In this document: positions 1 to 64,000 of the stretch, in pieces | How the letters are laid out: each line of letters starts with the position of its first letter | How positions within the stretch are numbered: position 1 is the first letter of the stretch | Assembly (NCBI RefSeq): GCF_013371465.1 | Contig: NZ_JABWDU010000003.1 | Location: 744,001 to 808,000, forward strand | DNA: 64,000 nt | Source: Ensifer oleiphilus | GTDB taxonomy: Bacteria; Pseudomonadota; Alphaproteobacteria; Rhizobiales; Rhizobiaceae | Direction: 5' to 3' | The notes under the pieces: generated by a model | Databases searched by the model: none | What the model saw: only the letters and a program-made list of their open reading frames with translations | Told to the model about the DNA's origin: nothing | Translations under genes and position numbers: made by a program

Positions 1-996
1 ATGCTGGCCGGCGTCGACTTTCAGTGGCAGCGACTGATCAACAACACAGGCTCCAAGGTTGGACCCACCCAGGACCTGTTCGATCCCACTTATGACACGC
101 CGTTCACGCCGGCGGCGGTGACGACCCGTCTGGACCAGATCCAGCGGCAGGTCGGCATCTATGTCCAGGACCAGATCGAACTTGGGGGCCTGCGTCTGAC
201 CGCGAGCGGGCGCCAGGATTTCGTCAACATCTCCTCTCAGTCCAAGGCGCTCGCAACAGGCGTGACGACGCCTTATGCGCAGGATCCCAGCCAGTTTACC
301 GGCCGGGTGGGCGCGGCCTACGTGTTCGACAACGGCGTCGTGCCCTACGCGCTTTACTCGACCTCGTTCCTGCCGGTACTGACACTGGCCAGTACGCCGC
401 TGAAGCCGACCACCGGCACGCTGAAGGAAGTGGGCGTCAAATATGCGCCTGACGGAGCCGACTTCGACGTGACTCTGTCGGCCTTCGAGGCGACGCAGCA
501 GAACGTGGTCAACCGCATCGCCACCATCTATTACCAGACCGACGAAGTCCGGGTGCGCGGCGTCGAGATCGAAGCCAATGCCAGCCTCTGGGACGGCCTC
601 AACCTGACGGCTGCCGCCAGCTTCCAGGACCCGGAGGTGACGGAAAGCCAGACCGCGTCGCAGGTGGGCAAGATGCCCTATACCGTTCCCAAGCAGCAGC
701 AGTCGTTGTTCGTCAGCTACGACATGCCCCTGCCGGATGCATGGGAAGGCGAACTGGTGGTCGGCGGCGGCGTGCGCCACATCGGCAAGACAGCCGGCGA
801 TACTGCCAACTCGTTCTTCGTGCCCGGATACACGCTGGTCGATGCCTTCGTGCGTTACGAGCATGATCGCTACCGGCTGCAATTCAATGGCTACAACCTC
901 GGCGACAGGACCTATGTCGCCGGCTGCAACACCACCACCCAGTGCTACTACGGCCAGGGCCGGTCCGTCGTCGCAACAGCGAGCATCAAATGGTGA
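1..996 (+). CDS. TonB-dependent ferric-siderophore receptor, C-terminal part (gene starts before the window)
   Basis: These are the last 331 residues of an outer-membrane receptor that takes up ferric siderophores using TonB energy. The frame is open at base 1, so the signal peptide, TonB box, plug domain and first barrel strands lie outside the window, and the ATG at base 1 is a coincidence of the window edge. The visible part shows alternating amphipathic beta strands, the two cysteines of CNTTTQCYYGQGR before the last strand, and an aromatic C-terminus (ASIKW). This layout is typical of the FhuA/FoxA/FpvA group. The next gene, a FhuD-type binding protein, begins 7 bases before this stop, so the two are probably co-translated and handle the same ligand. 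A hydroxamate is likely, but the siderophore cannot be read from sequence. Confidence 0.9.
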   Translation: MLAGVDFQWQRLINNTGSKVGPTQDLFDPTYDTPFTPAAVTTRLDQIQRQVGIYVQDQIELGGLRLTASGRQDFVNISSQSKALATGVTTPYAQDPSQFTGRVGAAYVFDNGVVPYALYSTSFLPVLTLASTPLKPTTGTLKEVGVKYAPDGADFDVTLSAFEATQQNVVNRIATIYYQTDEVRVRGVEIEANASLWDGLNLTAAASFQDPEVTESQTASQVGKMPYTVPKQQQSLFVSYDMPLPDAWEGELVVGGGVRHIGKTAGDTANSFFVPGYTLVDAFVRYEHDRYRLQFNGYNLGDRTYVAGCNTTTQCYYGQGRSVVATASIKW

Positions 997-1868
997 TCAG
1001 GCAGACACGACGGGGTTTCCTCTGCGGCGCCCTGTCGCTTCTGGCCGCACCGCGTCTTCATGCCGGCGAGCCGCGCAGGCTCGTCACGCTCGAATGGCTG
1101 GCGACCGAAATCGCCCTGTTGCTAGGCGAACATCCCGTCGGCGTTGCCGATCTCGACGGCTATCGCCGCTGGGTGTCGGTCGACAATGACGGGCTTGCCG
1201 GTGCTGTCGATGTCGGCGGGCGCCAACAACCGAGCATGGAGGCTCTGAACCGTCTTCGGCCGGACCTCATTCTGTCTTCTACGCTGCGTCACCGGGCTCT
1301 CGAACAGCGGCTCTCGGAGGTCGCCCCAACGAAGCTCCTCGATGACGAGCCGCAAGACGGCGACCTGCTGACCGCGGTCTACACCGCAACGAAAGCCGCA
1401 GGCGAAGCGCTCGGCCGGAGCGAAGCAGCGGACGCGCTGCTTGCGGATTTCGACACGAAGCTTGCCGACATCGCGACCGATATCGCCGGTAGCAAGCTTG
1501 GCGGCCAGGCGGTGATCGTTGCCCAACCACTGCCGGGCGTGCCGCGGCTGCGCATTTTCACATCGAATTCGGCGGTGATGCAGATATTCGTCCGGGCCGG
1601 CTTTACTGCGGCACTCGACCTGCCGGCTGAACCGTTCGGCTTTAGCACCATCGGCCTCGAGGGCCTCGCTGCGCTCGATGGAAAATCCAAGCTTATCCTG
1701 CTTGCCGAAGAAGCGCCCGCAGAACTGGAAAATAGCGCGCTGTGGCCGATGCTTCCGGTGGTCGTGTCGGGGGGTGTGGTTCCCGTGGGCCTGCCAAGCT
1801 GGCCATTCGGCGGCCCCGCGTCGCTGCTCGGACTGGCGACCAACACGATTGCAAAAATGCAGGCCTGA
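990..1868 (+). CDS. Tat-exported iron-siderophore ABC transporter binding protein (FhuD/FhuP-like)
   Basis: A periplasmic binding protein of the FhuD class (292 residues) that should capture a ferric siderophore delivered by the receptor encoded just upstream. The N-terminus carries a twin-arginine signal (TRRGFLCG followed by a hydrophobic stretch ending near AAPRLHAGE), so export should be by the Tat system, as is common in this family. The mature part has the two-lobed siderophore-binding layout, with an LRPDLILSS motif typical of the family in the first lobe. The chosen ATG overlaps the receptor stop by 7 bases; a start 48 bases upstream would spoil the Tat signal. No FhuB or FhuC gene follows, so the permease and ATPase must be encoded elsewhere. 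Confidence 0.85.
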   Translation: MVIRQTRRGFLCGALSLLAAPRLHAGEPRRLVTLEWLATEIALLLGEHPVGVADLDGYRRWVSVDNDGLAGAVDVGGRQQPSMEALNRLRPDLILSSTLRHRALEQRLSEVAPTKLLDDEPQDGDLLTAVYTATKAAGEALGRSEAADALLADFDTKLADIATDIAGSKLGGQAVIVAQPLPGVPRLRIFTSNSAVMQIFVRAGFTAALDLPAEPFGFSTIGLEGLAALDGKSKLILLAEEAPAELENSALWPMLPVVVSGGVVPVGLPSWPFGGPASLLGLATNTIAKMQA

Positions 1869-2015
1869 TCGACGCGGCTTCCAGCCGGGCGTTCTTCCGC
1901 TCGGTGCGTGGGGGGCGCGGTCGTTCGCCCGCCACGCAAGCTGGACGCCGCCGCGATCTTGCGCGACGACGTCCGGTGAAAAAGCGAACAACCGTATCTT
2001 ATCGAGACGATTGAC
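1869..2015. other. Convergent intergenic gap without a visible gene
   Basis: This gap separates the stop of the FhuD-like gene from the stop of the convergent amino-acid binding-protein gene. None of the three forward frames resembles a FhuB permease, although that would be the expected neighbour, and I see no clear terminator. Confidence 0.5.
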
Positions 2016-2873
2016 CTATCGCGGCGTAACGTCGAAGCCGAACCACTTTTCCGAAAGCGTCTTGATCGTTCCATCCGCCTTGGCGGCTGCGATTGCCTCG
2101 TTGAACAGCGCCTTCAACTCCGGATCCGTCTTGCGCAGGCCAACCGAACTGCCGCGACCGAGAAAGCCGCCCTGGAAGCGGGGCCCGGTCGTGGTCATGT
2201 CCTCGTTGCCTGGCTTTTCGGAAGCCGTGGTCAGATAGGCCATCGAGGCCATGACTAGGTCGACGCGGCCGGCAGCCAGATCGAGGTCGTGTTCTTCGGT
2301 GGTCTTGTACTCGCGCACCTCGACGACGCCCTTCAGATACTTGTCGACGAAGGCGGCGCCGGTCGAGGCGATCTGGACGCCGATTGTCTTGCCTTCAAGC
2401 AACGGCTTCAGCTTCTCGATCTCGGCGACAGCGCCTGCCTCGTTCGAAGCAAGCGAAAACACCACGCCCTCTTCGGGCAGCGATGCAAGCGGGCCTGATT
2501 TCGAGGTCGCAAAAGCCTGGCCCGTCGAGCCGTAGGAGTCGCTGAAGTCGATGACCTGCTCGCGCTTGGCCGTTGCCGACATGCCGGAAATGATCGCGTC
2601 GAACTTGCCGGCGTTCAACGCCGGGATCATGCCGTCGAAGTTCTGGACATTGATCTCGCATTCCACCTTCATGTGGGCGCAGAGATACTTGCTGAGCTCG
2701 ATCTCATAGCCGTCGAGCGTGCCGTCGGGCTTGGTGAAGTTGTAAGGCTTGAAGCCGCCTTCGGTGGCGATCGACACACGCGTCCACGTCTTGTTTTCCG
2801 CCTGCGCGCCGCTGGCTGAAAACATCATCGTCGCAATGCACAATGCCTTCATTGCCGATTTGCTATAGTTCAT
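2016..2873 (-). CDS. Amino-acid ABC transporter substrate-binding protein (HisJ/OccT type)
   Basis: A periplasmic solute-binding protein of family 3 (285 residues) that should bind a polar or basic amino acid, an opine or an N-acyl amino acid. A Sec signal peptide covers about residues 1-25, with cleavage after SGAQA. The body shows family-3 landmarks: FKPYNF and DGYEIEL in the first lobe, then the hinge region DAIISGMSATAKR, and a C-terminal EKWFG. It is the last gene of the operon M20 hydrolase, permease, permease, ATPase, binding protein. AGGGG-rich sequence just before the ATG is a good ribosome site. The downstream hydrolase hints at a conjugated amino-acid substrate; that is inference. 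Confidence 0.88.
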   Translation of the reverse strand: MNYSKSAMKALCIATMMFSASGAQAENKTWTRVSIATEGGFKPYNFTKPDGTLDGYEIELSKYLCAHMKVECEINVQNFDGMIPALNAGKFDAIISGMSATAKREQVIDFSDSYGSTGQAFATSKSGPLASLPEEGVVFSLASNEAGAVAEIEKLKPLLEGKTIGVQIASTGAAFVDKYLKGVVEVREYKTTEEHDLDLAAGRVDLVMASMAYLTTASEKPGNEDMTTTGPRFQGGFLGRGSSVGLRKTDPELKALFNEAIAAAKADGTIKTLSEKWFGFDVTPR

Positions 2874-2911
2874 TGGTAGTTCCCCTTTTTTGAGTGGTCA
2901 GGACCGGTGGC

Positions 2912-3694
2912 TCATGCCTTGATGAACCGCCGGAAACGTTCGGATTTGGCGTTGCCAAATACCTCTTCTGGTCGACCGTCTTCCTCGATCTGACCTTGGT
3001 GAAGAAAGATGACCCGGCCCGAGACGTCACGGGCGAAGCCCATCTCGTGGGTGACGACCAGCATGGTGCGCCCCTCTTCGGCGAGCGCGCGCATGACGCG
3101 CAGCACCTCCCCGACGAGTTCGGGATCGAGTGCCGATGTCGGTTCGTCGAACAGCATCACCGCCGGGCGCATGGCGAGCGCCCGGGCGATCGCCGCCCGC
3201 TGCTGCTGGCCGCCGGAGAGATGCGCCGGGTAGTGATTGCGCTTGGCCGCGATCCCAACCTTGGCAAGCAGCGCTTCGGCCTCCTCGATGCATTCGGCGC
3301 GCGGGCGCTTCTGCACGTGGATCGGCGCCTCGATGACGTTTTCCAGCACCGTCTTGTGGGACCAGAGGTTGAAGCTCTGGAACACCATGCCGAGGCGCGA
3401 GCGGATGCGGTCCACCTGGACGCGATCCCTGGGACGGCTCTTGCCGTTGCCGGCAGCGAGCATCTCGATGGTCTCGCCCGCGACCGTAACCGCACCACGG
3501 TCGGGCGTTTCGAGCATGTTGATGCAGCGAAGCAGGGTCGACTTGCCCGAGCCGGACGAGCCGAGAATGGAAACAACTTCGCCTTCGCGCGCGTCGAGCG
3601 AGATGCCCTTCAGCACTTCGATCGGGCCGAAACTCTTGTGGATGTCCCGAACGCTGATGGCGACGGGCGCAACGGACGACGCGGGCGAACTCAA
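2912..3694 (-). CDS. Amino-acid ABC transporter ATP-binding protein (HisP/OccP type)
   Basis: The cytoplasmic ATPase of the polar amino-acid importer (260 residues). Visible motifs are Walker [10 protein letters not shown] (residues 45-53), signature LSGGQQQR, Walker [14 protein letters not shown] and the switch histidine in VVTHEMGF. The start codon is TTG and overlaps the stop of the upstream permease by four bases (TTGA), which implies translational coupling; no ATG or GTG lies between it and the first conserved residues. The binding-protein gene follows after a 38-base gap. If the upstream permease frameshift is real, this gene may be poorly translated because its coupling partner terminates early. 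Confidence 0.9.
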
Positions 3695-4415
3695 TGCGCT
3701 TCTCCTTCGATGGTGGCGGGCAGCACCGCGGCCGGCTGCCTGAGATGCGGGCTCAGCCGGAACTCGACGAGCTGCACCAGGCGGGTGAGCAGGAAGTTGA
3801 TGGTGAGATAGATGGCACCGGCGACGACGAAGACTTCGATCGCGCGGTAGCTCTCGGAGATGATGCGCGCCGCAACGCCGGTCACTTCCATCAGCGTGAT
3901 GATCGAGGCCAGCGACGTCGCCTTGACCATCGAGTCATCTCGTTGCCGTAGCCGGGCAGCGCCTGGCGGACGCCGAGCGGCAGCGTGATGCGCCGAAAGA
4001 TCATGAAGCGCGACATGCCGCATGCCCTGGCCGCTTCGACCTGGCCGAAGGGAACCGAAAGCAGACCGCCGCGGACGATCTCGCTGGCATAGGCGGCGGT
4101 GTTGAGCGCCAGCGCCAGCACTGCACACCAGTAGGGCTCCCTGAGGATCGGCCAGAGCGGACTGTGGCGAATGGCCGGAAACTGGCTGAGGCCGTAGTAG
4201 ATGATGAAGAGCTGGACGAGCAGCGGCGTGCCGCGGAAGATGAAAACGTAGGCCTGCGCCAGCCAGCGCAGCGGAGCGATGGTCGAAAAACGGGCGACGG
4301 CGATGCCGACCGCCAGGACTGAGCCGAGCGCGATCGCGTTGAGCGCAAGCAGCAGTGTCAGCGGAACAGCCGAAACGAGGCTGACGAAGGTCTCCTGAAG
4401 GAAGGTCCAGTCCAT
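3691..4415 (-). pseudogene. Amino-acid ABC transporter permease (HisM/OccM type), broken by a single-base frameshift
   Basis: An inner-membrane permease of the HisM type split over two frames. The first part, from the ATG at 4415, runs through the membrane segments and the conserved EAA loop to GYGNEM. The expected continuation, (M)[19 protein letters not shown], lies in another frame from 3930 to the TGA at 3691-3693. Between the Met codon at 3936-3938 and the Ser codon at 3931-3933 only two bases remain where a codon is needed, so one base is missing around 3934-3935. Restored, the protein would be about 241 residues, a normal length. Both halves look undegraded, so this is either a very recent mutation or a sequencing error. 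Confidence 0.85.
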
Positions 4416-5134
4416 CAGCCTCTCCTCACGCCGCGGTTGAAATGCCGTTCGGCCCGGTGCAGGACAGTGCTCGACACCGTCGAGATCGCCAGATAGATGC
4501 CGCCGGCGATCAGGTAGAAATCGAAGGGCAAGCCGGTAGAACCGGCGGCGACCTGCGCCTGGCGCAACAGTTCGGCGACGCCGGTGATCGAGACCAGCGC
4601 GCTTTCCTTCAGCACCACCTGCCAGACATTGCCGAGACCGGGCAGCGCGTGCCGAAGGGTCAGCGGCGCGACAATGCGCCGGAAGCGCAGCCCGCGCGGC
4701 ATGCCGCAGGCGATCGCCGCCTCTATTTCACCCGGGTGAACGGCCCTGAACGCGCCGCGAAAAACCTCCGTGTGCTGCGCGCCGGAGGTAATCCCGACCG
4801 CAAGCATGCCGGCAAGGAAACCGGGAAAACCGATGAAGCCTTCGGCACCGAACAGACGCCCAACGGCCGAGATTGCGGCGGAGCCGCCGAAATAGAGCAG
4901 ATAGATCACGAGGAGATCGGGAATGCCGCGTAGCACCGTCGTGTAGACATCCGCAACGAGACGGGTGACCGGTCCGCCCCGAACCTTTGCCCAGGCGCCG
5001 AGGACGCCGATGACGGCACCGGTCGCGTAACCCGACAGTGCGATCAGGATCGTCATCGTCGCGCCGGCAAGCAGGATGTTCCCCCAGCCGCCGGGGCCGA
5101 AACTGAGGAGTTCGAGGATACCGGGTTGGGTCAC
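4415..5134 (-). CDS. Amino-acid ABC transporter permease (HisQ/OccQ type)
   Basis: The intact membrane subunit of the polar amino-acid importer (239 residues, about five membrane segments). The EAA loop is visible as GEIEAAIACGMPRGLRFRRI followed by APLTLRHALPGLGN, the site that docks on the ATPase. The start codon is GTG and overlaps the M20 hydrolase stop (GTGA), while its own stop overlaps the next permease ATG by one base (TGATG). The operon is therefore tightly coupled through its middle. HisQ/HisM-type systems need both permeases, so function of this importer depends on whether the neighbouring frameshift is real. Confidence 0.9.
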   Translation of the reverse strand: MTQPGILELLSFGPGGWGNILLAGATMTILIALSGYATGAVIGVLGAWAKVRGGPVTRLVADVYTTVLRGIPDLLVIYLLYFGGSAAISAVGRLFGAEGFIGFPGFLAGMLAVGITSGAQHTEVFRGAFRAVHPGEIEAAIACGMPRGLRFRRIVAPLTLRHALPGLGNVWQVVLKESALVSITGVAELLRQAQVAAGSTGLPFDFYLIAGGIYLAISTVSSTVLHRAERHFNRGVRRG

Positions 5135-6582
5135 AACGCCTGCACTCCCTTTTCTGCGGAGCCCGCCCCACCCGCAGGAAGCGGCGGATCGACATCGTCG
5201 GGAATAGGATTGACGAAGGGCGTTCCGTCGAGACGGCTGCGATGGTCCGCCTTGGCGGCGGCCACCAATTCGTGATCCGACATGAGGTCGATGGCAAGGC
5301 TCGCCATGGCTTTCGCGGCATGCGCCATGCCCTTGTGGGCCGCCGGCAATTTTCCTTGTGCGACCAACTGCCAGGAATGACCCGGCGTGCCGATCGCATA
5401 GGTCGCGCCGCGCATCTGCACCGTCGGGACGACCCAGCTCACGGTGCCGACGTCAGTGGAGCCGACGATGCTGCCGTCGCCGCCATAAAGCGGATAGATC
5501 ATGTCGCACAGGGGCTGCCCCTTGCGTGGCGTGAGGCCGAAGCGGGCATAGGACGCGGCAATATCATCAGGCGTATAGGTTGCCTGGAATTTTCGCGCCG
5601 TCTCCAGATCGGCGGCATCGAAGGCGGCAGGCCCGAGACGTTCGAGACAGGTGTGGAGCCGCGCCTCGAGCGGACCATTGCCGACGAGATTGGCATCGCC
5701 GCTGATCACCTCGTGACGCACGGTCGTCTCCGTCATCAGCGCCGCGCCTTCAGCGATCTTCTTGACGCGCTCGATCAGGCCGAGCAGGTCCGGCAAGGAA
5801 CGCGCCCGAATGAGATAACGCACCGTCGCGCGCGCCTGCACCACGTTCGGCGCATCGCCGCCGGCATCGGTGATGGCATAGTGCACCCGGGCGCTCGACG
5901 GCATGTGCTCGCGCATATAGTTGACGCCGACATTCATCAGCTCGACGGCATCGAGCGCGCTGCGACCGAGATGCGGCGTCGCCGAGGCATGAGAGGCGCG
6001 GCCGGAAAAGTGGAAATTGATCTCGTTGCAGGCAAGCGAGATCGGATTGTTGACGCCGGAAAAGGCAGCCGGGTGCCAGGATATGGCGATGTCGACATCG
6101 TCGAAGGCGCCTGCCCGCACCATGAAGCCTTTGGACGAGCCGCCCTCTTCGGCCGGGCAGCCGTAGTAGCGCACCCGTCCTTTCAAGCCATTGGCCTTGA
6201 GGTAATCCTTGACCGCGGCAGCTGCAAGCATGGAGCCGGAGCCGAGCAGATTGTGGCCGCAGCCGTGACCGTTGCCGCCGGGAACGACCGGGCGCTCTTC
6301 GGCAAGGCCCGCGACCTGGCTCAGGCCCGGAAGCGCGTCGAACTCGCCGAGGATCGCGATCACCGGGCCGCCTTCGCCGGCCTCACCCGTCACCGCCGTC
6401 GGCAGGCCGGCGACATTACGCTCGACGCGAAACCCTTCGGCTTCAAGCAGGCGGGCATGCTCGCTGGCGGATTGAAACTCCTGGTAGTTGGTTTCGGGAC
6501 TGTCCCAGACGCGGTCGCTGAGCGCAAAGAATGCCGGGCTCTTTTCCTCGACGATCGACCATACGCGTTCCGTATTCTTCAT
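5131..6582 (-). CDS. M20-family amidohydrolase (AbgB-like, N-acyl or conjugated amino-acid hydrolase)
   Basis: A cytoplasmic zinc-dependent amidohydrolase of the M20 peptidase family (483 residues, about the length of E. coli AbgB). Metal-site motifs are visible: GHGCGHN (residues 105-111) and AEEGG (144-148), with the dimerisation domain inserted in the middle. The ATG at 6582 was chosen because MKNTERVW matches the family start; the frame stays open upstream but runs into the regulator promoter region. It heads the operon for an amino-acid ABC importer, so the likely role is to release a free amino acid from an imported acyl or aryl conjugate. No AbgA partner is present, so p-aminobenzoyl-glutamate is not a safe assignment. 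A GntR regulator is divergent. Confidence 0.87.
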   Translation of the reverse strand: MKNTERVWSIVEEKSPAFFALSDRVWDSPETNYQEFQSASEHARLLEAEGFRVERNVAGLPTAVTGEAGEGGPVIAILGEFDALPGLSQVAGLAEERPVVPGGNGHGCGHNLLGSGSMLAAAAVKDYLKANGLKGRVRYYGCPAEEGGSSKGFMVRAGAFDDVDIAISWHPAAFSGVNNPISLACNEINFHFSGRASHASATPHLGRSALDAVELMNVGVNYMREHMPSSARVHYAITDAGGDAPNVVQARATVRYLIRARSLPDLLGLIERVKKIAEGAALMTETTVRHEVISGDANLVGNGPLEARLHTCLERLGPAAFDAADLETARKFQATYTPDDIAASYARFGLTPRKGQPLCDMIYPLYGGDGSIVGSTDVGTVSWVVPTVQMRGATYAIGTPGHSWQLVAQGKLPAAHKGMAHAAKAMASLAIDLMSDHELVAAAKADHRSRLDGTPFVNPIPDDVDPPLPAGGAGSAEKGVQAL

Positions 6583-6614
6583 TGCGTTTAGCGTCCCACA
6601 TGAGATAGTTACCA

Positions 6615-6630
6615 AAATTGGCGCCAATTT
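6615..6630. promoter_or_regulatory. 16-bp perfect palindrome, candidate GntR operator
   Basis: AAATTGGCGCCAATTT is perfectly self-complementary and lies 32 bases upstream of the M20 hydrolase start, in the space shared with the divergent GntR gene. Position and symmetry fit an operator. Binding by this regulator is inference. Confidence 0.5.
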
Positions 6631-6662
6631 AGGATACAAAAATAATTTGCGCAATGGGCGGC

Positions 6663-6685
6663 GATGGATATTTTCGGTATCCATC
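6663..6685. promoter_or_regulatory. Inverted repeat GATGGATA-N7-TATCCATC
   Basis: Two perfect 8-base arms separated by 7 bases, about 70-95 bases upstream of the GntR start. It may be a second operator or a hairpin in the regulator leader. Confidence 0.4.
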
Positions 6686-6757
6686 TCACGCCGAGTTCGC
6701 ACCGATCGCGGATCGAACGAAGCGAGCCCGCCGGCAAACGAGAAAACAGGGATGCCC

Positions 6758-7429
6758 ATGACCGAAATGCACGATGTGACCGAAACTGCGGCCAACGATC
6801 GGGACGTCACCGATCTCGTTCTCGAAGACATCCTGACCGGGGTGCTGCCGGCCGGCACCTGGCTGAAGCAGATCGACTTGGAAAAACGCTACGACTGCAC
6901 CCGGCCCGAGGTTCGTCGGGCGCTGGACCGGCTGTCACAGAAGCGTCTGGTCGAACACGTGCCCAACCGCGGCTATCACGTCTACCAGCCGGACGGGCGG
7001 CGCGCGCAGGAAGTCAGCGACATCCGCGTCATCCTCGAAACCGCAGTGGCGGACCGGATGGTGGAAAGGGCGACGCCCGAAAGCATCGCCAGACTGCGTC
7101 AGCTCGCCAGCCACTTCGACCGGATGACGATGGTGGGTACGGTGCTGGAGCACTACGAGGCAAACCTTGCCTTCCATCGCGAGCTCTTGCTCCTGTCAGG
7201 CAACAACGAGCTTGTGGATCTCGTTTCCGAAATCCGCCAACGCACCTCGTCGGCACCGGTCTCGCAGTGGCGCACACGGGCCCGCGTCGAACGCTCGGCA
7301 CGCGAGCATCACATGATGGTCGATGCGCTCGAAGCCCGCGATGTCGCCGATCTCAAGCGCCTGATCGAGGCGCATATCCGCCAGACGGGCGATGCCGCTC
7401 CAGCGGAAAGCGCTGCGCGTCAGGCATGA
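6758..7429 (+). CDS. GntR-family transcriptional regulator (FCD type)
   Basis: A DNA-binding regulator (223 residues) with an N-terminal winged helix-turn-helix at about residues 15-78 (CTRPEVRRALDRLSQKRLVE is the recognition region) and a helical FCD-like ligand domain, in which AFHRELLLLSGN and REHHMMVDALEARD are typical. The ATG at 6758 is preferred because AGGG ends about six bases before it; the in-frame ATG at 6752 is too close to that site. It is transcribed divergently from the M20 hydrolase and amino-acid importer operon and most likely represses it, with the imported compound or its hydrolysis product as inducer. Two palindromes in the shared promoter region are candidate operators. 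Confidence 0.87.
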   Translation: MTEMHDVTETAANDRDVTDLVLEDILTGVLPAGTWLKQIDLEKRYDCTRPEVRRALDRLSQKRLVEHVPNRGYHVYQPDGRRAQEVSDIRVILETAVADRMVERATPESIARLRQLASHFDRMTMVGTVLEHYEANLAFHRELLLLSGNNELVDLVSEIRQRTSSAPVSQWRTRARVERSAREHHMMVDALEARDVADLKRLIEAHIRQTGDAAPAESAARQA

Positions 7430-7498
7430 CGTCCCGTGCTTTCTGATGGGTAAAACGGCCGGTTTCCCCTGATTTCTCAGAGTTGTGACGGAGGGGTG

Positions 7499-7532
7499 CA
7501 GAACCTAAGCTCAAGCCGAAAATGAGGTTCTG
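7499..7532 (+). promoter_or_regulatory. Inverted repeat covering the ribosome site of the small orphan gene
   Basis: CAGAACCT (7499-7506) pairs perfectly with AGGTTCTG (7525-7532). The right arm contains the AGG that would serve as the ribosome site for the ATG at 7535. A folded transcript would hide that site, so translation may be switchable. Confidence 0.4.
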
Positions 7533-7534
7533 TC

Positions 7535-7726
7535 ATGTCAAACACCCGCAATCCACCAGCAACCGATATCATGGAGATGCGTGAAGCTCTGGCCGAGTGG
7601 TGCACCCAGAACAACTGCACCCAATCCGACCCGCCCGCCAACCGGATCGCGCTTCGGATTTTCGACGTCGCCAGCGGGAAAAAGCTCAATCGCGCCGAGA
7701 TCCTGGCTCTGCTGTCGAACGGATAG
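7535..7726 (+). CDS. Small hypothetical protein, 63 residues
   Basis: A short cytoplasmic protein (starts MSNTRNPPATD) that I do not recognise. It has no signal peptide or membrane segment, two cysteines close together (CTQNNC), and a helical C-terminal half (LNRAEILALLSNG). An AGG lies seven bases before the ATG, and the coding stretch has the codon pattern of its neighbours, which supports a real gene. It sits alone between the GntR gene and the convergent tauR. The ribosome site lies in one arm of an inverted repeat. Confidence 0.5.
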   Translation: MSNTRNPPATDIMEMREALAEWCTQNNCTQSDPPANRIALRIFDVASGKKLNRAEILALLSNG

Positions 7727-7792
7727 CAGGCACCTGAAGCATAGTGAGGGTCTGCGGAAACGCCGGCGCTGCGGGAGAGCCTGTAGCGCCGC

Positions 7793-9265
7793 TCAAGACT
7801 GCCCCATCCTCATCGCCGTGATCTTCACGCCCTCGGCAATGCGGTCTCTGCCAATCGACGAGTACCCCATGCGGAAAAAGCGGCAGCTTTCCGCTTCCGT
7901 CGGAAAGAACGGCGATCCGGACTCGATCAGCACCCCGTCGTCCCGCAGCTCCGCCATCAGCTTGTCCGCGTCGAGACCGTCGGGGCCTTCGATCCAGAAG
8001 GACGTTCCACCGAAGGCTGCCGATCCGGCGATCTTCAGTCCGTTGGCATTGAGCGCGTCGGCCATAACTCGATGGCGCAGGTGGTATTCTTCCCGCATTC
8101 TGTGCAGCACGGCATCGTAGTGCCCGAGCGCCAGGAAATAGGCGGCCGTTCGCTGCAGGTGGCCGGGCGGATGGCGCAGCATCAGGGCGCGCAGCGCCCG
8201 CGCCTCGCGGATCACGGGCGCGGGTGCTACGAGATAGCCGAGCCGCAGACCGGGAAAGAGCGATTTCGAAAAACTGCCGATGTAGAAGACCCGCCCGTTC
8301 CGGTCGAAGGCTTTCAGCGCCGGCGACGGTGGCGCGAGAAAGCTCATCTCGAACTCGTAATCGTCCTCGACAATCACAAAGTCCCTGGCTGACGCCGCTT
8401 CGAGCAGCGCGACGCGGCGATCCATCGGCATCGTCGCGCCGGTCGGGGAGTGATGGCTCGGCGTCACGAACACGGCATCGATCTGCTCGGGCAAGTCTGC
8501 GGGCGGTAGCCCACCCTCATCGACATCGAGCACCGTGACTTTGGCACCGCTCAGCCGCAGCGACGCGCTCATATCCGGGTGGCAGGGGTTTTCGCAGACG
8601 GCGTGGGAGCCGCGCTGGAGCAACAGTTGAATGACGATCCAGAGCGCATTCTGCGCGCCCACCGTCACCAGGATCTCATCGGGATTGGCCCTTATGCCAC
8701 GCCCCGGCAGCGTGCGCGAACAGATGTAGTTGACCAATTGCACATCGTCCGACGCAGCGAAATCGCCGGCCATCAGCTCGAAATCCTCGCGCGCCAGCGC
8801 CCGCCTGGCGCAGTCCCGCCAGGCCGTGAGATCGAAGAGCGACGGATCCATCTGGCCATAGAGGAAGGGATAGGGATAGCGCCGCCAGTCGAGCGGCTTT
8901 CGCATCTGTTTGGCGACGCGAAAAGTCGAGCGCAGCTTGGAGGACCAATCGACAGCATCCGCATCCGGCAGCGCCACATCCGTACCGAGCACATTGAACG
9001 GCGGCTTGTCGGCAACCCGGTAACTGCTGCGGTCTGCCGCCTCGAGATACCCTTGCGTCGCCAGTTCCTGATAGGCGAGCGTGACGGTGAGGCGCGAAAT
9101 GGTGAGATAGGTGGCCAGCTTACGCGTCGACGGAAGCTGCGCTCCTGATGGCAACCGGCCCGACAGCACGGCGGACACGACCGTCTCGCGGATCTGCGCC
9201 TGCAGGCTTGTGCGGCTCGCCCGCTCAACGAAGAACATGGTTTCCGGAACCGAGATGCGCGCCAA
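7793..9265 (-). CDS. tauR: MocR-type (GntR plus aminotransferase fold) regulator, TauR
   Basis: A PLP-dependent regulator of 490 residues: a GntR winged helix at about residues 15-85 (TSLQAQIRETVVSAVLSG, PSTRKLATYL) joined to a class-I aminotransferase-like domain. The PLP lysine lies in GSFSKSLFPGLRLGY. It is divergent from tauABC, and the shared region holds direct repeats like those described for TauR of Rhodobacter capsulatus. It should therefore activate the taurine genes when taurine is present. The start used here is a TTG with GGGGGA six bases upstream; an ATG at 9238 (MFFVERAS) is the alternative and would still give a complete helix-turn-helix domain. Confidence 0.85.
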   Translation of the reverse strand: MARISVPETMFFVERASRTSLQAQIRETVVSAVLSGRLPSGAQLPSTRKLATYLTISRLTVTLAYQELATQGYLEAADRSSYRVADKPPFNVLGTDVALPDADAVDWSSKLRSTFRVAKQMRKPLDWRRYPYPFLYGQMDPSLFDLTAWRDCARRALAREDFELMAGDFAASDDVQLVNYICSRTLPGRGIRANPDEILVTVGAQNALWIVIQLLLQRGSHAVCENPCHPDMSASLRLSGAKVTVLDVDEGGLPPADLPEQIDAVFVTPSHHSPTGATMPMDRRVALLEAASARDFVIVEDDYEFEMSFLAPPSPALKAFDRNGRVFYIGSFSKSLFPGLRLGYLVAPAPVIREARALRALMLRHPPGHLQRTAAYFLALGHYDAVLHRMREEYHLRHRVMADALNANGLKIAGSAAFGGTSFWIEGPDGLDADKLMAELRDDGVLIESGSPFFPTEAESCRFFRMGYSSIGRDRIAEGVKITAMRMGQS

Positions 9266-9288
9266 GTCCGATCCCCCATCGATTAAAT

Positions 9289-9320
9289 CTGGACTTATCT
9301 AACTTTCAATCTGGCTATAA
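9289..9320. promoter_or_regulatory. Direct repeats, candidate TauR binding site
   Basis: CTGGACTTAT (9289-9298) and CTGGCTATAA (9311-9320) are direct repeats starting 22 bases apart, two turns of DNA, between tauR and tauA. They resemble the CTGGAC(T/C)TAA repeats that I recall for TauR of Rhodobacter capsulatus, with one and two mismatches. MocR-type dimers commonly bind direct repeats. Confidence 0.6.
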
Positions 9321-9419
9321 AGCAAACGACAAAGCTGCTTTATCCCTAATGATCGAAAATGAGATCGGCATAACAGTCGACAGATCCCGAAAAACGGGGT
9401 CGGAACCAGAGGGAAACAC

Positions 9420-10439
9420 ATGTTCTACTCCAACGCCTTGAAATATATGGCGGGGGCAGCCACGATTGCGGCCAGCCTCCTGACCGCAAGCCTTGCCCGC
9501 GCCGAAACCAACGTGATCATCGGCTACCAGCAGATCGTCGGTCCGTTCATTGCGGCGATCGCCGACGGCCGCTTTGATGCTGCCGCCAAGGAAGCTGGCT
9601 ATATCGTCGATTGGCGCCAGTTCAGCTCCGGCGGCGACATCTCGACGGCGCTCGCATCCGGCAACGTGCCGATCGGCGTCATCGGCTCGACCGGCACCAC
9701 CGCTGCAGCGACGCGCGGCGTAGAGCTTGAACTGTTCTGGATCCTCGACAACATCGGCAAATCGGAAGCGCTCGTCGCCCGCGAAGGCTCTGGCATCGAG
9801 AAGCCGGAAGATCTTGTTGGCCGGTCTGTCGGCGTGCCGTTCGTTTCTACCTCGCATTTCCACCTGCTCGTCGGCCTCGAGCAGGTCTGGAAGGTCGATC
9901 CGCGCGAGGTCAACATCCTCAACATGAAGCCGCCGCAGATCGTTGCCGCCTGGCAGCGCGGCGATATCGATGCCGCCTATGTCTGGCCGCCGGCCCTGTC
10001 GGAACTGCTGAAGACCGGCAAGGTGATCTCCGATTCCGAGGCGATCGGCGCGGCGAGCGTTCCGACCTTCGACGGCCTCGTGGTCGACAAGAAATGGGCG
10101 GCCGAAAACCCGAAGTTCATGGCCGCCTTCACCAAGGTGCTGGCAGAAGCCTATGCCGACTACAAGGCAAATGGCGCCAGCTGGACGGCGGACTCCGCGC
10201 CGGTCCAGAACATCGTCAAGCTGATCGGCGGCGATGGCGCAGGCACCGTAGAAGCGCTGAACCTCCTGTCGTTCCCGACAGCTGAGGAGCAGGCATCCGA
10301 AACCTGGCTCGGCGGTGGTGCGCTTCGCGCGCTCACGGAAAGCGCAAAGTTCCTTGCCGACCAGAAGCAGATCGACAAGGCGCTCGACGACTACGCGCCT
10401 TACGTCAACAGCGCCTACGCGAAAGAGGCTGCAAAGTAG
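9420..10439 (+). CDS. tauA: Taurine ABC transporter substrate-binding protein
   Basis: A periplasmic binding protein of the SsuA/TauA family (339 residues) that should capture taurine for import. A Sec signal peptide spans about residues 1-28 (cleavage after SLARA). The body has the family pattern with an [10 protein letters not shown] strand near the N-terminus, [12 protein letters not shown] in the first lobe and the GRSVGVPF turn. GAGGG precedes the ATG at good spacing. It is the first gene of tauABC; a 10-bp-stem hairpin follows its stop and probably lets the binding protein be made in excess over the membrane parts. The taurine assignment rests on context (tauR, tauXY, xsc, pta). Confidence 0.9.
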
Positions 10440-10449
10440 CCGACGCTTA

Positions 10450-10477
10450 GCTCCTGACCGCAAGGTCGGTCAGGAGC
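10450..10477 (+). other. Intercistronic hairpin after tauA
   Basis: GCTCCTGACC (10450-10459) pairs perfectly with GGTCAGGAGC (10468-10477) across an 8-base loop, with no T tract. Such structures after binding-protein genes usually protect the upstream message or reduce read-through. Confidence 0.65.
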
Positions 10478-10521
10478 GCCGCCAACGCCACTCAACAGCC
10501 ATTTCTCGAAAGGCCTTTCCA

Positions 10522-11334
10522 ATGGAAACTCTCAATGTCAGCAATGTGAGCCTGACCTATCCTGGTCTCTATACGGACGAGGCGGTCATCGCGCTCAAGG
10601 GCGTCAACCTGGAGATCAAGAGCGGTGATTTCGTCGTCGCGCTCGGCGCCTCGGGCTGCGGCAAGACCACGCTGCTCAATCTGATGGCGGGCTTCATGGC
10701 CCCGAGCGCCGGCGAGATTACGCTCGGACACCGCCGCGTCTCCGGCCCCGGTGCCGACCGTGGCGTCGTGTTCCAGAAGCACGCGCTGCTGCCCTGGCTC
10801 AACGTCATCGACAACACCGAATTCGGACTGAAACTGCGCGGTGTCGACAAGGCGACGCGCCATGAAGTGGCCGCCAAGAACCTCGCCCTCGTCGGGCTGC
10901 AGGATTTTCACCGGCACATGATCTACCACCTGTCCGGCGGCATGCAGCAGCGCGTCGGCATCGCCCGGGCCTTGAGCTGCGATCCGTCGATGCTCCTGAT
11001 GGACGAGCCGATGGCGGCGCTCGACGCGCTGACCCGCGAGACCATCCAGGAACTGCTGCTCAAAGTCTGGCAGCTGACCAACAAGATGTTCTTCTTCATC
11101 ACCCACAGCGTCGAGGAGGCGTTGTTCCTCGGATCGCGGCTGATCGTCATGTCGCCGCGGCCCGGACGGATCACCCACACCTACGAGCTCGATTTCAACA
11201 AACGGTTTCTGGAAGAAGGCAATGCCCGTGCAATCAAATCCAGTCGCGACTTCATCGACATGCGTGAGCAGATCCTCAGCATCATCTACGGCGACGAACG
11301 CCAATCCGGAAACCCGGAGCTCCTCCATGCTTGA
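10522..11334 (+). CDS. tauB: Taurine ABC transporter ATP-binding protein
   Basis: The ATPase of the taurine importer (270 residues). Walker A is GASGCGKTT (residues 42-50). A Q-loop follows in [14 protein letters not shown], then signature [15 protein letters not shown], Walker [18 protein letters not shown] and the H-loop [14 protein letters not shown], the pattern of the SsuB/TauB class. The ATG at 10522 follows a GAAAGG ribosome site. The frame is open further upstream, but only this start gives a normal N-terminus. Its stop overlaps tauC by 8 bases, so the ATPase and permease are coupled. Confidence 0.92.
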
Positions 11335-12154
11335 GCGCGTGATGAAAGCCAAGCCGGTCAAGCCGGGCCGGATCTACGGCGCCCCCGGCGAAGGCATGAG
11401 CGGGCATATCAGCCTCCTGACCGCGCTGACGCTGATCGCGCTCTGGCTGCTGATCACCGAGATGCAATGGGTGAAGCCGCTGTTCCTGCCGTCGCCGCTT
11501 GCGGTCTGGGACAAATTCGTGATCGCGCTCACGGAGGGCGTCTCCAACTCGACGCTTGCCCAGCACACGCTCGCAAGCCTCGGTCGCGTGCTCGGCGCCT
11601 TCGCGCTGGCGCTCGTCACCGCCGTTCCGATCGGCATCCTCATGGGCGTCAACCGGGTGATGCGCGGGCTGTTCGATCCGATCATCGAATTCTACCGCCC
11701 ACTGCCGCCGCTCGCCTACCTGCCGCTGATCATCATCTGGCTCGGCATCGGTGAGTTCCCGAAGGTGTTCCTGATCTTCCTCGCGATCTTCGCGCCGATG
11801 GCGATTGCCGCACGGGCCGGTGTGCGCTCGGTCTCGATCGAACAGATACATGCGGCCTATGCGATGGGCGCCAGCCGCCGCCAGGTCATCAGCCACGTCA
11901 TTTTGAAGGCGGCGCTGCCCGAAATCTTCACCGGGATGCGCATCGGCATCGGCGTCGGCTGGACGACACTGGTTGCGGCGGAAATGGTCGCCGCCCACAG
12001 GGGCCTCGGCTTCATGGTCTTGAACGCCGCCGAATTCCTCGCCAGCGATACCGTGATCATGGGCATCATCGTCATCGGCGCCTTCGCCTTTGCCTTCGAT
12101 CTCCTGATCCGCCATCTCGAAAAGGCGCTCATTCCCTGGAAGGGCAAGGTGTGA
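11327..12154 (+). CDS. tauC: Taurine ABC transporter permease
   Basis: The inner-membrane permease of the taurine importer (275 residues, about six membrane segments) of the SsuC/TauC class. The cytoplasmic EAA loop is visible as [19 protein letters not shown]. The ATG at 11327 lies inside the end of tauB and is preceded by GGAG at seven bases, so it is the coupled start. A 9-bp-stem hairpin follows the gene and separates the transport genes from the catabolic genes tauXY-xsc. Confidence 0.92.
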
Positions 12155-12182
12155 CGATGCTCCCTTCGACTGGACGACAGCC

Positions 12183-12204
12183 GCCGAGCGGATAACCGCT
12201 CGGC
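12183..12204 (+). terminator. Hairpin between tauC and tauX
   Basis: GCCGAGCGG (12183-12191) pairs with CCGCTCGGC (12196-12204) around an ATAA loop. No T tract follows, so it is more likely an attenuating or message-stabilising structure than a full stop. Confidence 0.5.
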
Positions 12205-12310
12205 CCTAAAGGCACCATCACCAGACAGACAAAGCCGATCTGCCGGTTCATCCGGCCACGGCGAAGCCATGCCCGAATTCATCGCCTGCAACGCTTAGGA
12301 AACACAGACC

Positions 12311-12697
12311 ATGACTCCGAACGATCTATCCAACCTCTTCGACGCCTTCAACCGGCACGACATCGACGGCGTCATGTCCTTCTTCGCCAAGGATTGCACC
12401 TTCAACACGGTCGCCGGCAGCGAAGCGCACGGCACGCGCATCGAAGGCACTGACCAGATCGCCACCGCCTTCAGCGGCGTCTGGCAGACGATGCCGGATG
12501 CCCATTGGGCGCATCACGGTCACTTCGTCCATGGCGACCGAGCCGTATCGGAATGGACCTTTTCCGGCACCAACGCCGACGGCAGCCGCATCGAGGCCGA
12601 GGGCTGCGACCTCTTCACGCTGCGCGACGGCAAGATCGTGCGCAAGCAGGCCTTCCGCAAGAACCGGCCGCTGATTGCGGCTCCCTTCCGCTACTGA
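12311..12697 (+). CDS. tauX: Taurine dehydrogenase small subunit (TauX), NTF2/SnoaL-like
   Basis: A 128-residue protein with the cone-shaped NTF2/SnoaL fold pattern: an N-terminal helix (LSNLFDAFNRHDIDGVMSFF), the FNTVAGSEAHG strand turn, and strands such as AVSEWTFSGTNADG and DLFTLRDGKIVRK. In taurine degraders that deaminate taurine oxidatively, a small subunit of this kind is encoded directly before the flavoprotein TauY; the order here is the same, with a 25-base gap. Its own catalytic part is not known. A good ribosome site (TAGGAAACA) precedes the ATG. The name rests mainly on position. Confidence 0.75.
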   Translation: MTPNDLSNLFDAFNRHDIDGVMSFFAKDCTFNTVAGSEAHGTRIEGTDQIATAFSGVWQTMPDAHWAHHGHFVHGDRAVSEWTFSGTNADGSRIEAEGCDLFTLRDGKIVRKQAFRKNRPLIAAPFRY

Positions 12698-12722
12698 GCT
12701 CGAGCCAGGCCAGGAAACCGAT

Positions 12723-14120
12723 ATGGAACAGCTTGTCAGAACAGTCAGGCCGAGCAAGCCCTTCGACCCGGCATACGACCCCAACCGTGCCGCCAATCCC
12801 GGCGAGGGCAAGGACTATGCGCCGACCTACTGGATCGCAACGGCCGGCCCGCCGCCAGCCGACGACGGCCCCGTTTCGAGGGACATCGACGTCGACGTCG
12901 CGATCGTCGGCTCGGGCTACACCGGCCTCTCCTGCGCCATCCATCTGGCCAGGGAGCACGGCATCAAGGCGACGGTGCTCGAAGCCAACGGCGTCGCCTG
13001 GGGCTGCAGCACCCGCAACGGCGGCCAGGCGCAGATTTCTGCCGGCCGGCTCAAGCGCTCGCAGTGGATCGAACGCTGGGGCGTCGACGTCGCCAGGAAG
13101 CTGCACGTCGAGATCAGCGAGGCCTTCGACCTCTTCCGCGACCTGATCCGCTCGCCGGAGATCGCCTGCGACCCGCAGGACGGCGGCCATCTCTATATCG
13201 CCCATCGCAACAAGGTGATGCCGTCGCTGGAGGCCGAATCGCGTGTCCTTAACGACGTCTTCGGCTACCGCACGCGCATTCTCGGCCGCGACGAGATCCA
13301 TCGCGATTTCGTCCGCGACAACGAGGCGGTGGGGGCGCTTTACGAGCCCGATGGCATGGGCATCCATGCGGCCAGGCTCGCCTTCGGCTATCTCACATTG
13401 GCGCGCAAGCTCGGTGCCCGCGTCCACACATCGAGCCCGGTACTTTCCTGCGATCAGAAAGGCGGCGGCGTCCACCTGCGCACCCCCGGCGGCACCGTGC
13501 GGGCAAGAGCGGTGTGTTTCGCGACCGCCGGCTACACCTCGCCCGGTCTGCATTCGCTGACCAAGCACCGGCTGATGCCGATCCTCTCCAACTCGATCGT
13601 CACCCGCGTGCTCACCGACGACGAGCGGGCGGCGCTGAACTTCCGCACGCACATCCCGCTCACCGATACGCGCACGCTGCGCCACTATTACCGGCTGTTG
13701 CCGGACGGCCGCGTGCAGATCGGCAGCCGCAGCGCGATCACCGGCACGGACGCGGTCAACCCCAGGCATCTCGACCGGCTGCTCGAGGGCCTCTACCGCA
13801 AGTTCCCGGTGCTGACGGGCATCAAGGTCGACTACTCCTGGTGGGGCTGGGTCGACGTCAGCCACGACATGATGCCGCGCATCTTCCGCCCGGATCCGAA
13901 ACAGGCGCTGTTCTACGCCATGGGATACGGCGGCAATGGCGTCATGTATTCGGCCCAGGCCGGACGGCGCATGGCGCAGATGGTCGCCGGCAAGGGCGGC
14001 ACGCTCGACCTGCCGATCTTCACCTCTCCCCTTCCCAGCCACGGGCTGCTGACGCCGTTCCGGCGCATCGGCCAGTGGGGAATGTATCGCTGGTACTACC
14101 TAAAGGACGAAATCCTCTAG
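12723..14120 (+). CDS. tauY: Taurine dehydrogenase large subunit (TauY), FAD-dependent
   Basis: A DAO-type flavoprotein of 465 residues. The Rossmann FAD motif GSGYTGLS lies at about residues 63-70, preceded by VDVAIV and followed by TVLEANGVAWGCSTRNGGQ, where GCSTRNGGQ is typical of this amine-oxidising family. A C-terminal YGGNGVMYSAQAG closes the FAD site. Together with TauX it should oxidise taurine to sulfoacetaldehyde and ammonia, feeding electrons to the respiratory chain. The ATG at 12723 is preceded by AGGAAA at seven bases. It is followed after 43 bases by xsc, which uses its product. No taurine:pyruvate aminotransferase is encoded here, so this is probably the only deamination route in the cluster. 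Confidence 0.85.
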   Translation: MEQLVRTVRPSKPFDPAYDPNRAANPGEGKDYAPTYWIATAGPPPADDGPVSRDIDVDVAIVGSGYTGLSCAIHLAREHGIKATVLEANGVAWGCSTRNGGQAQISAGRLKRSQWIERWGVDVARKLHVEISEAFDLFRDLIRSPEIACDPQDGGHLYIAHRNKVMPSLEAESRVLNDVFGYRTRILGRDEIHRDFVRDNEAVGALYEPDGMGIHAARLAFGYLTLARKLGARVHTSSPVLSCDQKGGGVHLRTPGGTVRARAVCFATAGYTSPGLHSLTKHRLMPILSNSIVTRVLTDDERAALNFRTHIPLTDTRTLRHYYRLLPDGRVQIGSRSAITGTDAVNPRHLDRLLEGLYRKFPVLTGIKVDYSWWGWVDVSHDMMPRIFRPDPKQALFYAMGYGGNGVMYSAQAGRRMAQMVAGKGGTLDLPIFTSPLPSHGLLTPFRRIGQWGMYRWYYLKDEIL

Positions 14121-14163
14121 CCGCTCGGTCGGCCCCAAAACCCAACATGAAAGGAAACAGACA

Positions 14164-15939
14164 ATGAAAATGACGACCGAAGAGGCTTTCATCAAAGTCC
14201 TCCAGATGCACGGCATCGAACACGCCTTCGGCATCATCGGCTCGGCGATGATGCCGGTCTCCGACCTCTTCCCGAAGGCGGGCATCACCTTCTGGGATTG
14301 CGCCCATGAAACCAACGCGGCGCTGATTGCCGACGGCTACACGCGCGTCACCGGCAACATGTCGATGGCGATCGCCCAGAACGGCCCCGGCGTTACCGGT
14401 TTCGTCACCGCGGTCAAGACCGCCTACTGGAACCACACGCCGATGCTTCTGGTCACGCCGCAGGCGGCCAACAAGACGATCGGCCAGGGCGGCTTCCAGG
14501 AAGTCGACCAGATGGCGCTGTTCGAGGAAATGGTCTGCTACCAGGAAGAGGTGCGCGACGCGAGCCGCGTTCCCGAAGTCCTCAACCGGGTGATCGAGAA
14601 GGCCTGGCGCGGCTGCGCTCCGGCGCAGATCAACATCCCGCGCGATTACTGGACGCAGGTGATCGACGTCGAATTGCCGAGCATCGTCCGGCTGGAGCGT
14701 CCCTCCGGCGGCAAACAGGCGATTTCCGAGGCTGCGAAACTTCTGTCGGAAGCGAAATTCCCTGTCATTCTCAACGGTGCCGGCGTTGTTATCGGCGGCG
14801 CGATCGCCGAATCCATCGCGCTGGCCGAACGGCTGGACGCGCCCGTCTGCTGTGGCTATCAGCACAACGACGCATTCCCGGGCGGCCACCGTCTCGCCGC
14901 CGGCCCGCTCGGTTACAACGGCTCCAAGGCGGCGATGGAACTGATCGCCAAGGCCGACGTGGTGCTGGCGCTCGGCACCCGGCTCAATCCGTTCTCGACT
15001 CTTCCGGGCTACGGCATCGACTACTGGCCGAAGAATGCAGCAATCATTCAGGTCGACATCAACTCCGACCGCATCGGCCTGACCAAGAAGGTGACCGTAG
15101 GCATCTGCGGCGACGCCAAGCAGGTCGCAAGCCAGATCCTCGAGCAGCTTTCGCCTTCAGCCGGCGACAGCGGCCGCGAGGAGCGCAAGGCGCTGATCCA
15201 CACGACCCGCTCTGCCTGGCTGCAGCAGCTGTCATCGATGGACCATGAGGACGACGATCCGGGCACCGAATGGAATGCCTCGGCACGTCGCCGGGAGAGC
15301 GACCGCATGTCGCCGCGCCAGGCCTGGCGGGCGATCCAGGCGGCCCTGCCCAAGGACGCCATCATCTCGACCGACATCGGCAACAACTGCGCCATCGGCA
15401 ACGCCTATCCGAGCTTCGAGCAGGGGCGGAAGTACCTGGCACCCGGCATGTTCGGTCCCTGCGGTTACGGCTTCCCGTCGATCGTCGGCGCCAAGATCGG
15501 TTGCCCCGACATGCCTGTGGTCGGCTTTGCCGGTGATGGCGCCTTCGGCATCTCGATGAACGAGATGACCTCCATCGGCCGCGCCGGCTGGCCGCCGATC
15601 ACCATGGTGATCTTCCGCAATTTCCAGTGGGGAGCCGAGAAGCGCAACACGACGCTCTGGTACGACAACAACTTCGTCGGCACCGAGCTCAACACCAACC
15701 TCAGCTACGCAAAGGTAGCCGACGGCTGCGGCCTCAAGGGCGTGACGGTCGACACGCAAGCTGACCTGACGGCTGCCTTGCAGCAGGCGCTGCAGGACCA
15801 GGCGAAGGGCGTGACCACCTTCGTCGAGGTCATCCTCAACCAGGAGCTCGGCGAGCCCTTCCGCCGCGACGCCATGAAGAAGCCGGTGCAGGTCGCCGGC
15901 ATCGAGCGCTCGGACATGCGGCCGCAGCAGCACGTCTGA
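14164..15939 (+). CDS. xsc: Sulfoacetaldehyde acetyltransferase
   Basis: A thiamine-diphosphate enzyme (591 residues, the usual Xsc length) that converts sulfoacetaldehyde and phosphate to acetyl phosphate and sulfite. The activating glutamate lies in CAHETNAALIADGYTR (about residue 49). The FGPCGYGFPSIVGAK stretch comes before the ThDP-magnesium motif, which begins GDGAFGISMNEM at about residue 457. The sequence is close to the Xsc family rather than to acetolactate synthase, and the neighbours (tauXY upstream, TauZ and pta downstream) fit. AAAGGAAACA gives a clear ribosome site. A 13-bp-stem hairpin follows the stop. Confidence 0.95.
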   Translation: MKMTTEEAFIKVLQMHGIEHAFGIIGSAMMPVSDLFPKAGITFWDCAHETNAALIADGYTRVTGNMSMAIAQNGPGVTGFVTAVKTAYWNHTPMLLVTPQAANKTIGQGGFQEVDQMALFEEMVCYQEEVRDASRVPEVLNRVIEKAWRGCAPAQINIPRDYWTQVIDVELPSIVRLERPSGGKQAISEAAKLLSEAKFPVILNGAGVVIGGAIAESIALAERLDAPVCCGYQHNDAFPGGHRLAAGPLGYNGSKAAMELIAKADVVLALGTRLNPFSTLPGYGIDYWPKNAAIIQVDINSDRIGLTKKVTVGICGDAKQVASQILEQLSPSAGDSGREERKALIHTTRSAWLQQLSSMDHEDDDPGTEWNASARRRESDRMSPRQAWRAIQAALPKDAIISTDIGNNCAIGNAYPSFEQGRKYLAPGMFGPCGYGFPSIVGAKIGCPDMPVVGFAGDGAFGISMNEMTSIGRAGWPPITMVIFRNFQWGAEKRNTTLWYDNNFVGTELNTNLSYAKVADGCGLKGVTVDTQADLTAALQQALQDQAKGVTTFVEVILNQELGEPFRRDAMKKPVQVAGIERSDMRPQQHV

Positions 15940-15947
15940 CATCCATC

Positions 15948-15975
15948 CCATGCCCGGCGGACCCGCCGGGCATGG
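15948..15975 (+). other. Intercistronic hairpin between xsc and tauZ
   Basis: CCATGCCCGGCGG (15948-15960) and CCGCCGGGCATGG (15963-15975) are perfect 13-base arms with only two bases between them, so the real loop is about four bases. No T tract follows. It probably trims expression of the exporter and pta relative to xsc. Confidence 0.6.
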
Positions 15976-16011
15976 CCCTCCGATTTGGCATTCTCAGACG
16001 GGAAATTTCAA

Positions 16012-17049
16012 ATGAGTGCGGTATCCGAAACGACGCGGCGGTTTCAATGGCTGCCTGCGGCCCTGTCGACCTATGGTCCCGGCCTCCTGGTAACGGCGGC
16101 CGTCGCCATGGCCGCTCAGTTCCTATCGGATCATTATGGCGCGCCCGCCATGTTGATGGCGCTGCTGCTCGGCATCGCATTCCACTTTCTCTCCGAGGAA
16201 GGCCGTTGCGTCGCCGGCATCGAGCTATCGGCCAAGATGATCCTCAGGATCGGCGTCGCCTTGCTCGGCATGCGCATCAGCGTCGATCTTCTGATCGGGC
16301 TCGGCAGCGGCACCATTCTCCTCTTGGTCTCCGCGATCGCGGCCACGATCCTGTTCGGTCTGGCGGCTGCCAAGATCCTCGGCAGGGGCTGGAGGCTGGC
16401 GCTTCTGACCAGCGGCGCCGTGGCGATTTGCGGCGCGTCGGCTGCCATGGCAATTGCCGCCGTCCTGCCGAAGAACGAGTTCTCCGAGCGCAACCTGATC
16501 TTCACCGTGCTGTCTGTGACGGTTCTGAGCACGCTTGCGATGATCGGCTATCCCATCCTTGCCCAGTCGCTGGGGCTTGATGCCCGCGCCACCGGCATCT
16601 TCTTCGGCGGCACGATCCATGACGTCGCGCAGGTCGTCGGGGCCGGTTTCTCGGTGTCGCCAGAGGCCGGCGAGACGGCGACGCTGGTCAAGCTCATCCG
16701 CGTCACGATGCTGGCACCCGTCGTCCTCATCTTCTCGATCGCGCTTCGAAACGTTCCCCAGGAAGGGGTCGAGGCCGGCAAGCGTCCGCCCTTGCTGCCC
16801 GGCTTCGTCGTCGCCTTCCTGATGCTTGCCGCCACCAACTCCGTCGGGATGGTGCCCGCTGCCGTCGCCGAGCTCGGCATGGAGGCATCGCGCTGGTCGC
16901 TCTTGGCGGGCATCGTCGCCGTCGGCATGAAGACGTCGCTGCGTCGTGTGCTCGATGTCGGCGGCGACGCAGTTGCGCTCATCGTCGCCGAAACCATCTT
17001 CCTCGGCGTCTTCATCGTCGCCGGCATGCATTATCTGGGACATCTCTGA
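16012..17049 (+). CDS. YeiH-family putative sulfite/sulfate exporter (TauZ-like)
   Basis: A polytopic inner-membrane protein (345 residues, about ten hydrophobic segments) of the YeiH family (Pfam Cons_hypoth698). Features include GVALLGMRISVDLLI, the conserved SGAVAICGASAAMAIAAVLP loop and FFGGTIHDVAQVVGAGFSVS. Located between xsc and pta, it matches the TauZ-type exporter proposed to expel the sulfite or sulfate left after taurine degradation. The start at 16012 was chosen over one 27 bases upstream, which lies close to the preceding hairpin. Its stop overlaps the pta start (TGATG). Confidence 0.8.
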   Translation: MSAVSETTRRFQWLPAALSTYGPGLLVTAAVAMAAQFLSDHYGAPAMLMALLLGIAFHFLSEEGRCVAGIELSAKMILRIGVALLGMRISVDLLIGLGSGTILLLVSAIAATILFGLAAAKILGRGWRLALLTSGAVAICGASAAMAIAAVLPKNEFSERNLIFTVLSVTVLSTLAMIGYPILAQSLGLDARATGIFFGGTIHDVAQVVGAGFSVSPEAGETATLVKLIRVTMLAPVVLIFSIALRNVPQEGVEAGKRPPLLPGFVVAFLMLAATNSVGMVPAAVAELGMEASRWSLLAGIVAVGMKTSLRRVLDVGGDAVALIVAETIFLGVFIVAGMHYLGHL

Positions 17050-18047
17050 TGAAACCGCTCGACAAGATCATCGAAACCGCAAGAAATGCGCCGCGCCAAA
17101 TCGTGCTTGCCGAAGGTGGGGATGCGCGTGTGGTCGCAGCCGCTCTGCGCGCTCGCGCCGAAGGCATTGCCCAGATCACGCTTATCGGACGGCACGACAT
17201 TATCGCTGAGCGCCTGCGCGATCACGGCGGCGACGAACATGCCTTCCGGATCGAAGACCCGGCAACGTCGCCACTGACGGAGCGGTTCGCCGAACGGTAC
17301 CACGAACTGCGCCAGGGCAAGGGCGTCGACCGAGAGGCCGCCGAAAAGGCCGTGCGCGAAGATCTGGTCTTTGCCGCCATGATGGTCCGCGAGGACGAGG
17401 CGGACGGCACCATCGGCGGGGCGGTCGCGACCACGGCCGATACGGTGCGCACAGCGCTGCAGGTCATCGGCCGGACGCCGGATGCCGGGCTCGTCTCCAG
17501 CTTCTTCCTGATGATGCTGTGTCAGCCGCACCACGCGAAGAAGGGCGCATTCGTCTTTTCCGACTGCGGCCTCGTCGTCGATCCGGATGCTAGCGGTCTC
17601 GCCGATATCGCCCGCATGTCGGCGCGATCCTATCAGGCACTGCTCGGGGACCGCGCCAAGGTGGCGATGCTCTCCTTCTCGACCAATGGCAGTGCCGCCC
17701 ATGATCGTGTCAGCAAGGTGGTCGAGGCAACGAACATCGCCCGCGCCTCCGACCCTGACCTGCTGATCGACGGGGAACTGCAGTTCGACAGCGCCTTCGT
17801 CGAGGCCGTCTCTTCCTCCAAGGCGCCCAATTCGGCGCTACACGGCCAGGCAAACGTCTTCGTCTTTCCCAATCTCGATGCCGCCAACATCGGCTACAAA
17901 ATCGCCCAGCGCATCGGCGGCGCGACCGCCATCGGCCCGGTGCTTCAGGGGCTCGCCAAGCCCGCCAATGATCTATCGCGCGGCTGCACGGCAGACGACG
18001 TCTTCCATATGATCGCCGTCACCGTGGTCCAGGCTGCATCGCGATAG
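17049..18047 (+). CDS. pta: Phosphate acetyltransferase
   Basis: A short-form Pta (332 residues) consisting only of the catalytic PTA/PTB domain, unlike the roughly 700-residue E. coli enzyme. It transfers the acetyl group of acetyl phosphate to CoA. Visible motifs are IVLAEGGDARVVAAALRA at the N-terminus, the glycine-rich DEADGTIGGAVATTADTV and the C-terminal FPNLDAANIGYKI and ISRGCTADDV-like end. Short Pta enzymes of this sort accompany xsc in many sulfonate degraders and complete the route from taurine to acetyl-CoA. It overlaps the exporter stop by one base and ends the taurine gene series. Confidence 0.92.
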   Translation: MKPLDKIIETARNAPRQIVLAEGGDARVVAAALRARAEGIAQITLIGRHDIIAERLRDHGGDEHAFRIEDPATSPLTERFAERYHELRQGKGVDREAAEKAVREDLVFAAMMVREDEADGTIGGAVATTADTVRTALQVIGRTPDAGLVSSFFLMMLCQPHHAKKGAFVFSDCGLVVDPDASGLADIARMSARSYQALLGDRAKVAMLSFSTNGSAAHDRVSKVVEATNIARASDPDLLIDGELQFDSAFVEAVSSSKAPNSALHGQANVFVFPNLDAANIGYKIAQRIGGATAIGPVLQGLAKPANDLSRGCTADDVFHMIAVTVVQAASR

Positions 18048-18077
18048 CGACGCCACCCGGCTCACGGCGATGTCCGT

Positions 18078-18126
18078 TTTGGCAGCAATCCGTTCGATTC
18101 CGGACGCGTGCATTACCGCTGCCAAA
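18078..18126. promoter_or_regulatory. Spaced inverted repeat upstream of the nucleobase permease
   Basis: TTTGGCAGC (18078-18086) and GCTGCCAAA (18118-18126) are perfect 9-base arms 31 bases apart, between pta and the NCS2 permease. The spacing suits two operator half-sites or a looped leader better than a terminator. Confidence 0.35.
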
Positions 18127-18244
18127 CCGAAAACAACTTCAAATCACCCGCATGCAATGATGCCGGAGAACTCGGCCTATAGTTCTGGGATCGCGTTTGA
18201 GGAGACGCGCAGATTGAACAGAACACGCATCTGGGAGGAGGCGC

Positions 18245-19732
18245 ATGGATGTTACGCATCGCAACAATCACGTCGAGCAGACGATTGAGCGGCCGGAAGA
18301 CAAGCACCTGGGCGCGGGCGCGAACCTCGTCTACGGCCTTCAGCACGTGCTCACCATGTATGGCGGCATCGTCGCCGTCCCGCTGATCATCGGTCAGGCC
18401 GCCGGCCTGTCGCCGGCCGATATCGGCCTTCTGATCACGGCGTCGCTTTTTGCCGGCGGCCTCGCGACCATCCTGCAGACCATCGGCATCCCGTTCTTCG
18501 GCTGTCAGCTGCCACTGGTGCAGGGTGTCTCGTTCGCGGGCGTCGCCACGATGGTGGCGATCGTCACCAGCCGCGAAGGCGGCGGATTGCCGGCGGTGAT
18601 GGGCGCCGTCATGGTCGCCTCGCTCGTCGGCCTCGCGATCACCCCGATTTTCTCACGCATCACCCGGTTCTTTCCGCCGCTCGTCACCGGCATCGTCATT
18701 ACCACCATCGGCCTGACGCTAATGCCGGTCGCGGCACGCTGGGCCATGGGCGGCAATCCGGACGCGCCGGATTTCGGCAGTGTCAGCAATATCGGCCTTG
18801 CGGCCGTGACTTTGTTGACCGTGCTGCTTCTGAGCAAGGTCGGCAGCTCCAGCATTTCCCGTCTGTCGATCCTGCTTGCCATGGTCATCGGCACGCTGAT
18901 TGCGCTTGCCTTCGGGATGACCGACTTTTCCAAGGTCGCCGAAGGGCCGATGCTCGCCTTCCCCTCGCCCTTTCATTTCGGCGCGCCAGTGTTCACGGCC
19001 GCGGCGATCATCTCGATGTTCATCGTTCTTCTGGTGATCTTGGTCGAGACATCGGCGGATATCCTCGCCGTCGGCGAGATCATCGGCACCAAGGTCGATT
19101 CCAAGCGCCTGGGTGATGGCCTGCGTGCCGACATGATATCGAGCCTGTTTGCCCCGATCTTCGGCTCGTTCACCCAAAGCGCCTTCGCCCAGAATGTCGG
19201 CCTCGTGGCGGTCACCGGCATCAAGAGCCGCTACGCGGTTGCAACCGGCGGCCTTATCCTCGTGACACTCGGCATCCTTCCTGTCATGGGACGGGTGATC
19301 GCCGCCGTTCCGCCGTCAGTCCTCGGCGGCGCCGGTATTGTGCTGTTCGGCACCGTGGCGGCAAGCGGCATCCGCTCGCTCTCCAAGGTCGACTATCACA
19401 ACAACATGAACCTGGTCATCGTCGCCACCTCGGTCGGATTCGGCATGATCCCGATCGCAGCACCGCATTTCTACGACCACTTCCCGGCCTGGTTCGAAAC
19501 CATCTTCCACTCGGGCATCAGCTCGTCTGCGATCATGGCGATCTCGCTCAATCTGCTCTTCAACCACCTCAAGGCCGGCAATTCCGACCAGCAGTCGGTG
19601 TTCGTGGCCGGCACCGAGCGCATCATCCGCTATCAGGACATCTCCGCCCTGCGCGACGGCGATCACTATCGCGATGGCAAGCTCTACGACCACGAAGGCA
19701 ACGAGGTTCGACTTGCCGCGGCGCATCACTGA
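18245..19732 (+). CDS. NCS2-family nucleobase (xanthine/uracil/urate) permease
   Basis: A proton-coupled nucleobase transporter of the NCS2 family (495 residues, about 12-14 membrane segments). The family signature is present as QNVGLVAVTG at about residues 315-324, and the substrate-site glutamate region is LVETSADILAVGEI. The N-terminal GLQHVLTMYGGIVAVPLIIG is typical of xanthine/urate permeases. GGGAGGAGG just before the ATG is a very strong ribosome site. It has its own upstream region (197 bases) after pta, so it may be a separate unit; no purine catabolic gene is nearby to show the substrate. It is followed by the LrgAB pair after 113 bases. Confidence 0.9.
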   Translation: MDVTHRNNHVEQTIERPEDKHLGAGANLVYGLQHVLTMYGGIVAVPLIIGQAAGLSPADIGLLITASLFAGGLATILQTIGIPFFGCQLPLVQGVSFAGVATMVAIVTSREGGGLPAVMGAVMVASLVGLAITPIFSRITRFFPPLVTGIVITTIGLTLMPVAARWAMGGNPDAPDFGSVSNIGLAAVTLLTVLLLSKVGSSSISRLSILLAMVIGTLIALAFGMTDFSKVAEGPMLAFPSPFHFGAPVFTAAAIISMFIVLLVILVETSADILAVGEIIGTKVDSKRLGDGLRADMISSLFAPIFGSFTQSAFAQNVGLVAVTGIKSRYAVATGGLILVTLGILPVMGRVIAAVPPSVLGGAGIVLFGTVAASGIRSLSKVDYHNNMNLVIVATSVGFGMIPIAAPHFYDHFPAWFETIFHSGISSSAIMAISLNLLFNHLKAGNSDQQSVFVAGTERIIRYQDISALRDGDHYRDGKLYDHEGNEVRLAAAHH

Positions 19733-19806
19733 AACGCAGGGCACAAAATGCGGTAGGCAAGACGGAAGGATTTCGGCTACGAAGCACCGATGGGTATGGC
19801 GAATGC

Positions 19807-19828
19807 GCCGCGGTGATCTCTCCGCGGC
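19807..19828 (+). other. Hairpin upstream of lrgA
   Basis: GCCGCGG (19807-19813) pairs with CCGCGGC (19822-19828) across 8 bases, just before the lrgA ribosome site. It may separate lrgAB from the permease or affect initiation. Confidence 0.35.
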
Positions 19829-19845
19829 CCCTGCGGGAGACGGCG

Positions 19846-20232
19846 ATGGAAGGACTGTTTGTCATACTGGTCTGCCAGCTGATCGGTGAGATCGTCGTCA
19901 GAACTCTGGACCTGAGCATGCCCGCTCCCGCGCTCGGCATTATGCTTCTACTCGCCTATCTCTGGTTTGCCGATTGGAGAGCCGGGTCGGAAGACAGCCC
20001 AGCCCACACTCGCATCAGCGGCGTCGCCGACACGCTCCTCAAGAACCTCGGCGTGCTGTTCGTGCCGCTCGGCGTCGGGGTGATGCAGAACTATCGGCTG
20101 ATCTACGACTACGCCGGCACGATCATCGTCGTCGTCGTGGTGTCGACCATCGTGACATTGATGGTAACGGTCGGCGCCTTCCTGCTCGCAAGCCGGCTGT
20201 TTGGCGCGGAAGGTGCTGGAAATGGACACTAG
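19846..20232 (+). CDS. lrgA: CidA/LrgA-family membrane protein
   Basis: A small membrane protein (128 residues, four hydrophobic segments) of the holin-like CidA/LrgA family. The opening MEGLFVILVCQLIGEIVVR, then the PAPALGIMLLLAYLW and LFVPLGVGVMQN segments, follow the family pattern. The ATG at 19846 follows GGGAGA at five bases. It overlaps lrgB by 11 bases, so the two are made together. LrgAB-type pairs were first linked to murein hydrolase control and more recently to pyruvate or small-acid transport; which applies here cannot be told from sequence. Confidence 0.88.
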   Translation: MEGLFVILVCQLIGEIVVRTLDLSMPAPALGIMLLLAYLWFADWRAGSEDSPAHTRISGVADTLLKNLGVLFVPLGVGVMQNYRLIYDYAGTIIVVVVVSTIVTLMVTVGAFLLASRLFGAEGAGNGH

Positions 20233-20947
20233 CGGCCGCGTCTTCGAACTCTGGGTCTATCTCTCGACCAGCCCGCTTCTGTGGCTGACGGTAACGATCG
20301 GCGCCTATATCACCGCCCAACGGCTAGCCGCCTGGAGCGGTTTCAACCCGATCGTCAATCCGGTGCTGATCTCGGTCGCCCTGGTGGTATTGATCCTGAC
20401 TGCCACCGGCACGTCCTATTCGACTTATTTCGACGGGGCGCAGTTCGTACATTTCGCACTCGGCCCCGCGACTGTGGCGCTGGCCGTTCCGCTTTATAGG
20501 AACCGGACGCTGATCCGGCAGAACTTCGTACCCGTCATCGTCGCGCTTTTTGCCGGCAGCCTGACGGCAATCGTCTGCGCGACCGGGGTCGCGCTCCTGC
20601 TCGGCGCGCCCGACAGCGTCGCCATATCGCTCGCGCCGAAATCGGCAACGGCCGGCATCGCCGTGGGCATCTCGCAGCAGCTCGGCGGCGATCCGGCACT
20701 GACAGCACTTCTCGTTATCTTCACGGGCGTGCTCGGGGCGATCATCGTCACGCCGCTGATGAACCTGCTGCGCATCAAGAATTATGCCGCGCGCGGGTTT
20801 GCGGCCGGTCTGACGTCGCATGGCATCGGCACGGCGCGCGCCTTCCAGGTCAACGAAATTGCCGGCACGTTTTCGGGCCTGGCCATGGCACTCAACGGCA
20901 TATTGACCTCGGCCATCGCCGCAATCGTTCTCGGCTTGTTGCTCTGA
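20222..20947 (+). CDS. lrgB: LrgB/CidB-family membrane protein
   Basis: The larger partner of LrgA (241 residues, about seven membrane segments). Family landmarks are the NPVLISV segment, LGPATVALAVPLYRN, the conserved LAPKSATAGIAVGIS loop and the C-terminal ARGFAAGLTSHGIGTARAF. The ATG at 20222 lies within the end of lrgA and was preferred because MDTSGRVFELWVYLS matches the usual short N-terminus. Its position two genes after pta is interesting if the pair moves a two- or three-carbon acid, but that link is only positional. Confidence 0.9.
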   Translation: MDTSGRVFELWVYLSTSPLLWLTVTIGAYITAQRLAAWSGFNPIVNPVLISVALVVLILTATGTSYSTYFDGAQFVHFALGPATVALAVPLYRNRTLIRQNFVPVIVALFAGSLTAIVCATGVALLLGAPDSVAISLAPKSATAGIAVGISQQLGGDPALTALLVIFTGVLGAIIVTPLMNLLRIKNYAARGFAAGLTSHGIGTARAFQVNEIAGTFSGLAMALNGILTSAIAAIVLGLLL

Positions 20948-20959
20948 GCTGCCGTTGCG

Positions 20960-21082
20960 CTACCAGAAGGCGCCGTAGAGGGTGACACAGCCGACGACAC
21001 CCAGCACGATTGCCAGCGAAGATCGAACCGTGAAATCGAGGAACCTGAACTGGTATCCGAAACTTCCGACAGATGGCTTCAT
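20960..21082 (-). CDS. Small membrane protein, 40 residues
   Basis: A 40-residue reading frame beginning MKPSVGSFGYQF and ending CVTLYGAFW, with one hydrophobic segment (SSLAIVLGVVGCVTLYGAF) that should cross the membrane once, preceded by a basic stretch. GGGGAGA lies five bases before the ATG on the minus strand, a strong ribosome site. It converges on lrgB, with its stop 13 bases from the lrgB stop. I do not recognise the family; position, membrane profile and ribosome site argue that it is expressed. Confidence 0.55.
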   Translation of the reverse strand: MKPSVGSFGYQFRFLDFTVRSSLAIVLGVVGCVTLYGAFW

Positions 21083-21165
21083 GGATTTCTCCCCTGGTTG
21101 TGTTTCAGTCCGATAGCGGCTTGGGTCGCCGGCAACTCGTCCTACCCGCGAATGGCCTTGCGGCC

Positions 21166-21612
21166 TCAGGCCGACTTTGCGTATTTGCCGTCATGGTGAA
21201 GGTAAAAAGCCTCGGCCGCGATCAGCAGCGCTTCCTCGTCCAAGGGGCGATGGAATTCGCTCATGAGAAACCGGGCGAGATGCTGGATCTGCTCGCCATC
21301 TCTCGGAATGTCGTATTCGATGCACACCGTCTCAAAGACACGCCAAAGCATGGAGACTTCCGCCTTGCTCAAGGCGGCAAGCATATCGTCGGGAATTCCA
21401 CGCATAGGAACCTCGCTCTGCATCCACGCCAGCCTGTCCTCAAACAGGACAGAGACCATATTGCCCATGGAGGGGTCTATAACCGGCCGCGTTGGCAGAC
21501 CTGCGGTCGCCGCCGCAGCGAGAAGCCAGATGAGCCAGAGAATGACGATAAAGGCGTAGCCGGTGATTGGGGCTTTACTGAGATGATCGGCAACGTCGCC
21601 GGAATGCCGCAA
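21166..21612 (-). CDS. Hypothetical protein with one N-terminal membrane anchor
   Basis: A 148-residue frame that I cannot assign. A single hydrophobic segment (AFIVILWLIWLLAAAATAG, about residues 20-38) precedes a soluble, largely helical region (AALSKAEVSMLWRVFETV, DGEQIQHLARFLMSEF) and a lysine-rich end. The start shown is a TTG; no ATG or GTG exists upstream before the frame closes, and the next ATG, inside the protein, would lose the anchor. There is no obvious ribosome site. The composition looks like a real protein, but the start is uncertain and a decayed gene cannot be excluded. Confidence 0.45.
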   Translation of the reverse strand: MRHSGDVADHLSKAPITGYAFIVILWLIWLLAAAATAGLPTRPVIDPSMGNMVSVLFEDRLAWMQSEVPMRGIPDDMLAALSKAEVSMLWRVFETVCIEYDIPRDGEQIQHLARFLMSEFHRPLDEEALLIAAEAFYLHHDGKYAKSA

Positions 21613-21769
21613 CGTATCCGTGTAGAAGCGACCACTTCGAAGAGGGGACCGTTCTGCCGAGCGAACGTTGACGCACTTGCATTGTAACTGCTCCGTGCAT
21701 TAGCATCTCAGATAGAAGACAGGAAGCCGGCTGGGGACTGCTTGCACTGCGCTTTGACAGGGGGATGCG

Positions 21770-23083
21770 ATGAGCCGGAACACTAGCGGCAGGGGGTGCG
21801 ACGCACCTTCTGAACGATTTCGAACCGGCGCAATCGTCGCCATGCTTGTCTTTGTGCTGGCCGCATGCGGAGGTCATCCCAAAGGCGTGCTGACACCGGT
21901 CGCCGATACCTCTCCCGGTTCGAGCCGTGTCAACATGCTGATCACAACGACACGCAGCCATTCGCCCAACCCCGGAGAGATGTACAGCGGCGAACGCGCG
22001 CTGGCGGCATCTTTCGTCGACATGACCGTTTCCATTCCGCCCGACACCGTACGCAAGGCCGGCGAAGTCGCCTGGCCGAAGAAGCTGCCGCCCAATCCGG
22101 CGACCGATTTTGCAACGCTGAAGGCTGATAGCCTTGACATGGCCGGCGCGAAATCGTGGCTGAGCGCCAGCGTCCGCAAAACCCCTGATCGAAGCGTGCT
22201 CGTCTTCATCCATGGCTTCAACAACCGTTTCGAGGATTCCGTCTATCGCTTCGCCCAGATCGTCCATGATTCCGGCGTCCACAGCGCACCCATTCTCGTG
22301 ACGTGGCCGTCACGCGGGAGTCTGCTGGCCTACGGCTACGATCGCGAGAGTGCCAACTACACCCGCAATGCGCTGGAAAACCTGTTTCAGTATCTCTACC
22401 GCGATCCGGAAGTGAAGGAGGTTTCGATCCTCGCGCACTCCATGGGCAACTGGTTGGCGCTCGAGGCGCTGCGCCAGATGGCGATCCGCAATGGCGAACT
22501 GCCGGCCAAGTTCAAGAACGTCATGCTGGCGGCCCCCGATGTCGACGTCGACGTCTTCCGCCAGCAGATCGAGGACATGGGCAAGAAGCATCCGAACTTC
22601 ACGCTGTTCGTCTCGCGCGACGACCGTGCGCTCGCCGTCTCGCGCCGGGTTTGGGGTGACGTGTCCCGGCTCGGGGCGATCGACCCGGAGCAGGAACCCT
22701 ACAAGAAGGAACTCGAGGACAACGAGATTACCGTGATCGACCTGACGAAGATAAAGGCGGGCGACCGCCTCAATCACGGCAAATTCGCGGAATCACCGGA
22801 GATCGTTCGCCTGATCGGCTCGCGCATTTCCGACGGCCAGACGCTGACCGACAGCCGGGTCGGCTTCGGGGACAAGATCCTGGTGGCAACGACCGGAACG
22901 GCGGCAGCCGTTGGCAACGCTGCCGGCCTGGTTCTTGCTGCCCCTGTCGCCGTCGTCGATCAGAATACCCGCGACAACTATGCCGACCATCTGCCGGGGT
23001 CTGCTGCAAGGAACAACAATCGTGCGGCCACGGCGAAAGGATGCGACCCGTCAAACCCGACGGCGCCAGCATGCGCCCGCTAA
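21770..23083 (+). CDS. Lipoprotein alpha/beta-hydrolase (DUF900 family)
   Basis: A predicted exported lipoprotein (437 residues) of the DUF900 serine-hydrolase family. A lipobox FVLAAC places the lipidated cysteine at residue 33, after a hydrophobic signal. The hydrolase core is marked by VLVFIHGFNNRFEDSVYRFA (oxyanion region) and the nucleophile elbow AHSMGN with Ser224; the catalytic histidine is probably in DRLNHGKFAES. The C-terminal 90 residues are low in conserved features and end CDPSNPTAPACAR, with paired cysteines. A GGGGG ribosome site precedes the ATG. The natural substrate of DUF900 proteins is unknown, and no neighbour gives a clue. Confidence 0.82.
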   Translation: MSRNTSGRGCDAPSERFRTGAIVAMLVFVLAACGGHPKGVLTPVADTSPGSSRVNMLITTTRSHSPNPGEMYSGERALAASFVDMTVSIPPDTVRKAGEVAWPKKLPPNPATDFATLKADSLDMAGAKSWLSASVRKTPDRSVLVFIHGFNNRFEDSVYRFAQIVHDSGVHSAPILVTWPSRGSLLAYGYDRESANYTRNALENLFQYLYRDPEVKEVSILAHSMGNWLALEALRQMAIRNGELPAKFKNVMLAAPDVDVDVFRQQIEDMGKKHPNFTLFVSRDDRALAVSRRVWGDVSRLGAIDPEQEPYKKELEDNEITVIDLTKIKAGDRLNHGKFAESPEIVRLIGSRISDGQTLTDSRVGFGDKILVATTGTAAAVGNAAGLVLAAPVAVVDQNTRDNYADHLPGSAARNNNRAATAKGCDPSNPTAPACAR

Positions 23084-23444
23084 GATAACGACAGGGGTTC
23101 GTGATCATCGTAACGACCAATGCCTCTTACACCAGGGGGCATTGAGCAAAGTGAGATGGATCGCTACGAAGCAGAAGTTCGCATCCTGATTGCCCCGACG
23201 GCAGTCGAGGTTGCTCTGGTCGATTGTCGTCAGGCTCATCCAGAAATTCGGTGATAGAGGCCGAGCGCAGCTGGCCGCCGCCTGCGGCCACCAGCCATCG
23301 CGCAAGCCGCGACGGCTGGTGATCTGTGGGCACATGACTGCATGTGTCCTGACATCCTGTCCGGTTCAAGGACAATATGATGCGGCCATGCGAGGTACGA
23401 CAGCGACCTTTGCGCGTCTGACAAGACGCGCGGCGCTTTAGCCC
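23084..23444. other. Intergenic region, 361 bases, with a strong hairpin
   Basis: No convincing gene. It contains an interrupted palindrome at 23289-23321: CACCAGCC pairs with GGCTGGTG and, after one mismatch, TCGCG pairs with CGCGA around a CAAGC loop. A smaller 6-bp stem (GCGTCT/AGACGC) lies at 23414-23429. Neither is followed by a T tract. The first may be a dispersed palindromic repeat. Confidence 0.5.
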
Positions 23445-24626
23445 CTACAGCTTTACCCATGCCCCGTTTCGTTTTGACGACTGGACGCAGGCGTCGACGA
23501 AGGCCATGCCCTTCATGCCGTCGTCGATGGTCGGATAGGTGACGGCGGGGTCGATGGCCTCGCCGCGGCGCTTGGCGAAGATGGCGCGGGCGGCTTCGGT
23601 ATAGATGTTGGCAAAACCCTCAAGATAGCCTTCGGGATGTCCTGAGGGGACGCGGCTGACGCGGGCAGCGGCCGGACCGGATCCGGCGCCTGCCCTTGTG
23701 ATCAGCCGCTTCGGCTCGCCGAACGGCGTGTACCATAGATAGTTCGGGTCCTTCTGCGTCCATTCGAGCCCGCCCTTGGTGCCGTAGACCCTAACCATCA
23801 GCCCGTTCTCGTGGCCGGGTGCTACCTGGCTGCACCACAAGAGCCCCTTGGCACGCTGACCGCCCTTGGCCTTGAAGCGCATCATCACATGGGCATTGTC
23901 GTCGAGCTGTCGGCCTTCGACAAAACTGTCGAGATCGGCTGCCAGTTCTTCGAGCTCCAGCCCGGAGACGAAGGCGCCGAGATTATAGGCATGCGTGCCG
24001 ATGTCGCCGGTGGAGCCGCCGGCGCCCGAGCGGGCCGGATCGGTGCGCCAGGCCGCCTGCTTCTGGCCCGACTGCTCGATATTCTCCGTCAGCCAGTCCT
24101 GCGGATATTCCATCTGAACCAGCCTGACGGCACCGATGTCGCCGTTTTGAACCATTTCGCGCGCCTGGCGCACCATCGGATAGCCGGTGTAGTTGTGGGT
24201 GAGCACAAACAGCGCATCGCTGTCGTCGGCCGCCTTCTTCAACTTCTTCGCATCCGACAGCGTCGAGGTCAGCGGCTTGTCGCAGATTACATGGATGCCG
24301 CGCTTCAAAAACTCTTTTGCCGCGGCATAGTGCACGTGGTTGGGGGTGACGATCGCCACCGCCTCGATGCCGTCCTTCAGCTTGGCCTCGCGGATCGCCA
24401 TCTGCTTGAAGTCGGAATAGACCCGCGACGGATCGAGCCCGAGTTCGCGGCCAGAGCTTTCGGCCTTCTCCGGTGTCGACGACAGGGCGCCGGCCACCAG
24501 CTCGTAGTGATCGTCGAGCCGGGCGGCGATGCGGTGCACCGCGCCGATGAAGGCGCCCGAGCCGCCGCCGACCATGCCGAGCCGGATCCGCCGCTCGCGC
24601 CTCTCGCTCGTTCCCTCGATTGCCAT
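23445..24626 (-). CDS. Gfo/Idh/MocA-family NAD(P)-dependent oxidoreductase
   Basis: A sugar or polyol dehydrogenase (393 residues) with an N-terminal Rossmann domain (LGMVGGGSGAFIG, residues 17-29) and the family lysine in CDKPLTSTLSDA, followed by the C-terminal alpha/beta dimer domain (GDIGTHAYNLGAFVSG holds the conserved DxxxH). The ATG at 24626 has AGGAGACAGGA just before it; the frame extends upstream through a repeat element but without a better start. It lies downstream of a sugar-phosphate-isomerase-like gene and a sugar ABC importer, so it probably oxidises or reduces the imported sugar or cyclitol. The substrate is not evident. Confidence 0.88.
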   Translation of the reverse strand: MAIEGTSERRERRIRLGMVGGGSGAFIGAVHRIAARLDDHYELVAGALSSTPEKAESSGRELGLDPSRVYSDFKQMAIREAKLKDGIEAVAIVTPNHVHYAAAKEFLKRGIHVICDKPLTSTLSDAKKLKKAADDSDALFVLTHNYTGYPMVRQAREMVQNGDIGAVRLVQMEYPQDWLTENIEQSGQKQAAWRTDPARSGAGGSTGDIGTHAYNLGAFVSGLELEELAADLDSFVEGRQLDDNAHVMMRFKAKGGQRAKGLLWCSQVAPGHENGLMVRVYGTKGGLEWTQKDPNYLWYTPFGEPKRLITRAGAGSGPAAARVSRVPSGHPEGYLEGFANIYTEAARAIFAKRRGEAIDPAVTYPTIDDGMKGMAFVDACVQSSKRNGAWVKL

Positions 24627-24688
24627 CGTCCTGTCTCCTCGTGTCGGTTTGTCGTGTTCTCTCGTGAAGCTGCCCGCATTGTCGAGGC

Positions 24689-24856
24689 TGCCCCTCATCC
24701 GCCTGCCGGCACCTTCTCCCCGCTGGCGGGGAGACGGGACTTCCCGCACTGTCGGCGTTCCCTCCTGTTTGCCCGGCTGCAGGCCAAAGGGATGTTCGGC
24801 TCCGTATGCCACGTCCCCTCTCCCCGCCTGCGGGGAGAGGGTTAGGGTGAGGGGCA
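24689..24856. repeat. 168-bp inverted-repeat element made of two facing palindromic units
   Basis: The ends TGCCCCTCATCC (24689-24700) and GGGTGAGGGGCA (24845-24856) are inverted copies with one mismatch. Inside each end is a palindrome of the form CTCCCCGC-NN-GCGGGGAG. Sequences like these (GCCCCTCA... with CTCCCCG stems) are frequent intergenic palindromes in rhizobia. Two copies face each other here, between two genes of one operon. Confidence 0.7.
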
Positions 24857-24897
24857 GCGGTTGGCGCTGCGGTTAAGTCCGGACCTGCCGCCCCGCC

Positions 24898-25950
24898 TCA
24901 AATCCCCAACAGCCGCCGGTTCGCCGCCTCGTCGGTGCCGCCATCGGCAAAGTCGTCGAAGGCCTTTTCGGTGACGCGGATGATGTGGTGCTTGACGAAG
25001 TCGGCACCCTCGCGCGCCCCGTCTTCGGGATGTTTCAGGCAGCACTCCCACTCCACCACCGCCCAGCCGGCAAAATCATTGGCCGCCATCTTGGAAAACA
25101 CAGCACCGAAATCGACCTGGCCGTCGCCGAGCGAGCGGAAGCGGCCGGCCCGGTTGACCCAGCCCTGGTAGCCGCCATAGACGCCCTGCCGACCCGTCGG
25201 GTTGAACTCGGCATCCTTGACGTGGAACATCCGGATGCGATCCTTGTAGATGTCGATGTTGTCGAGATAGTCGAGGCACTGCAGCACATAGTGCGAGGGA
25301 TCGTAGAGCATGTTGGCACGGGCATGGTTGCCGGTGCGCTCCAGGAACATCTCGAAAGTGATACCATCGTGCAAGTCCTCGCCCGGATGGATCTCGTAGC
25401 AGATGTCGACGCCGTTATCCTCGGCGTGGTCGAGGATCGGTTTCCAGCGCTTCGCCAGTTCGTCGAAGGCGGTCTCCACCAGACCCGCCGGGCGTTGCGG
25501 CCAGGGATAGACGAACGGCCAGGCCAGCGCGCCGGAAAAGCTCGCCATCGCATCAAGCCCCAAATTCTTCGAGGCCGTCAGCGCCAGCTTCACCTGCTCG
25601 ACCGCCCATTGCTGCCGTGCTTTCGGATTGCCGCGCACTTCCGGCACCGCAAAGCCGTCGAACACCTCGTCATAGGCCGGATGGGTGGCGACCAGCTGGC
25701 CCTGCAGATGGGTCGAAAGCTCGGTGATCACAACGCCGTTGTCGCTGGCAATGCCCAAAAGCTCGTCGCAATAGGTTTTTGACGTCGCCGCCTTCCGCAA
25801 GTCGATCAGCCGCGAATCCCACGTCGGCACCTGCACGCCCTTGTAGCCGCAATCGGCAGCCCACTTCGTAATCGACGCAAACGAGTTGAACGGTGCGACA
25901 TCCCCCGCAAACTGCGCCAGAAACAGGCCGGGGCCCTTGATCGTTTTCAT
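24898..25950 (-). CDS. Sugar phosphate isomerase/epimerase-like TIM-barrel protein
   Basis: A protein of the AP-endonuclease-2/xylose-isomerase-like TIM-barrel family (350 residues). Probable metal ligands are visible in YEIHPGEDLHDG (Glu and His), LYDPSHYVLQ (Asp, His), RMFHVKDAEF (His) and the late VVEWECCLKHP (Glu). The family includes hydroxypyruvate isomerases, inosose dehydratases and ketose epimerases. It is followed by the Gfo/Idh/MocA dehydrogenase and preceded by a sugar importer, a common catabolic pairing in rhizobia. AGGAAAAATC precedes the ATG. The specific reaction is not known. Confidence 0.87.
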   Translation of the reverse strand: MKTIKGPGLFLAQFAGDVAPFNSFASITKWAADCGYKGVQVPTWDSRLIDLRKAATSKTYCDELLGIASDNGVVITELSTHLQGQLVATHPAYDEVFDGFAVPEVRGNPKARQQWAVEQVKLALTASKNLGLDAMASFSGALAWPFVYPWPQRPAGLVETAFDELAKRWKPILDHAEDNGVDICYEIHPGEDLHDGITFEMFLERTGNHARANMLYDPSHYVLQCLDYLDNIDIYKDRIRMFHVKDAEFNPTGRQGVYGGYQGWVNRAGRFRSLGDGQVDFGAVFSKMAANDFAGWAVVEWECCLKHPEDGAREGADFVKHHIIRVTEKAFDDFADGGTDEAANRRLLGI

Positions 25951-26047
25951 GATTTTTCCTCGTCTAAGATGCCGTGACCGATGTCACGCTAAGGAGGCGC
26001 CGGGCACGGAGCTGGCCAAACGCATTATCGACCTGAAGAATGATTGT

Positions 26048-26082
26048 GAAAGGAAAGGCGCGCCCGTCCAGCGCGCGCGCCT
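26048..26082 (-). terminator. Hairpin with T-rich tail after the sugar-binding-protein gene
   Basis: AGGCGCGC (26056-26063) and GCGCGCCT (26075-26082) form an 8-bp GC-only stem. Read on the minus strand, it is followed by TTTCCTTTC. It lies just after the binding-protein stop, so it can end part of the transcription before the two enzyme genes. Confidence 0.6.
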
Positions 26083-26088
26083 CGTTGA

Positions 26089-27048
26089 TCAGAACGGAGA
26101 ATCCGGGAAGTAGAACTGCTCGGCATTGTCCTTCGTTACCAGCGTGGCATCGAGGATGTATTCGCCGCTGACCGGAACCTGGTCGTAGAACTTGGCGGCG
26201 GTCAGCTGCATTGCGGTTGCCACCATCGCCGGCGGATAAAGCACGTCGACCGGAACCATCTTGTCGCCATCCATGACCTTCTTGATCATGTCCTTCGAAC
26301 CGGCACCGGCAACGATGTACTGGATGTCCGTGCGCTTTGCCTGGCCGATGGCTTCGAGAACGCCGACGGCCATGTCGTCATCCTGGCACCAGACGACGTC
26401 GATCTTCGGATACTTGGTCAGGTAATCCTGCATGACGCGGAAGGCGTCGTCGCGGTTCCAGTTGCCGTACTGGCGGTCGAGAACCTTGACGTTGGAACCG
26501 GCGATGCCCTTGTCGAAACCGTCCTGGCGCTGCTGGTCGATCGGGATCGGCAGGCCACGGATGACGACGACTTCAGCGTCCGGTGTCGTCTTCTTGATGT
26601 ATTCGCCGGCGACCTGGCCGAGCGCCGGATTGTTGCCGGCGACATAGAGATCGCGGATCGAGCTGTCGTTGACCGACGGCGCGCGGTCGACGAGTGCGAC
26701 GAAGGCGCCGGAATCCTTGACCTGCTGGATGGCGTTGACCAGCGGATCCGGATCCGACGGCAGAATGACCAGCGCATCAAGCCCCTGCACCGCAAGGTCC
26801 TGCACCGCGTTCGCCTGTGTGGCGGCATCGGGCGATGTCTTGACGATGACGTTGAGGCCCGGATGCTCCTGCATCAGGAGCTTGGCGACGCGCTCGGCGT
26901 GGAAGACGACGCCGGCAGTCCAGCCGTGGTCGGCCGCCGGGATCGAGACGCCGATCGTCACTTTCTTGTCCTGCGCAAAGGCGCCCGGTGCAGCGCCCGC
27001 TAATGCCGCCACGGCGGCGACGGTCAAACCGATAATTGTTCTACGCAT
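26089..27048 (-). CDS. Sugar ABC transporter substrate-binding protein (RbsB-like)
   Basis: A periplasmic sugar-binding protein of the ribose/galactose class (319 residues). The Sec signal peptide spans about residues 1-25 (AAPGAFA/Q). Family landmarks are IGVSIPAADHGWTAG, the QGLDALVILPSDPD loop, VRGLPIPIDQQRQDGF and the CQDDDMAVGVLEA strand turn that contacts the sugar. The ATG at 27048 has GGGAGGGAGA directly upstream, a very strong ribosome site, and the start 39 bases further upstream would spoil the signal peptide. It is the third gene after the ATPase and permease and is followed by a terminator-like hairpin. The sugar is not identifiable. Confidence 0.9.
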   Translation of the reverse strand: MRRTIIGLTVAAVAALAGAAPGAFAQDKKVTIGVSIPAADHGWTAGVVFHAERVAKLLMQEHPGLNVIVKTSPDAATQANAVQDLAVQGLDALVILPSDPDPLVNAIQQVKDSGAFVALVDRAPSVNDSSIRDLYVAGNNPALGQVAGEYIKKTTPDAEVVVIRGLPIPIDQQRQDGFDKGIAGSNVKVLDRQYGNWNRDDAFRVMQDYLTKYPKIDVVWCQDDDMAVGVLEAIGQAKRTDIQYIVAGAGSKDMIKKVMDGDKMVPVDVLYPPAMVATAMQLTAAKFYDQVPVSGEYILDATLVTKDNAEQFYFPDSPF

Positions 27049-27121
27049 AGTCTCCCTCCCAAGAGTTCCACGGGGCCTCGATTGCAATGAAACCGGGCTC
27101 GCCCCAACGGCCCGGCCAATC

Positions 27122-28132
27122 TCACGTGCGGCGCATGAGCGAGCGCTGCACCAGCATGGCGATGATGATGATCGCGCCCTGGATGGCGCCGATCAGATAC
27201 TCGCTGACAAAGTTCGAAAGCAGCATGATGTTGCCGACGATCTCCAGGATGAAGGCGCCACAGACCGTGCCCCAGATGCGGCCGACGCCACCCCGCAGAG
27301 CCGTGCCGCCGACGACGACCGCCGTGATCGCCTGCAACTCCCAGAGAATGCCTGTTGTGGCCGAAGTCGAGCCGAGGCGCGGCACATAGAGCAGCACGGC
27401 AACAGCGACACAGAGGCCCTGGATCACATAGGCGATCGTACGCACCCTGTTGACCGAGATGCCGGAATAGCGCGCGACGTCCTCGTTGGAACCGACCGCG
27501 ACCACATGACGGCCATAGCGGGTGCGATAGAGCACGAAGGCGGCAATCGCGGCGGTGACGAAGATCATGATGATCGGCACGGGAATGCCGGCGACCGAGC
27601 CAAAGTAGACAGGCCGATAGATTTGCTGCAGTTCGCGATCCTGCAGCGTGATCGCCCCGCCTTGCGACAGCCACGTCGTCAGCCCGCGATAGATGCCCAT
27701 GGTGCCGAGAGTGGCGATGAAGGGCTCGATCCTGCCGACTGTGGTGATCAGCCCGTTGACAAGCCCGCAGGCCGCACCGAGCAACAGCGCGAGCATTGCA
27801 GCGCAGATCAGCATCAGCACCGGATCGGCGATGACGCCGCTGTTCATGAACAGGATCATCAGGCTGGCAACGAAGGCGACCATCGAGCCGACGGAAAGAT
27901 CGAGCCCTCCGGATGAAATCACGTAGGTTGCGCCCAGCGCGATGATGGCGATGAAGGCGCTGCGGGTGATGACGTTCAAGAGGTTTGCGACGGAGACAAA
28001 GTTCGGGTTGGCGAAATAGCCAAGGATCAGCAAGAGCGCCAGCGCGACAAAGGGCGCAATGGCCGCCATGTCCCAGTCTCGTGACGTTCGCGGAGCGCTC
28101 TGCGTTTCGGTTGCAGCATTCGTCATAGTCAT
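27122..28132 (-). CDS. Sugar ABC transporter permease (RbsC-like)
   Basis: The membrane subunit of the sugar importer (336 residues, about eight to ten segments). Typical RbsC features are ALGATYVISSGGLDLSVGSM, LGTMGIYRGL and the NEDVARYSGI loop, which contacts the ATPase, with GGTALRGGVGRIWGTVCGA near the end. The start lies nine bases after the ATPase stop with only GGGAC as a weak ribosome site, so translation probably depends on coupling. The 73-base gap to the binding-protein gene contains a small CCGGGC/GCCCGG inverted repeat. Confidence 0.92.
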   Translation of the reverse strand: MTMTNAATETQSAPRTSRDWDMAAIAPFVALALLLILGYFANPNFVSVANLLNVITRSAFIAIIALGATYVISSGGLDLSVGSMVAFVASLMILFMNSGVIADPVLMLICAAMLALLLGAACGLVNGLITTVGRIEPFIATLGTMGIYRGLTTWLSQGGAITLQDRELQQIYRPVYFGSVAGIPVPIIMIFVTAAIAAFVLYRTRYGRHVVAVGSNEDVARYSGISVNRVRTIAYVIQGLCVAVAVLLYVPRLGSTSATTGILWELQAITAVVVGGTALRGGVGRIWGTVCGAFILEIVGNIMLLSNFVSEYLIGAIQGAIIIIAMLVQRSLMRRT

Positions 28133-28141
28133 GTCCCGCGC

Positions 28142-29665
28142 TTACGCGGCCTCCCCGGTATTGGCGCCAGTCGCAAGAACGACGATCTCGTTTTCTGTCA
28201 TCTTGTCTCCCGCAACTTCGCCGACAATTTGGCCTGCCCGCATGACCAGGATGCGGTCGGAGATGCCGATCAGTTCCGGCATTTCCGATGAGACGACGAT
28301 GATCGACCGCCCCTCCTCTGCGAGCTTGGCAATGAATTTGTAGATCTGTTCCTTGTTGCCGATGTCGATGCCGCGCGTCGGCTCGTCGATGATGACGATC
28401 TCCGGATCGAGCATCATCATCTTGGCGAGCAGCAGCTTCTGCTGGTTGCCGCCCGACAGCTGTCCTGCAAGGATGTCCTTGCGGCCGGTTCGGATGTCGA
28501 ACTCGCGGATCGCTCCGTCCAGCGCGTCGGCTTCCTGCCTACGATCGATCTGCAGGGTTTTGACGAACCTCGAAAGGGATGCCAGCGTGAGGTTGACCCG
28601 GAGGTCCTTGCCGAGCAGCAGGCCTTTGCCCTTGCGATCCTCGCTCAGATAGACGATCCCGGCCTTGAGGCTCTGCTGAACGCTGAAGAAGTCGACGGCC
28701 TTGTCGTGATGCCTGATCCGGCCATGGCCAGGGCGAAGCCCGACGACGCCTTCCATCAACTCGGTGCGGCCAGCGCCGACAAGCCCGGCAAAGCCCAGGA
28801 TCTCGCCCTTGCGCAGTTGAAAGCTTGCATTGCGCGCAAAGCCCGGCACCGAAAAGTCCTCGACTTCAAGCACGACGTCTCGCGCAGGCGCGCCGTGACG
28901 CTCCGGATAAAGTTTTGCGACGTCCCGGCCGACCATCAGCCGCGCCATGTCTGCCGGCTGCAATTCGGCGGCATCATGCACGGCAACAACCCGACCGTCG
29001 CGCAGCACCGTCACCCGATCGGCGATCTCCTTCACCTCCGGCAGGCGATGCGAAATGTAGAGAACGCCCACACCCTTGGCGCGGATGGCCTTGATGACCT
29101 TGAGCAGCGCTTCGGTTTCGTGCGGCGTCAGCGATGCCGTCGGCTCGTCGAAGATCACCACCCGGTGCGGCACCAGGAGCACCCGCGCGATCTGGACCAG
29201 CTGGCGCTGGGCAATCGACAGGCGGCGCACGACGGTCTTCGGGTCGATCTCTGCGCCGAGATCGCGGATTGCTCTGGCCGCGCCATCGTTCATGGCCCGG
29301 TCGTCGACGGTAATGCCCTTGCGCAGTTCGCGACCGAGATAGATGTTCTGCGCCACCGTCAGATCGGGTGCGAGCAGGATTTCCTGATGGACGAGAACGA
29401 TGCCCGCGTGCTCGGCATCGACCGGACCGGAAAAACGCACCGGCTTTCCGTCGATCGCCAGCTCGCCGCGGGTCGGCAAGTGGTTGCCGGCCAGGATCTT
29501 CATCAGCGTGGATTTACCGGCGCCGTTTTCGCCGATGATGGCGTGGACTTCGCCTGATCGCACGGACACATCGATGTCGCGCAGCACTTCGACGATACCA
29601 AACGTCTTGGAAACGCCCTTTGCCTGCAGCACAGGCGGCCCATTCTGGGATGTCGCAGCCATCAT
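28142..29665 (-). CDS. Sugar ABC transporter ATP-binding protein (RbsA-like, two ATPase domains)
   Basis: A duplicated ATPase (507 residues) of the RbsA class. The first domain has Walker A GENGAGKST, signature LSIAQRQLVQIARVL and Walker B VVIFDEPTASLT. The second has the degenerate loop LVGAGRTELMEG, signature LSGGNQQKLLLAKMM and VIIDEPTRGIDIG. This asymmetry is normal for the class. The ATG at 29665 lacks a ribosome site of its own, but a 29-codon frame with a strong site ends in an ATGA overlap exactly here, which suggests coupled initiation; ATG 29662 is an alternative. It is the first large gene of the operon. Confidence 0.9.
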   Translation of the reverse strand: MMAATSQNGPPVLQAKGVSKTFGIVEVLRDIDVSVRSGEVHAIIGENGAGKSTLMKILAGNHLPTRGELAIDGKPVRFSGPVDAEHAGIVLVHQEILLAPDLTVAQNIYLGRELRKGITVDDRAMNDGAARAIRDLGAEIDPKTVVRRLSIAQRQLVQIARVLLVPHRVVIFDEPTASLTPHETEALLKVIKAIRAKGVGVLYISHRLPEVKEIADRVTVLRDGRVVAVHDAAELQPADMARLMVGRDVAKLYPERHGAPARDVVLEVEDFSVPGFARNASFQLRKGEILGFAGLVGAGRTELMEGVVGLRPGHGRIRHHDKAVDFFSVQQSLKAGIVYLSEDRKGKGLLLGKDLRVNLTLASLSRFVKTLQIDRRQEADALDGAIREFDIRTGRKDILAGQLSGGNQQKLLLAKMMMLDPEIVIIDEPTRGIDIGNKEQIYKFIAKLAEEGRSIIVVSSEMPELIGISDRILVMRAGQIVGEVAGDKMTENEIVVLATGANTGEAA

Positions 29666-29751
29666 ATGGCGACCGCAATGGTCATGCCATGCGCCATAGG
29701 CTCGGCCGCCACGCCACGTGCTCGGGCACGAACGCAACGAAATAAAGTCAT
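29662..29751 (-). CDS. Possible 29-residue leader peptide coupled to the sugar ATPase gene
   Basis: A short frame starts MTLFRCVRARARGVAAEP. GGAGGAG lies five bases before its ATG, the best ribosome site in this region. Its TGA overlaps the ATG of the ATPase gene (ATGA), which has no ribosome site of its own. The peptide is arginine-rich and resembles no known protein. The arrangement suggests that ribosomes load on the leader and re-initiate on the ATPase gene. Evidence is positional only. Confidence 0.5.
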   Translation of the reverse strand: MTLFRCVRARARGVAAEPMAHGMTIAVAI

Positions 29752-30035
29752 GTGAACTCCTCCGGAAACACTGCTAGCCCATTTTCTGAGGTACGTAAAT
29801 CAGAATTTGACTGGATCGATGCTGAATTGAAACGCAACTGGCGCGGCGGCCTCGCAAACGAGCCCGAAACTGAGGAACGGTTCGGCAACTTGAGACCCGG
29901 ACGCCGAGAAGGACGATCGATTTTCCTGGAGTGGTTCCCACCCGCCCGGAGCACCAGACAGCCTGCAAATGGCTTGAGCCTTTGCGCATATTTCATGCTA
30001 TCGGGGTGCACTACGAATGAGAGTACGTTTACATC
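29752..30035. other. Divergent promoter region between the sugar operon and the DMT transporter
   Basis: No convincing protein gene. It holds the leader ribosome site at 29757-29763, an inverted repeat TTCTGA-N10-TCAGAA (29784-29805) that may be an operator for the sugar operon, and a promoter for the transporter to the right. Confidence 0.45.
29974..30003 (+). promoter_or_regulatory. Candidate housekeeping promoter of the DMT transporter
   Basis: TTGAGC (29974-29979) and CTATCG (29998-30003) are 18 bases apart, close to the alphaproteobacterial sigma-70 pattern CTTGAC-N17-CTATAT, and lie 33 bases before the ATG. Confidence 0.4.
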
Positions 30036-30905
30036 ATGAGCACGAAGACCCGCGGTTATCTGTTCGCTTTCCTGGCGATCTGTATCTTTGCCGGCCAGGA
30101 TGCGATTACCAAGTATCTTGGCGATCGTTACCCCGCACTCTTCATCACCATGATCCGGTTCTGGGCATTCGCGCTGTTCGTGTTTTGCTTCGCCGCCTCG
30201 TCACCGGGCGGGATTCGTGGGGCTATTCAGACGCGCCGCCCCTGGCTGCAGATCACCCGCGGATTGCTGCTGGTTGCAGAAATCGTCATCATCGTCTTTT
30301 CCTATGTGCATGCCGGGCTCGCGATGAGCCAGTCGATCTTCCAGGCAACGCCGCTGATCATCACTGTCCTTTCGATCCCTCTTCTCGGGGAAACGGTCGG
30401 CTGGAGGCGGGGGATCGCCGTCATGGTCGGCCTGATCGGTGTCCTGGTAATCATAAATCCGATCGACGTTCACTTCGACCGGTCGCTGCTGCTGCCGCTT
30501 GCGGCAGCCGTGCTGTTTGCCCTCTACAGCATCGCCACCCGCGCCGTCAGTCACGAGGATTCGGCCGTCACCAGCCTGTTTTATGCTGGCGTTGCAGGCG
30601 CAGTCGCGATCTCACTGATAGGCCCATTCTATTGGACCGAAGTGCAGCCGTCCGACTGGATCGCCCTTGCCGCACTGTGCGTCTGCGGCACGCTTAGCCA
30701 TTATTTTCTGATCAGAGCCTATGGACTGCTACCGGCAGCGGAGGTGCAACCCGTCACCTATTTCCAGTTGGTTCTCAATGTCATCATCGCTGTCATTCTG
30801 TTCAACGAGATTGTGACGCTGAACATGATCGCCGGTGCGGCCATCGTTGTCGGTGCGGGACTTTTCACCATCTGGCGCGAGCACCAGTTGGCGAAGCGGT
30901 CTTAA
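30036..30905 (+). CDS. EamA/DMT-family transporter
   Basis: A membrane exporter of the drug/metabolite transporter superfamily (289 residues, ten hydrophobic segments in two EamA repeats). The first repeat begins GYLFAFLAICIFAGQDAITK and contains the usual charged loop after ITMIRFW. The second repeat begins PLAAAVLFALYSIATRA, and the protein ends with the RAYGLLPAAEVQPVTYFQLV and GAAIVVGAGLF pattern. Members export amino acids, metabolites or drugs, and sequence alone does not give the substrate. It converges on the LysR gene at the end of the next operon, with a 38-base gap. Confidence 0.88.
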   Translation: MSTKTRGYLFAFLAICIFAGQDAITKYLGDRYPALFITMIRFWAFALFVFCFAASSPGGIRGAIQTRRPWLQITRGLLLVAEIVIIVFSYVHAGLAMSQSIFQATPLIITVLSIPLLGETVGWRRGIAVMVGLIGVLVIINPIDVHFDRSLLLPLAAAVLFALYSIATRAVSHEDSAVTSLFYAGVAGAVAISLIGPFYWTEVQPSDWIALAALCVCGTLSHYFLIRAYGLLPAAEVQPVTYFQLVLNVIIAVILFNEIVTLNMIAGAAIVVGAGLFTIWREHQLAKRS

Positions 30906-30943
30906 ACTCGGATGAGTCGCACGCCCGACAGCCGCCCGGCCCC

Positions 30944-31882
30944 CTAACGCTCATCGACGGGGCGTGCTTCCGTCAGCCATTCAACGAGATCCGCAACCTT
31001 CCGTCGCGTTTCGGTGCGGGCCGGATAGAGGGCGTAGTAGCCATAGCCGCTGTCGATGATGCGCGGGAACGGCGTGACCAGCTCGCCGCCTTGCAGGTCC
31101 TGCTTTGCAAGATAGAGGTCGCCCATCGTGACGCCGTAACCGCTTGCGGCAGCCGTCATCGCAAAATCCTGCGTGTCGAAGATCTGGTTGCGGGCGGCGC
31201 GGAAGTCGTAGGCCCCTTCCGCCTGCAGCCACAATGTCCAGTCGCTCTGGCGCGGATTGGAATGCAACAAGACGCAGGCCGACAGGTTTTCGAGCGTCGC
31301 CGGATCGCCGAGCGTTTCGGCAACGGCCGGCGAGCACATCGGCGTCAACTTTTCCGGAAGCAGCAGGAAAACGTCCATGCCCGGCCAGTGGCCGTTGCCG
31401 TAGGTGATCAGGAGATCGATGTCGCCGACGGTGAAGGTCGGGCGGGCAAACCACGCCGTGTCGATCGTAATGTTCAGATCTTCATGACGGCTTTGCAGTT
31501 CCGGAAGCCGCGGCAGCAGCCACCGCCGCGCGAATGTCGGCGGCATTCGGATCGTGAGGGATCGGCTCTTCGTTCGCGTCGCCTCGAAGGAATTGCGCAG
31601 CGAAACGAGCAATCCATTGACGATCGGCATGATCGCCGCACCCTGCTCTGTGATCACCACCTTGCGGGTGTGGCGCTCGAACAGACTGCAGCCGAAATAA
31701 TGCTCCAGCTGCTGGATCTGGCGGCTGATCGCACTCTGGCTGAGGTTGAGTTCCGTGGCTGCGGCCGTGAAGCTGCCGGTTTCCGCAACGATCGAGAATG
31801 TCTGCAGCGTCTGCAAGGGCGGCAAGCGATTCTGCTCGAAAACCGGCTTCAAAGTGTTCCTCCGCGATGGCAACCGGGGCAT
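30944..31882 (-). CDS. LysR-family transcriptional regulator (GcvA-like)
   Basis: A LysR-type regulator (312 residues). The winged helix-turn-helix lies at about residues 20-80 (PLQTLQTFSIVAETGSFTAA, then TELNLSQSAISRQIQQLE), followed by a periplasmic-binding-like effector domain (residues 105-305) with a GcvA-like LRNSF...PPTFARRWLLPRL opening. It follows the lyase gene after 43 bases on the same strand, so it is probably the last gene of the operon starting at 39178. A T-N11-A box upstream of that operon is a plausible target, giving an autoregulated circuit. Confidence 0.88.
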   Translation of the reverse strand: MPRLPSRRNTLKPVFEQNRLPPLQTLQTFSIVAETGSFTAAATELNLSQSAISRQIQQLEHYFGCSLFERHTRKVVITEQGAAIMPIVNGLLVSLRNSFEATRTKSRSLTIRMPPTFARRWLLPRLPELQSRHEDLNITIDTAWFARPTFTVGDIDLLITYGNGHWPGMDVFLLLPEKLTPMCSPAVAETLGDPATLENLSACVLLHSNPRQSDWTLWLQAEGAYDFRAARNQIFDTQDFAMTAAASGYGVTMGDLYLAKQDLQGGELVTPFPRIIDSGYGYYALYPARTETRRKVADLVEWLTEARPVDER

Positions 31883-31925
31883 TTAAACCGTCGTCATCGC
31901 GTTGGTAAAGCGCAGACTGGCGCGA

Positions 31926-33314
31926 TCAGGCAAGAAGCGAACGGAGCTCGGCGATGGCGCGTCTGACCTGTTGCGGAGCGGTCCCGCCCGGATGGTTGCG
32001 GCTGCCAACGGAGCCCTCGACGCTCAGCACCTCATAAACATCCTCACCGAGGGCCGGCGCGAAGGTCTGCATCTCGGCAAGCGGCATATCAGAGAGCGTC
32101 GCCAGCCCCTTTTCTCGCGCCGCGCCGACGATCGCCGCGACAGAGTGATGGGCGTCGCGGAAAGGCAAGCCGGCGCGCACCAGATAGTCCGCCAGATCCG
32201 TCGCCGTGGAATAGCCCTGTTCGGCAGCGGCCAGCATGTTCGCGGCACGCACCTTGATCGTCGGCAGCATCTGAGCGGTCACGGTGACGGCTCCGCGCAC
32301 ATTCTCCAGCGTATCGGTGAGTGGAGGCTTGGATTCCTGCTGGTCCTTGTTGAAGGCCAGCGGCTGGGCCTTCATCAGCGCTGCCGATGTCGCCAGATTG
32401 CCGATGATGCGCGCCGCCTTGCCGCGCACGAGTTCGGCCAGATCGGGATTGCGCTTCTGCGGCATGATCGAGGAACCGGTGCAGAACTGGTCGCCGACCT
32501 CGATGAAATCGAACATCGGCGTGCACCACAGGATGACTTCCTCGGAAAAGCGCGAGAGATGCCCCATGATGATGGCCCCGGCCGCACAGATATCGACGAC
32601 GTAATCGCGATCGGATACGGCGTCTAACGAATTGCGGAAGGCGCGGGAAAAACCGAGTTCGCCAGCGCTATAGGCCGGATCGATGGGATAGCCGGTGCCG
32701 GCAAGTGCAGCCGCGCCGAGCGGCGAGACATTCAGCCGCTCGCGCGCCTGCCTTACGCGTTCAAGGTCACGCAGGAACATCTCGGCATACGCCATTAAAT
32801 GATGGCCGAAAGTCACGGGCTGGGCGACCTGCAGATGGGTGAAGCCCGGCATGATCGTCTCTGCGTGGCGATCGGCGAGGTCGACGAAAGCCAGCACCAG
32901 GGACGTCAGCTCAGACGCGAGCGCATCCAGTTCGGCGCGCGCGTAAAGGCGGATGTCCGTTGCCACCTGGTCGTTGCGCGAACGCGCCGTGTGCAGCTTC
33001 TTGCCAGCGTCGCCGACAAGGGCGGTCAGGCGGCTCTCGACGTTCATATGAACGTCCTCGAGCTCCTTCTTCCACACAAACGCGCCGGAGCGCATTTCGT
33101 CGGCGATCTGATCGAGGCCCACCTGGATGTGGTTGTTCTCCTCCTTGGTCAGGATGCCGGCTCGCGCCAGCATGTGCGCGTGGACCTTGGAGCCGGCGAC
33201 ATCATAAAGCGCGATGCGCTTGTCCTGGTCGAGGCACTCGTGGAAATCGCGGAAGTCCGTGGATACTGCTTCCTTAAAGAGCGGCGACCAGGTCGTCTCA
33301 GCCATCGTAGTCAT
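31926..33314 (-). CDS. Argininosuccinate-lyase-family C-N lyase (ArgH-like)
   Basis: A fumarase/aspartase superfamily enzyme of 462 residues, the usual ArgH length. Signature GSSIMPQKRNPD, the HTARSRNDQ loop and the NVSPLGAAALAGTGYPID stretch are present. Positions usually conserved in biosynthetic ArgH differ: THLQRAQP reads THLQVAQP, QEDKEPLFDT reads QESKPPLTDT, and the C-terminal GGTAP region is preceded by SRNHP. It lies in an amino-acid import and catabolic operon, not with arginine biosynthesis genes. It may therefore eliminate fumarate from another N-substituted aspartate, as iminodisuccinate and EDDS lyases of this family do. Argininosuccinate remains possible. ATG 33314 has AGAGGACGAG upstream. 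Confidence 0.85.
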   Translation of the reverse strand: MTTMAETTWSPLFKEAVSTDFRDFHECLDQDKRIALYDVAGSKVHAHMLARAGILTKEENNHIQVGLDQIADEMRSGAFVWKKELEDVHMNVESRLTALVGDAGKKLHTARSRNDQVATDIRLYARAELDALASELTSLVLAFVDLADRHAETIMPGFTHLQVAQPVTFGHHLMAYAEMFLRDLERVRQARERLNVSPLGAAALAGTGYPIDPAYSAGELGFSRAFRNSLDAVSDRDYVVDICAAGAIIMGHLSRFSEEVILWCTPMFDFIEVGDQFCTGSSIMPQKRNPDLAELVRGKAARIIGNLATSAALMKAQPLAFNKDQQESKPPLTDTLENVRGAVTVTAQMLPTIKVRAANMLAAAEQGYSTATDLADYLVRAGLPFRDAHHSVAAIVGAAREKGLATLSDMPLAEMQTFAPALGEDVYEVLSVEGSVGSRNHPGGTAPQQVRRAIAELRSLLA

Positions 33315-33370
33315 CTCGTCCTCTCAGCATTCTTGCGGTTTGTTGTTACGCGGCTTTGGCTGATCCAGCG

Positions 33371-34732
33371 TCAATGCAGCCACTCCAAGAGCTCGCGTGC
33401 ATCGGAGCAGGTGTCGAGCGTGAGGACGCGATCGCGCAGGCCATTAGCCTTCTCCCGCCCCAACGCGGAGCCAGCCAATTCGTCGAATTTTCCGATCAGG
33501 CGGTCGTCGCTCAGCGGGTTCGCGGGGCTTCCAAGCGGGAAATCGACCGTCGTCTTCACATGTCGGCCGTCGCTCGTGGCGAGCGCGACTGCCGGTTCCG
33601 CCTCATCGGACATGGCCGGATCGATCCGCACGTCCATGCGTTGGAGCCATCGGTCAATGCTCAGATCGCGCCAGGCGCGTTCCTCAAGTTCCGCGAGCGA
33701 CACCTTGCCGTACTGAAGCCGTGCGGCAATCGCATAGGGAAGGCTCATCTGTGCCTGCGCGCGCGATGTCAGCACCTTGCCGCCGCACATGCCAAACTGA
33801 AAGCCGCTCATGTCGACCGTGATCGCTGCGATGTCTTGGCTCGCGAGCTCCTGGTCGCCCAGCAGCTTGTCGATCGCATCGATTGCCGAGTGGGTGCCGC
33901 GGCAGGTGGCATGCGGTTTGATCGAGCAACGCTCGATGCGCCAGTTTTCGCCGAAGCCGTGGACCAGCATCGCCGGATCCCCCTCGCCCCGACAAAAGGC
34001 CTGAAAGAAACTTCCCCAGGCGCTCTTATCGAAAACATCTCCCGGCCCGACAAAGCCGCTGGCGGCGAGGTGCGCGGCGAGAAATCCGCCTTCCGCGGCG
34101 CGACCGGCATGAAGCTTTTTGGCAGGACTGCCGTCGTGGACGAACGCCCACGTGCCGCCGGAAAAGGAACAGGCTAGGCCGAGCGCCGAGGCGATGCGCT
34201 GCGCGTCAAAGCCGATCAAGGTTCCGACGGCTGCCGCCGCGCCGAAGGCGCCGCAGGTGCCGGTCGAATGCCATCCGAGCCCGTTATGCGTCTCGTAGCC
34301 GCCGGCGGCCTCCAGCACGCGCCGGCCGACCTCGTATCCGATCAGCACGCTCTTCAGAAATTCCTTGCCATGAACAGGGCGCGTCACCTCGCCGAGGGCG
34401 GCGACAACCGCCGGCAGCACGACTGCACCGGAGTGGTCGCATCCGCCGCTGTCATCGAGTTCGAGGGCGTGGGCTGAAACGCCGTTGACGAGCGCGGCGG
34501 TGCGCGCATCGGCAAAAAGCGGAGTTCCCCAGATAAGCGAAGAACCGTTCGCTGCGCTCACGCCCGATGCAGCAAGGACCATGCGCGTCTCGGCCGACGC
34601 TGAGCCGGCGACAGCGACGCCGAAGGTGTCTAGCACATGCTGCTTCGCCTTGCGGATGGTTGCTTGCGGAAAGTCGTCGAACGCCGTGGCTGCGACCTTG
34701 AGCGCCAGCGACTGAAGTACGGTGTCAGCCAT
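33371..34732 (-). CDS. MmgE/PrpD-family protein (possible epimerase or dehydratase)
   Basis: A cytoplasmic MmgE/PrpD protein (453 residues). The helical N-terminal domain has VLDTFGVAVAGSAS, the conserved ALVNGVSAHALELDDSGGCDHSG motif split over the active site, and GWHSTGTCGAFGAAAAVG; PKP-like KPHATCRGTHSAIDA follows in the lid. Family members include 2-methylcitrate dehydratase, cis-aconitate decarboxylase and the iminodisuccinate epimerase of Agrobacterium. Direct linkage to an ArgH-like C-N lyase makes the epimerase model attractive. The ATG at 34732 overlaps the upstream deacetylase-like gene by 8 bases; a longer start 27 bases upstream is less likely. Confidence 0.85.
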   Translation of the reverse strand: MADTVLQSLALKVAATAFDDFPQATIRKAKQHVLDTFGVAVAGSASAETRMVLAASGVSAANGSSLIWGTPLFADARTAALVNGVSAHALELDDSGGCDHSGAVVLPAVVAALGEVTRPVHGKEFLKSVLIGYEVGRRVLEAAGGYETHNGLGWHSTGTCGAFGAAAAVGTLIGFDAQRIASALGLACSFSGGTWAFVHDGSPAKKLHAGRAAEGGFLAAHLAASGFVGPGDVFDKSAWGSFFQAFCRGEGDPAMLVHGFGENWRIERCSIKPHATCRGTHSAIDAIDKLLGDQELASQDIAAITVDMSGFQFGMCGGKVLTSRAQAQMSLPYAIAARLQYGKVSLAELEERAWRDLSIDRWLQRMDVRIDPAMSDEAEPAVALATSDGRHVKTTVDFPLGSPANPLSDDRLIGKFDELAGSALGREKANGLRDRVLTLDTCSDARELLEWLH

Positions 34733-35618
34733 GGGATTGCTGCTCCTGCAGGTAGGCATCGAAGACGTGGAGGGGATGGGTCAGCGGCGGCGCGACACCA
34801 TTCTTGCGGTGCCAGTCCGCAATCATCGCGCCGGTGGCGATCCAGACGTCGTCGAAGCCGCGGATATGGGCCAACAGGTCTTCGACGATGGAGATCCGTC
34901 CTGGTGTTCCGGTCCATTCCGGCCGGAGTTGCAGCACGTAGCAAAGGCCGAAGCGGCGATAGGCGTCGAACTCCGCGATCCAGTTGTGAAGAACACCGTC
35001 GTAAGACGGGATGCGGCTCTGCCCTTTCGGAAATGCCGGGGTGAAATTGAACTGGAAGTAGGGCCGATCCTCCAGCTCAACATGAACAGGTATCTCGACC
35101 AGGCGGGAGGGGTGCAGATAGGGAACGTCGTCGCCGTTGAGGGACGCCGACCAACCGTACCCTGCCTCCAGCAACGATTGATCGAAGCCTTGCGGCCAGT
35201 TCCCGGCCGGGAGACGGAAACCGGTGGCTGCTTTCCCCGACAGCTCGCCCAGTGTCTCCCGTGACCGCTTCAGCAGATCCACCGACTGCGACGCCAGCAT
35301 GCGATCGTGGCGCTCGAAGGCCCAGCCATGACTTTCCAGATCGTGGCCGGCGCCGGCGACCGACTTCAGCAAACCGGGATGCTCTTCGGCCACCTGCCCC
35401 GGCGCAAACCAGCTGGCGGCGATATCGAAAGATGCGAAGGTCCGGCACAGGCGCTCCACGCCGCGGGTTGCGCCATACTTCCAGACGGAAAAACTCTTGC
35501 TGCGCTGGAGAAGGTCCGGGGCAGCAGTAGCCGCGTCCATCCCGTCGTCAAACAGCACCGAGATCAGCACCGCGCATCGCTTGCCCTCGGGCCACGTCGT
35601 TGTCGCCTGTTCGTTCAT
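34725..35618 (-). CDS. CE4/polysaccharide-deacetylase-like protein with an altered metal site
   Basis: A NodB-homology (CE4) protein of 297 residues. Motif 1 is FDDG (residues 23-26) and a motif-3-like RLPAGNW follows. Motif 2, normally HGxxHE or HxxxH, reads HGWAFER (from His97), so the second metal histidine is replaced by Phe101; a histidine three residues later (His104) might compensate. CE4-fold enzymes that cut linear or cyclic amides, such as PuuE allantoinase, lack normal metal sites, so an amidohydrolase role is possible. The ATG overlaps the stop of the paralogous gene upstream (ATGA), so the two proteins are made together and may form a heteromer. Confidence 0.8.
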   Translation of the reverse strand: MNEQATTTWPEGKRCAVLISVLFDDGMDAATAAPDLLQRSKSFSVWKYGATRGVERLCRTFASFDIAASWFAPGQVAEEHPGLLKSVAGAGHDLESHGWAFERHDRMLASQSVDLLKRSRETLGELSGKAATGFRLPAGNWPQGFDQSLLEAGYGWSASLNGDDVPYLHPSRLVEIPVHVELEDRPYFQFNFTPAFPKGQSRIPSYDGVLHNWIAEFDAYRRFGLCYVLQLRPEWTGTPGRISIVEDLLAHIRGFDDVWIATGAMIADWHRKNGVAPPLTHPLHVFDAYLQEQQSHG

Positions 35619-36505
35619 GCCAGCGTCCTTCCGAGGTCCTTCGAATGCCGGTCGATCCACCAGCGGGCGACATCGCCGCAGGGAGTGGTCCAGACCGCGT
35701 CGCCATGCGCTTTGATCGCTTTGAAAAGGCCCTCGAGAATCGAGAGGCGCCCCGGCTTGGCGCAAACCTTGGGGTGGAGGATCGTGGTCCAGCACAGGCC
35801 TTCGCGGTGGTATCCCTCGAACTCCGCGCGCCAGTTCTGCTCGACGGTCCGGTAGTCGGAGATCCGGTCGAGACCAACCGGGAAATCAGGCTCCTCCGTG
35901 TAGGCCAAGGCGGTATAGTCATCGATGTCCCAGCGACCGGGAATTTCGACGAGGCCGCGCTCGGATGTTCTGCTCGGATGGAAATAGGGGCGATCGTCGC
36001 CGCGCATCGAGCTCGAATAGAGGACGCCGAAGGCGCCCAGCAGATCCGCAGTCTCGGTGCTCCAGTCGCCGGACGGGGTACGGAAGCCGATCGGCGTCAC
36101 GCCGAGCCGCTCCTGGAAGATGGCACGCGAGCGCTCCATGATGGCGAGCTGCTGCTCACGGCTCAGATCGATAAAGACCTCGTGACGGTGGCCATGATAG
36201 GCGACTTCATGGCCTTCGCGAACGATCCGTTCGCAATGAGCGCCCCAATGCAACACCACCCAGGTGGGAATGAAGAAGGTCGCCTTGAGATCGTAGACCG
36301 ACAGCAGATCAAGCAAGCGCGGCAGAGCCTTCCATGGGCCATAGGCGCCCTGCGTGAAATAGCGGGGATTGGAAAGCAGCGAGCCATCGAGCATCGCATC
36401 GCCCGTCGGGCCGTCGACGTCGAAGGCAAGCGCGACCGCGGATTGTTTTCCTGGCGGCCACAGCGGGGCTACACGATCGGCAGCAGGGATAGTTTCGGTC
36501 AGCAT
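35615..36505 (-). CDS. CE4/polysaccharide-deacetylase-like protein with an intact metal motif
   Basis: A NodB-homology protein of 296 residues. Motif 1 reads FDVDG (28-32), motif 2 HGHRHE (104-109) with both metal histidines in H-x3-H spacing, and motif 3 RTPSGDW. No signal peptide is visible, so it acts in the cytoplasm, which argues against cell-wall or exopolysaccharide deacetylation and for hydrolysis of a small amide. It shares the general plan of the next gene (TWP/PPGK opening, FHPSR or LHPSRLVEIP strand, QNW or HNW AEF region), so the two are old paralogues. A 12-bp-stem hairpin lies between its start and the binding-protein gene upstream. Confidence 0.85.
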   Translation of the reverse strand: MLTETIPAADRVAPLWPPGKQSAVALAFDVDGPTGDAMLDGSLLSNPRYFTQGAYGPWKALPRLLDLLSVYDLKATFFIPTWVVLHWGAHCERIVREGHEVAYHGHRHEVFIDLSREQQLAIMERSRAIFQERLGVTPIGFRTPSGDWSTETADLLGAFGVLYSSSMRGDDRPYFHPSRTSERGLVEIPGRWDIDDYTALAYTEEPDFPVGLDRISDYRTVEQNWRAEFEGYHREGLCWTTILHPKVCAKPGRLSILEGLFKAIKAHGDAVWTTPCGDVARWWIDRHSKDLGRTLA

Positions 36506-36524
36506 GGTCTTTGTCCGGTTTTCT

Positions 36525-36552
36525 CCACCCCCGGCGGGAGCGCCGGGGGTGG
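36525..36552. terminator. Strong hairpin after the amino-acid binding-protein gene
   Basis: CCACCCCCGGCG (36525-36536) and CGCCGGGGGTGG (36541-36552) are perfect 12-base arms around a 4-base loop. TTTTT follows on the plus strand only, so for the minus-strand operon it is more likely a message-stabilising or attenuating hairpin than a terminator. It separates the transporter genes from the enzyme genes. Confidence 0.65.
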
Positions 36553-36670
36553 TTTTTGCAAGACAAAGCTCTCCCGTTCCGGCACTGAGGCCGGTGAAAA
36601 GGAAAGAGCTTTGGGGGGTTACCGCCCGCCTCTCTCGGAGAGATCAGGTGCGCGAGCGGAAGACGACAGC

Positions 36671-37498
36671 TTACTTGACGCCGTTGATCACGGCCTTCGG
36701 CACGGCATTGTGCACAAGGCCCCACTTCGTCAGCAGTTCGTTATAGGTGCCGTCCTTGATCAAGTCGTCGAGAGCACCGGCGACAGCGTCGCGCAGTGCC
36801 GAATTGTCTTTCTTGAAGCCCATACCGAACGTGTCGTTGCTAAGCAGCGGATCGCCGACCAGCGTGAACGTGTCCGGCTCGACGCGCATCTGGTAGGCGA
36901 TGGTTTCGATGCCTTGCACAACCGCGTCATAGCGACCCTGTTTCATGCCGAGGCGGGCGGCGTTGGAATCGGCCGTGCCTTCGAACTTGATCGCCGGCTT
37001 ACCCTTGCCCACGCAATTGGCCTCGCTCCAGCCGGTGACGTTTTCGCCGAAGCTGGTGCTGCGGCTGCCGGCAACCGTCTTGCCGCAAAGGTCCTCGGGC
37101 GACTTGTACTGTTCGGCGCTGGCTTTGGTCGTGAACAGGATCGGGCCGCTCGTCAGGTAGTCGACGAAGTCCATGCTTTCCTGGCGTTTGACGTTGTCGC
37201 TCATGCCGGAGATGATCACGTCGCCGCGGCCCGTCTGGAGCCCGCTCTGCAATTCCTGGAAGGCGGAGGTGACGAACAGCGGGTTCAGCTTGAGCTTGGC
37301 CGCAATCGCCGTCGCCAGATCGACATCGAAACCGTCAAGCGTGCCCTTCTCCGGGTTGACGAATTCCATCGGCGGATAGATCGGATTGGTCAGGATGCGA
37401 AGCTCGCCGTCATTGACCAGGTTGAGCTTGGTTTCGGCCGACGCGACACCGGCCGAAAGAAGCGCCAGCGCGGACACGGCCACTCTCAGAAATTTCAT
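36671..37498 (-). CDS. Amino-acid ABC transporter substrate-binding protein (family 3)
   Basis: A periplasmic binding protein of 275 residues for a polar amino acid or amino-acid derivative. A signal peptide spans residues 1-21 (SAGVASA/E). The ligand-site landmarks are YPPMEF, LDGFDVDLATAIA and the GDVIISGMSDNVKR region, where the arginine normally grips the alpha-carboxylate. There are two cysteines (DLCGKT and EANCVGK) that could form a disulfide. It follows the permease and ATPase genes and precedes the two CE4-like genes. Its ligand should be the operon substrate, probably an N-substituted or acylated acidic amino acid if the enzyme model is right. Confidence 0.9.
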   Translation of the reverse strand: MKFLRVAVSALALLSAGVASAETKLNLVNDGELRILTNPIYPPMEFVNPEKGTLDGFDVDLATAIAAKLKLNPLFVTSAFQELQSGLQTGRGDVIISGMSDNVKRQESMDFVDYLTSGPILFTTKASAEQYKSPEDLCGKTVAGSRSTSFGENVTGWSEANCVGKGKPAIKFEGTADSNAARLGMKQGRYDAVVQGIETIAYQMRVEPDTFTLVGDPLLSNDTFGMGFKKDNSALRDAVAGALDDLIKDGTYNELLTKWGLVHNAVPKAVINGVK

Positions 37499-37529
37499 GT
37501 CATTCTCCTCTTGATGTTATTTTTCGTTT

Positions 37530-38291
37530 TCAAAGCACCGCAGAGATGAAGCTCTTCACTCTGGGATTTGTGGGATTCTCCAGGATCTCCGCGGGCGTTC
37601 CGGTTTCGATGATCCGGCCTGCGTCCATGAACACCACCCGGTCCGCCACCTCGCGGCAGAAGCCGAGCTCGTGGGTAACGACGATCATCGTCGTGCCGGT
37701 GGCGGCCAGCTCCTTCATAACGCCGAGCACCTCGCCGACAAGTTCGGGATCGAGCGCCGACGTCGGCTCGTCGAACAGCATCGCCTTCGGTTTCATCGCG
37801 AGCGCCCGGGCAATTGCGACACGCTGCTGCTGCCCGCCGGACAGTTCGCCCGGATAGGCGTCCGCCTTGTGGGCCAGGCCGACGCGCTTCAACAGGGCAC
37901 GCGCCTCCTCGGCGCATTGCTGCTTCGGGCGTCTCTGCACGCCGACCGGCCCTTCGATGATGTTTTCGAGCACGGTGCGGTGCGGAAAGAGATGAAAGCG
38001 CTGGAAGACCATGCCAACGGACTGGCGTTGCCGCGCGACCTCGCGGTCGGACAGCGGATAGAGGTGGTTTCCGTCACGACGGTAGCCGGCAATCTCGCCA
38101 TCGACGCTCACATAGCCACCTTCGATGCTTTCGAGCTGATTGATGCAGCGCAGGAACGTGCTCTTTCCGGAGCCGGACGGACCGATGATGCAGACGACTT
38201 CGCCCTTGCGAATGCTGAAATCGATGTCCTGGAGCACATGGAAGGTGCCGAAGTATTTCTGAAGGCCATGGGCCACGATAAGCGCGTCCAT
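37530..38291 (-). CDS. Amino-acid ABC transporter ATP-binding protein
   Basis: The ATPase of the importer (253 residues): Walker [10 protein letters not shown] (37-45), Q-loop [14 protein letters not shown], signature [15 protein letters not shown], Walker [18 protein letters not shown] and switch IVVTHELGF. It belongs to the HisP/GlnQ class for polar amino acids. The ATG overlaps the permease stop by one base (TGATG). The same frame stays open far upstream over the permease, but only this start gives a normal N-terminus. The gap to the binding-protein gene is 31 bases. Confidence 0.92.
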
Positions 38292-39178
38292 CAGACGGCC
38301 TCCTCGACGGTGGTCTGCGGCGCGGGAGCGGTTTCGTTCCGACCGGAGGCGCCCCATCCCTTGGAGAAATAGCGCTCGATATACATCTGCGCGATGCTGA
38401 GGACCGTGACCACGGCCATGTACCACATGGCGGCAACGATCAGCAGTTCGATGACGCGCGAATTGACGTAGTAGATGTCTTCCACGCTGCGCAGCACCTC
38501 GGAGTACTGGATGACGCTGGCAAGCGAGGTCAGCTTGACCATGCCGATCGTCTCGTTGCCGATCGGCGGCACGATGACACGCATCGCCTGTGGCAGGACG
38601 ATCTTCAGCGTAGAACGCAGCTTGGTCATGCCGATCGACAGGGCCGCCTCTGTCTGCCCCTTGTCGATGGAGAGAATGCCGGCGCGCACGACCTCCGCGG
38701 TATAGGCGCCCTGCTGGATGCCGAGGCCGAGGAAGGCCGCGACGAAAGGCGTCATCACGTCGACGGTGCGCAGCGAAAACAGGCCGGGAATACCGATGGT
38801 CGGGAAAATCAGCGCCAGATTGAACCACAGGAGCAATTGCAGCAGCGCCGGCGTGCCGCGAAACAGCCAGATGTAGCCGACGGAAACACTTCTCAGAACC
38901 GGATTGTCGGACATGCGCATGACTGCGGCGAGCACGCCGAGCAGAATGCCAAGCGCCATGGCGCAGAAGGTCATGATGATGGTGTTGACGACACCAGCCA
39001 TAACCGCCTTCGAAAACAGGTTTTCTCCGACATAGCTCCAGGCGATATCGCCGAGCCAAAAGGCTCTCACAAGCAGGATCAGCATCGTGATGAATACGAG
39101 GGCCAGTATCTTCGTGCCGATCTTGCGCCGCGGCACGACGACAAACTGGCCCGGATCGGCAAGTCTGGTATCGCTCAT
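38291..39178 (-). CDS. Amino-acid ABC transporter permease (single-gene, HisMQ class)
   Basis: A membrane permease of 295 residues, longer than usual for the class because of a 30-residue cytoplasmic N-terminus ([19 protein letters not shown]) and a 20-residue tail ([18 protein letters not shown]). The EAA loop is [20 protein letters not shown] followed by [14 protein letters not shown]. Only one permease gene is present, so it should act as a homodimer. It is the first gene of the eight-gene operon, with GGGGAAC before the ATG, and a candidate LysR box lies about 100 bases upstream. Confidence 0.92.
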
Positions 39179-39274
39179 AGAGGTTCCCCGAAGCTTTGCG
39201 CTTCACTGTTGTTCTGGATTGATGGCAGCCTAGTCCTGACGGCTCGGCCTGCGCAAACGAGATATCGACATGCA

Positions 39275-39289
39275 ATTCATGCGTTGAAT
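39275..39289. promoter_or_regulatory. Candidate LysR-type binding box
   Basis: ATTCA-TGCGT-TGAAT is a perfect inverted repeat of the T-N11-A type recognised by LysR proteins. It lies about 100 bases upstream of the permease gene that opens the operon ending in lysR. Confidence 0.45.
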
Positions 39290-39477
39290 GCATAAATCGC
39301 CAGCCGACACCGCGGCCGGACGCGTTTCCTTGGAAACCCTCCAAGAGCAAGGCAGGCCTGCCTCCCGCTGCCTTGCCGATAACCGTGTGCTTCCTTGAGA
39401 ACAACCTATCGCTTGGTTATAACTGCGCCGCTTTAGCGCTCTCGGTCAGATTTTCGTTGGTCCTGCGCCTTCAAGGG

Positions 39478-39493
39478 TAGTAAAACTTTACTA
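39478..39493. promoter_or_regulatory. Candidate LacR operator upstream of lacR
   Basis: TAGTAAA-AC-TTTACTA is a perfect 7+7 inverted repeat with the even spacing used by LacI-family dimers. It lies 65 bases before the lacR ATG, so it would give autoregulation. Confidence 0.5.
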
Positions 39494-39557
39494 AAAGCGA
39501 TTTCGGAATTTGGGTGCGTGTGGCATAGTCGCCCAATGACAACAACGGAATGACGAC

Positions 39558-40604
39558 ATGGTCACTATCAAGGAAATCGCCAAGAGCGTTGGCGTGTCGT
39601 CGGCCACGGTGTCGAGGGTACTCAACTACGACCCGGCCTTGTCGATCTCGCCCGCCAAGCGCCAGGCGATCATCGAGACGGCCGAGGCGCTGAACTACGA
39701 GACCCCGCGCAACCGCAACAAGACCAACGGACAGGCAGCCCCCAGCCTGTTGACCAAGCTTGTCATCGTGCACTTTCTTGAGCCGTCGGATGAGATTGCC
39801 GATCCCTATTATGTCGGCGTGCGACTTGGCATCGAAAGCCGCTGCCGCGACCTGAGAACGGAGATCGTCAAGGTCTTCCATTCCGACGCACTTCCGGAAG
39901 CGTCCCTGCTTGAAGGCGCATCGGGCGTGATCGTCATCGGCAAGCACTCGGACAACGAGATCGCATGGCTGAACGAGCATGCCCGCCACGTGGTTTTTGC
40001 CGATTTCGACCCGAGGAGCGACCGGCTGGACAGTGTGTTTTCCGACGTCGGCCTTGCGACCCGCAAGATCCTCGACGCCCTGAAATCCAGCGGATACAGG
40101 CGCATCGGCTTTATCGGCAGCCACGAAAATCTGAATGGCGCCGTCCAGCGTTTCGCCGAGCGCCGATGTGCCGCCTATATCGACTGGCAGACGAAGAACG
40201 GCACCTTCGCGCCTGAGCTTCTGGCGCTCGCCGACTGCTCGTCGGGTCAGAGCCTTCGGCTCGATACCGGCTATCGTCTGGCGCGCGAACTGCTTTCGCT
40301 CACCGACCGGCCGGATGTGATCGTGACATCCAACGACAACATGGCGATCGGCACCTACAGGGCGATCCAGGAGTTCGGCCTTTCGATCCCGGGCGACATT
40401 GGCGTCATCTCCTTCAACGATATCCCTGTCGCGCAGTTTCTGACGCCGTCGCTGACGACGGTGCGCATCCATGGCGAGCATATCGGCGAGACGGCCGTCG
40501 ATCTGTTGCTCGAGCGCCTTTCCGGTCGCAGCTACGGCAAACAGGTGCGTATCTCGACCGAACTCGTTTGGCGCGACAGCTGTCGAAAACCCCTGGAATC
40601 CTAG
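39558..40604 (+). CDS. lacR: LacI-family regulator of the lac operon
   Basis: A LacI/GalR repressor of 348 residues. The helix-turn-helix and hinge are at the N-terminus (TIKEIAKSVGVSSATVSRVL), followed by a two-lobed effector domain with the GYRRIGFIGS, TSNDNMAIGTYRA and GVISFNDIPVAQFLTPSLTT landmarks. It lies directly upstream of lacEFGZK on the same strand, as lacR does in S. meliloti, so a role as lactose-responsive repressor is the best reading. Similar half-sites occur before lacR and before lacE. GGAATGACGAC before the ATG is a fair ribosome site. Confidence 0.88.
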   Translation: MVTIKEIAKSVGVSSATVSRVLNYDPALSISPAKRQAIIETAEALNYETPRNRNKTNGQAAPSLLTKLVIVHFLEPSDEIADPYYVGVRLGIESRCRDLRTEIVKVFHSDALPEASLLEGASGVIVIGKHSDNEIAWLNEHARHVVFADFDPRSDRLDSVFSDVGLATRKILDALKSSGYRRIGFIGSHENLNGAVQRFAERRCAAYIDWQTKNGTFAPELLALADCSSGQSLRLDTGYRLARELLSLTDRPDVIVTSNDNMAIGTYRAIQEFGLSIPGDIGVISFNDIPVAQFLTPSLTTVRIHGEHIGETAVDLLLERLSGRSYGKQVRISTELVWRDSCRKPLES

Positions 40605-40629
40605 GCATCAGGGACCTGGCTTTCATGCG

Positions 40630-40645
40630 AGATAAATATTTACTG
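40630..40645. promoter_or_regulatory. Candidate LacR operator upstream of lacE
   Basis: AGATAAA-TA-TTTACTG matches the lacR-proximal site in the right half-site core (TTTACT) and spacing, with a weaker left half. The inner TAAATATTTA (40633-40642) is a perfect palindrome. It lies about 95 bases before the lacE start. Confidence 0.4.
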
Positions 40646-40738
40646 AATTTTCCTTGCGTGTTTCCTGAATTTGGGTAACTGTTGCGCTGACGGCGGGAGA
40701 GGAGCACCTGCCCTCAGCAAGTTTCTAGGGAGGAAACG

Positions 40739-42007
40739 ATGTACAGCAAAACAAACCTGTCGCGCATTGCGGCTGGCGCGCTCGCGGCAGCAAGCCTGCT
40801 TGCGTCCACGGCCGCCTTTGCCGGTGAAGTCACGGTCTGGTGTTGGGATCCGAACTTCAACGTTGCGATCATGAAGGAAGCCGCGGCGCGCTATAGCGCA
40901 AAGCATCCCGAAACGACCTTCAACATCGTCGACTTCGCCAAGGCCGATGTCGAGCAGAAGCTGCAGACGGCGCTGTCGTCGGGCACGACCGATGCCCTGC
41001 CCGACATCGTGCTGATCGAGGACTATGGCGCGCAGAAGTATCTTCAGTCCTTCCCCGGCGCTTTCGCCGAGCTTTCCAGCAAGGTCGATTTCTCCGGCTT
41101 CGCGCCTTACAAGGTTCAGTTGATGACGATGGACGGCGCCGTCTACGGCATGCCGTTCGATTCCGGCGTCACCGGCCTCTACTACCGCAAGGACTATCTG
41201 GAGCAGGCCGGCTTCAAGCCCGAGGATATGCAGGACCTGACCTGGGACCGATTCATCGAGATCGGCAAGCAGGTTGAAGCCAAGACCGGCAAGAAGATGC
41301 TGGGTCTGGACGTCAATGATGCCGGCTTCATCCGCATCCTGATGCAGTCCGCCGGCGGCTGGTACTTCGACAAGGACGGCAATCTGTCGATCCAGAAAAA
41401 CGCCGCCCTGAAGGCAGCGCTCGAAACAGAGCAGAAGATCCTACAGGCCAACATTCACAAGCCGGCTGCCGGCTGGACGGAATGGGTCGCGACCTTCACC
41501 TCCGGCGATGTTGCCACCGTGACGACGGGCGTGTGGATCACCGGCACCGTCAAGGCCCAGGCCGATCAGTCCGGCAAATGGGGCGTGGCCCCCATTCCGA
41601 AGCTTAACGTCGAGGGTGCATCCCATGCTTCCAACCTCGGCGGTTCCAGCTGGTACGTGACCGCAAGCTCCGCCGAGAAAGACGAAGCCATCGATTTCCT
41701 CAACGAGGTCTATGCCAAGGACGTCGATTTCTATCAGAAGATCCTGACGGAACGCGGCGCCGTCGGCTCGCTGATGGCAGCGCGCAACGGCCCGGCCTAT
41801 TCCGAAGCCGACCCCTTCTTCGGCGGCGAAAAGGTCTGGCAGAACTTCTCCGACTGGCTGGCGAAGGTTCCGGCGGTCAATTACGGCGTCTTCACCAACG
41901 AAGTGGACACGGCGGTCACGGCACACCTGCCGTCGCTCGGCCAAGGCGCCCCCATCGATGACGTGCTGAAAGCCGTCGACAGCCAGGCCCAGGGCCAGAT
42001 CCAGTAG
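40739..42007 (+). CDS. lacE: Lactose ABC transporter substrate-binding protein
   Basis: A periplasmic sugar-binding protein of family 1 (422 residues). The signal peptide ends about residue 28 (STAAFA/G). The family pattern is visible in VTVWCWDPNFNVAIMKEAAARY, the ALPDIVLIEDYGAQ loop, YGMPFDSGVTGLYYRKD and the aromatic GGWYFDKDG near the sugar site. GGGAGGAAACG precedes the ATG. It is the first structural gene of the lac operon, with two hairpins after it, so it should be the most abundant product. Lactose specificity is inferred from lacZ and synteny. Confidence 0.9.
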   Translation: MYSKTNLSRIAAGALAAASLLASTAAFAGEVTVWCWDPNFNVAIMKEAAARYSAKHPETTFNIVDFAKADVEQKLQTALSSGTTDALPDIVLIEDYGAQKYLQSFPGAFAELSSKVDFSGFAPYKVQLMTMDGAVYGMPFDSGVTGLYYRKDYLEQAGFKPEDMQDLTWDRFIEIGKQVEAKTGKKMLGLDVNDAGFIRILMQSAGGWYFDKDGNLSIQKNAALKAALETEQKILQANIHKPAAGWTEWVATFTSGDVATVTTGVWITGTVKAQADQSGKWGVAPIPKLNVEGASHASNLGGSSWYVTASSAEKDEAIDFLNEVYAKDVDFYQKILTERGAVGSLMAARNGPAYSEADPFFGGEKVWQNFSDWLAKVPAVNYGVFTNEVDTAVTAHLPSLGQGAPIDDVLKAVDSQAQGQIQ

Positions 42008-42016
42008 GGATCCAAA

Positions 42017-42078
42017 GGCAGGCGGCGACCGCCTGCCTCTTTCTCTGGAGCGGCATGCGGCCCTCGGGCCGCTGCCGC
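42017..42078 (+). other. Two hairpins between lacE and lacF
   Basis: First, GGCAGGCGG (42017-42025) pairs with CCGCCTGCC (42029-42037) across CGA and is followed by a pyrimidine-rich TCTTTCTCT. Second, at 42050-42078, GCGGCA-T-GCGGCCC pairs with GGGCCGC-TGCCGC. The first can act as a partial terminator; both would stabilise the lacE message. Confidence 0.6.
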
Positions 42079-42112
42079 CCGCAATGTCATCCCTTTTTCT
42101 TGAGGGCGTCCC

Positions 42113-43009
42113 ATGACTGCCGGCAAAACAGGCGGATTGAAGCGTTATTACGACCTGAACGGCTGGCTGTTCGTCGCCCCGTCATTGCTTCTGATCGCGA
42201 TCTTCCTGGTCTACCCGATCTTACGCTCGCTCTACCTGTCCTTCTTCTCGGGCAAGGGCATGATGATGAAGTTTGCCGGCTTCGGAAACGTCGTGCGGCT
42301 ATGGAACGATCCGGTCTTCTTTCAGGCGCTGACCAATACCGTCACCTTCTTTATCGTCCAGGTTCCGATCATGATCACGCTGGCGCTCATGCTCGCCGCG
42401 GTCCTGAACAACGACAAGCTGAAGTTCATCGGCTTCTTCCGCACCGCCATTTTCCTGCCCTGCGTCGCCTCGCTGGTGGCCTATTCCGTGCTCTTCAAGA
42501 GCATGTTTTCCGTTGACGGCGTCGTGAACTCCGCACTTCTGACGGTCGGCCTGATCTCGACCCCGATCGGATGGCTGACGGAACCTTTCTGGGCCAAGGT
42601 GCTCGTCATCCTCGCCATTACCTGGCGCTGGACCGGCTACAACATGATCTTCTACCTGGCCGCGTTGCAGAACATCGACAAGTCGATCTACGAGGCGGCG
42701 AAGATCGATGGCGTGCCCGCCTGGGCCCGCTTCGTCTACATCACCATACCGATGCTGAAGCCGGTGATCCTGTTTACGACGATCATTTCGACCATTGGCA
42801 CGATCCAGCTTTTCGACGAGGTCTACAACCTGACCGAGGGGCGCGGCGGCCCGGCGAATGCGACGCTGACCCTTTCGCTCTACATCTACAACCTTACCTT
42901 CCGCTTCATGCCGAGCTTCGGCTACGCGGCGACCATTTCCTACGTCATCGTCATCATGGTGGCGCTTCTCTCCTTCCTCCAGTTCTACGCCGCGAGGGAT
43001 CGGTCATGA
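42113..43009 (+). CDS. lacF: Lactose ABC transporter permease (MalF-like)
   Basis: An inner-membrane permease of 298 residues with six main segments. The opening is YYDLNGWLFVAPSLLLIAIF, typical of family-1 sugar permeases. The EAA loop is SIYEAAKIDGVPAWARFVYI followed by PMLKPVI, which docks on LacK. It overlaps lacG by four bases (ATGA). With LacG it forms the heterodimeric channel. Confidence 0.92.
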   Translation: MTAGKTGGLKRYYDLNGWLFVAPSLLLIAIFLVYPILRSLYLSFFSGKGMMMKFAGFGNVVRLWNDPVFFQALTNTVTFFIVQVPIMITLALMLAAVLNNDKLKFIGFFRTAIFLPCVASLVAYSVLFKSMFSVDGVVNSALLTVGLISTPIGWLTEPFWAKVLVILAITWRWTGYNMIFYLAALQNIDKSIYEAAKIDGVPAWARFVYITIPMLKPVILFTTIISTIGTIQLFDEVYNLTEGRGGPANATLTLSLYIYNLTFRFMPSFGYAATISYVIVIMVALLSFLQFYAARDRS

Positions 43010-43821
43010 ACGTCTCGCGCCGTGCAACGACCGTGCTGCAATACGCCTTCCTGGGGACCGCAGCCTTCCTGTCGATCTTCCCGTTCATCTGGATGGCGAT
43101 CAGCTCCACCAACAAGTCGATCGACATCATCAGCGGCCGAACGGGTATCGGTGACGCCTTCGGCACCAATGTCGCCAACTTCTTCTCTCAGGTCGACGTG
43201 CCGCTGGTCTTCTGGAACTCCACCAAGCTGGCCGTGCTTGCGACGCTCCTGACGATCGTCGTCTCATCGCTCGCCGGCTACGGTTTTGAGATGTTCAGGT
43301 CAAAGGCGCGCGATCGCATCTACGCGCTTGTGCTTCTGACGCTCATGGTGCCGTTTGCAGCACTGATGATCCCGCTGTTCATGATGATGGCGAGAAGCGG
43401 CCTGATCAACACGCATATTGCGATCATGCTGCCGACGATCGCGTCGGCCTTCATCATCTTCTACTTCCGCCAGTCGACCAAGGCCTTCCAGACGGAACTT
43501 CGTGATGCCGCCAAGGTCGACGGCCTCAAGGAGTGGCAGATCTTTCTCTACATCTACGTTCCGGTGATGCGCTCCACCTACGCGGCCGCCTTCGTCATCG
43601 TCTTCATGACCAACTGGAACAACTACCTCTGGCCGCTCATCGTCCTGCAGTCGAACGAGACGAAGACGATCACCCTCGTCGTCTCCTCGCTCGCGTCCGC
43701 CTACTACCCCGATTACGGCGTGGTGATGATCGGAACGATCCTCGCCACCCTTCCCACCCTTCTCGTTTTCTTCGTCATGCAGCGCCAGTTCGTGCAGGGC
43801 ATGCTCGGTTCAGTGAAATAG
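43006..43821 (+). CDS. lacG: Lactose ABC transporter permease (MalG-like)
   Basis: The second permease of the lactose importer (271 residues, six segments). The EAA loop reads ELRDAAKVDGLKEWQIFLYI with VPVMRST following, and the end QRQFVQGMLGSVK is the classical MalG-type C-terminus that reaches the ATPase. The start at 43006 overlaps the lacF stop; the same frame continues upstream over lacF without meaning. The lacZ start follows 11 bases after its stop. Confidence 0.92.
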   Translation: MNVSRRATTVLQYAFLGTAAFLSIFPFIWMAISSTNKSIDIISGRTGIGDAFGTNVANFFSQVDVPLVFWNSTKLAVLATLLTIVVSSLAGYGFEMFRSKARDRIYALVLLTLMVPFAALMIPLFMMMARSGLINTHIAIMLPTIASAFIIFYFRQSTKAFQTELRDAAKVDGLKEWQIFLYIYVPVMRSTYAAAFVIVFMTNWNNYLWPLIVLQSNETKTITLVVSSLASAYYPDYGVVMIGTILATLPTLLVFFVMQRQFVQGMLGSVK

Positions 43822-43832
43822 GAACGTCGTCA

Positions 43833-46079
43833 ATGCGCATTACTGAAAACTTCAATGCCAACTGGGTCTTTCGCGACGGCTTCGAACCGGCGCACGTCCA
43901 TGCGCTTCAGACGGGCGAAACCGTGCGCCTACCGCATAGCGCCGTCGAGCTGCCCTACAACTATTTCGACGAGACGGACTACCAGAAGCCGTTCACCTAT
44001 CAGAAGCGCTTCGACTGGCGCGCGGAGTTCGAAGGTCGCGAAGTGTCGCTCGTCTTCGATGCCGCCATGGCCGACAGCGTCGTCTATCTCAACGGCAAGA
44101 AGATCATCGCCCACAAGGACGGCTATACGCCCTTCGAGGCGCGACTGACGCCGCATCTCGTACGCGGAGAAAACCTGATCACGGTCAAGATCGACGGTTC
44201 TGAGAACCCAGAGATCCCGCCCTTCGGTGGGCAGATCGACTACCTCTGCTATGCAGGAATCTACCGCGACGTCTGGCTGAAGGTGACATCTCCAGTTTCG
44301 ATCGCCAACGTCAAGATCGAGACGCCGGACGCGCTCGCCGAGAAGAAATCCGTCACCGCACGGGTGTTCATCGCCAATCCGGAAAGCCTCGCCTTCTCTG
44401 GGACGCTGGCGGCAAAGATCCGCCGCAAGGGTGGCGGCGACGTCGCTGCGTCCTCGGTTACGGTTGATGGCAACGAGGCGGTGCTCACCTTCTCCGATCT
44501 CGCCGGCATCGAGCTTTGGGATATCGACAATCCGGCGCTCTACGCGCTGTCGCTCAAACTCGAGACCGAACACGGCGAAGACGTGCTGACCCAACGCTTC
44601 GGGTTCCGCACCGCCCTGTTCACACCGGAAGGCTTTTTGCTGAACGGCCGGCCACTGAAACTGCGCGGATTGAACCGGCATCAGGCCTTTCCGCATACCG
44701 GCTATGCGATGGGCCGGCGCGCGCAGGAGAAGGACGCCGACATCCTGAAGCACGAACTCGCCTGTAACGTCGTTCGCACCTCGCACTATCCGCAGTCGAA
44801 GTGGTTCATCGAGCGCTGCGACGAGATCGGCCTTCTCGTCTTCGAGGAGATTCCCGGTTGGCAACATATCGGCGGCGAAGCCTGGCAGAAGGAATCCATC
44901 GAGAACGTACGCCGCATGGTCGAGCGGGACTGGAACCATCCCTCAATCATCATCTGGGGCGTTCGTATCAACGAAAGCCAGGACAACCACGCCTTCTACG
45001 CGGAGACGAACCGTCTTGCCCGCGAACTTGACCCCACCCGCCAGACTGGTGGCGTACGCTTCATCACCAACTCGGAACTGCTCGAAGACGTCTACACGAT
45101 GAACGACTTCATCCTCGGCAATGAGGAGCTGCCCGGCAACAACCGGGGGCGTGTGGTGTTACGCGATCGCGTGGAGACGACAGGCATTGACCGGCCGATC
45201 CCCTACATGATCACCGAATACAACGGCCACATGTATCCGACCAAGCGCTTCGACCAGGAACAGCGTCAGGCCGAGCACGTGACCCGCCATCTCCTGATCC
45301 TCAACGCAGTTGCCGCCGACCGGGATATCTCCGGCTCCACCGGCTGGTGCATGTTCGACTACAACACCCATAAGGACTTCGGCGCCGGCGACCGCATCTG
45401 CTACCACGGCGTGCTCGACATGTACCGGATCCCGAAACTCGCCGCCTATGCCTACGCCTCGCAAGGGGATCCGAAGGACAATGTCGTGCTTCAGCCGGTC
45501 ACCTTCTGGGCGCGCGGCGAGCGCAACATCGGCGGTGTGCTGCCGCTGATCGTGCTGACGAACTGCGACTATGTCGAAGTGAAGTTCGGCGAATGGCCGG
45601 CAAAGCGGATCTATCCGGACAGGGAGAATTACCCGCATCTGCCGCATCCCCCTGTCGTTCTCGACCTGCGCAGCGTGACGCCGGAAGAATTCGGCACATG
45701 GGGCAGGGTCTGGCGCGAGGGCACCTTTACCGGCTACGTCGACGGAGAGCCCGTCAAGACGCTGACGCTGCCGGCCGATCCCGTCCCGGCCTCGCTCGAA
45801 GTCATCGCCGACGACACGGAGCTTCGCGCTGGCGAAAATGATGCCGTACGCGTGGTGGTGCGGGCCCTCGACCAATGCGGCAACCTGTTGCCCTATTTCG
45901 AGGAGCCGGTCATGCTATCGCTCGAAGGTCAGGGCCGGATCATCGGTCCGTCCGAACACACGCTGAAGGGCGGAGCCACCGGCTTCTGGATCGAGGCCGG
46001 TGAGGCCAAGGGCAAGCTTGAGTTGACGGTGAAGAGCCGCCGCTTCGACACCCAGTCCATCACCTTTACCGTCAACTGA
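43833..46079 (+). CDS. lacZ: Beta-galactosidase, glycoside hydrolase family 2
   Basis: A cytoplasmic GH2 enzyme (748 residues, shorter than the 1024 of E. coli LacZ) that should split imported lactose. The order is a jelly-roll sugar-binding domain, an Ig-like domain and a TIM barrel beginning near FLLNGRPLKLRGLNRHQAFP. The acid/base glutamate is probably Glu381 in NHPSIIIWGVRINES, the nucleophile Glu462 in ITEYNGHMYP. A C-terminal Ig-like module (from about residue 645) binds nothing obvious. There is no signal peptide. It lies between the lactose permeases and lacK, the S. meliloti order. A beta-glucuronidase role is less likely. Confidence 0.9.
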   Translation: MRITENFNANWVFRDGFEPAHVHALQTGETVRLPHSAVELPYNYFDETDYQKPFTYQKRFDWRAEFEGREVSLVFDAAMADSVVYLNGKKIIAHKDGYTPFEARLTPHLVRGENLITVKIDGSENPEIPPFGGQIDYLCYAGIYRDVWLKVTSPVSIANVKIETPDALAEKKSVTARVFIANPESLAFSGTLAAKIRRKGGGDVAASSVTVDGNEAVLTFSDLAGIELWDIDNPALYALSLKLETEHGEDVLTQRFGFRTALFTPEGFLLNGRPLKLRGLNRHQAFPHTGYAMGRRAQEKDADILKHELACNVVRTSHYPQSKWFIERCDEIGLLVFEEIPGWQHIGGEAWQKESIENVRRMVERDWNHPSIIIWGVRINESQDNHAFYAETNRLARELDPTRQTGGVRFITNSELLEDVYTMNDFILGNEELPGNNRGRVVLRDRVETTGIDRPIPYMITEYNGHMYPTKRFDQEQRQAEHVTRHLLILNAVAADRDISGSTGWCMFDYNTHKDFGAGDRICYHGVLDMYRIPKLAAYAYASQGDPKDNVVLQPVTFWARGERNIGGVLPLIVLTNCDYVEVKFGEWPAKRIYPDRENYPHLPHPPVVLDLRSVTPEEFGTWGRVWREGTFTGYVDGEPVKTLTLPADPVPASLEVIADDTELRAGENDAVRVVVRALDQCGNLLPYFEEPVMLSLEGQGRIIGPSEHTLKGGATGFWIEAGEAKGKLELTVKSRRFDTQSITFTVN

Positions 46080-46088
46080 GTAGTCACC

Positions 46089-47177
46089 ATGGCCGAAGTC
46101 CGTCTCACCGACATCCGCAAGCGCTTCGGCGCGCTCGAAATCATCAAGGGCGTCGATCTGTCGATCGAGGCAGGGGAGTTCGTCGTCTTCGTCGGACCCT
46201 CGGGCTGCGGAAAATCGACGCTGCTGCGTATGATCGCCGGTCTGGAGGACATCTCCTCCGGCGAACTCACGATCGGCGGCACGGTGATGAACGATGTCGA
46301 TCCGTCCAAGCGCGGGATCGCCATGGTGTTTCAGTCCTATGCCCTTTATCCGCACATGACCGTGCGCGAGAACATGGGCTTCGCGCTGAAGTTCGCCGGC
46401 ATGGCAAAAGGGGAAGTCGACGCCCGCGTCAACGACGCGGCGCGCATCCTCGAGCTCGAGCCGCTTCTCGATCGCAAGCCGAAGGCACTCTCGGGCGGCC
46501 AGCGACAGCGGGTCGCGATCGGCCGCGCCATCGTGCGCAATCCGCTCGTCTTCCTGTTTGACGAACCCCTGTCGAACCTCGACGCCGAATTGCGCGTGCA
46601 TATGCGCGTCGAGATCGCCAAGCTTCACAAGGAGCTGAAGTCGACGATCATCTACGTGACGCACGATCAGGTGGAGGCGATGACACTTGCCGACAAGATC
46701 GTCGTCTTGCGGTCGGGCGTTGTCGAGCAGGTGGGCGCGCCGCTGAAGCTCTACGACGACCCGTCAAACACCTTCGTTGCCGGTTTTATCGGCTCACCGC
46801 GCATGAATTTTCTCAAGGCCCACATCGCGTCACTGACGGACAAGAATGCAACCGTCTCGCTCACAAGCCAGCCCGATGTCCGGCTGACCCTTCCCATTGC
46901 CGCGCCATCGGTCGCGGTCGGAGATGTCGTCACACTCGGCGTCCGGCCGGAGCATTTTCTGGGTCAGGGCAAAGGCGACGCAGACGTCAAAGTTAAGGTC
47001 GATGTCGCCGAGCATCTCGGCAATACCAGCTATGTCTACGCCCACGTCTCCGACGAAGAGCGGATCATTATCGAGCATGGCGACGTTCGCGACATCGCCA
47101 GCCGCGAAACCCTGACCGTCGCTATCGCCGCATCGCGGTCCTTCCTTTTCGACAAGAATGGCAACCGACTGCGCTGA
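46089..47177 (+). CDS. lacK: Lactose ABC transporter ATP-binding protein (MalK/UgpC-like)
   Basis: A family-1 sugar ATPase of 362 residues. Walker A GPSGCGKST lies at 36-44, signature [15 protein letters not shown], Walker B FLFDEPLSNLDAELRV and the switch IYVTHDQVEAMTLA. The C-terminal 120 residues form the TOBE/OB regulatory domain (LGVRPEHF). It begins nine bases after lacZ and closes the operon. A 10-bp-stem hairpin follows about 100 bases later. Confidence 0.93.
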   Translation: MAEVRLTDIRKRFGALEIIKGVDLSIEAGEFVVFVGPSGCGKSTLLRMIAGLEDISSGELTIGGTVMNDVDPSKRGIAMVFQSYALYPHMTVRENMGFALKFAGMAKGEVDARVNDAARILELEPLLDRKPKALSGGQRQRVAIGRAIVRNPLVFLFDEPLSNLDAELRVHMRVEIAKLHKELKSTIIYVTHDQVEAMTLADKIVVLRSGVVEQVGAPLKLYDDPSNTFVAGFIGSPRMNFLKAHIASLTDKNATVSLTSQPDVRLTLPIAAPSVAVGDVVTLGVRPEHFLGQGKGDADVKVKVDVAEHLGNTSYVYAHVSDEERIIIEHGDVRDIASRETLTVAIAASRSFLFDKNGNRLR

Positions 47178-47280
47178 CGCCGGGTCTAAAGTATCCGTGC
47201 AAAAGTGTGCAGCGGTTTTGCGATAACGACATACGTGAAAACAAGAACTTAAAGCAGGAAGAGGGTGAGCCCCACCCATC

Positions 47281-47306
47281 GCCGATGGCACTTGCCTGCC
47301 ATCGGC
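47281..47306 (+). terminator. Hairpin downstream of lacK
   Basis: GCCGATGGCA (47281-47290) pairs perfectly with TGCCATCGGC (47297-47306) around a 6-base loop. Only a weak T-containing tail follows, so termination may need Rho. Confidence 0.5.
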
Positions 47307-47396
47307 TGACTTGGATTTCCAGCGCCCCGATTGGCTCGTCCTGCGCCACCGCGCCCTGATCGTCTTCAAGCACGCTGACACCCTGCCCCCCAAGGG

Positions 47397-47424
47397 AAAA
47401 CCCCGGAACTGGGAGGTTCCGGGG
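47397..47424 (-). terminator. Rho-independent-type terminator of the agp operon
   Basis: CCCCGGAAC (47401-47409) pairs with GTTCCGGGG (47416-47424) across 6 bases. On the minus strand the stem is followed by TTTTCCC, 30 bases after the agaL2 stop. Confidence 0.7.
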
Positions 47425-47453
47425 CTTCCTGGCCGCGCGACCGGGAGAAAGAG

Positions 47454-48824
47454 CTACGCGGCGTGAACCTTTCTGGCACTTCTCGCCCATTCCGGGATCC
47501 AGTTGCCGTGAGCGGCGAGCAGATCGTCGGTGAGCGCCCAGATCTGGTCGAGATCGAGCTCGGCGGCCGTATGCGGATCCATCATCGCCGCATGATAGAG
47601 ATGTTCGCGGTTCTCGGTCATCAACGCGGCGACCGTCAGTTCCTGAACATTGATGTTGGTGCGGATCAGCGCCGTCAGTTGCGGCGGCAGATCGCCGATG
47701 AACGTCGGCTGTATGCCGTTCTCGTCGACAAGGCACGGCACTTCGGCGGCGCAATTGTCGGGCAGCGAGGTGATGCAGCCATTGTTGCGCAGGTTGCCGT
47801 AAATGACCGAGGGCTCACCCGTCCAGACGGAGTTCATGATCGAGGAGGCATATTCCTTCGACGGCTTGACCTCGATCGTGTCGGCGGAGCGATAGGCCTC
47901 CGCCTGCCCCTTCCAGCGTTCGACCTGCTCGATGCAGCGCTTCGGGTATTCGTCGAGCGGGATGCCGAACTTTTCGATCAGATCGTCGCGACCTTCCTTG
48001 ATGAAATAGGGTGTGTATTCGGCGAAATGCTCCGAGCTTTCGGTGACGAAATAGCCGAGCCGGGTCATCATCTCATAGCGCACCTTGTTCGGGCAGCGCG
48101 GGTTCCAGCCGGGCTTGGGCGCACGACCCTCACGGTAGGCGCGCAGCAAATCGGGATAGAGGTTGCGGTAGGAGCCATCCGGCTGGCGGTGCTCGAACTT
48201 CAGGAAGAAGGCCATGTGGTTGATGCCGGCCGACCGATAGCGGATCTCCTCGTAGGGAATGTTGAGATCCTCCGCGAGTTCCATCGCCGTGCCCTGCACG
48301 GAGTGGCAGAGGCCGACTTGCTTGATGTGAGGGTACTTCTCGGCGATCGCCCAGGTGTTGATCGCCATCGGGTTGACGTATTGCAGCAGGATCGCCTCCG
48401 GGCAGACCTCGGTCATATCGGCGCAGATGCTCCAGAGGTGCGGCACCGTGCGCAGACCGCGCATGATGCCGCCGACGCCGAGCGTGTCGGCGATGGTCTG
48501 GCGAAGGCCATATTTCTTAGGCACTTCGAAATCCGTGACCGTGCAGGGCTCGTAACCGCCGATCTGGAACGCGACGACAACGAAATCGGCACCATCCAAT
48601 GCCTTGCGCTGGTTAGAATGCAGCTCGATGGTGGCTTTGGTGCCGAGCGTTAAAATCAGTTTGCGAACGACGACTTCGCTTTCCTCGAGCCGCTGCGGAT
48701 TGATGTCCATCAGGGCGATCCTGGCACCCGACAGGGCCGGGCGCTGCAGCACATCGCCGATGATGTTCTTCATGAACACGGTCGAGCCGGCGCCGATGAA
48801 GGTGATCTTGGGTTGTCTCGTCAT
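47454..48824 (-). CDS. agaL2: Alpha-galactosidase, glycoside hydrolase family 4
   Basis: A cytoplasmic NAD- and metal-dependent GH4 enzyme (456 residues). The NAD loop FIGAGSTVF is at residues 9-17. The metal-binding cysteine is in GLCHSVQG and the metal histidine in GINHMAFFLK, with NPMAINTWA between the sugar and metal sites. GH4 enzymes act by oxidation, elimination and reduction, with NAD as a bound cofactor. It is the last gene of the agp operon and is paralogous to AgaL1 at the other end, which I recall for the S. meliloti cluster too. Melibiose or raffinose is the probable substrate; an alpha-glucosidase cannot be ruled out. Confidence 0.88.
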   Translation of the reverse strand: MTRQPKITFIGAGSTVFMKNIIGDVLQRPALSGARIALMDINPQRLEESEVVVRKLILTLGTKATIELHSNQRKALDGADFVVVAFQIGGYEPCTVTDFEVPKKYGLRQTIADTLGVGGIMRGLRTVPHLWSICADMTEVCPEAILLQYVNPMAINTWAIAEKYPHIKQVGLCHSVQGTAMELAEDLNIPYEEIRYRSAGINHMAFFLKFEHRQPDGSYRNLYPDLLRAYREGRAPKPGWNPRCPNKVRYEMMTRLGYFVTESSEHFAEYTPYFIKEGRDDLIEKFGIPLDEYPKRCIEQVERWKGQAEAYRSADTIEVKPSKEYASSIMNSVWTGEPSVIYGNLRNNGCITSLPDNCAAEVPCLVDENGIQPTFIGDLPPQLTALIRTNINVQELTVAALMTENREHLYHAAMMDPHTAAELDLDQIWALTDDLLAAHGNWIPEWARSARKVHAA

Positions 48825-48841
48825 GAAATGCCTCTTTTCTG

Positions 48842-50512
48842 CTAGGCAGCCACTTCGAACGCGGCCCTGACGAGCCGTTCCGTGTAGGCGGTCTTGGGAT
48901 GGGAAAGTACGTCTTCGACCGGCCCCTCTTCGACGATCTTGCCGTGCTGCATCACCACCACCCGGTGGCAAAGTGCGCGCACGACCTTGAGATCGTGGGA
49001 GATGAAGAGGTAACTCAGTCCCTTCTCGTCCTGCAGCTTGCGCAGCAGTTCGATGATCTGTGCCTGTACCGAGAGATCGAGCGCCGAAGTCGGCTCGTCG
49101 AGAAGGATGAACTCGGGCTCCAAGGCGATCGCCCGGGCGATCGCAATGCGCTGCCGCTGGCCGCCGGAAAATTCGTGCGGGAAGCGTGATAGGATGTTGC
49201 TCGGCAGGCCGGCGCTGTTCAACGCGTCGCGAACCCGCTCCAGGCGCTCGTTGCGGGTCGCGCCGAGCCTGTTGACGACAAGCCCTTCCTCGATGATCTG
49301 GCCGACCGACATGCGCGGATTGAGCGAGGAAAACGGATCCTGAAAGACGATCTGCATGCGTGAGCGCAACGGCCGCATCTCGTCGCGGGTCTTGTCCTGG
49401 ATCGGCTCGCCGTCAAACAGGATCTCGCCCCCTTCGGCCCGCAGCAGCTTGACCAGAGCCTGACCGAACGTCGTCTTGCCGGAGCCGGATTCGCCGACCA
49501 GCCCCAATGTCTCGTGACGGTGAAGCTTCAGGCTGAGGCTGTCGACCGCGACCAGCTCCTTGAGCTGCGGCTTGAAGAAACCGCCTGCCTTGAGCATGAA
49601 GGAAACGCGCACCGAGCGACCTTCCAGAATGGCGGCCGAATCCGCGGGCATCGGGTTGGCGTTGCCTCTCGGTTCGGAATTGAGCAGGTGTCGAGTGTAG
49701 GGATGCTGCGGGTTTTCAAACAGCGCCGCCGTGGTGTTGTGCTCCTTCACCTCGCCGTTCTGCATGACGTAGACATAGTCCGAAAACTGCCTGACGACGG
49801 TCAGGTCGTGCGTGATCAGGATCACGGCCATGCCGAGCGTTTTCTGCAGGTCGCGGATGAGGTTGAGGATCTGCGCCTGGACGGTAACGTCGAGCGCCGT
49901 CGTCGGCTCGTCGGCAATCAGCACGTCCGGATTGTTGGCGAGCGCCATGGCGATCATGATGCGCTGCCGCTGGCCGCCCGACAGCTGGTGCGGATACTGG
50001 TTGAGACGCGCTTCCGGGTCGGGAATCTGGACCTGGCGCAAAAGCTCCAATGTCCGCTCCGTTGCCTGCTTGCGGCTCAGCTTCTGATGCACCCGGATGG
50101 CCTCGATGATCTGGGCGCCGATGGTGTAGACCGGATTGAGCGAACTCATCGGCTCCTGGAAGATCATCGAGATACGGTTGCCGCGCAGTGCCCGGCGCTG
50201 GCGATCGGAGAACTTCAGCACGTTCCTGCCGTCATAGTCGATGCTGGAACGCTCCGACACCGTGGCGCGCTTGGTCAGCAACCCCATGACCGTGCGGGCC
50301 GTCACCGACTTTCCCGAGCCGGATTCCCCGACCACGGCGATCGTCTCGCCGCGATAGAGCTGGAAGGAGACATCCTTGACGGCATCCACCATGCCGCCCT
50401 CGACCTTGAATTTCACCGCCACATGGCGTGCGTCGATGATTGGAGAGCCGATGGCGGCGGCATGATCGTGCCTCTGTTCGGGTGCAAGCAGGTTTAAGTC
50501 AACGGGTGCCAT
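48842..50512 (-). CDS. agpD: Alpha-galactoside ABC transporter ATP-binding protein, two domains fused
   Basis: A fusion of two Opp/Dpp-type ATPases (556 residues). The first domain has [26 protein letters not shown] and [15 protein letters not shown]. The second has [27 protein letters not shown] and [15 protein letters not shown]. Unlike the RbsA class, both sites look complete. Although the family mainly moves peptides, this cluster is linked to alpha-galactosides in S. meliloti. The ATG at 50512 has GAGGAGG directly upstream, and the gap to agpC is 10 bases. Confidence 0.9.
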
Positions 50513-50522
50513 GGGCGCCTCC

Positions 50523-51644
50523 TCAATAGGGATCGACGGCGTCGCGCAGGCCATCGCCAAGCGCGTTGAACGCAAAGACGGTGATCAGCACGAAGGCGAC
50601 AGGTGACAGTATCCAGGGATAGGACCCGATGACGGAATAGGTGGCGGTATCCTGCAACATCAGCCCCCAGGACATCAAAGGCGGCTTGACCGCAAACCCG
50701 AGGAAGCCGAGGAACGATTCCAGCAGAACCACGTTCGGGATCGCCAGCGTCACCGCCACGATGACGTGGCTCATGACGTTGGGAAAGATGTGCTGGAAGA
50801 TGATGCGGCGATCCGTGGCGCCGATCGCCATGGCTGCGCGCACGTAGTCTATTCTCGCCAGCGCCAGCGTCTTGCCGCGGACTTCGCGTGACATCTGTGC
50901 CCAGCCCAGTGCCGACATGACGAAGATGACGAAGGCAAGGAACACGTTGGTCGGCGCCGTCACCGGGATCAGCGATGTCAAAGCCAGGTAAAGCGGCAGT
51001 TGCGGAAAGGCCAGCACCAGTTCGACGAAGCGCTGCATCCAGATGTCGAAGCGACCGCCGAAGTAGCCCGACACCATGCCGATGGTGGTGCCAACAACGG
51101 TGACGATGAACACCACCGTCAATGCGATCATCAGGGATACGCGCGAGCCATGAAAGATGCGCGACAGCACATCCCGGCCGAACTTGTCCGTGCCGAGGAA
51201 ATTGACCGGTGTCCCATCGACGGCGCCGAAGAAATGCCGGTCCATCGGCAGGAGACCGAGCAGCCGGTAGCTGAAACCCTTGACGAAGAAACCGAGATCC
51301 TTGGGATTGGCGTAGTCCGGGCCGACGATCGGCTGGAAGGTGATCGGGTCGAGCTCGGTACCTTCGCCCAACTGATAGGTGCGCGGCCAGACGAGTTTGC
51401 CGTCCTGGTCGGTAATGCTGATCATCTGTGGCGGCGCAAAGGCGACGCCGGTCAGCTTCGGATCGACGGGCGAGAAAAACTCCGCAAAGATCGTCATGAG
51501 CATCAGCAGGCAGACGAGTATGAGGCCGGCCATGCCGGTCCAGGAGCGCTTGAGACGGCGCCAGACCAGCGCCAGATAGGTCTCGTTGCCGTGATGAGCT
51601 GCCGGCACCGGAGCGGCGATGATGTCTTGAACGTCGGCTTTCAT
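50523..51644 (-). CDS. agpC: Alpha-galactoside ABC transporter permease (OppC-like)
   Basis: A membrane permease of 373 residues, longer than usual because of a large periplasmic segment between the first two helices (about residues 55-150, containing PKLTGVAFAPPQM and TELDPITFQPIVGP). The OppC signature HFFGAVDGTPVNFLGTDKFG is followed by RDVLSRIFHGSRVSL and the EAA-like IDYVRAAMAIGATDRRI with FPNVMSHVIV. The ATG overlaps the agpB stop (ATGA). The frame is open upstream over agpB but without a better start. Confidence 0.9.
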   Translation of the reverse strand: MKADVQDIIAAPVPAAHHGNETYLALVWRRLKRSWTGMAGLILVCLLMLMTIFAEFFSPVDPKLTGVAFAPPQMISITDQDGKLVWPRTYQLGEGTELDPITFQPIVGPDYANPKDLGFFVKGFSYRLLGLLPMDRHFFGAVDGTPVNFLGTDKFGRDVLSRIFHGSRVSLMIALTVVFIVTVVGTTIGMVSGYFGGRFDIWMQRFVELVLAFPQLPLYLALTSLIPVTAPTNVFLAFVIFVMSALGWAQMSREVRGKTLALARIDYVRAAMAIGATDRRIIFQHIFPNVMSHVIVAVTLAIPNVVLLESFLGFLGFAVKPPLMSWGLMLQDTATYSVIGSYPWILSPVAFVLITVFAFNALGDGLRDAVDPY

Positions 51645-52654
51645 GCGTGTGCACCTCCGCCAAGACGCACCCGCGGGTCGAGCATCGCCAGCAGCATGTC
51701 GGCTATGATGTTGCCGATGATGAGCGTTGCCGACAACACCAGCATGAAGGTGGCGGTGACATAGACGTCGCCGACCCACATGGAGCCGACAATGGCCGGC
51801 CCGACGGTCGGGAGAGCAAAGATGATCGCCGTCTCGATTTCGCCCGTCAGCATGTAGGGCAGAACCACGCCCTGATACATCACCAGCGGGTGCAGAGCAT
51901 TCGGCACGGCATGGCGCATGATGACGGCCCCCTCCGACAGACCCTTGGCCCGGGCGGTCTCGACATATTGGGCGTTCAGCGTATCGAGCAGATTGCCCCG
52001 CATCACGCGCATATTGTAGGCGAGGCCGCCGAAGGTGGCGATGGCGATCACCGGCCAGACATGTTTCAGGAGATCGACGAATTTATCCCAGGACCAGGGG
52101 GCGCCGCCGTAGCGGGCGGAATGGAAGCTGTTGATCTCCGTCACGTTGAAATGGAAGACCAGGATGTAGACGATGATCAGCGCCATCAGGAAGCGCGGCA
52201 CCGTCATGCCCAGGAAGGAAATACCCGACAGCAGGCTGTCGATCCAGGAGTATTGCCGCGTGGCAGCCAGGATGCCGAAGGTAATGCCGATGATCGATGC
52301 AAGAATGTGGCACACCAGCGCCAGCGCCAGCGTGCGCGGCAGCCGTTCACCGACAACGTCCGCCACCGGCTTGTTGTAGAACAGGCTATGGCCGAAATCG
52401 CCACGCGTTACGATGCCCGTGATCCAGCTGACGTACTGCACCGCCATCGGCTTATCGAGGCCGTTGGCGACCTTGTAGGCCTGAGCCTGGGCATCGGCTT
52501 CCTCGAAGGAGGCGCCGCCCTGATTGATCAGCTGCGAGCGAATATAGTCGCTGTAGTCGCCCGGAGGGGCCTGAATGATCGCGAACGTCACGACGCTCAG
52601 CACGAAGAGCACGGGTATGGCGGATGCGATGCGCACAAGCAGAAATCGGAACAT
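51641..52654 (-). CDS. agpB: Alpha-galactoside ABC transporter permease (OppB-like)
   Basis: A membrane permease of 337 residues with the OppB pattern: RFLLVRIASAIPVLFVLSVV at the start, a periplasmic loop and the GDFGHSLFYNKPVADVVGER motif. The cytoplasmic YVETARAKGLSEGAVIMRHA loop follows and contacts the ATPase. A strong 11-bp-stem hairpin lies between agpA and this gene, and the overlap with agpC couples the two permeases. Confidence 0.92.
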   Translation of the reverse strand: MFRFLLVRIASAIPVLFVLSVVTFAIIQAPPGDYSDYIRSQLINQGGASFEEADAQAQAYKVANGLDKPMAVQYVSWITGIVTRGDFGHSLFYNKPVADVVGERLPRTLALALVCHILASIIGITFGILAATRQYSWIDSLLSGISFLGMTVPRFLMALIIVYILVFHFNVTEINSFHSARYGGAPWSWDKFVDLLKHVWPVIAIATFGGLAYNMRVMRGNLLDTLNAQYVETARAKGLSEGAVIMRHAVPNALHPLVMYQGVVLPYMLTGEIETAIIFALPTVGPAIVGSMWVGDVYVTATFMLVLSATLIIGNIIADMLLAMLDPRVRLGGGAHA

Positions 52655-52687
52655 GGCTGTTAGGTTCTCTTGTGTTGTTGAAGGATC

Positions 52688-52717
52688 GTTCCGGCCGCGA
52701 TCGGCGGCGGCCGGAAC
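52688..52717 (-). other. Intercistronic hairpin between agpA and agpB
   Basis: GTTCCGGCCGC (52688-52698) and GCGGCCGGAAC (52707-52717) are perfect 11-base arms with an 8-base loop, 15 bases after the agpA stop. No T tract follows. Confidence 0.65.
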
Positions 52718-52731
52718 GAACTCCGCGAAGG

Positions 52732-54819
52732 TCAGTTGATCGGGCCGCCTTCACCAGGCTTGCCCGGCAGCTGCTCGGGGAACAACTCGTAGTCACCCTG
52801 CTTGTCGGCAGTGACAAACACCCTTTCCCGGATGATCGTGTCCTCCGCCCAGTTGAACATGAAGATCGGCGCACCACTTGGAATGTTGGAGAAGCGCTTG
52901 TTGATGACCAGCGCGCCCGGATACTCCGTCAGACCGACCGTATCGACGTTGCTCGTCGAGACCTTCTGATATTGCTTCATCAGATCAGCCCGCTCGTCAT
53001 TGTCGTTGCTGGCGATGAACTTGTTGACGATGTCGACCAGCTCTTTTTCGAAGGGCATCAGATCAAGCTCGCCGCTTTCCGGCACGCGGTGATGCCAACT
53101 TGTTCGTGGACCGGTGGCAGCCAGCTGGGGCGTGTTCTGTACGACGGACGACAGTTCGGCGCCGTTTCGATGCACCATCCAGTCGAAACGTCCGGCATAG
53201 TTGGTGGCATCGCGCTGCTTGCCGTCCAGCGAGTTGAGGACGATGCGCAGCCCGAGTTTTTCCATCTGCCCGATCACGCCTTCGGCGAGGTTCTTATCGG
53301 TGTTGTACTCAGAGGTGACGAGAAGCACGATCTCGACATCCTTGCCGCCCAGCGTATCGGCGGGATAGTTGACGAAACCGTTGCCATCGGTGTCCTTCAA
53401 GCCTGCCTTTTCAAGCAGGGCCTTCGCGCCCTCGAGATCGAAGGGATAGTAGACCGTCGACTGGCGATCATAAAAGCTGGTGCCGGACGACAATCCGCCG
53501 GGATAGATCGCGGTGAACGGACCCTTGACCAGCGACTCGCCGAGCTTCTTGCGATCGATCGCCATGGTTACGGCCTTGCGAAAGTCCAAATTGCGATTGA
53601 GCTCACGCACGGCCTTGGCGCGTTCATCCGGATCGCCCCAGCCATTGCCGGAAAAGTTCATGTGCAGATTGTAACCGATCAGGCGGGCGCCGAAGGCGAG
53701 GCGGGCGGGTGCCGTGTCCGATGCGGCGCGTTTCAGGGATTCGACGAAGTTCTCCGGCTGTTCGAGGTTGGAGAAGTCTCCTGAGCCGGCGATCGCCTGC
53801 ACGTCACGGTCGGCCCAGGTCGACAGCTTGTAATGCATCTCATTGAGGTAAGGCAGCTGGTTGCCGGCCTCGTCGACCTTCCAGTAGTACGGATTTCGAC
53901 GCAGCACGATGATGTCGTCCGAGCGATACTCGACCGGCACCCAGGCGCCCATGACGGGCATGTTCAGGTACTCCGGCGGAAAGCCGTTCTTGTACTGATC
54001 GTAGGTCATGTCCTTGTTGTATTTCGGGTGCTTCGTCTTGAGGATATGCGCCGGGCCCGGGCAGAAGGTGCCATAGGCCATCGAATACAGATGCTGGCGG
54101 GGGAACGCCTCCTTGAAGGTCCATTCGACGGTGTTGGCGTCGATGGCCTTCAGCGTCGTGCCTTCTCCAAACGTTTCCGGCGTCGCGCCATTGAGCGGCG
54201 AGACGTTCGGATCGACGACATTGTCCTGCCAATAAAACATCACATCATCGGACGAAAACGGAACGCCGTCAGACCATTTCGCGCCCTCGATCAGATGCAT
54301 GGTCAACGTGTGACCGTCCTGTGACCACTCCCAGCTTTTGGCGAGGTTGGGCAAAGGCTCCATGTCCTTTGCTTCGACCTGATAAAGCGGCGCGGTCCGG
54401 GTCAGGCACTCGAACATTTCGATGTCGATGCCGCCCCAACCTTGCGTCTGACCGGCCGAGTAGTTCCACCCCTCCGGACGCCCGCCGACGACGTGGCGCA
54501 TCGTATCGCCATAGACGCCGAGACCGTCGGGCATGTTTCCTGTCTTGAACACGAGGGGCGCCTTCGGCAGCCGTTCGGCAACCGGCGGAAGCTTGCCGGT
54601 TTTCACGAATTTCTCGGTCACCCAATCGGGTTCGCGATACTCCGGCAAAGCCTTGTATTCGAGAATGGAATCGCGCGGCACGTAGGTGATCTTGCCCTGT
54701 GCCGGGAATGGCGGCTGTTCGGGGACAACGGTCGGCTCGGAAGCCCAGGCTTGCACGGCAAAGGTCGATACGCCGACCATCAGGGCGGCTCGCAGTCTAA
54801 AATGGCGCATTGCGTTCAT
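52732..54819 (-). CDS. agpA: Alpha-galactoside ABC transporter substrate-binding protein (family 5)
   Basis: A large periplasmic binding protein (695 residues) of the peptide-type family 5. A signal peptide runs to about residue 26 (VQAWA/S). The family motif is AKSWEWSQDGHTLTMHLIEG with AKWSDGVPFSSDDVMFYWQD following, and RNPYYWKVDEAGNQLPYLNE lies further on. It is longer than OppA or DppA (about 540), as AgpA-type proteins are. In S. meliloti AgpA is needed for melibiose and raffinose use. The ATG at 54819 has GGGAGAGAGAAACG before it; MRHFRLR nine bases later is an alternative. Confidence 0.9.
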   Translation of the reverse strand: MNAMRHFRLRAALMVGVSTFAVQAWASEPTVVPEQPPFPAQGKITYVPRDSILEYKALPEYREPDWVTEKFVKTGKLPPVAERLPKAPLVFKTGNMPDGLGVYGDTMRHVVGGRPEGWNYSAGQTQGWGGIDIEMFECLTRTAPLYQVEAKDMEPLPNLAKSWEWSQDGHTLTMHLIEGAKWSDGVPFSSDDVMFYWQDNVVDPNVSPLNGATPETFGEGTTLKAIDANTVEWTFKEAFPRQHLYSMAYGTFCPGPAHILKTKHPKYNKDMTYDQYKNGFPPEYLNMPVMGAWVPVEYRSDDIIVLRRNPYYWKVDEAGNQLPYLNEMHYKLSTWADRDVQAIAGSGDFSNLEQPENFVESLKRAASDTAPARLAFGARLIGYNLHMNFSGNGWGDPDERAKAVRELNRNLDFRKAVTMAIDRKKLGESLVKGPFTAIYPGGLSSGTSFYDRQSTVYYPFDLEGAKALLEKAGLKDTDGNGFVNYPADTLGGKDVEIVLLVTSEYNTDKNLAEGVIGQMEKLGLRIVLNSLDGKQRDATNYAGRFDWMVHRNGAELSSVVQNTPQLAATGPRTSWHHRVPESGELDLMPFEKELVDIVNKFIASNDNDERADLMKQYQKVSTSNVDTVGLTEYPGALVINKRFSNIPSGAPIFMFNWAEDTIIRERVFVTADKQGDYELFPEQLPGKPGEGGPIN

Positions 54820-54956
54820 CGTTTCTCTCTCCCTCATGCTTCACGCCGGACCGAAGCGGCACGGCTTGCTCCTCACGCATTTTTTTCAATCGCAGACGCG
54901 TCCTGGATCCGAGGGGGCAGCTCTCCCAATCTGCCGCATCCCCTCACCTCGGCCTG

Positions 54957-56429
54957 TCAGCCAACCGCACGCAGTGTCGTCGCTTCCTTCTCGGCGCGCA
55001 GTTCCTCGATCGATCGGATTTCGCGGCGCGCCGCACCCTTCCATTCCCGGGTCCTGACAGTTGCCTTGCTCAGGCGGTCGCGCGCTGCAGGCACGGCGTC
55101 GGCGTATTGGGGAAGCCATTGCGCCTGGGCGACGACCATTTCGTCGACCATTTGCCAGACTTCTTCCGGTGTGCAGACGGCGCCGACCAAGGGGTCGTGC
55201 AGAACCGCAAGCTTCAACAGATCGATATCGCCGGAGATCGCCGCGTGAACAGACATGCGCTGGACGTTGATGGACGAGATGCAGGTGGCGGCACAAGCTT
55301 CGGGAAGCGTGATGCCCGCGACCATGTTGATGCCGAAGCGGTCGACGAAACCGGGCGATTCGATGATGGCGTCCGACGGGAGGTTGGTGATCACGCCGTT
55401 GTTCTTCACATTGAAGTGGCCACGGTAGACGCGCCCTGTCTCCAGAGCCTCGAGGATATGGCTCGCATGTTCGTTGGAACGGCGAGCCGGATCGATCGAC
55501 TTGGCGGCGGCTTCGAGGAACTGCGGGAACTCGGTCTCGAACCAGTTGCGGGTCTCGGTCGAGTGGCGCAGATAGCCGCCGGTCTCGCCATGGATCCAGT
55601 CCGACATGTCGATCCAGCGCGTCACTTCGTCAGGCCGCTTGCGATACCAGGGCAGGTACTCCGACAGGTGACCGTTGCTTTCGGTGGAATAGACACCGAA
55701 GCGCTTGAGCACGTCGATGCGCAACTTCTCCTGCCTGGAGAAAACCGGATGCGCCTCGAAAGCGGCGACCAGTTCGTCCTTGCCGATCTTGCGACCGCGC
55801 AGCCTGACGTCGACAAACCATGTCTGGTGGTTGATGCCGGAGCAGATGAAATCGAGTTCGCCCTCCTTGGCGCCGAGGATCTCGGCGATCTGCTCGCCAC
55901 CGTGCTGGACGCCATGGCAGAGCCCGATCGCGTCGACCTTGCCGTACTCGATCGCCGCCCAGGTGTTCATCGCCATGGGGTTGGCATAGTTGAGGAATTT
56001 CGCGCCCGGCTCGGCCAATTCGCGGATATCCTTACAGAAATCCAGGATCACCGGGATGTTGCGCTGACCATAGAGAATGCCGCCAGCGCAGATCGTATCG
56101 CCGACGCACTGGTCGACGCCGTACTTCAGCGGGATCTGGATGTCGTCCGCATAGGCGCTGAGCCCACCGACCCGCACGCAGCTGATGATGTAGCGCGCGC
56201 CTGCGATTGCCTCGCGACGCTCGGTCGATGCGGTAACCTTGGTCGGCAGATTGTTGGCTTCGACGATCCTGTCGAGGATCGACTTGATCATCTCGAGATT
56301 GTTCGCGCTGACGTCAGTCAGCGCGAACTCGACATCATGGAACTCCGGAACGCAGAGAATATCGGTAAAGAGCTTCTTGGTGAAGCCGACGCTTCCTGCG
56401 CCAATGATCGCAATCTTGAAGTTGCCCAT
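54957..56429 (-). CDS. agaL1: Alpha-galactosidase, glycoside hydrolase family 4
   Basis: The first gene of the agp operon, a GH4 enzyme of 490 residues. The NAD loop is IIGAGSVGFTKKL. Metal-site residues lie in GLCHGVQHGG (Cys) and GINHQTWFVD (His), with NPMAMNTWAAIE conserved. It is only distantly similar to AgaL2 at the other end of the operon and has a 35-residue charged C-terminal tail (KGAARREIRSIEELRAEKE), so the two enzymes probably differ in substrate, for example melibiose versus raffinose-type oligosaccharides. The divergent AraC-type gene starts 192 bases upstream. Confidence 0.88.
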   Translation of the reverse strand: MGNFKIAIIGAGSVGFTKKLFTDILCVPEFHDVEFALTDVSANNLEMIKSILDRIVEANNLPTKVTASTERREAIAGARYIISCVRVGGLSAYADDIQIPLKYGVDQCVGDTICAGGILYGQRNIPVILDFCKDIRELAEPGAKFLNYANPMAMNTWAAIEYGKVDAIGLCHGVQHGGEQIAEILGAKEGELDFICSGINHQTWFVDVRLRGRKIGKDELVAAFEAHPVFSRQEKLRIDVLKRFGVYSTESNGHLSEYLPWYRKRPDEVTRWIDMSDWIHGETGGYLRHSTETRNWFETEFPQFLEAAAKSIDPARRSNEHASHILEALETGRVYRGHFNVKNNGVITNLPSDAIIESPGFVDRFGINMVAGITLPEACAATCISSINVQRMSVHAAISGDIDLLKLAVLHDPLVGAVCTPEEVWQMVDEMVVAQAQWLPQYADAVPAARDRLSKATVRTREWKGAARREIRSIEELRAEKEATTLRAVG

Positions 56430-56572
56430 GCTGTCCTCGTCGCTGTTCTGTCGGCTGAATGTGAACGGTTGGGTAAAATTGGTTCATACGACGGGTTGCA
56501 CCAAAGCGTGCTTGCCCTATCGATCCGCTCCATCCATATCGCTCAAAATCGGCTATCTTGCTTTGTTGAGAG

Positions 56573-56590
56573 GCATTATGCGTATAATGC
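56573..56590. promoter_or_regulatory. Palindrome overlapping a consensus -10 box upstream of agpT
   Basis: GCATTAT-GCGT-ATAATGC is a perfect 7+7 inverted repeat that contains TATAAT (56583-56588). A promoter here would start transcription near 56595, so the agpT start must lie downstream of the GTG at 56591. The symmetry could let AgpT or another factor block it. Confidence 0.45.
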
Positions 56591-56620
56591 GTGGCGCCAC
56601 CAGAGAGGTATTGTGCTTTC

Positions 56621-57544
56621 ATGGGTAATTCTGTGCTGAAAAGATTGATCGAGAACGGTCCGGCGATGAAGACGGTCTCGCTGCCACGCGGACGTCATAG
56701 CCTGCACACGATGCCGACCAGCACGGGCTATGAGATCCGCACCGATGCAAGCTACGACTGGGACGGCCGCAAGCGGGGCCAGACACCATTTACCGTGCTG
56801 CAACATACGATTTCAGGCGCGGGAAACCTGCGCTACGAGACACGCAACCACCGTGTGCGCGAGGGCGAGACGTTGCTCCTCATGGTCCCGCACAATCACC
56901 GCTACTGGCTCGAGCAGGGTGGTCGGTGGGAGTTCTTCTGGATCTCGATGAACGGCGAAGAGGCGTTGCGCATCCACAAGGCCATACTGTCGACAACCGG
57001 ACCGATCCTGAACCTGAAGCCCGAGACGATCGAGCATCTGGCAGACTGCAGCCTGCGGCTGATTGCAGGCGGCGGCGAAGCGTCGGGCAGTGCGTCGGCC
57101 ATCGCCTATGAGGCGGCAATGGCCCTCTACGACGACGTCTTCGGCGCCCATCCGGTCTTCAGCCAGGAGTACCGGACCATGCAACACGTCATCCAACATA
57201 TCACGGCGAACCTTGAGCATCCCCTGCCCGTCGAGAAGTTGGCCGAGGTCTCGGGGCTCAGCCGCGCACATTTCTCGCGCGTCTTTGCCGCCAGCGAGGG
57301 CATGCCGCCTGCGGAGTTCGTGTTGCGCAAAAGGCTACAGAGAGCGGCAAAGCTGCTGACCAAGGCGGCGCATCTGTCCGTCAAGGAAGTGTCGATCATG
57401 TCCGGCTTCGAGGATCCGAACTATTTCGCCAAAGTCTTCCGACGGCATTTTGGGGCGAACCCCACCGAGTTTCGCACGACCGGGATGTATTCTAGTGTTG
57501 CCGCCAAAAGTCAGGACGCGGTGAGTTCGACGAAGCGGACCTGA
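56621..57544 (+). CDS. agpT: AraC-family transcriptional activator of alpha-galactoside genes
   Basis: An AraC/XylS regulator (307 residues from this start). The N-terminal half is a cupin-like sugar-sensing domain (RYETRNHRVREGETLLLMVP, HNHRYWLEQGGRWEFFWI). The C-terminal 100 residues hold two helix-turn-helix motifs (LPVEKLAEVSGLSRAHFSRV and LSVKEVSIMSGFEDPNYFAK) ending FRRHFGANPTEFR. It is divergent from agaL1-agpABCD-agaL2, the arrangement known for AgpT in S. meliloti, where it activates these genes with alpha-galactosides. The start is uncertain: no good ribosome site precedes 56621, and an ATG at 56666 is possible. Confidence 0.85.
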   Translation: MGNSVLKRLIENGPAMKTVSLPRGRHSLHTMPTSTGYEIRTDASYDWDGRKRGQTPFTVLQHTISGAGNLRYETRNHRVREGETLLLMVPHNHRYWLEQGGRWEFFWISMNGEEALRIHKAILSTTGPILNLKPETIEHLADCSLRLIAGGGEASGSASAIAYEAAMALYDDVFGAHPVFSQEYRTMQHVIQHITANLEHPLPVEKLAEVSGLSRAHFSRVFAASEGMPPAEFVLRKRLQRAAKLLTKAAHLSVKEVSIMSGFEDPNYFAKVFRRHFGANPTEFRTTGMYSSVAAKSQDAVSSTKRT

Positions 57545-57578
57545 ATGGCGGCGCTGCAGCGCCCAGGCCGGCAGCGCC

Positions 57579-57607
57579 AGGTGGGGCGTGTAAACGACCC
57601 CCCACCT
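57579..57607 (+). terminator. Hairpin downstream of agpT
   Basis: AGGTGGGG (57579-57586) pairs perfectly with CCCCACCT (57600-57607) across 13 bases, 34 bases after the agpT stop. It lacks a T tract and may be a Rho-dependent or stabilising structure. Confidence 0.45.
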
Positions 57608-57672
57608 CTACGAGTGCAGTCAGGCTGGAAGGTGCAGTGCAGCACACGCATGGCTGCATTGCACAAAAAATG

Positions 57673-57702
57673 TTTTCCAAATGATCAAAAAACGAGCATA
57701 AA
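57673..57702 (+). promoter_or_regulatory. Candidate promoter of the small RNA
   Basis: An A+T-rich stretch, unusual in this window, contains TTTTCC (57673-57678) and CATAAA (57697-57702) 18 bases apart, which would place transcript initiation near 57708. Both boxes deviate from consensus. Confidence 0.35.
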
Positions 57703-57707
57703 GCCTG

Positions 57708-57821
57708 CAGCTGATGCACATGGCGGTCTCCTCCCAGTTCCGCCGCAGCAGCTGTTCCCCTCTGGAGGTTTATTGACCTTCACACTTAAGGGCCGCGGTT
57801 TTCCGACGGCCCCTTTTTTTT
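57708..57821 (+). ncRNA. Probable trans-acting small RNA with an anti-Shine-Dalgarno loop
   Basis: About 110 bases without a good reading frame, ending in a strong terminator. A first hairpin has GGCGG (57722-57726) pairing with CCGCC (57740-57744), and its 13-base loop displays CTCCTCCC (57728-57735), a perfect complement of GGGAGGAG ribosome sites. A small AGGT/ACCT stem follows, then the terminator. Loops with CUCCUCCC are the hallmark of several alpha-rhizobial sRNA families (for example AbcR and NfeR1 types), which repress transporter messages. I cannot tell which family this is. It lies between agpT and the convergent ben operon. Confidence 0.6.
57790..57821 (+). terminator. Rho-independent terminator of the small RNA
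   Basis: GGGCCG (57790-57795) pairs with CGGCCC (57807-57812), extended inward by CGG/CCG around TTTT with one bulged A, and is followed by eight T residues (57814-57821). It is the clearest intrinsic terminator in the window. Confidence 0.85.
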
Positions 57822-57916
57822 GGCCTTTTTCCACGGGTCAGCGCCATCGGCAATGCCATTTGGCGCCAGCTGCAGCCCTTGGCGGGCATTCTGCACCGAT
57901 GATGCTGGCTCTCGCG

Positions 57917-58735
57917 TCAGTTGCCGGGTTCGCAAGGACGTGTTGTGGCCTCGCTCCCGAGCAATTCCAGAAGCAGGGCGTTGAACAAGGAGGAGGCCTC
58001 GATGTTGACGATATGCCGCCCCGGCAACGACACGTGGCGACCGCGCTGAACTCTGGCCGCGATATTTTCGAGATCCGCCGGCGGGCAAACCGGATCCTGC
58101 TCGCCGGAGATGACCAGCACGGGCGTTTCTATCTGCGAAAGCGCATTTTGCAGGTCGGCCTTTGCCAGTGCCGCGCAACAGCCCACATATCCGGCGAGCG
58201 ATGTGGCGGCGAAACTGTCGAGCACCTCGCCGACAGATCGCGCTTCGGAAGTGCGGAATTTCGGTGTGAACCAACGCTCTGCCGTCGCGGGCACCAGCGC
58301 CTCCAGCCCTCCGGCTTGCACAGCCTCGATTCGCGCCGACCAGCTTTCCGCAGTGCCGATCTTCGCGGCGGTCGCACATAGGACGAGTTTGCCAAGACGC
58401 TTGCCGGCATGGATGCCCAGCCACTGTCCCGTGAGACCGCCGATCGACAGGCCGCAGAAATGCGTTCGCTCGATTTCCAGTGCATCCAGCAGCGCCAGGA
58501 CATCTCCACCGAGGTCGTCGAGAGAATAGGGCGGAGACGGCGCGGACGATCGACCGTGCCCCCTGCGATCGTAGCGCAAGATACGGTACTGCGCCGACAG
58601 GACGCCCACCTGAGCGTCCCACATATGCATGTCGGTGCCGAGCGAGTTGCAGAACACGAGCCAGGGCTTGTCGTCACTCGCGCCGCCATCGATGCGGTAA
58701 TGCAGACGGTGATTGGAAAGCTCAAGATAGGCCAC
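57917..58735 (-). CDS. pcaD: 3-oxoadipate enol-lactonase (PcaD/CatD-like alpha/beta hydrolase)
   Basis: An alpha/beta hydrolase of 272 residues that should open 3-oxoadipate enol-lactone in the beta-ketoadipate pathway. The oxyanion region is LVFCNSLGTDMHMWD, the nucleophile elbow GLSIGG (Ser97), the acid in SGEQDPVCPP and the histidine in LPGRHIVNIE, the typical PcaD layout. The start used is GTG 58735, with GGAG ten bases upstream, because AYLELSNHRLHYRIDG matches the family N-terminus. The ATG at 58801 would place coding sequence over a perfect 14-bp hairpin. It is the last gene of the ben series. Confidence 0.85.
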   Translation of the reverse strand: MAYLELSNHRLHYRIDGGASDDKPWLVFCNSLGTDMHMWDAQVGVLSAQYRILRYDRRGHGRSSAPSPPYSLDDLGGDVLALLDALEIERTHFCGLSIGGLTGQWLGIHAGKRLGKLVLCATAAKIGTAESWSARIEAVQAGGLEALVPATAERWFTPKFRTSEARSVGEVLDSFAATSLAGYVGCCAALAKADLQNALSQIETPVLVISGEQDPVCPPADLENIAARVQRGRHVSLPGRHIVNIEASSLFNALLLELLGSEATTRPCEPGN

Positions 58736-58789
58736 AGCGTAATTGCTCCATTTGTTGCGGCGAGGGATGGGTGTCCGGATTGCTGACAG

Positions 58790-58828
58790 CCCGCCGCCCA
58801 TTCGGGGCAGACCAGAATGGGCGGCGGG
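58790..58828 (-). other. 14-bp-stem hairpin between the MFS transporter and pcaD
   Basis: CCCGCCGCCCATTC (58790-58803) and GAATGGGCGGCGGG (58815-58828) are perfect arms with an 11-base loop. No T tract is seen on either side. It probably sets off pcaD from the ben genes. Confidence 0.6.
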
Positions 58829-58874
58829 ACAATCCAGTGCGAGCGGTCGGCCTTACAACATCAGCCGGATAGCC

Positions 58875-60206
58875 TCAGGCGGTCGCAAGCCGGGCGACTG
58901 CCGAGCTGCGGGCGTTGCTGACTGCAAATACAAGCATGGCAAGCGCGGCGACCGCCGCCGGGATCGAGAAGATCAGGAAGTTCTGTTGAAGCGGAAATTC
59001 CTTGGCAAGAAGCACGCCGCCGAGCGTCGGGCCGACGATCGCGCCGATCCGACCGACGCCCGACGCCCAGCCAAGCCCGGTGGAACGGACAGAGAGATTG
59101 TAGAGCTGCGCCACGCTCGCATAGAGCAGGATCTGCGTGCCGATGGTGGTGGCGCCTGCGACGAAGACCATCAGGAACAGGATCCCTGCCGACGGGTTGA
59201 GGCCGATCAGCGCGATGGATGCGGTGGCTGCAACGAAGAAGCCGACCACCACCTTCGGCAGACCGAAGCGGTCGCCAAGCCGCCCGCCGGCGATCGCGCC
59301 GGCCATGCCGCCGAAATTGAGCGAGAAGAGGCTGAGCAGGCTTGCCTTCTCGGCATAGCCGGCTTCCTGCAGCACCTTCGGCAACCAGGACGACAAGAGA
59401 TAGACGAGCAGCAGGCAGCAGAAGAAGGCGGTCCACAGCATCAGCGTGCGCAACGCACGCTGGTGACGAAACAGTTCTGCGATTGATGCAGACGCGCCCT
59501 TCGCTTCGGAAAACGCCAGCCGATCATTGGCGCCAAGGGCTGCTGCAGGCGCGAGCTTCGCGTAGATCTGTTTCGCCTTTTCCTGTTCGCCCTGACGGAT
59601 GAGGAAACCGAGCGATTCCGGCAGCTTCCACAGGATGACAGGCAAGAGCAGCAATGGCAGCGCCGCCACGAAGAACATCGGCTTCCAGCCCAATTGCGGA
59701 ATGATGCCGATACCGAGACCGGCCGCGACCATGCCGCCGACCGAGTAGCCGGAGAACATGATGGCCACCATGGTGCCTCGAAGGCGCTTGGGTGCATATT
59801 CGTTCATCAGCGCCACCGCATTCGGCATCAACCCACCACAACCGAGGCCGGCAAAGAACCGAAAGACCTTGAACTGCTCCGGCGAATTGGCGAAGCCGGT
59901 GAGCAGCGTCGACACGGTGAACACTAGGAAGCTGATCGCGATGCCTTTCTTGCGGCCGATCCTGTCAGCCAGAGGCCCGAAGAAGAGCGCACCGAACATC
60001 ATGCCGAACAAGGCCCAGGCCTGGAGCGCGCCAGCCTGCGGCTTGCTCAGGCCCCACTCAGCAATCAGCGTCGGCAGCACGGTGCCAGCGACGAAGACGT
60101 CGTAGCCGTCGACGATCAGCAGCAACGCGCAAAGCGCGACCACGAGCCACTGAAATCTCCCGAACGGATTGTTGTCTATCGCTTCATTCACATCGATGGT
60201 GCGCAT
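58875..60206 (-). CDS. Aromatic acid:H+ symporter, MFS (benzoate importer type)
   Basis: A 12-segment MFS transporter of the aromatic acid:H+ symporter (AAHS) family (443 residues). The family signature DGYDVFVAGTVLP in the first helix carries the conserved acidic residues. The MFS loop motif GPLADRIGRKKGI follows helix 2, and its repeat GGRLGDRFGLPKV lies after helix 8. Located directly after benD, it should import benzoate or a related acid, like BenK or PcaK. The ATG at 60206 has GGGGAGGAG seven bases upstream; a GTG six bases before it is too close to that site. Confidence 0.9.
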   Translation of the reverse strand: MRTIDVNEAIDNNPFGRFQWLVVALCALLLIVDGYDVFVAGTVLPTLIAEWGLSKPQAGALQAWALFGMMFGALFFGPLADRIGRKKGIAISFLVFTVSTLLTGFANSPEQFKVFRFFAGLGCGGLMPNAVALMNEYAPKRLRGTMVAIMFSGYSVGGMVAAGLGIGIIPQLGWKPMFFVAALPLLLLPVILWKLPESLGFLIRQGEQEKAKQIYAKLAPAAALGANDRLAFSEAKGASASIAELFRHQRALRTLMLWTAFFCCLLLVYLLSSWLPKVLQEAGYAEKASLLSLFSLNFGGMAGAIAGGRLGDRFGLPKVVVGFFVAATASIALIGLNPSAGILFLMVFVAGATTIGTQILLYASVAQLYNLSVRSTGLGWASGVGRIGAIVGPTLGGVLLAKEFPLQQNFLIFSIPAAVAALAMLVFAVSNARSSAVARLATA

Positions 60207-60250
60207 GATCACTCCTCCCCGAGTCCGTTACGCATTCATGTCTCACGTCG

Positions 60251-61039
60251 TCAGCCGAGATCTCCCCCGGCAACCGGCAGCACGCTGCCGGTAATGTAGG
60301 ATGCCTCGTCCGAGGCCAGGAACAGGATCGGCGCCACTTGTTCATCGATGGTCCCGTACCGCTTCATGAAAGTGGAACTTTTCACCTGCTGCACGACCTC
60401 GCCCATCCAGCCCTTCTCGGCCTCGCTGTCGCCCGCGGCATTGCGCGGAACACGGCGCGGCGGCGCCTCGGTGCCCCCAGGCGCTGCGGCGACAACACGG
60501 ATGTTGCGGTCGGCAAGCTCCATGGCGAGCGATTGCGTCAGGGCATTCACACCGCCCTTTGCCGCCGAATAGGGCACGCGATGAATGCCCCGCGTCGCGT
60601 TCGACGAGACGTTGACGATGGTGCCGCCGCCACGAGCAAACAGATGCGGCAGCGCGGCGTGGCAGCAGTAGAGCGTCGGCATCAGCGAGCGGCGGATCTC
60701 AGCATCGATCTGCTGCGGCTCGAATTCGCCGTAGGGCCGCATACGGATCGCCCCACCGACCGTATTGATCACGACATCAATGCCACCGAAGGTCTCCGCT
60801 GCGAAATGCATGGCGGCCGTCGCACCCTCATAGGCTTCAAGGTCGGCGTTGAAGGCCGCGGTTTCAGCATCCCGGGCCTCGGCCGCAGCATCGGCGACGA
60901 AGTCGGCGCGGTCGACGAACAGAACCCGTCCGCCCTCTTCTGCGGCGCGGAGCGCCACCGCACGACCGATACCCTGCGCCGCACCGGTTACCACCAGCAC
61001 CTTGCCGGAAAACCGGCCTTTAAAGCGCCCCGAACTCAT
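60251..61039 (-). CDS. benD: Benzoate cis-diol dehydrogenase (1,6-dihydroxycyclohexa-2,4-diene-1-carboxylate dehydrogenase)
   Basis: A classical short-chain dehydrogenase (262 residues) that oxidises and decarboxylates the benzoate diol to catechol with NAD. The cofactor motif TGAAQGIG is at residues 18-25, NTVGG at 92-96, the catalytic serine in VNVSSNATRG (145-146), and YSAAK (Tyr157, Lys161). The APGGTEAPPRR stretch near the end is typical of BenD/XylL. It overlaps the benC stop by four bases (ATGA), so it is coupled to the dioxygenase genes. Confidence 0.93.
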   Translation of the reverse strand: MSSGRFKGRFSGKVLVVTGAAQGIGRAVALRAAEEGGRVLFVDRADFVADAAAEARDAETAAFNADLEAYEGATAAMHFAAETFGGIDVVINTVGGAIRMRPYGEFEPQQIDAEIRRSLMPTLYCCHAALPHLFARGGGTIVNVSSNATRGIHRVPYSAAKGGVNALTQSLAMELADRNIRVVAAAPGGTEAPPRRVPRNAAGDSEAEKGWMGEVVQQVKSSTFMKRYGTIDEQVAPILFLASDEASYITGSVLPVAGGDLG

Positions 61040-62058
61040 GCGGCCACCTTCGCGACCGCATTCGGCGTAAACTTCTCGTAGTGGAAGCTGTTCGGCGTCA
61101 CGCCGTTCTCGTCGAAATGCCTGCGAACGGCATCGACCATCGGCGGCGGACCGCAGAGATAGACGTCGACGTCACCGCCGTTCAGCACTTCGGCCGGGAT
61201 GTGCTGGGTGACCCAGCCCTTGCGCGGGTGGCTGGAGGTTTCCTCGGCCACGACGGTCACAAAGGTGAAGTTGGCAAGCCGTTTGGTATAGGCCTCGACC
61301 TCATCCACGAGGACCAGATCGAGGTCACGCGTGACACCGTAGATCAGGTGGATGCGCTGCGTGGAATTTTCACGGGCGAGCACTTCCAGCATCGACAGGA
61401 ACGGCGCAAGCCCGGTACCGCCGGCGAGAAACAGAAGTGGCCTCTGAACCTCGCGGAGATAGAAGCTGCCAAGCGGCCCGGTTAGTTGTAGCGTGGTTCC
61501 GACCTCGGCACGCTCCAGCCAGTTGCTCATCAGCCCGCCGGGGATCTTCTTGATGAGAAAGCCGATGCGCGCCTCGCCGGGTGCCGTGCTGAACGAGTAG
61601 GACCGGTTCAGGCCGCTGCCGGGCACGTCGATGTTGACATATTGGCCGGGCAGGAAGGCCTGTGCTGCGTCGACTTCGAGCTCTAGCACGATCGCTGCGT
61701 CATTGTGCGGGCTCACGCGCGCAACCGTGGCAGAGAAGCTCTGCTGTGCGGTCTTGCAAGCGGCCGATGTCGTTGGAACCGCGACCACGCAATCCGATGT
61801 CGGCTTCATCTGGCAGGTCAGCACGAGGCCGCCCTCGGCTTCGTCCGAGGTCAACGCATCATCGATGAAGTCATCGCCGAGGTCGTAGCTACCGCTCTCG
61901 GCCCGGCACTTGCAGGTGCCGCACACGCCGTCGGAACAGTCCATCGGCAGGTTGATCTTGTTGCGAAAGGCGGCGTCGAGCACTTTCTCGCCATCCTTGC
62001 ATTCGATGAAACGGGTGACCCCGTCTTCGAAGTTCAATGCGATCCTGTAGCAGCTCAT
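61036..62058 (-). CDS. benC: Benzoate 1,2-dioxygenase reductase component
   Basis: An electron-transfer flavoprotein of 340 residues. The N-terminal plant-type [2Fe-2S] ferredoxin domain has the cysteines C41, C46, C49 and C82 (CSDGVCGTC and LTCQ). The FAD domain follows with LNRSYSFSTAP, then the NAD domain with GGTGLAPFLSMLE and the C-terminal CGPPPMVDAV. It passes electrons from NADH to BenAB. The ATG at 62058 follows GAGGAGGG. A 42-base gap separates it from benB. Confidence 0.95.
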   Translation of the reverse strand: MSCYRIALNFEDGVTRFIECKDGEKVLDAAFRNKINLPMDCSDGVCGTCKCRAESGSYDLGDDFIDDALTSDEAEGGLVLTCQMKPTSDCVVAVPTTSAACKTAQQSFSATVARVSPHNDAAIVLELEVDAAQAFLPGQYVNIDVPGSGLNRSYSFSTAPGEARIGFLIKKIPGGLMSNWLERAEVGTTLQLTGPLGSFYLREVQRPLLFLAGGTGLAPFLSMLEVLARENSTQRIHLIYGVTRDLDLVLVDEVEAYTKRLANFTFVTVVAEETSSHPRKGWVTQHIPAEVLNGGDVDVYLCGPPPMVDAVRRHFDENGVTPNSFHYEKFTPNAVAKVAA

Positions 62059-62100
62059 GGAACCCTCCTCTTCAGTCCCTGTTCCGACCGGCAACGTGCG

Positions 62101-62589
62101 TCAAAGGTGATAGATGTCGACGACCTGGCGGATGTAGTCGTTCTTCAGCACGATCTTCTTGCTGGCGATCAGATACCCGTCGCCGTGCTTATGCAGCGTA
62201 ACGAACATGGTGCCGAAGAACTGGTCGGTGACCTTGTAGCGATGGTTCAAGGTCTGGAAGTTGTAGCGCACGTCGACCGCGTCGCCCCGGTCCTCGACAA
62301 TCTCGACATTCGTCACGTTGTGGCTGGTGCGCGGTTCGGGTGTCGACGCGCCGGAGCGCTCGGTCTTGATGCGGAACACCCGGTCCTCCAACCCGTCCCG
62401 GCTTGGGTAGTAGATCAGCGAGATCTCGGAGTGCGGGTCCTCGGTCAGTTGATCGTCATCGTCCCAGGCCGGCATCCAGTAGGTCACATCAGGCGCATAG
62501 CAGGTCAGCCATTCGTCCCATTGGCGATCGTCGAGCAGGCGTGCTTCTTGATAGAGAAAGCCGCAGATGGCATCGTAGGAAGTGCTCAT
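62101..62589 (-). CDS. benB: Benzoate 1,2-dioxygenase beta subunit
   Basis: The small subunit (162 residues) of the ring-hydroxylating dioxygenase, with the NTF2-like cone fold of that family. The opening [20 protein letters not shown] and [19 protein letters not shown] are family landmarks, and [11 protein letters not shown] and the [19 protein letters not shown] end match BenB/XylY. It is structural and has no redox centre. The ATG overlaps the benA stop (ATGA), ensuring equal amounts of the two subunits. Confidence 0.94.
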
Positions 62590-63944
62590 GCGACCACTCC
62601 GCTCTTTTCGGCCACAAGCGCATCGCGCATAACCTTGGCCCAGTATTCGTGCTGGCGGACGAAAAGCCCCTCGTCCTCGCTGCGCTCGCCTGACAACAAC
62701 GGCTCGATGCCCATGCGCCTGGCGTTTTCGTCCGCGCCGTCGATCCACAACGGCGCACCGCGCGACAGGTCGTTCCAGAGCGCGGTCGTTCCGGCGTAGC
62801 CCTGCTGGCAAGCTCGGAATTCCTCCAGGTCGTCGGACGTCCCCATGCCGGAGACATTGAAAAAGTCCTCGTACTGGCGGATGCGCAACGCGCGATCGGC
62901 GGCGCTTTCGCCTTTCGGCGCGAAACAGAAAATACTGATCTCGGTCTTGTCGACGCTGATCGGCCGCGTCACGCGGATCTGCGTGCTGAACTGATCCATC
63001 AGGAAGACGTTCGGATAGAGGCAGAGATTGCGGGTCTGGTTGACGATGAAATCCGCCTTGTCCTCGCCGACCCGTGCCACGATCTCGTCCCGCCGGTTGT
63101 AGACGGGGCGGACCTCTGGGTTCATGGTATTGGTCCACAGGAGGATATGGCCGTTGTCGAACCCGTAGACGCCGGCGACCGAGCGGCTCCAGCTGTTGGC
63201 GTCGACCGCCTTCGTGCCTTCATCGTTGCGCCGGCCCATGGTAGCGGCGTAGTTCCAGTGCACGGAGCTGACGTGGTAGCCGTCGCAACCGTTCTCCATC
63301 TGCAGTTTCCAGTTGCCATCATAGATGTAGGACGAATTGCCCCTCAGCACTTCCAGTCCATCGGGCGCCTGATCGACGATCTGGTCGATGATGACTTTCG
63401 TCTCGCCCAGATAGTCCTCCAGGGCTGGAACGTCTTCCTTGAGACTGCCGAACAGGAAGCCACGATAACTTTCGAACCGAGCAACACGCCTCAGGTCATG
63501 CGAGCCGTCCTTGGCAAACTGCGGCGGATACTGCGTCGACTTTTCGTCCTTGACCTTCAAGAGCTTGCCGCTGTTGGAAAAGGTCCAGCCGTGGAAGGGA
63601 CAGGTGAAGCTGCCCTTGTTGCCGTGCTTGCGGCGGCACAACATCGCGCCGCGATGCGCACAGGCATTGATGACCGCATGCAGTTCGCCGTGCTTGTCGC
63701 GCGTGACGACTACCGGCTGACGGCCGATATAGGTGGTGTAGTAGTCGTTGTTGTCAGGGATCTGGCTCTCATGGGCCAGATAGACCCAGTTGCTTTCGAA
63801 GATGTGCTTCATCTCCAGCTCGAACAGGTCTTCGTTGGTGAAGATATCGCGGCGGCAACGGAATATGCCGGCCTCCTTGTCGTCCTGCACGGCGGTGGCG
63901 AGCAGATGATTGAGGTCCCGGGCCTTGTCGATGATCGCAGACAT
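62586..63944 (-). CDS. benA: Benzoate 1,2-dioxygenase alpha subunit
   Basis: The catalytic large subunit (452 residues). The Rieske centre ligands are C95 and H97 (CAHRGAM) and C115 and H118 (CPFHGW), spaced by 17 residues. The mononuclear iron site is in [15 protein letters not shown], giving the two histidines and the bridging aspartate. It hydroxylates benzoate to the cis-diol carboxylate that BenD converts to catechol. GGGAGA lies seven bases before the ATG. The operon promoter and any benM- or catR-type regulator would lie right of the window. Confidence 0.95.
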
Positions 63945-64000
63945 GATCTATCTCCCGCAAAGCGCGCACATCAGGGCGCAGCCTTTGCAACACAGTCGTT
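63945..64000. other. Upstream edge of the ben operon
   Basis: These 56 bases carry the benA ribosome site. Nothing else is recognisable before the window ends. Confidence 0.4.

Follow-up and report, generated by a model that had tools for sequence, protein, structure and literature searches.

A conserved eight-gene operon of Ensifer oleiphilus that may degrade N-succino amines with an ArgH-derived lyase and a PrpD-family protein

The window, a 64,000-nucleotide stretch of Ensifer oleiphilus DNA, carries an operon of eight genes that may degrade an N-(1,2-dicarboxyethyl) (N-succino) amine, the amine being probably a guanidino compound. We put the probability of this reading at about 0.45. An ABC importer would take up an amine with an N-succino group, and a CE4-family hydrolase (CE4A), with its paralogue CE4B as a non-catalytic partner, would hydrolyse an amide or lactam form. 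The MmgE/PrpD-family protein (PrpD) would then invert the carbon of the succino group, which would make all stereoisomers usable, and an ArgH-derived lyase would eliminate fumarate and free the amine. Since this amine is probably a guanidino compound, the substrate would look less like a synthetic chelator than like argininosuccinate, perhaps in the form of cyclic anhydrides or of epimers. The reactions, their order and the substrate are all inferred; more broadly, what is imported would be succinate linked to an amine or a thiol and may be related to argininosuccinate. The core idea of the initial annotation, the breakdown of an N-substituted aspartate, finds indirect support in the fold of PrpD, the fumarate site of the lyase and the lyases and oxidases that accompany PrpD elsewhere.

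Gene set and variants in related loci

The genes run permease, ATPase, binding protein, CE4A, CE4B, PrpD, lyase and LysR, all on the minus strand (Table 1). This order, the overlaps or short gaps and the Pfam families agree with the initial annotation, one gap being as long as 165 nt. The ATPase starts with the ATG at 38291 and overlaps the permease by 1 nt; CE4A and CE4B overlap by 4 nt, and CE4B and PrpD by 8 nt. A hairpin in the 165-nt gap was equalled in stability by none of 200 shuffled sequences. Its T-run is on the plus strand only, and for a minus-strand operon the hairpin is therefore no canonical terminator. A sigma-70 scan upstream of the permease did not find a promoter, such scans being uninformative in this bacterial group.

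Table 1. Features of the operon, in the order of transcription.
Feature	Position	Strand	Evidence
Amino-acid ABC permease (PAAT type), first gene	38291..39178	-	PF00528, 66 bits
ABC ATPase	37530..38291	-	PF00005 (range used for the Pfam match, 37530-38303)
Periplasmic binding protein, SBP family 3	36671..37498	-	PF00497, 110 bits
Gap between binding protein and CE4A, 165 nt, with GC-rich hairpin at 36525-36552	36506..36670	-	folding z of -3.45
CE4A, intact CE4/PuuE-like hydrolase	35615..36505	-	PF01522, 68 bits; kept motifs
CE4B, degenerate CE4 paralogue	34725..35618	-	PF01522, 56 bits
MmgE/PrpD-family protein, proposed epimerase	33371..34732	-	PF03972 and PF19305
ArgH-derived lyase, type 1	31926..33314	-	TIGR00838, 580.8 bits; tree; changed residues
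LysR-type (GcvA-like) regulator	30944..31882	-	PF00126 and PF03466

Related loci were collected with the PrpD of the window, and the best 80 of 101 were kept. Full-flank loci had about 10 kb on both sides, and a gene was counted as present anywhere within the locus. All 59 full-flank loci contained PrpD together with the importer genes and a CE4A-type gene, and 57 of them also had an ArgH-type lyase. Given this co-occurrence (59/59), the gene set is no chance neighbourhood; it is conserved and, judged by its layout, a real operon. Five of the 21 genomes surveyed had the cassette without the lyase, each with exactly one ArgH above the cut-off, the housekeeping one.

The lyases that accompany PrpD relatives fall into three lineages; an EDDS-lyase-like one adjoins PrpD in locus L156. 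A DAO-type oxidase followed PrpD, without a lyase, in L035, L036 and L040; Chloroflexota are the lineage with the amine oxidase. DAO-type enzymes oxidise C-N and not C-S bonds, and this replacement of the lyase thus fits a secondary amine, not a thioether. Depending on the lineage, the partner of the PrpD module is one of two ArgH-derived lyases, a lyase of the EDDS type or an amine oxidase.

Other neighbours are predicted to hydrolyse guanidino compounds or to acetylate. In L070 and L085 the CE4 gene is followed after 12 bp by a ureohydrolase gene (nearest PDB entry, 3-guanidinopropionase), and another, in L180, was 1.3 kb from the LysR gene of the cassette, with a further LysR gene between them. 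These are 3 of the best 80 loci, where 0.62 would be expected (P = 0.025), two of the three being near copies, so the association is thin. In Paracoccus, an arginase and an ornithine cyclodeaminase adjoined the cassette. A GNAT acetyltransferase adjoined 11 of 92 cassettes: in 10 loci of the Burkholderia type it is next to the LysR gene of the cassette, and so it is, independently, in L083 (57% identity). This gene has no explanation in the N-succino reading and is reminiscent of the acetylating step in the 2SC pathway. Positions 2484-3185 of L041 were rejected as a neighbour gene, having no Pfam match and reading the same GNAT gene in the wrong frame.

Properties of the encoded proteins

The lyase of the window (type 1) is far above the cut-off (279.5 bits) of the argH model TIGR00838, and a second, housekeeping ArgH elsewhere in the genome scored 608.9 bits. 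An EDDS-lyase-like protein also passed this model (310.6 bits), so that an ArgH score is no proof of function. The initial annotation had pointed to EDDS lyase as a fellow member of the ArgH-like superfamily. The window lyase falls outside the EDDS branch, and its scores (190 bits against EDDS lyase, 444 bits against Thermus ArgH) and its position in the tree led us to reject that identity. In the tree, which contains several long branches that drew a program warning, type 1 grouped with six beta- and gammaproteobacterial biosynthetic ArgHs (support 98/98), the inner order being unresolved; a lyase grouping with biosynthetic ArgHs was half of the outcome that the initial annotation had set against its own proposal. 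A single clade of types 1 and 2 was rejected by the AU test (p = 0.0019), and on this phylogeny the two types entered the cassette in separate events, both out of ArgH branches. The S. meliloti genes argH2 and SMb21095-21097 seem to match the type-2 gene order; they are described as down in a tolC mutant, in a report whose authors tie the drop in N-compound transport genes to NtrC (PMC2912261).

The fumarate-site residues T161, H162, S283, K289, N291 and E296 (numbering of delta-2 crystallin) were kept in all 10 type-1 and all 20 type-2 lyases, H162 being described as a contact of the fumarate moiety (PMC2779060). Residues R14, S29, D330, E332 and F335, present in all 22 housekeeping ArgHs, were L, C, S/C, P and T, respectively, in 10/10 type-1 lyases. 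Y323, found in 20 of the 22, was changed in the same 10, bringing the changed positions to six; Thermus ArgH has a Leu at F335. Type-2 lyases (20/20) differed from the 22 housekeeping enzymes at D33 and Q328. By these residues the lyase of the window is not a plain ArgH, having kept the fumarate site and lost ArgH-conserved positions, a loss that is difficult to reconcile with argininosuccinate itself as substrate.

By TM-score and rmsd, the AF2 model of PrpD (pLDDT 92.8) is closest to IDS epimerase 2hp0 (TM 0.89/0.90, rmsd 2.2, 26% identity), while cis-aconitate decarboxylases came first by E-value (TM 0.88). PrpD-family proteins carry out several different chemistries. In IDS epimerase, H99 is described as catalytic and Y145 as a second proposed base (PMC7347537). 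His99 aligns to His100 of the window protein, invariant in 16/16 sequences, whereas Tyr145 is replaced by Asn and the nearby Arg97 falls in a deletion; the window protein carries its own subfamily motif. The proposed likeness to IDS epimerase thus stands for the nearest fold and the histidine, not for the Tyr and Arg, and with these two gone we infer the epimerase chemistry. In the bacterial family to which the window belongs, relatives of IDS epimerase gave nine matches in 8 of 199 genomes (best identity, 40%), and the surroundings of two of the nine held, among cassette genes, PrpD-like and LysR-like ones only.

The two CE4-like proteins of the initial annotation do belong to one family (PF01522), but just CE4A is intact. 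Its Asp and HxxxH metal ligands and its Arg and His motifs were kept in 79/79 relatives, and FDVDG and HGHRH can be read directly in the window copy. CE4B had both metal His in none of 69 sequences, the window copy among them, which makes a non-catalytic partner possible.

The best NCBIfam matches of the importer all fell below their cut-offs: a cystine-permease model for the permease, TcyN/GlnQ models for the ATPase (about 313 bits) and a Lys/Arg/Orn SBP model for the binding protein (131.5 bits). The regulator was likewise below the cut-off of the GcvA model (236 bits). Foldseek placed the AF2 model of the binding protein (pLDDT 88.8) nearest to Gln- and Arg-binding proteins, which only says that it may be a Gln/Arg-type binder. 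Its Gly196, at the amine-holding site, was Gly in 23/23 sequences; at the equivalent position amino-acid binders presumably hold the amine of the ligand with an Asp. The Gly speaks weakly against a ligand with a free alpha-amine, as in argininosuccinate, and is merely suggestive because 17 of 29 rows from the same genome also had no Asp (12 had it); among these rows are the window's own binding protein and some pairs of duplicates.

Candidate substrates

Because the lyases derive from ArgH and some neighbours hydrolyse guanidino compounds, an argininosuccinate-type substrate becomes a leading option, on thin statistics, and is no less probable than a chelator; the initial annotation had excluded an argininosuccinate route. 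A chelator-type N-substituted aspartate (iminodisuccinate, EDDS or the toxin A kind, such as aspergillomarasmine or lycomarasmine), with CE4A opening an amide or lactam, appears somewhat unlikely. The PrpD fold nearest to IDS epimerase, the EDDS-lyase-like partner in L156, the Gly of the binding protein and the oxidase replacement suited to a secondary amine all point to it, as does toxin A, from which aspergillomarasmines and lycomarasmine derive and which EDDS lyase is described as making (PMC10792612), but both lyase types come from ArgH and not from EDDS lyase, and the guanidino-hydrolysing neighbours argue against it. We consider it unlikely that the operon salvages compounds of the argininosuccinate type after damage. 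In that reading, argininosuccinate or an analogous guanidino acid would cyclise to acylguanidine lactams and lose its stereochemistry, CE4A/CE4B would reopen the lactams, PrpD would re-epimerise the product, and the lyase, drawn from ArgH on at least two occasions, would release fumarate and the guanidino compound. A literature search on argininosuccinic acid anhydride returned human or rat biomarker work only. Plain scavenging of argininosuccinate, with the lyase as a working second ArgH and PrpD and the CE4 proteins handling side products only, is highly doubtful: residues of all 22 housekeeping ArgHs are changed in every type-1 and type-2 lyase examined, and PrpD and CE4A stay together in every full-flank locus, even though the importer is nearest to Lys/Arg/Orn and Gln/Arg binders and the lyase groups with ArgHs well over a cut-off that the EDDS-lyase-like protein also passes.

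The GNAT gene beside 11 of 92 cassettes led us to retain, as rather improbable, degradation of S-(2-succino)cysteine or a derivative, in which CE4A would replace a deacetylase and PrpD would set the stereochemistry. The ATPase and permease matched cystine-transporter models best, and the yxe locus is described as a similar assembly (PMC9706529); however, the eight genes of the window include neither an acetyltransferase nor an M20-type deacetylase, the GNAT gene lies outside the operon in this minority of loci, the amine-oxidase replacement does not fit a thioether, and the lyases derive from ArgH when compared with ArgHs and EDDS-type lyases. The variety of PrpD-family chemistries and the E-value rank of cis-aconitate decarboxylases would allow yet another pathway, for example with PrpD as a dehydratase or decarboxylase and the lyase run in the synthetic direction, but the importer, lyase and LysR form a catabolic layout and the PrpD/lyase pairing matches IDS degradation, which makes this the most improbable reading.

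Degradation of an N-succino amine, the reading that we prefer, would unite, in plant-associated and other bacteria, genes that carry the labels argininosuccinate lyase, polysaccharide deacetylase and MmgE/PrpD in one testable pathway. It would give IDS-type epimerases a natural setting, add a catalytic/degenerate CE4 pair and provide enzymologists with a short list of substrates; it also cautions that lyases which probably differ from ArgH pass the argH model. Our literature searches found no paper joining MmgE and polysaccharide deacetylase with either argininosuccinate lyase or an amino acid ABC transporter.

Comparison with known systems

Agrobacterium tumefaciens BY6 reportedly degrades iminodisuccinate with IDS epimerase and a C-N lyase. 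The window operon shares with it an MmgE/PrpD-fold protein and, presumably, a fumarate-releasing lyase, but its PrpD site lacks Tyr145 and Arg97, and it adds CE4 proteins and an importer. EDDS lyase of Chelativorans sp. BNC1 belongs to the same superfamily as the window lyase, and a similar enzyme stands beside the PrpD relative of L156, whereas the window lyase is nearer to Thermus ArgH. With ArgH itself it shares the fold, the fumarate site and the position in the tree; it differs at the six type-1 positions, in a genome that has a second ArgH. Against the CE4/PuuE allantoinase family, CE4A keeps the CE4 motifs in full (nearest PDB entries, 3rxz, HpPgdA and PuuE) and CE4B is degenerate, without the HxxxH metal ligands; the NCBIfam scores lie far under the cut-offs of the matching families.

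We take YxeQ of Bacillus subtilis to be an MmgE/PrpD protein. The yxe/scm 2SC cluster is described as encoding an ABC importer, an acetyltransferase, a deacetylase and YxeQ, given there without a known function, and in some genomes the lyase 2SL (PMC9706529). An importer, a hydrolase, a fumarate lyase (in some genomes) and an extra protein are common to both systems, and 11/92 cassettes have a GNAT beside them that may be a counterpart of the acetyltransferase, while the window operon has no acetyltransferase or monooxygenase, a CE4 protein in place of the deacetylase and a lyase from ArgH. The cassette also bears a likeness to octopine and nopaline opine catabolism in its PAAT importer, in the arginase and cyclodeaminase adjoining it in Paracoccus and in the amine oxidase of Chloroflexota, but most Pseudomonadota loci have a lyase rather than an oxidase, together with PrpD and CE4 proteins.

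Operon structure and distribution of the cassette

The initial annotation described eight genes on one strand, separated by overlaps or short gaps, and this arrangement, a predicted operon, was borne out (see table). Its single longer gap, of 165 nt, has a strong fold (z −3.45). Because the terminator-like T-run of the hairpin lies on the + strand, this element looks, for this operon, more like a processing or stability element than a stop. Related loci were fetched with the window's PrpD (MmgE/PrpD-family) protein and the best 80 of 101 were compared, presence being scored anywhere in a locus and gene order listed separately. The permease, ATPase, binding protein, CE4A-type (CE4-like) protein and PrpD were encoded in all 59 of these loci with ~10 kb on either side, the ArgH-type lyase in 57 and the second CE4-like protein (CE4B) in 50. 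When short contigs were counted, the five-gene core was found in 73 and the lyase in 72 of the 80.

The cassette is real and conserved, and no description of it as one unit was found in the literature searched. Its taxa include Rhizobiales, Burkholderia, Paraburkholderia, Pseudomonas, Marinomonas and Chloroflexota MAGs, and the closest named PrpD relatives were in records of Ensifer adhaerens (93% identity) and Sinorhizobium (91%). It is also an accessory trait. The PrpD subfamily (>500 bits) occurred in 7 genomes of a sample of 398 Pseudomonadota, with a clear score gap (576, then 268 bits), and in the window's genus the protein was present in 7 of 16 genomes, with at least 82% identity in four of the seven. 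The S. meliloti 4H41 genome carries a cassette with the second lyase type twice (L159 and L165), with one CE4 gene each. The source genome (6.76 Mb) encodes a further importer at L215, with neighbors that resemble a gene for a GntR-type regulator and one for a sugar kinase; among reading frames of at least 210 aa, this locus showed neither PrpD nor CE4 nor lyase.

Features of the window and of related loci
Sequence	Positions	Strand	Feature
Window	30944-39178	-	Permease, ATPase, binding protein, CE4A, CE4B, PrpD, lyase and LysR genes
Window	36525-36552		GC-rich hairpin, 12-bp stem, inside the gap from binding protein to CE4A
Window	7793-18047		Taurine/sulfonate-like catabolic cluster, genes read by eye only: MocR-type regulator, TauA/TauB-like importer, FAD oxidoreductase, Xsc-like thiamine enzyme, Pta
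L215 (own genome, contig C9)	6971-9558		Second importer, its binding protein in the subfamily of the cassette (231 bits on the cassette profile)
L033 (lyase-less cassette)	3886-5106		HisC-type-like aminotransferase, Tat-like signal, divergent from importer
L062 (lyase-less cassette)	4316-5485		HisC-type-like aminotransferase, Tat-like signal, divergent from importer
L156	9236-10771		EDDS-lyase-like protein, 310.6 bits on TIGR00838 (argH, equivalog; cut-off 279.5)
L161	6470-7984		Additional ArgH-like lyase lineage, 315 bits on TIGR00838
L162	7076-8590		Additional ArgH-like lyase lineage, 301 bits on TIGR00838
L041, L043, L046, L048, L051, L054, L061, L080, L083, L151, L179			GNAT gene beside the LysR gene

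Lyases and their relation to ArgH

The window lyase scored 580.8 bits on TIGR00838 and was outscored by a second, housekeeping ArgH of the same genome. In a 50-row tree, in which the program flagged several long branches, lyases of the window type (type 1) clustered with beta- and gammaproteobacterial ArgHs (98/98, internal order unresolved), those of the Burkholderia/Pseudomonas/S. meliloti type (type 2) clustered with Mycobacterium ArgH (100/99), and EDDS lyase fell outside both groupings. A single clade of types 1 and 2 was rejected (AU, p = 0.0019). Both types retained the fumarate-site residues (delta-2 crystallin numbering; all 27 type-1 and 46 type-2 distinct sequences were also compared). 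R14, S29, Y323, D330, E332 and F335 were replaced in 10/10 type-1 lyases and D33 and Q328 in 20/20 of type 2; housekeeping ArgHs kept all of these in 22/22, except Y323 (20/22), and Thermus ArgH has Leu at position 335. Two independent captures of ArgH, with loss of different conserved residues, would fit a shared new substrate still yielding fumarate, and relaxed constraint may also have caused these losses.

At L156, a more distant PrpD (38%) adjoins a lyase that EDDS lyase matches best in the PDB (223 versus 203 bits for ArgH), with tree support of only 91/55 for its placement, and nearby genes resemble a different ABC importer. Since the EDDS-lyase-like protein of this locus exceeds the TIGR00838 cut-off, annotation by this model can mislead. 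The L161 and L162 lyases, from two genomes, adjoin an ABC ATPase and genes resembling sugar-type transport and kinase genes.

Other partners and neighbors of the cassette

In three Chloroflexota loci (L035, L036 and L040), a DAO-type FAD oxidase gene directly follows PrpD and no lyase was found, the contig end cutting L035 and L036 upstream. Elimination and amine oxidation both point to a carbon-nitrogen bond. A cassette lyase was present in 16 of the 21 genomes surveyed, and each of these had at least two ArgH-family matches above the cut-off; the genomes without it (G007, G008, G009, G012 and G017) had exactly one each; the housekeeping ArgH could therefore serve lyase-less cassettes, which would require an argininosuccinate-like intermediate.

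Guanidino-degrading genes provide a lead, not proof. Arginase and ornithine cyclodeaminase genes (287.9 and 571 bits, above cut-offs) flank the lyase-less cassette of Paracoccus seriniphilus. At L070 and L085, an arginase-family ureohydrolase gene, whose closest solved relatives are 3-guanidinopropionase and guanidinobutyrase, follows the CE4 gene in the same orientation, beginning 12 bp past it. Relatives occur in L079 (74%; 3.7 kb away), in L180 (62-63%; 1.3 kb from the LysR gene of the cassette, with another LysR gene intervening; the locus originated from the genome search) and, more remote in sequence, in L153 (1.3 kb from the cassette, with one gene intervening). Flanks of the best 80 of 101 loci held 3 ureohydrolases versus 0.62 expected (P = 0.025), a count that is 2 by lineage, L070 and L085 being 99% alike. 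The density of the family was 0.64 per Mb in 22 genomes, three of them picked for having such a neighbor. Among 12 further loci, L153 and L178 have one; these two supplied the queries. The window gave no match in this search.

Of 92 related loci, 11 carry a GNAT gene next to the LysR gene and outside the operon: ten are of Burkholderia type, and in the Ensifer locus L083 the protein has 57% identity. The annotation of L179 also names GNAT, and no such gene was found in the window by the same search. This neighbor recalls the acetylation step of S-(2-succino)cysteine breakdown, an acetylate-cleave-deacetylate scheme (PMC9706529), and is the chief point for an S-succino substrate, which we consider unlikely.

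Putative route and comparison with known enzymes

The Asp, HxxxH, Arg and late His were retained in 79/79 CE4A-type relatives, and both metal His in 0/69 CE4B proteins, the window copy counted, which makes CE4B a probable non-catalytic partner of CE4A. Near copies are part of these numbers, taken from the CE4-type reading frames of the loci covered by this count. In eleven loci of S. meliloti type only one CE4 gene occurs, an intact one (32-37% identity), and L034 has none. The closest solved structures were 3rxz, HpPgdA and PuuE allantoinase, the latter two being amide or cyclic-amide hydrolases.

In the proposed route, an N-succino amine would be imported, CE4A would hydrolyze its amide or lactam form, PrpD would then epimerize it and the lyase would release fumarate and an amine. 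The general idea of the initial annotation is partly supported, its IDS/EDDS-type chemistry not being established, and its exclusion of an argininosuccinate-type route was unwarranted. The two recruitments of ArgH and the guanidino-degrading genes in the neighborhood favor a substrate of this type. The ring of the cyclic anhydrides that argininosuccinate forms would offer a PuuE-like hydrolase a suitable target, and their aspartyl carbon could epimerize. The loss of ArgH-conserved residues stands against such a substrate. So, weakly, does the Gly found in 23/23 cassette binding proteins at the site of the amine-binding Asp of amino-acid binders; this Gly would fit a ligand that lacks a free alpha-amine, for example an N-succino guanidino acid or a chelator-type secondary amine.

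The PrpD model (AlphaFold2, pLDDT 92.8) was closest in Foldseek to IDS epimerase by TM-score and rmsd (0.89/0.90, 2.2 Å, 26% identity), and E-value ranked cis-aconitate decarboxylases first (0.88/0.89, 2.9 Å); 2-methylcitrate dehydratases were more remote (TM at most 0.83). IDS epimerase was also the top match by sequence (122.8 bits). Invariant in the subfamily are a motif peculiar to it, ELDDSGGCDH, containing Cys98 and His100, and N150, GWH at 153-155, K205, H208, K272, C277, R278 and H281. By analogy, the protein is likely an epimerase. It shares with IDS epimerase the fold and a His, His100 aligning to the catalytic His99, but differs in having Asn for Tyr145 and no counterpart of Arg97. 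Catalytic roles are given to His99 and Tyr145 in PMC7347537, according to which human cis-aconitate decarboxylase likewise lacks this Tyr.
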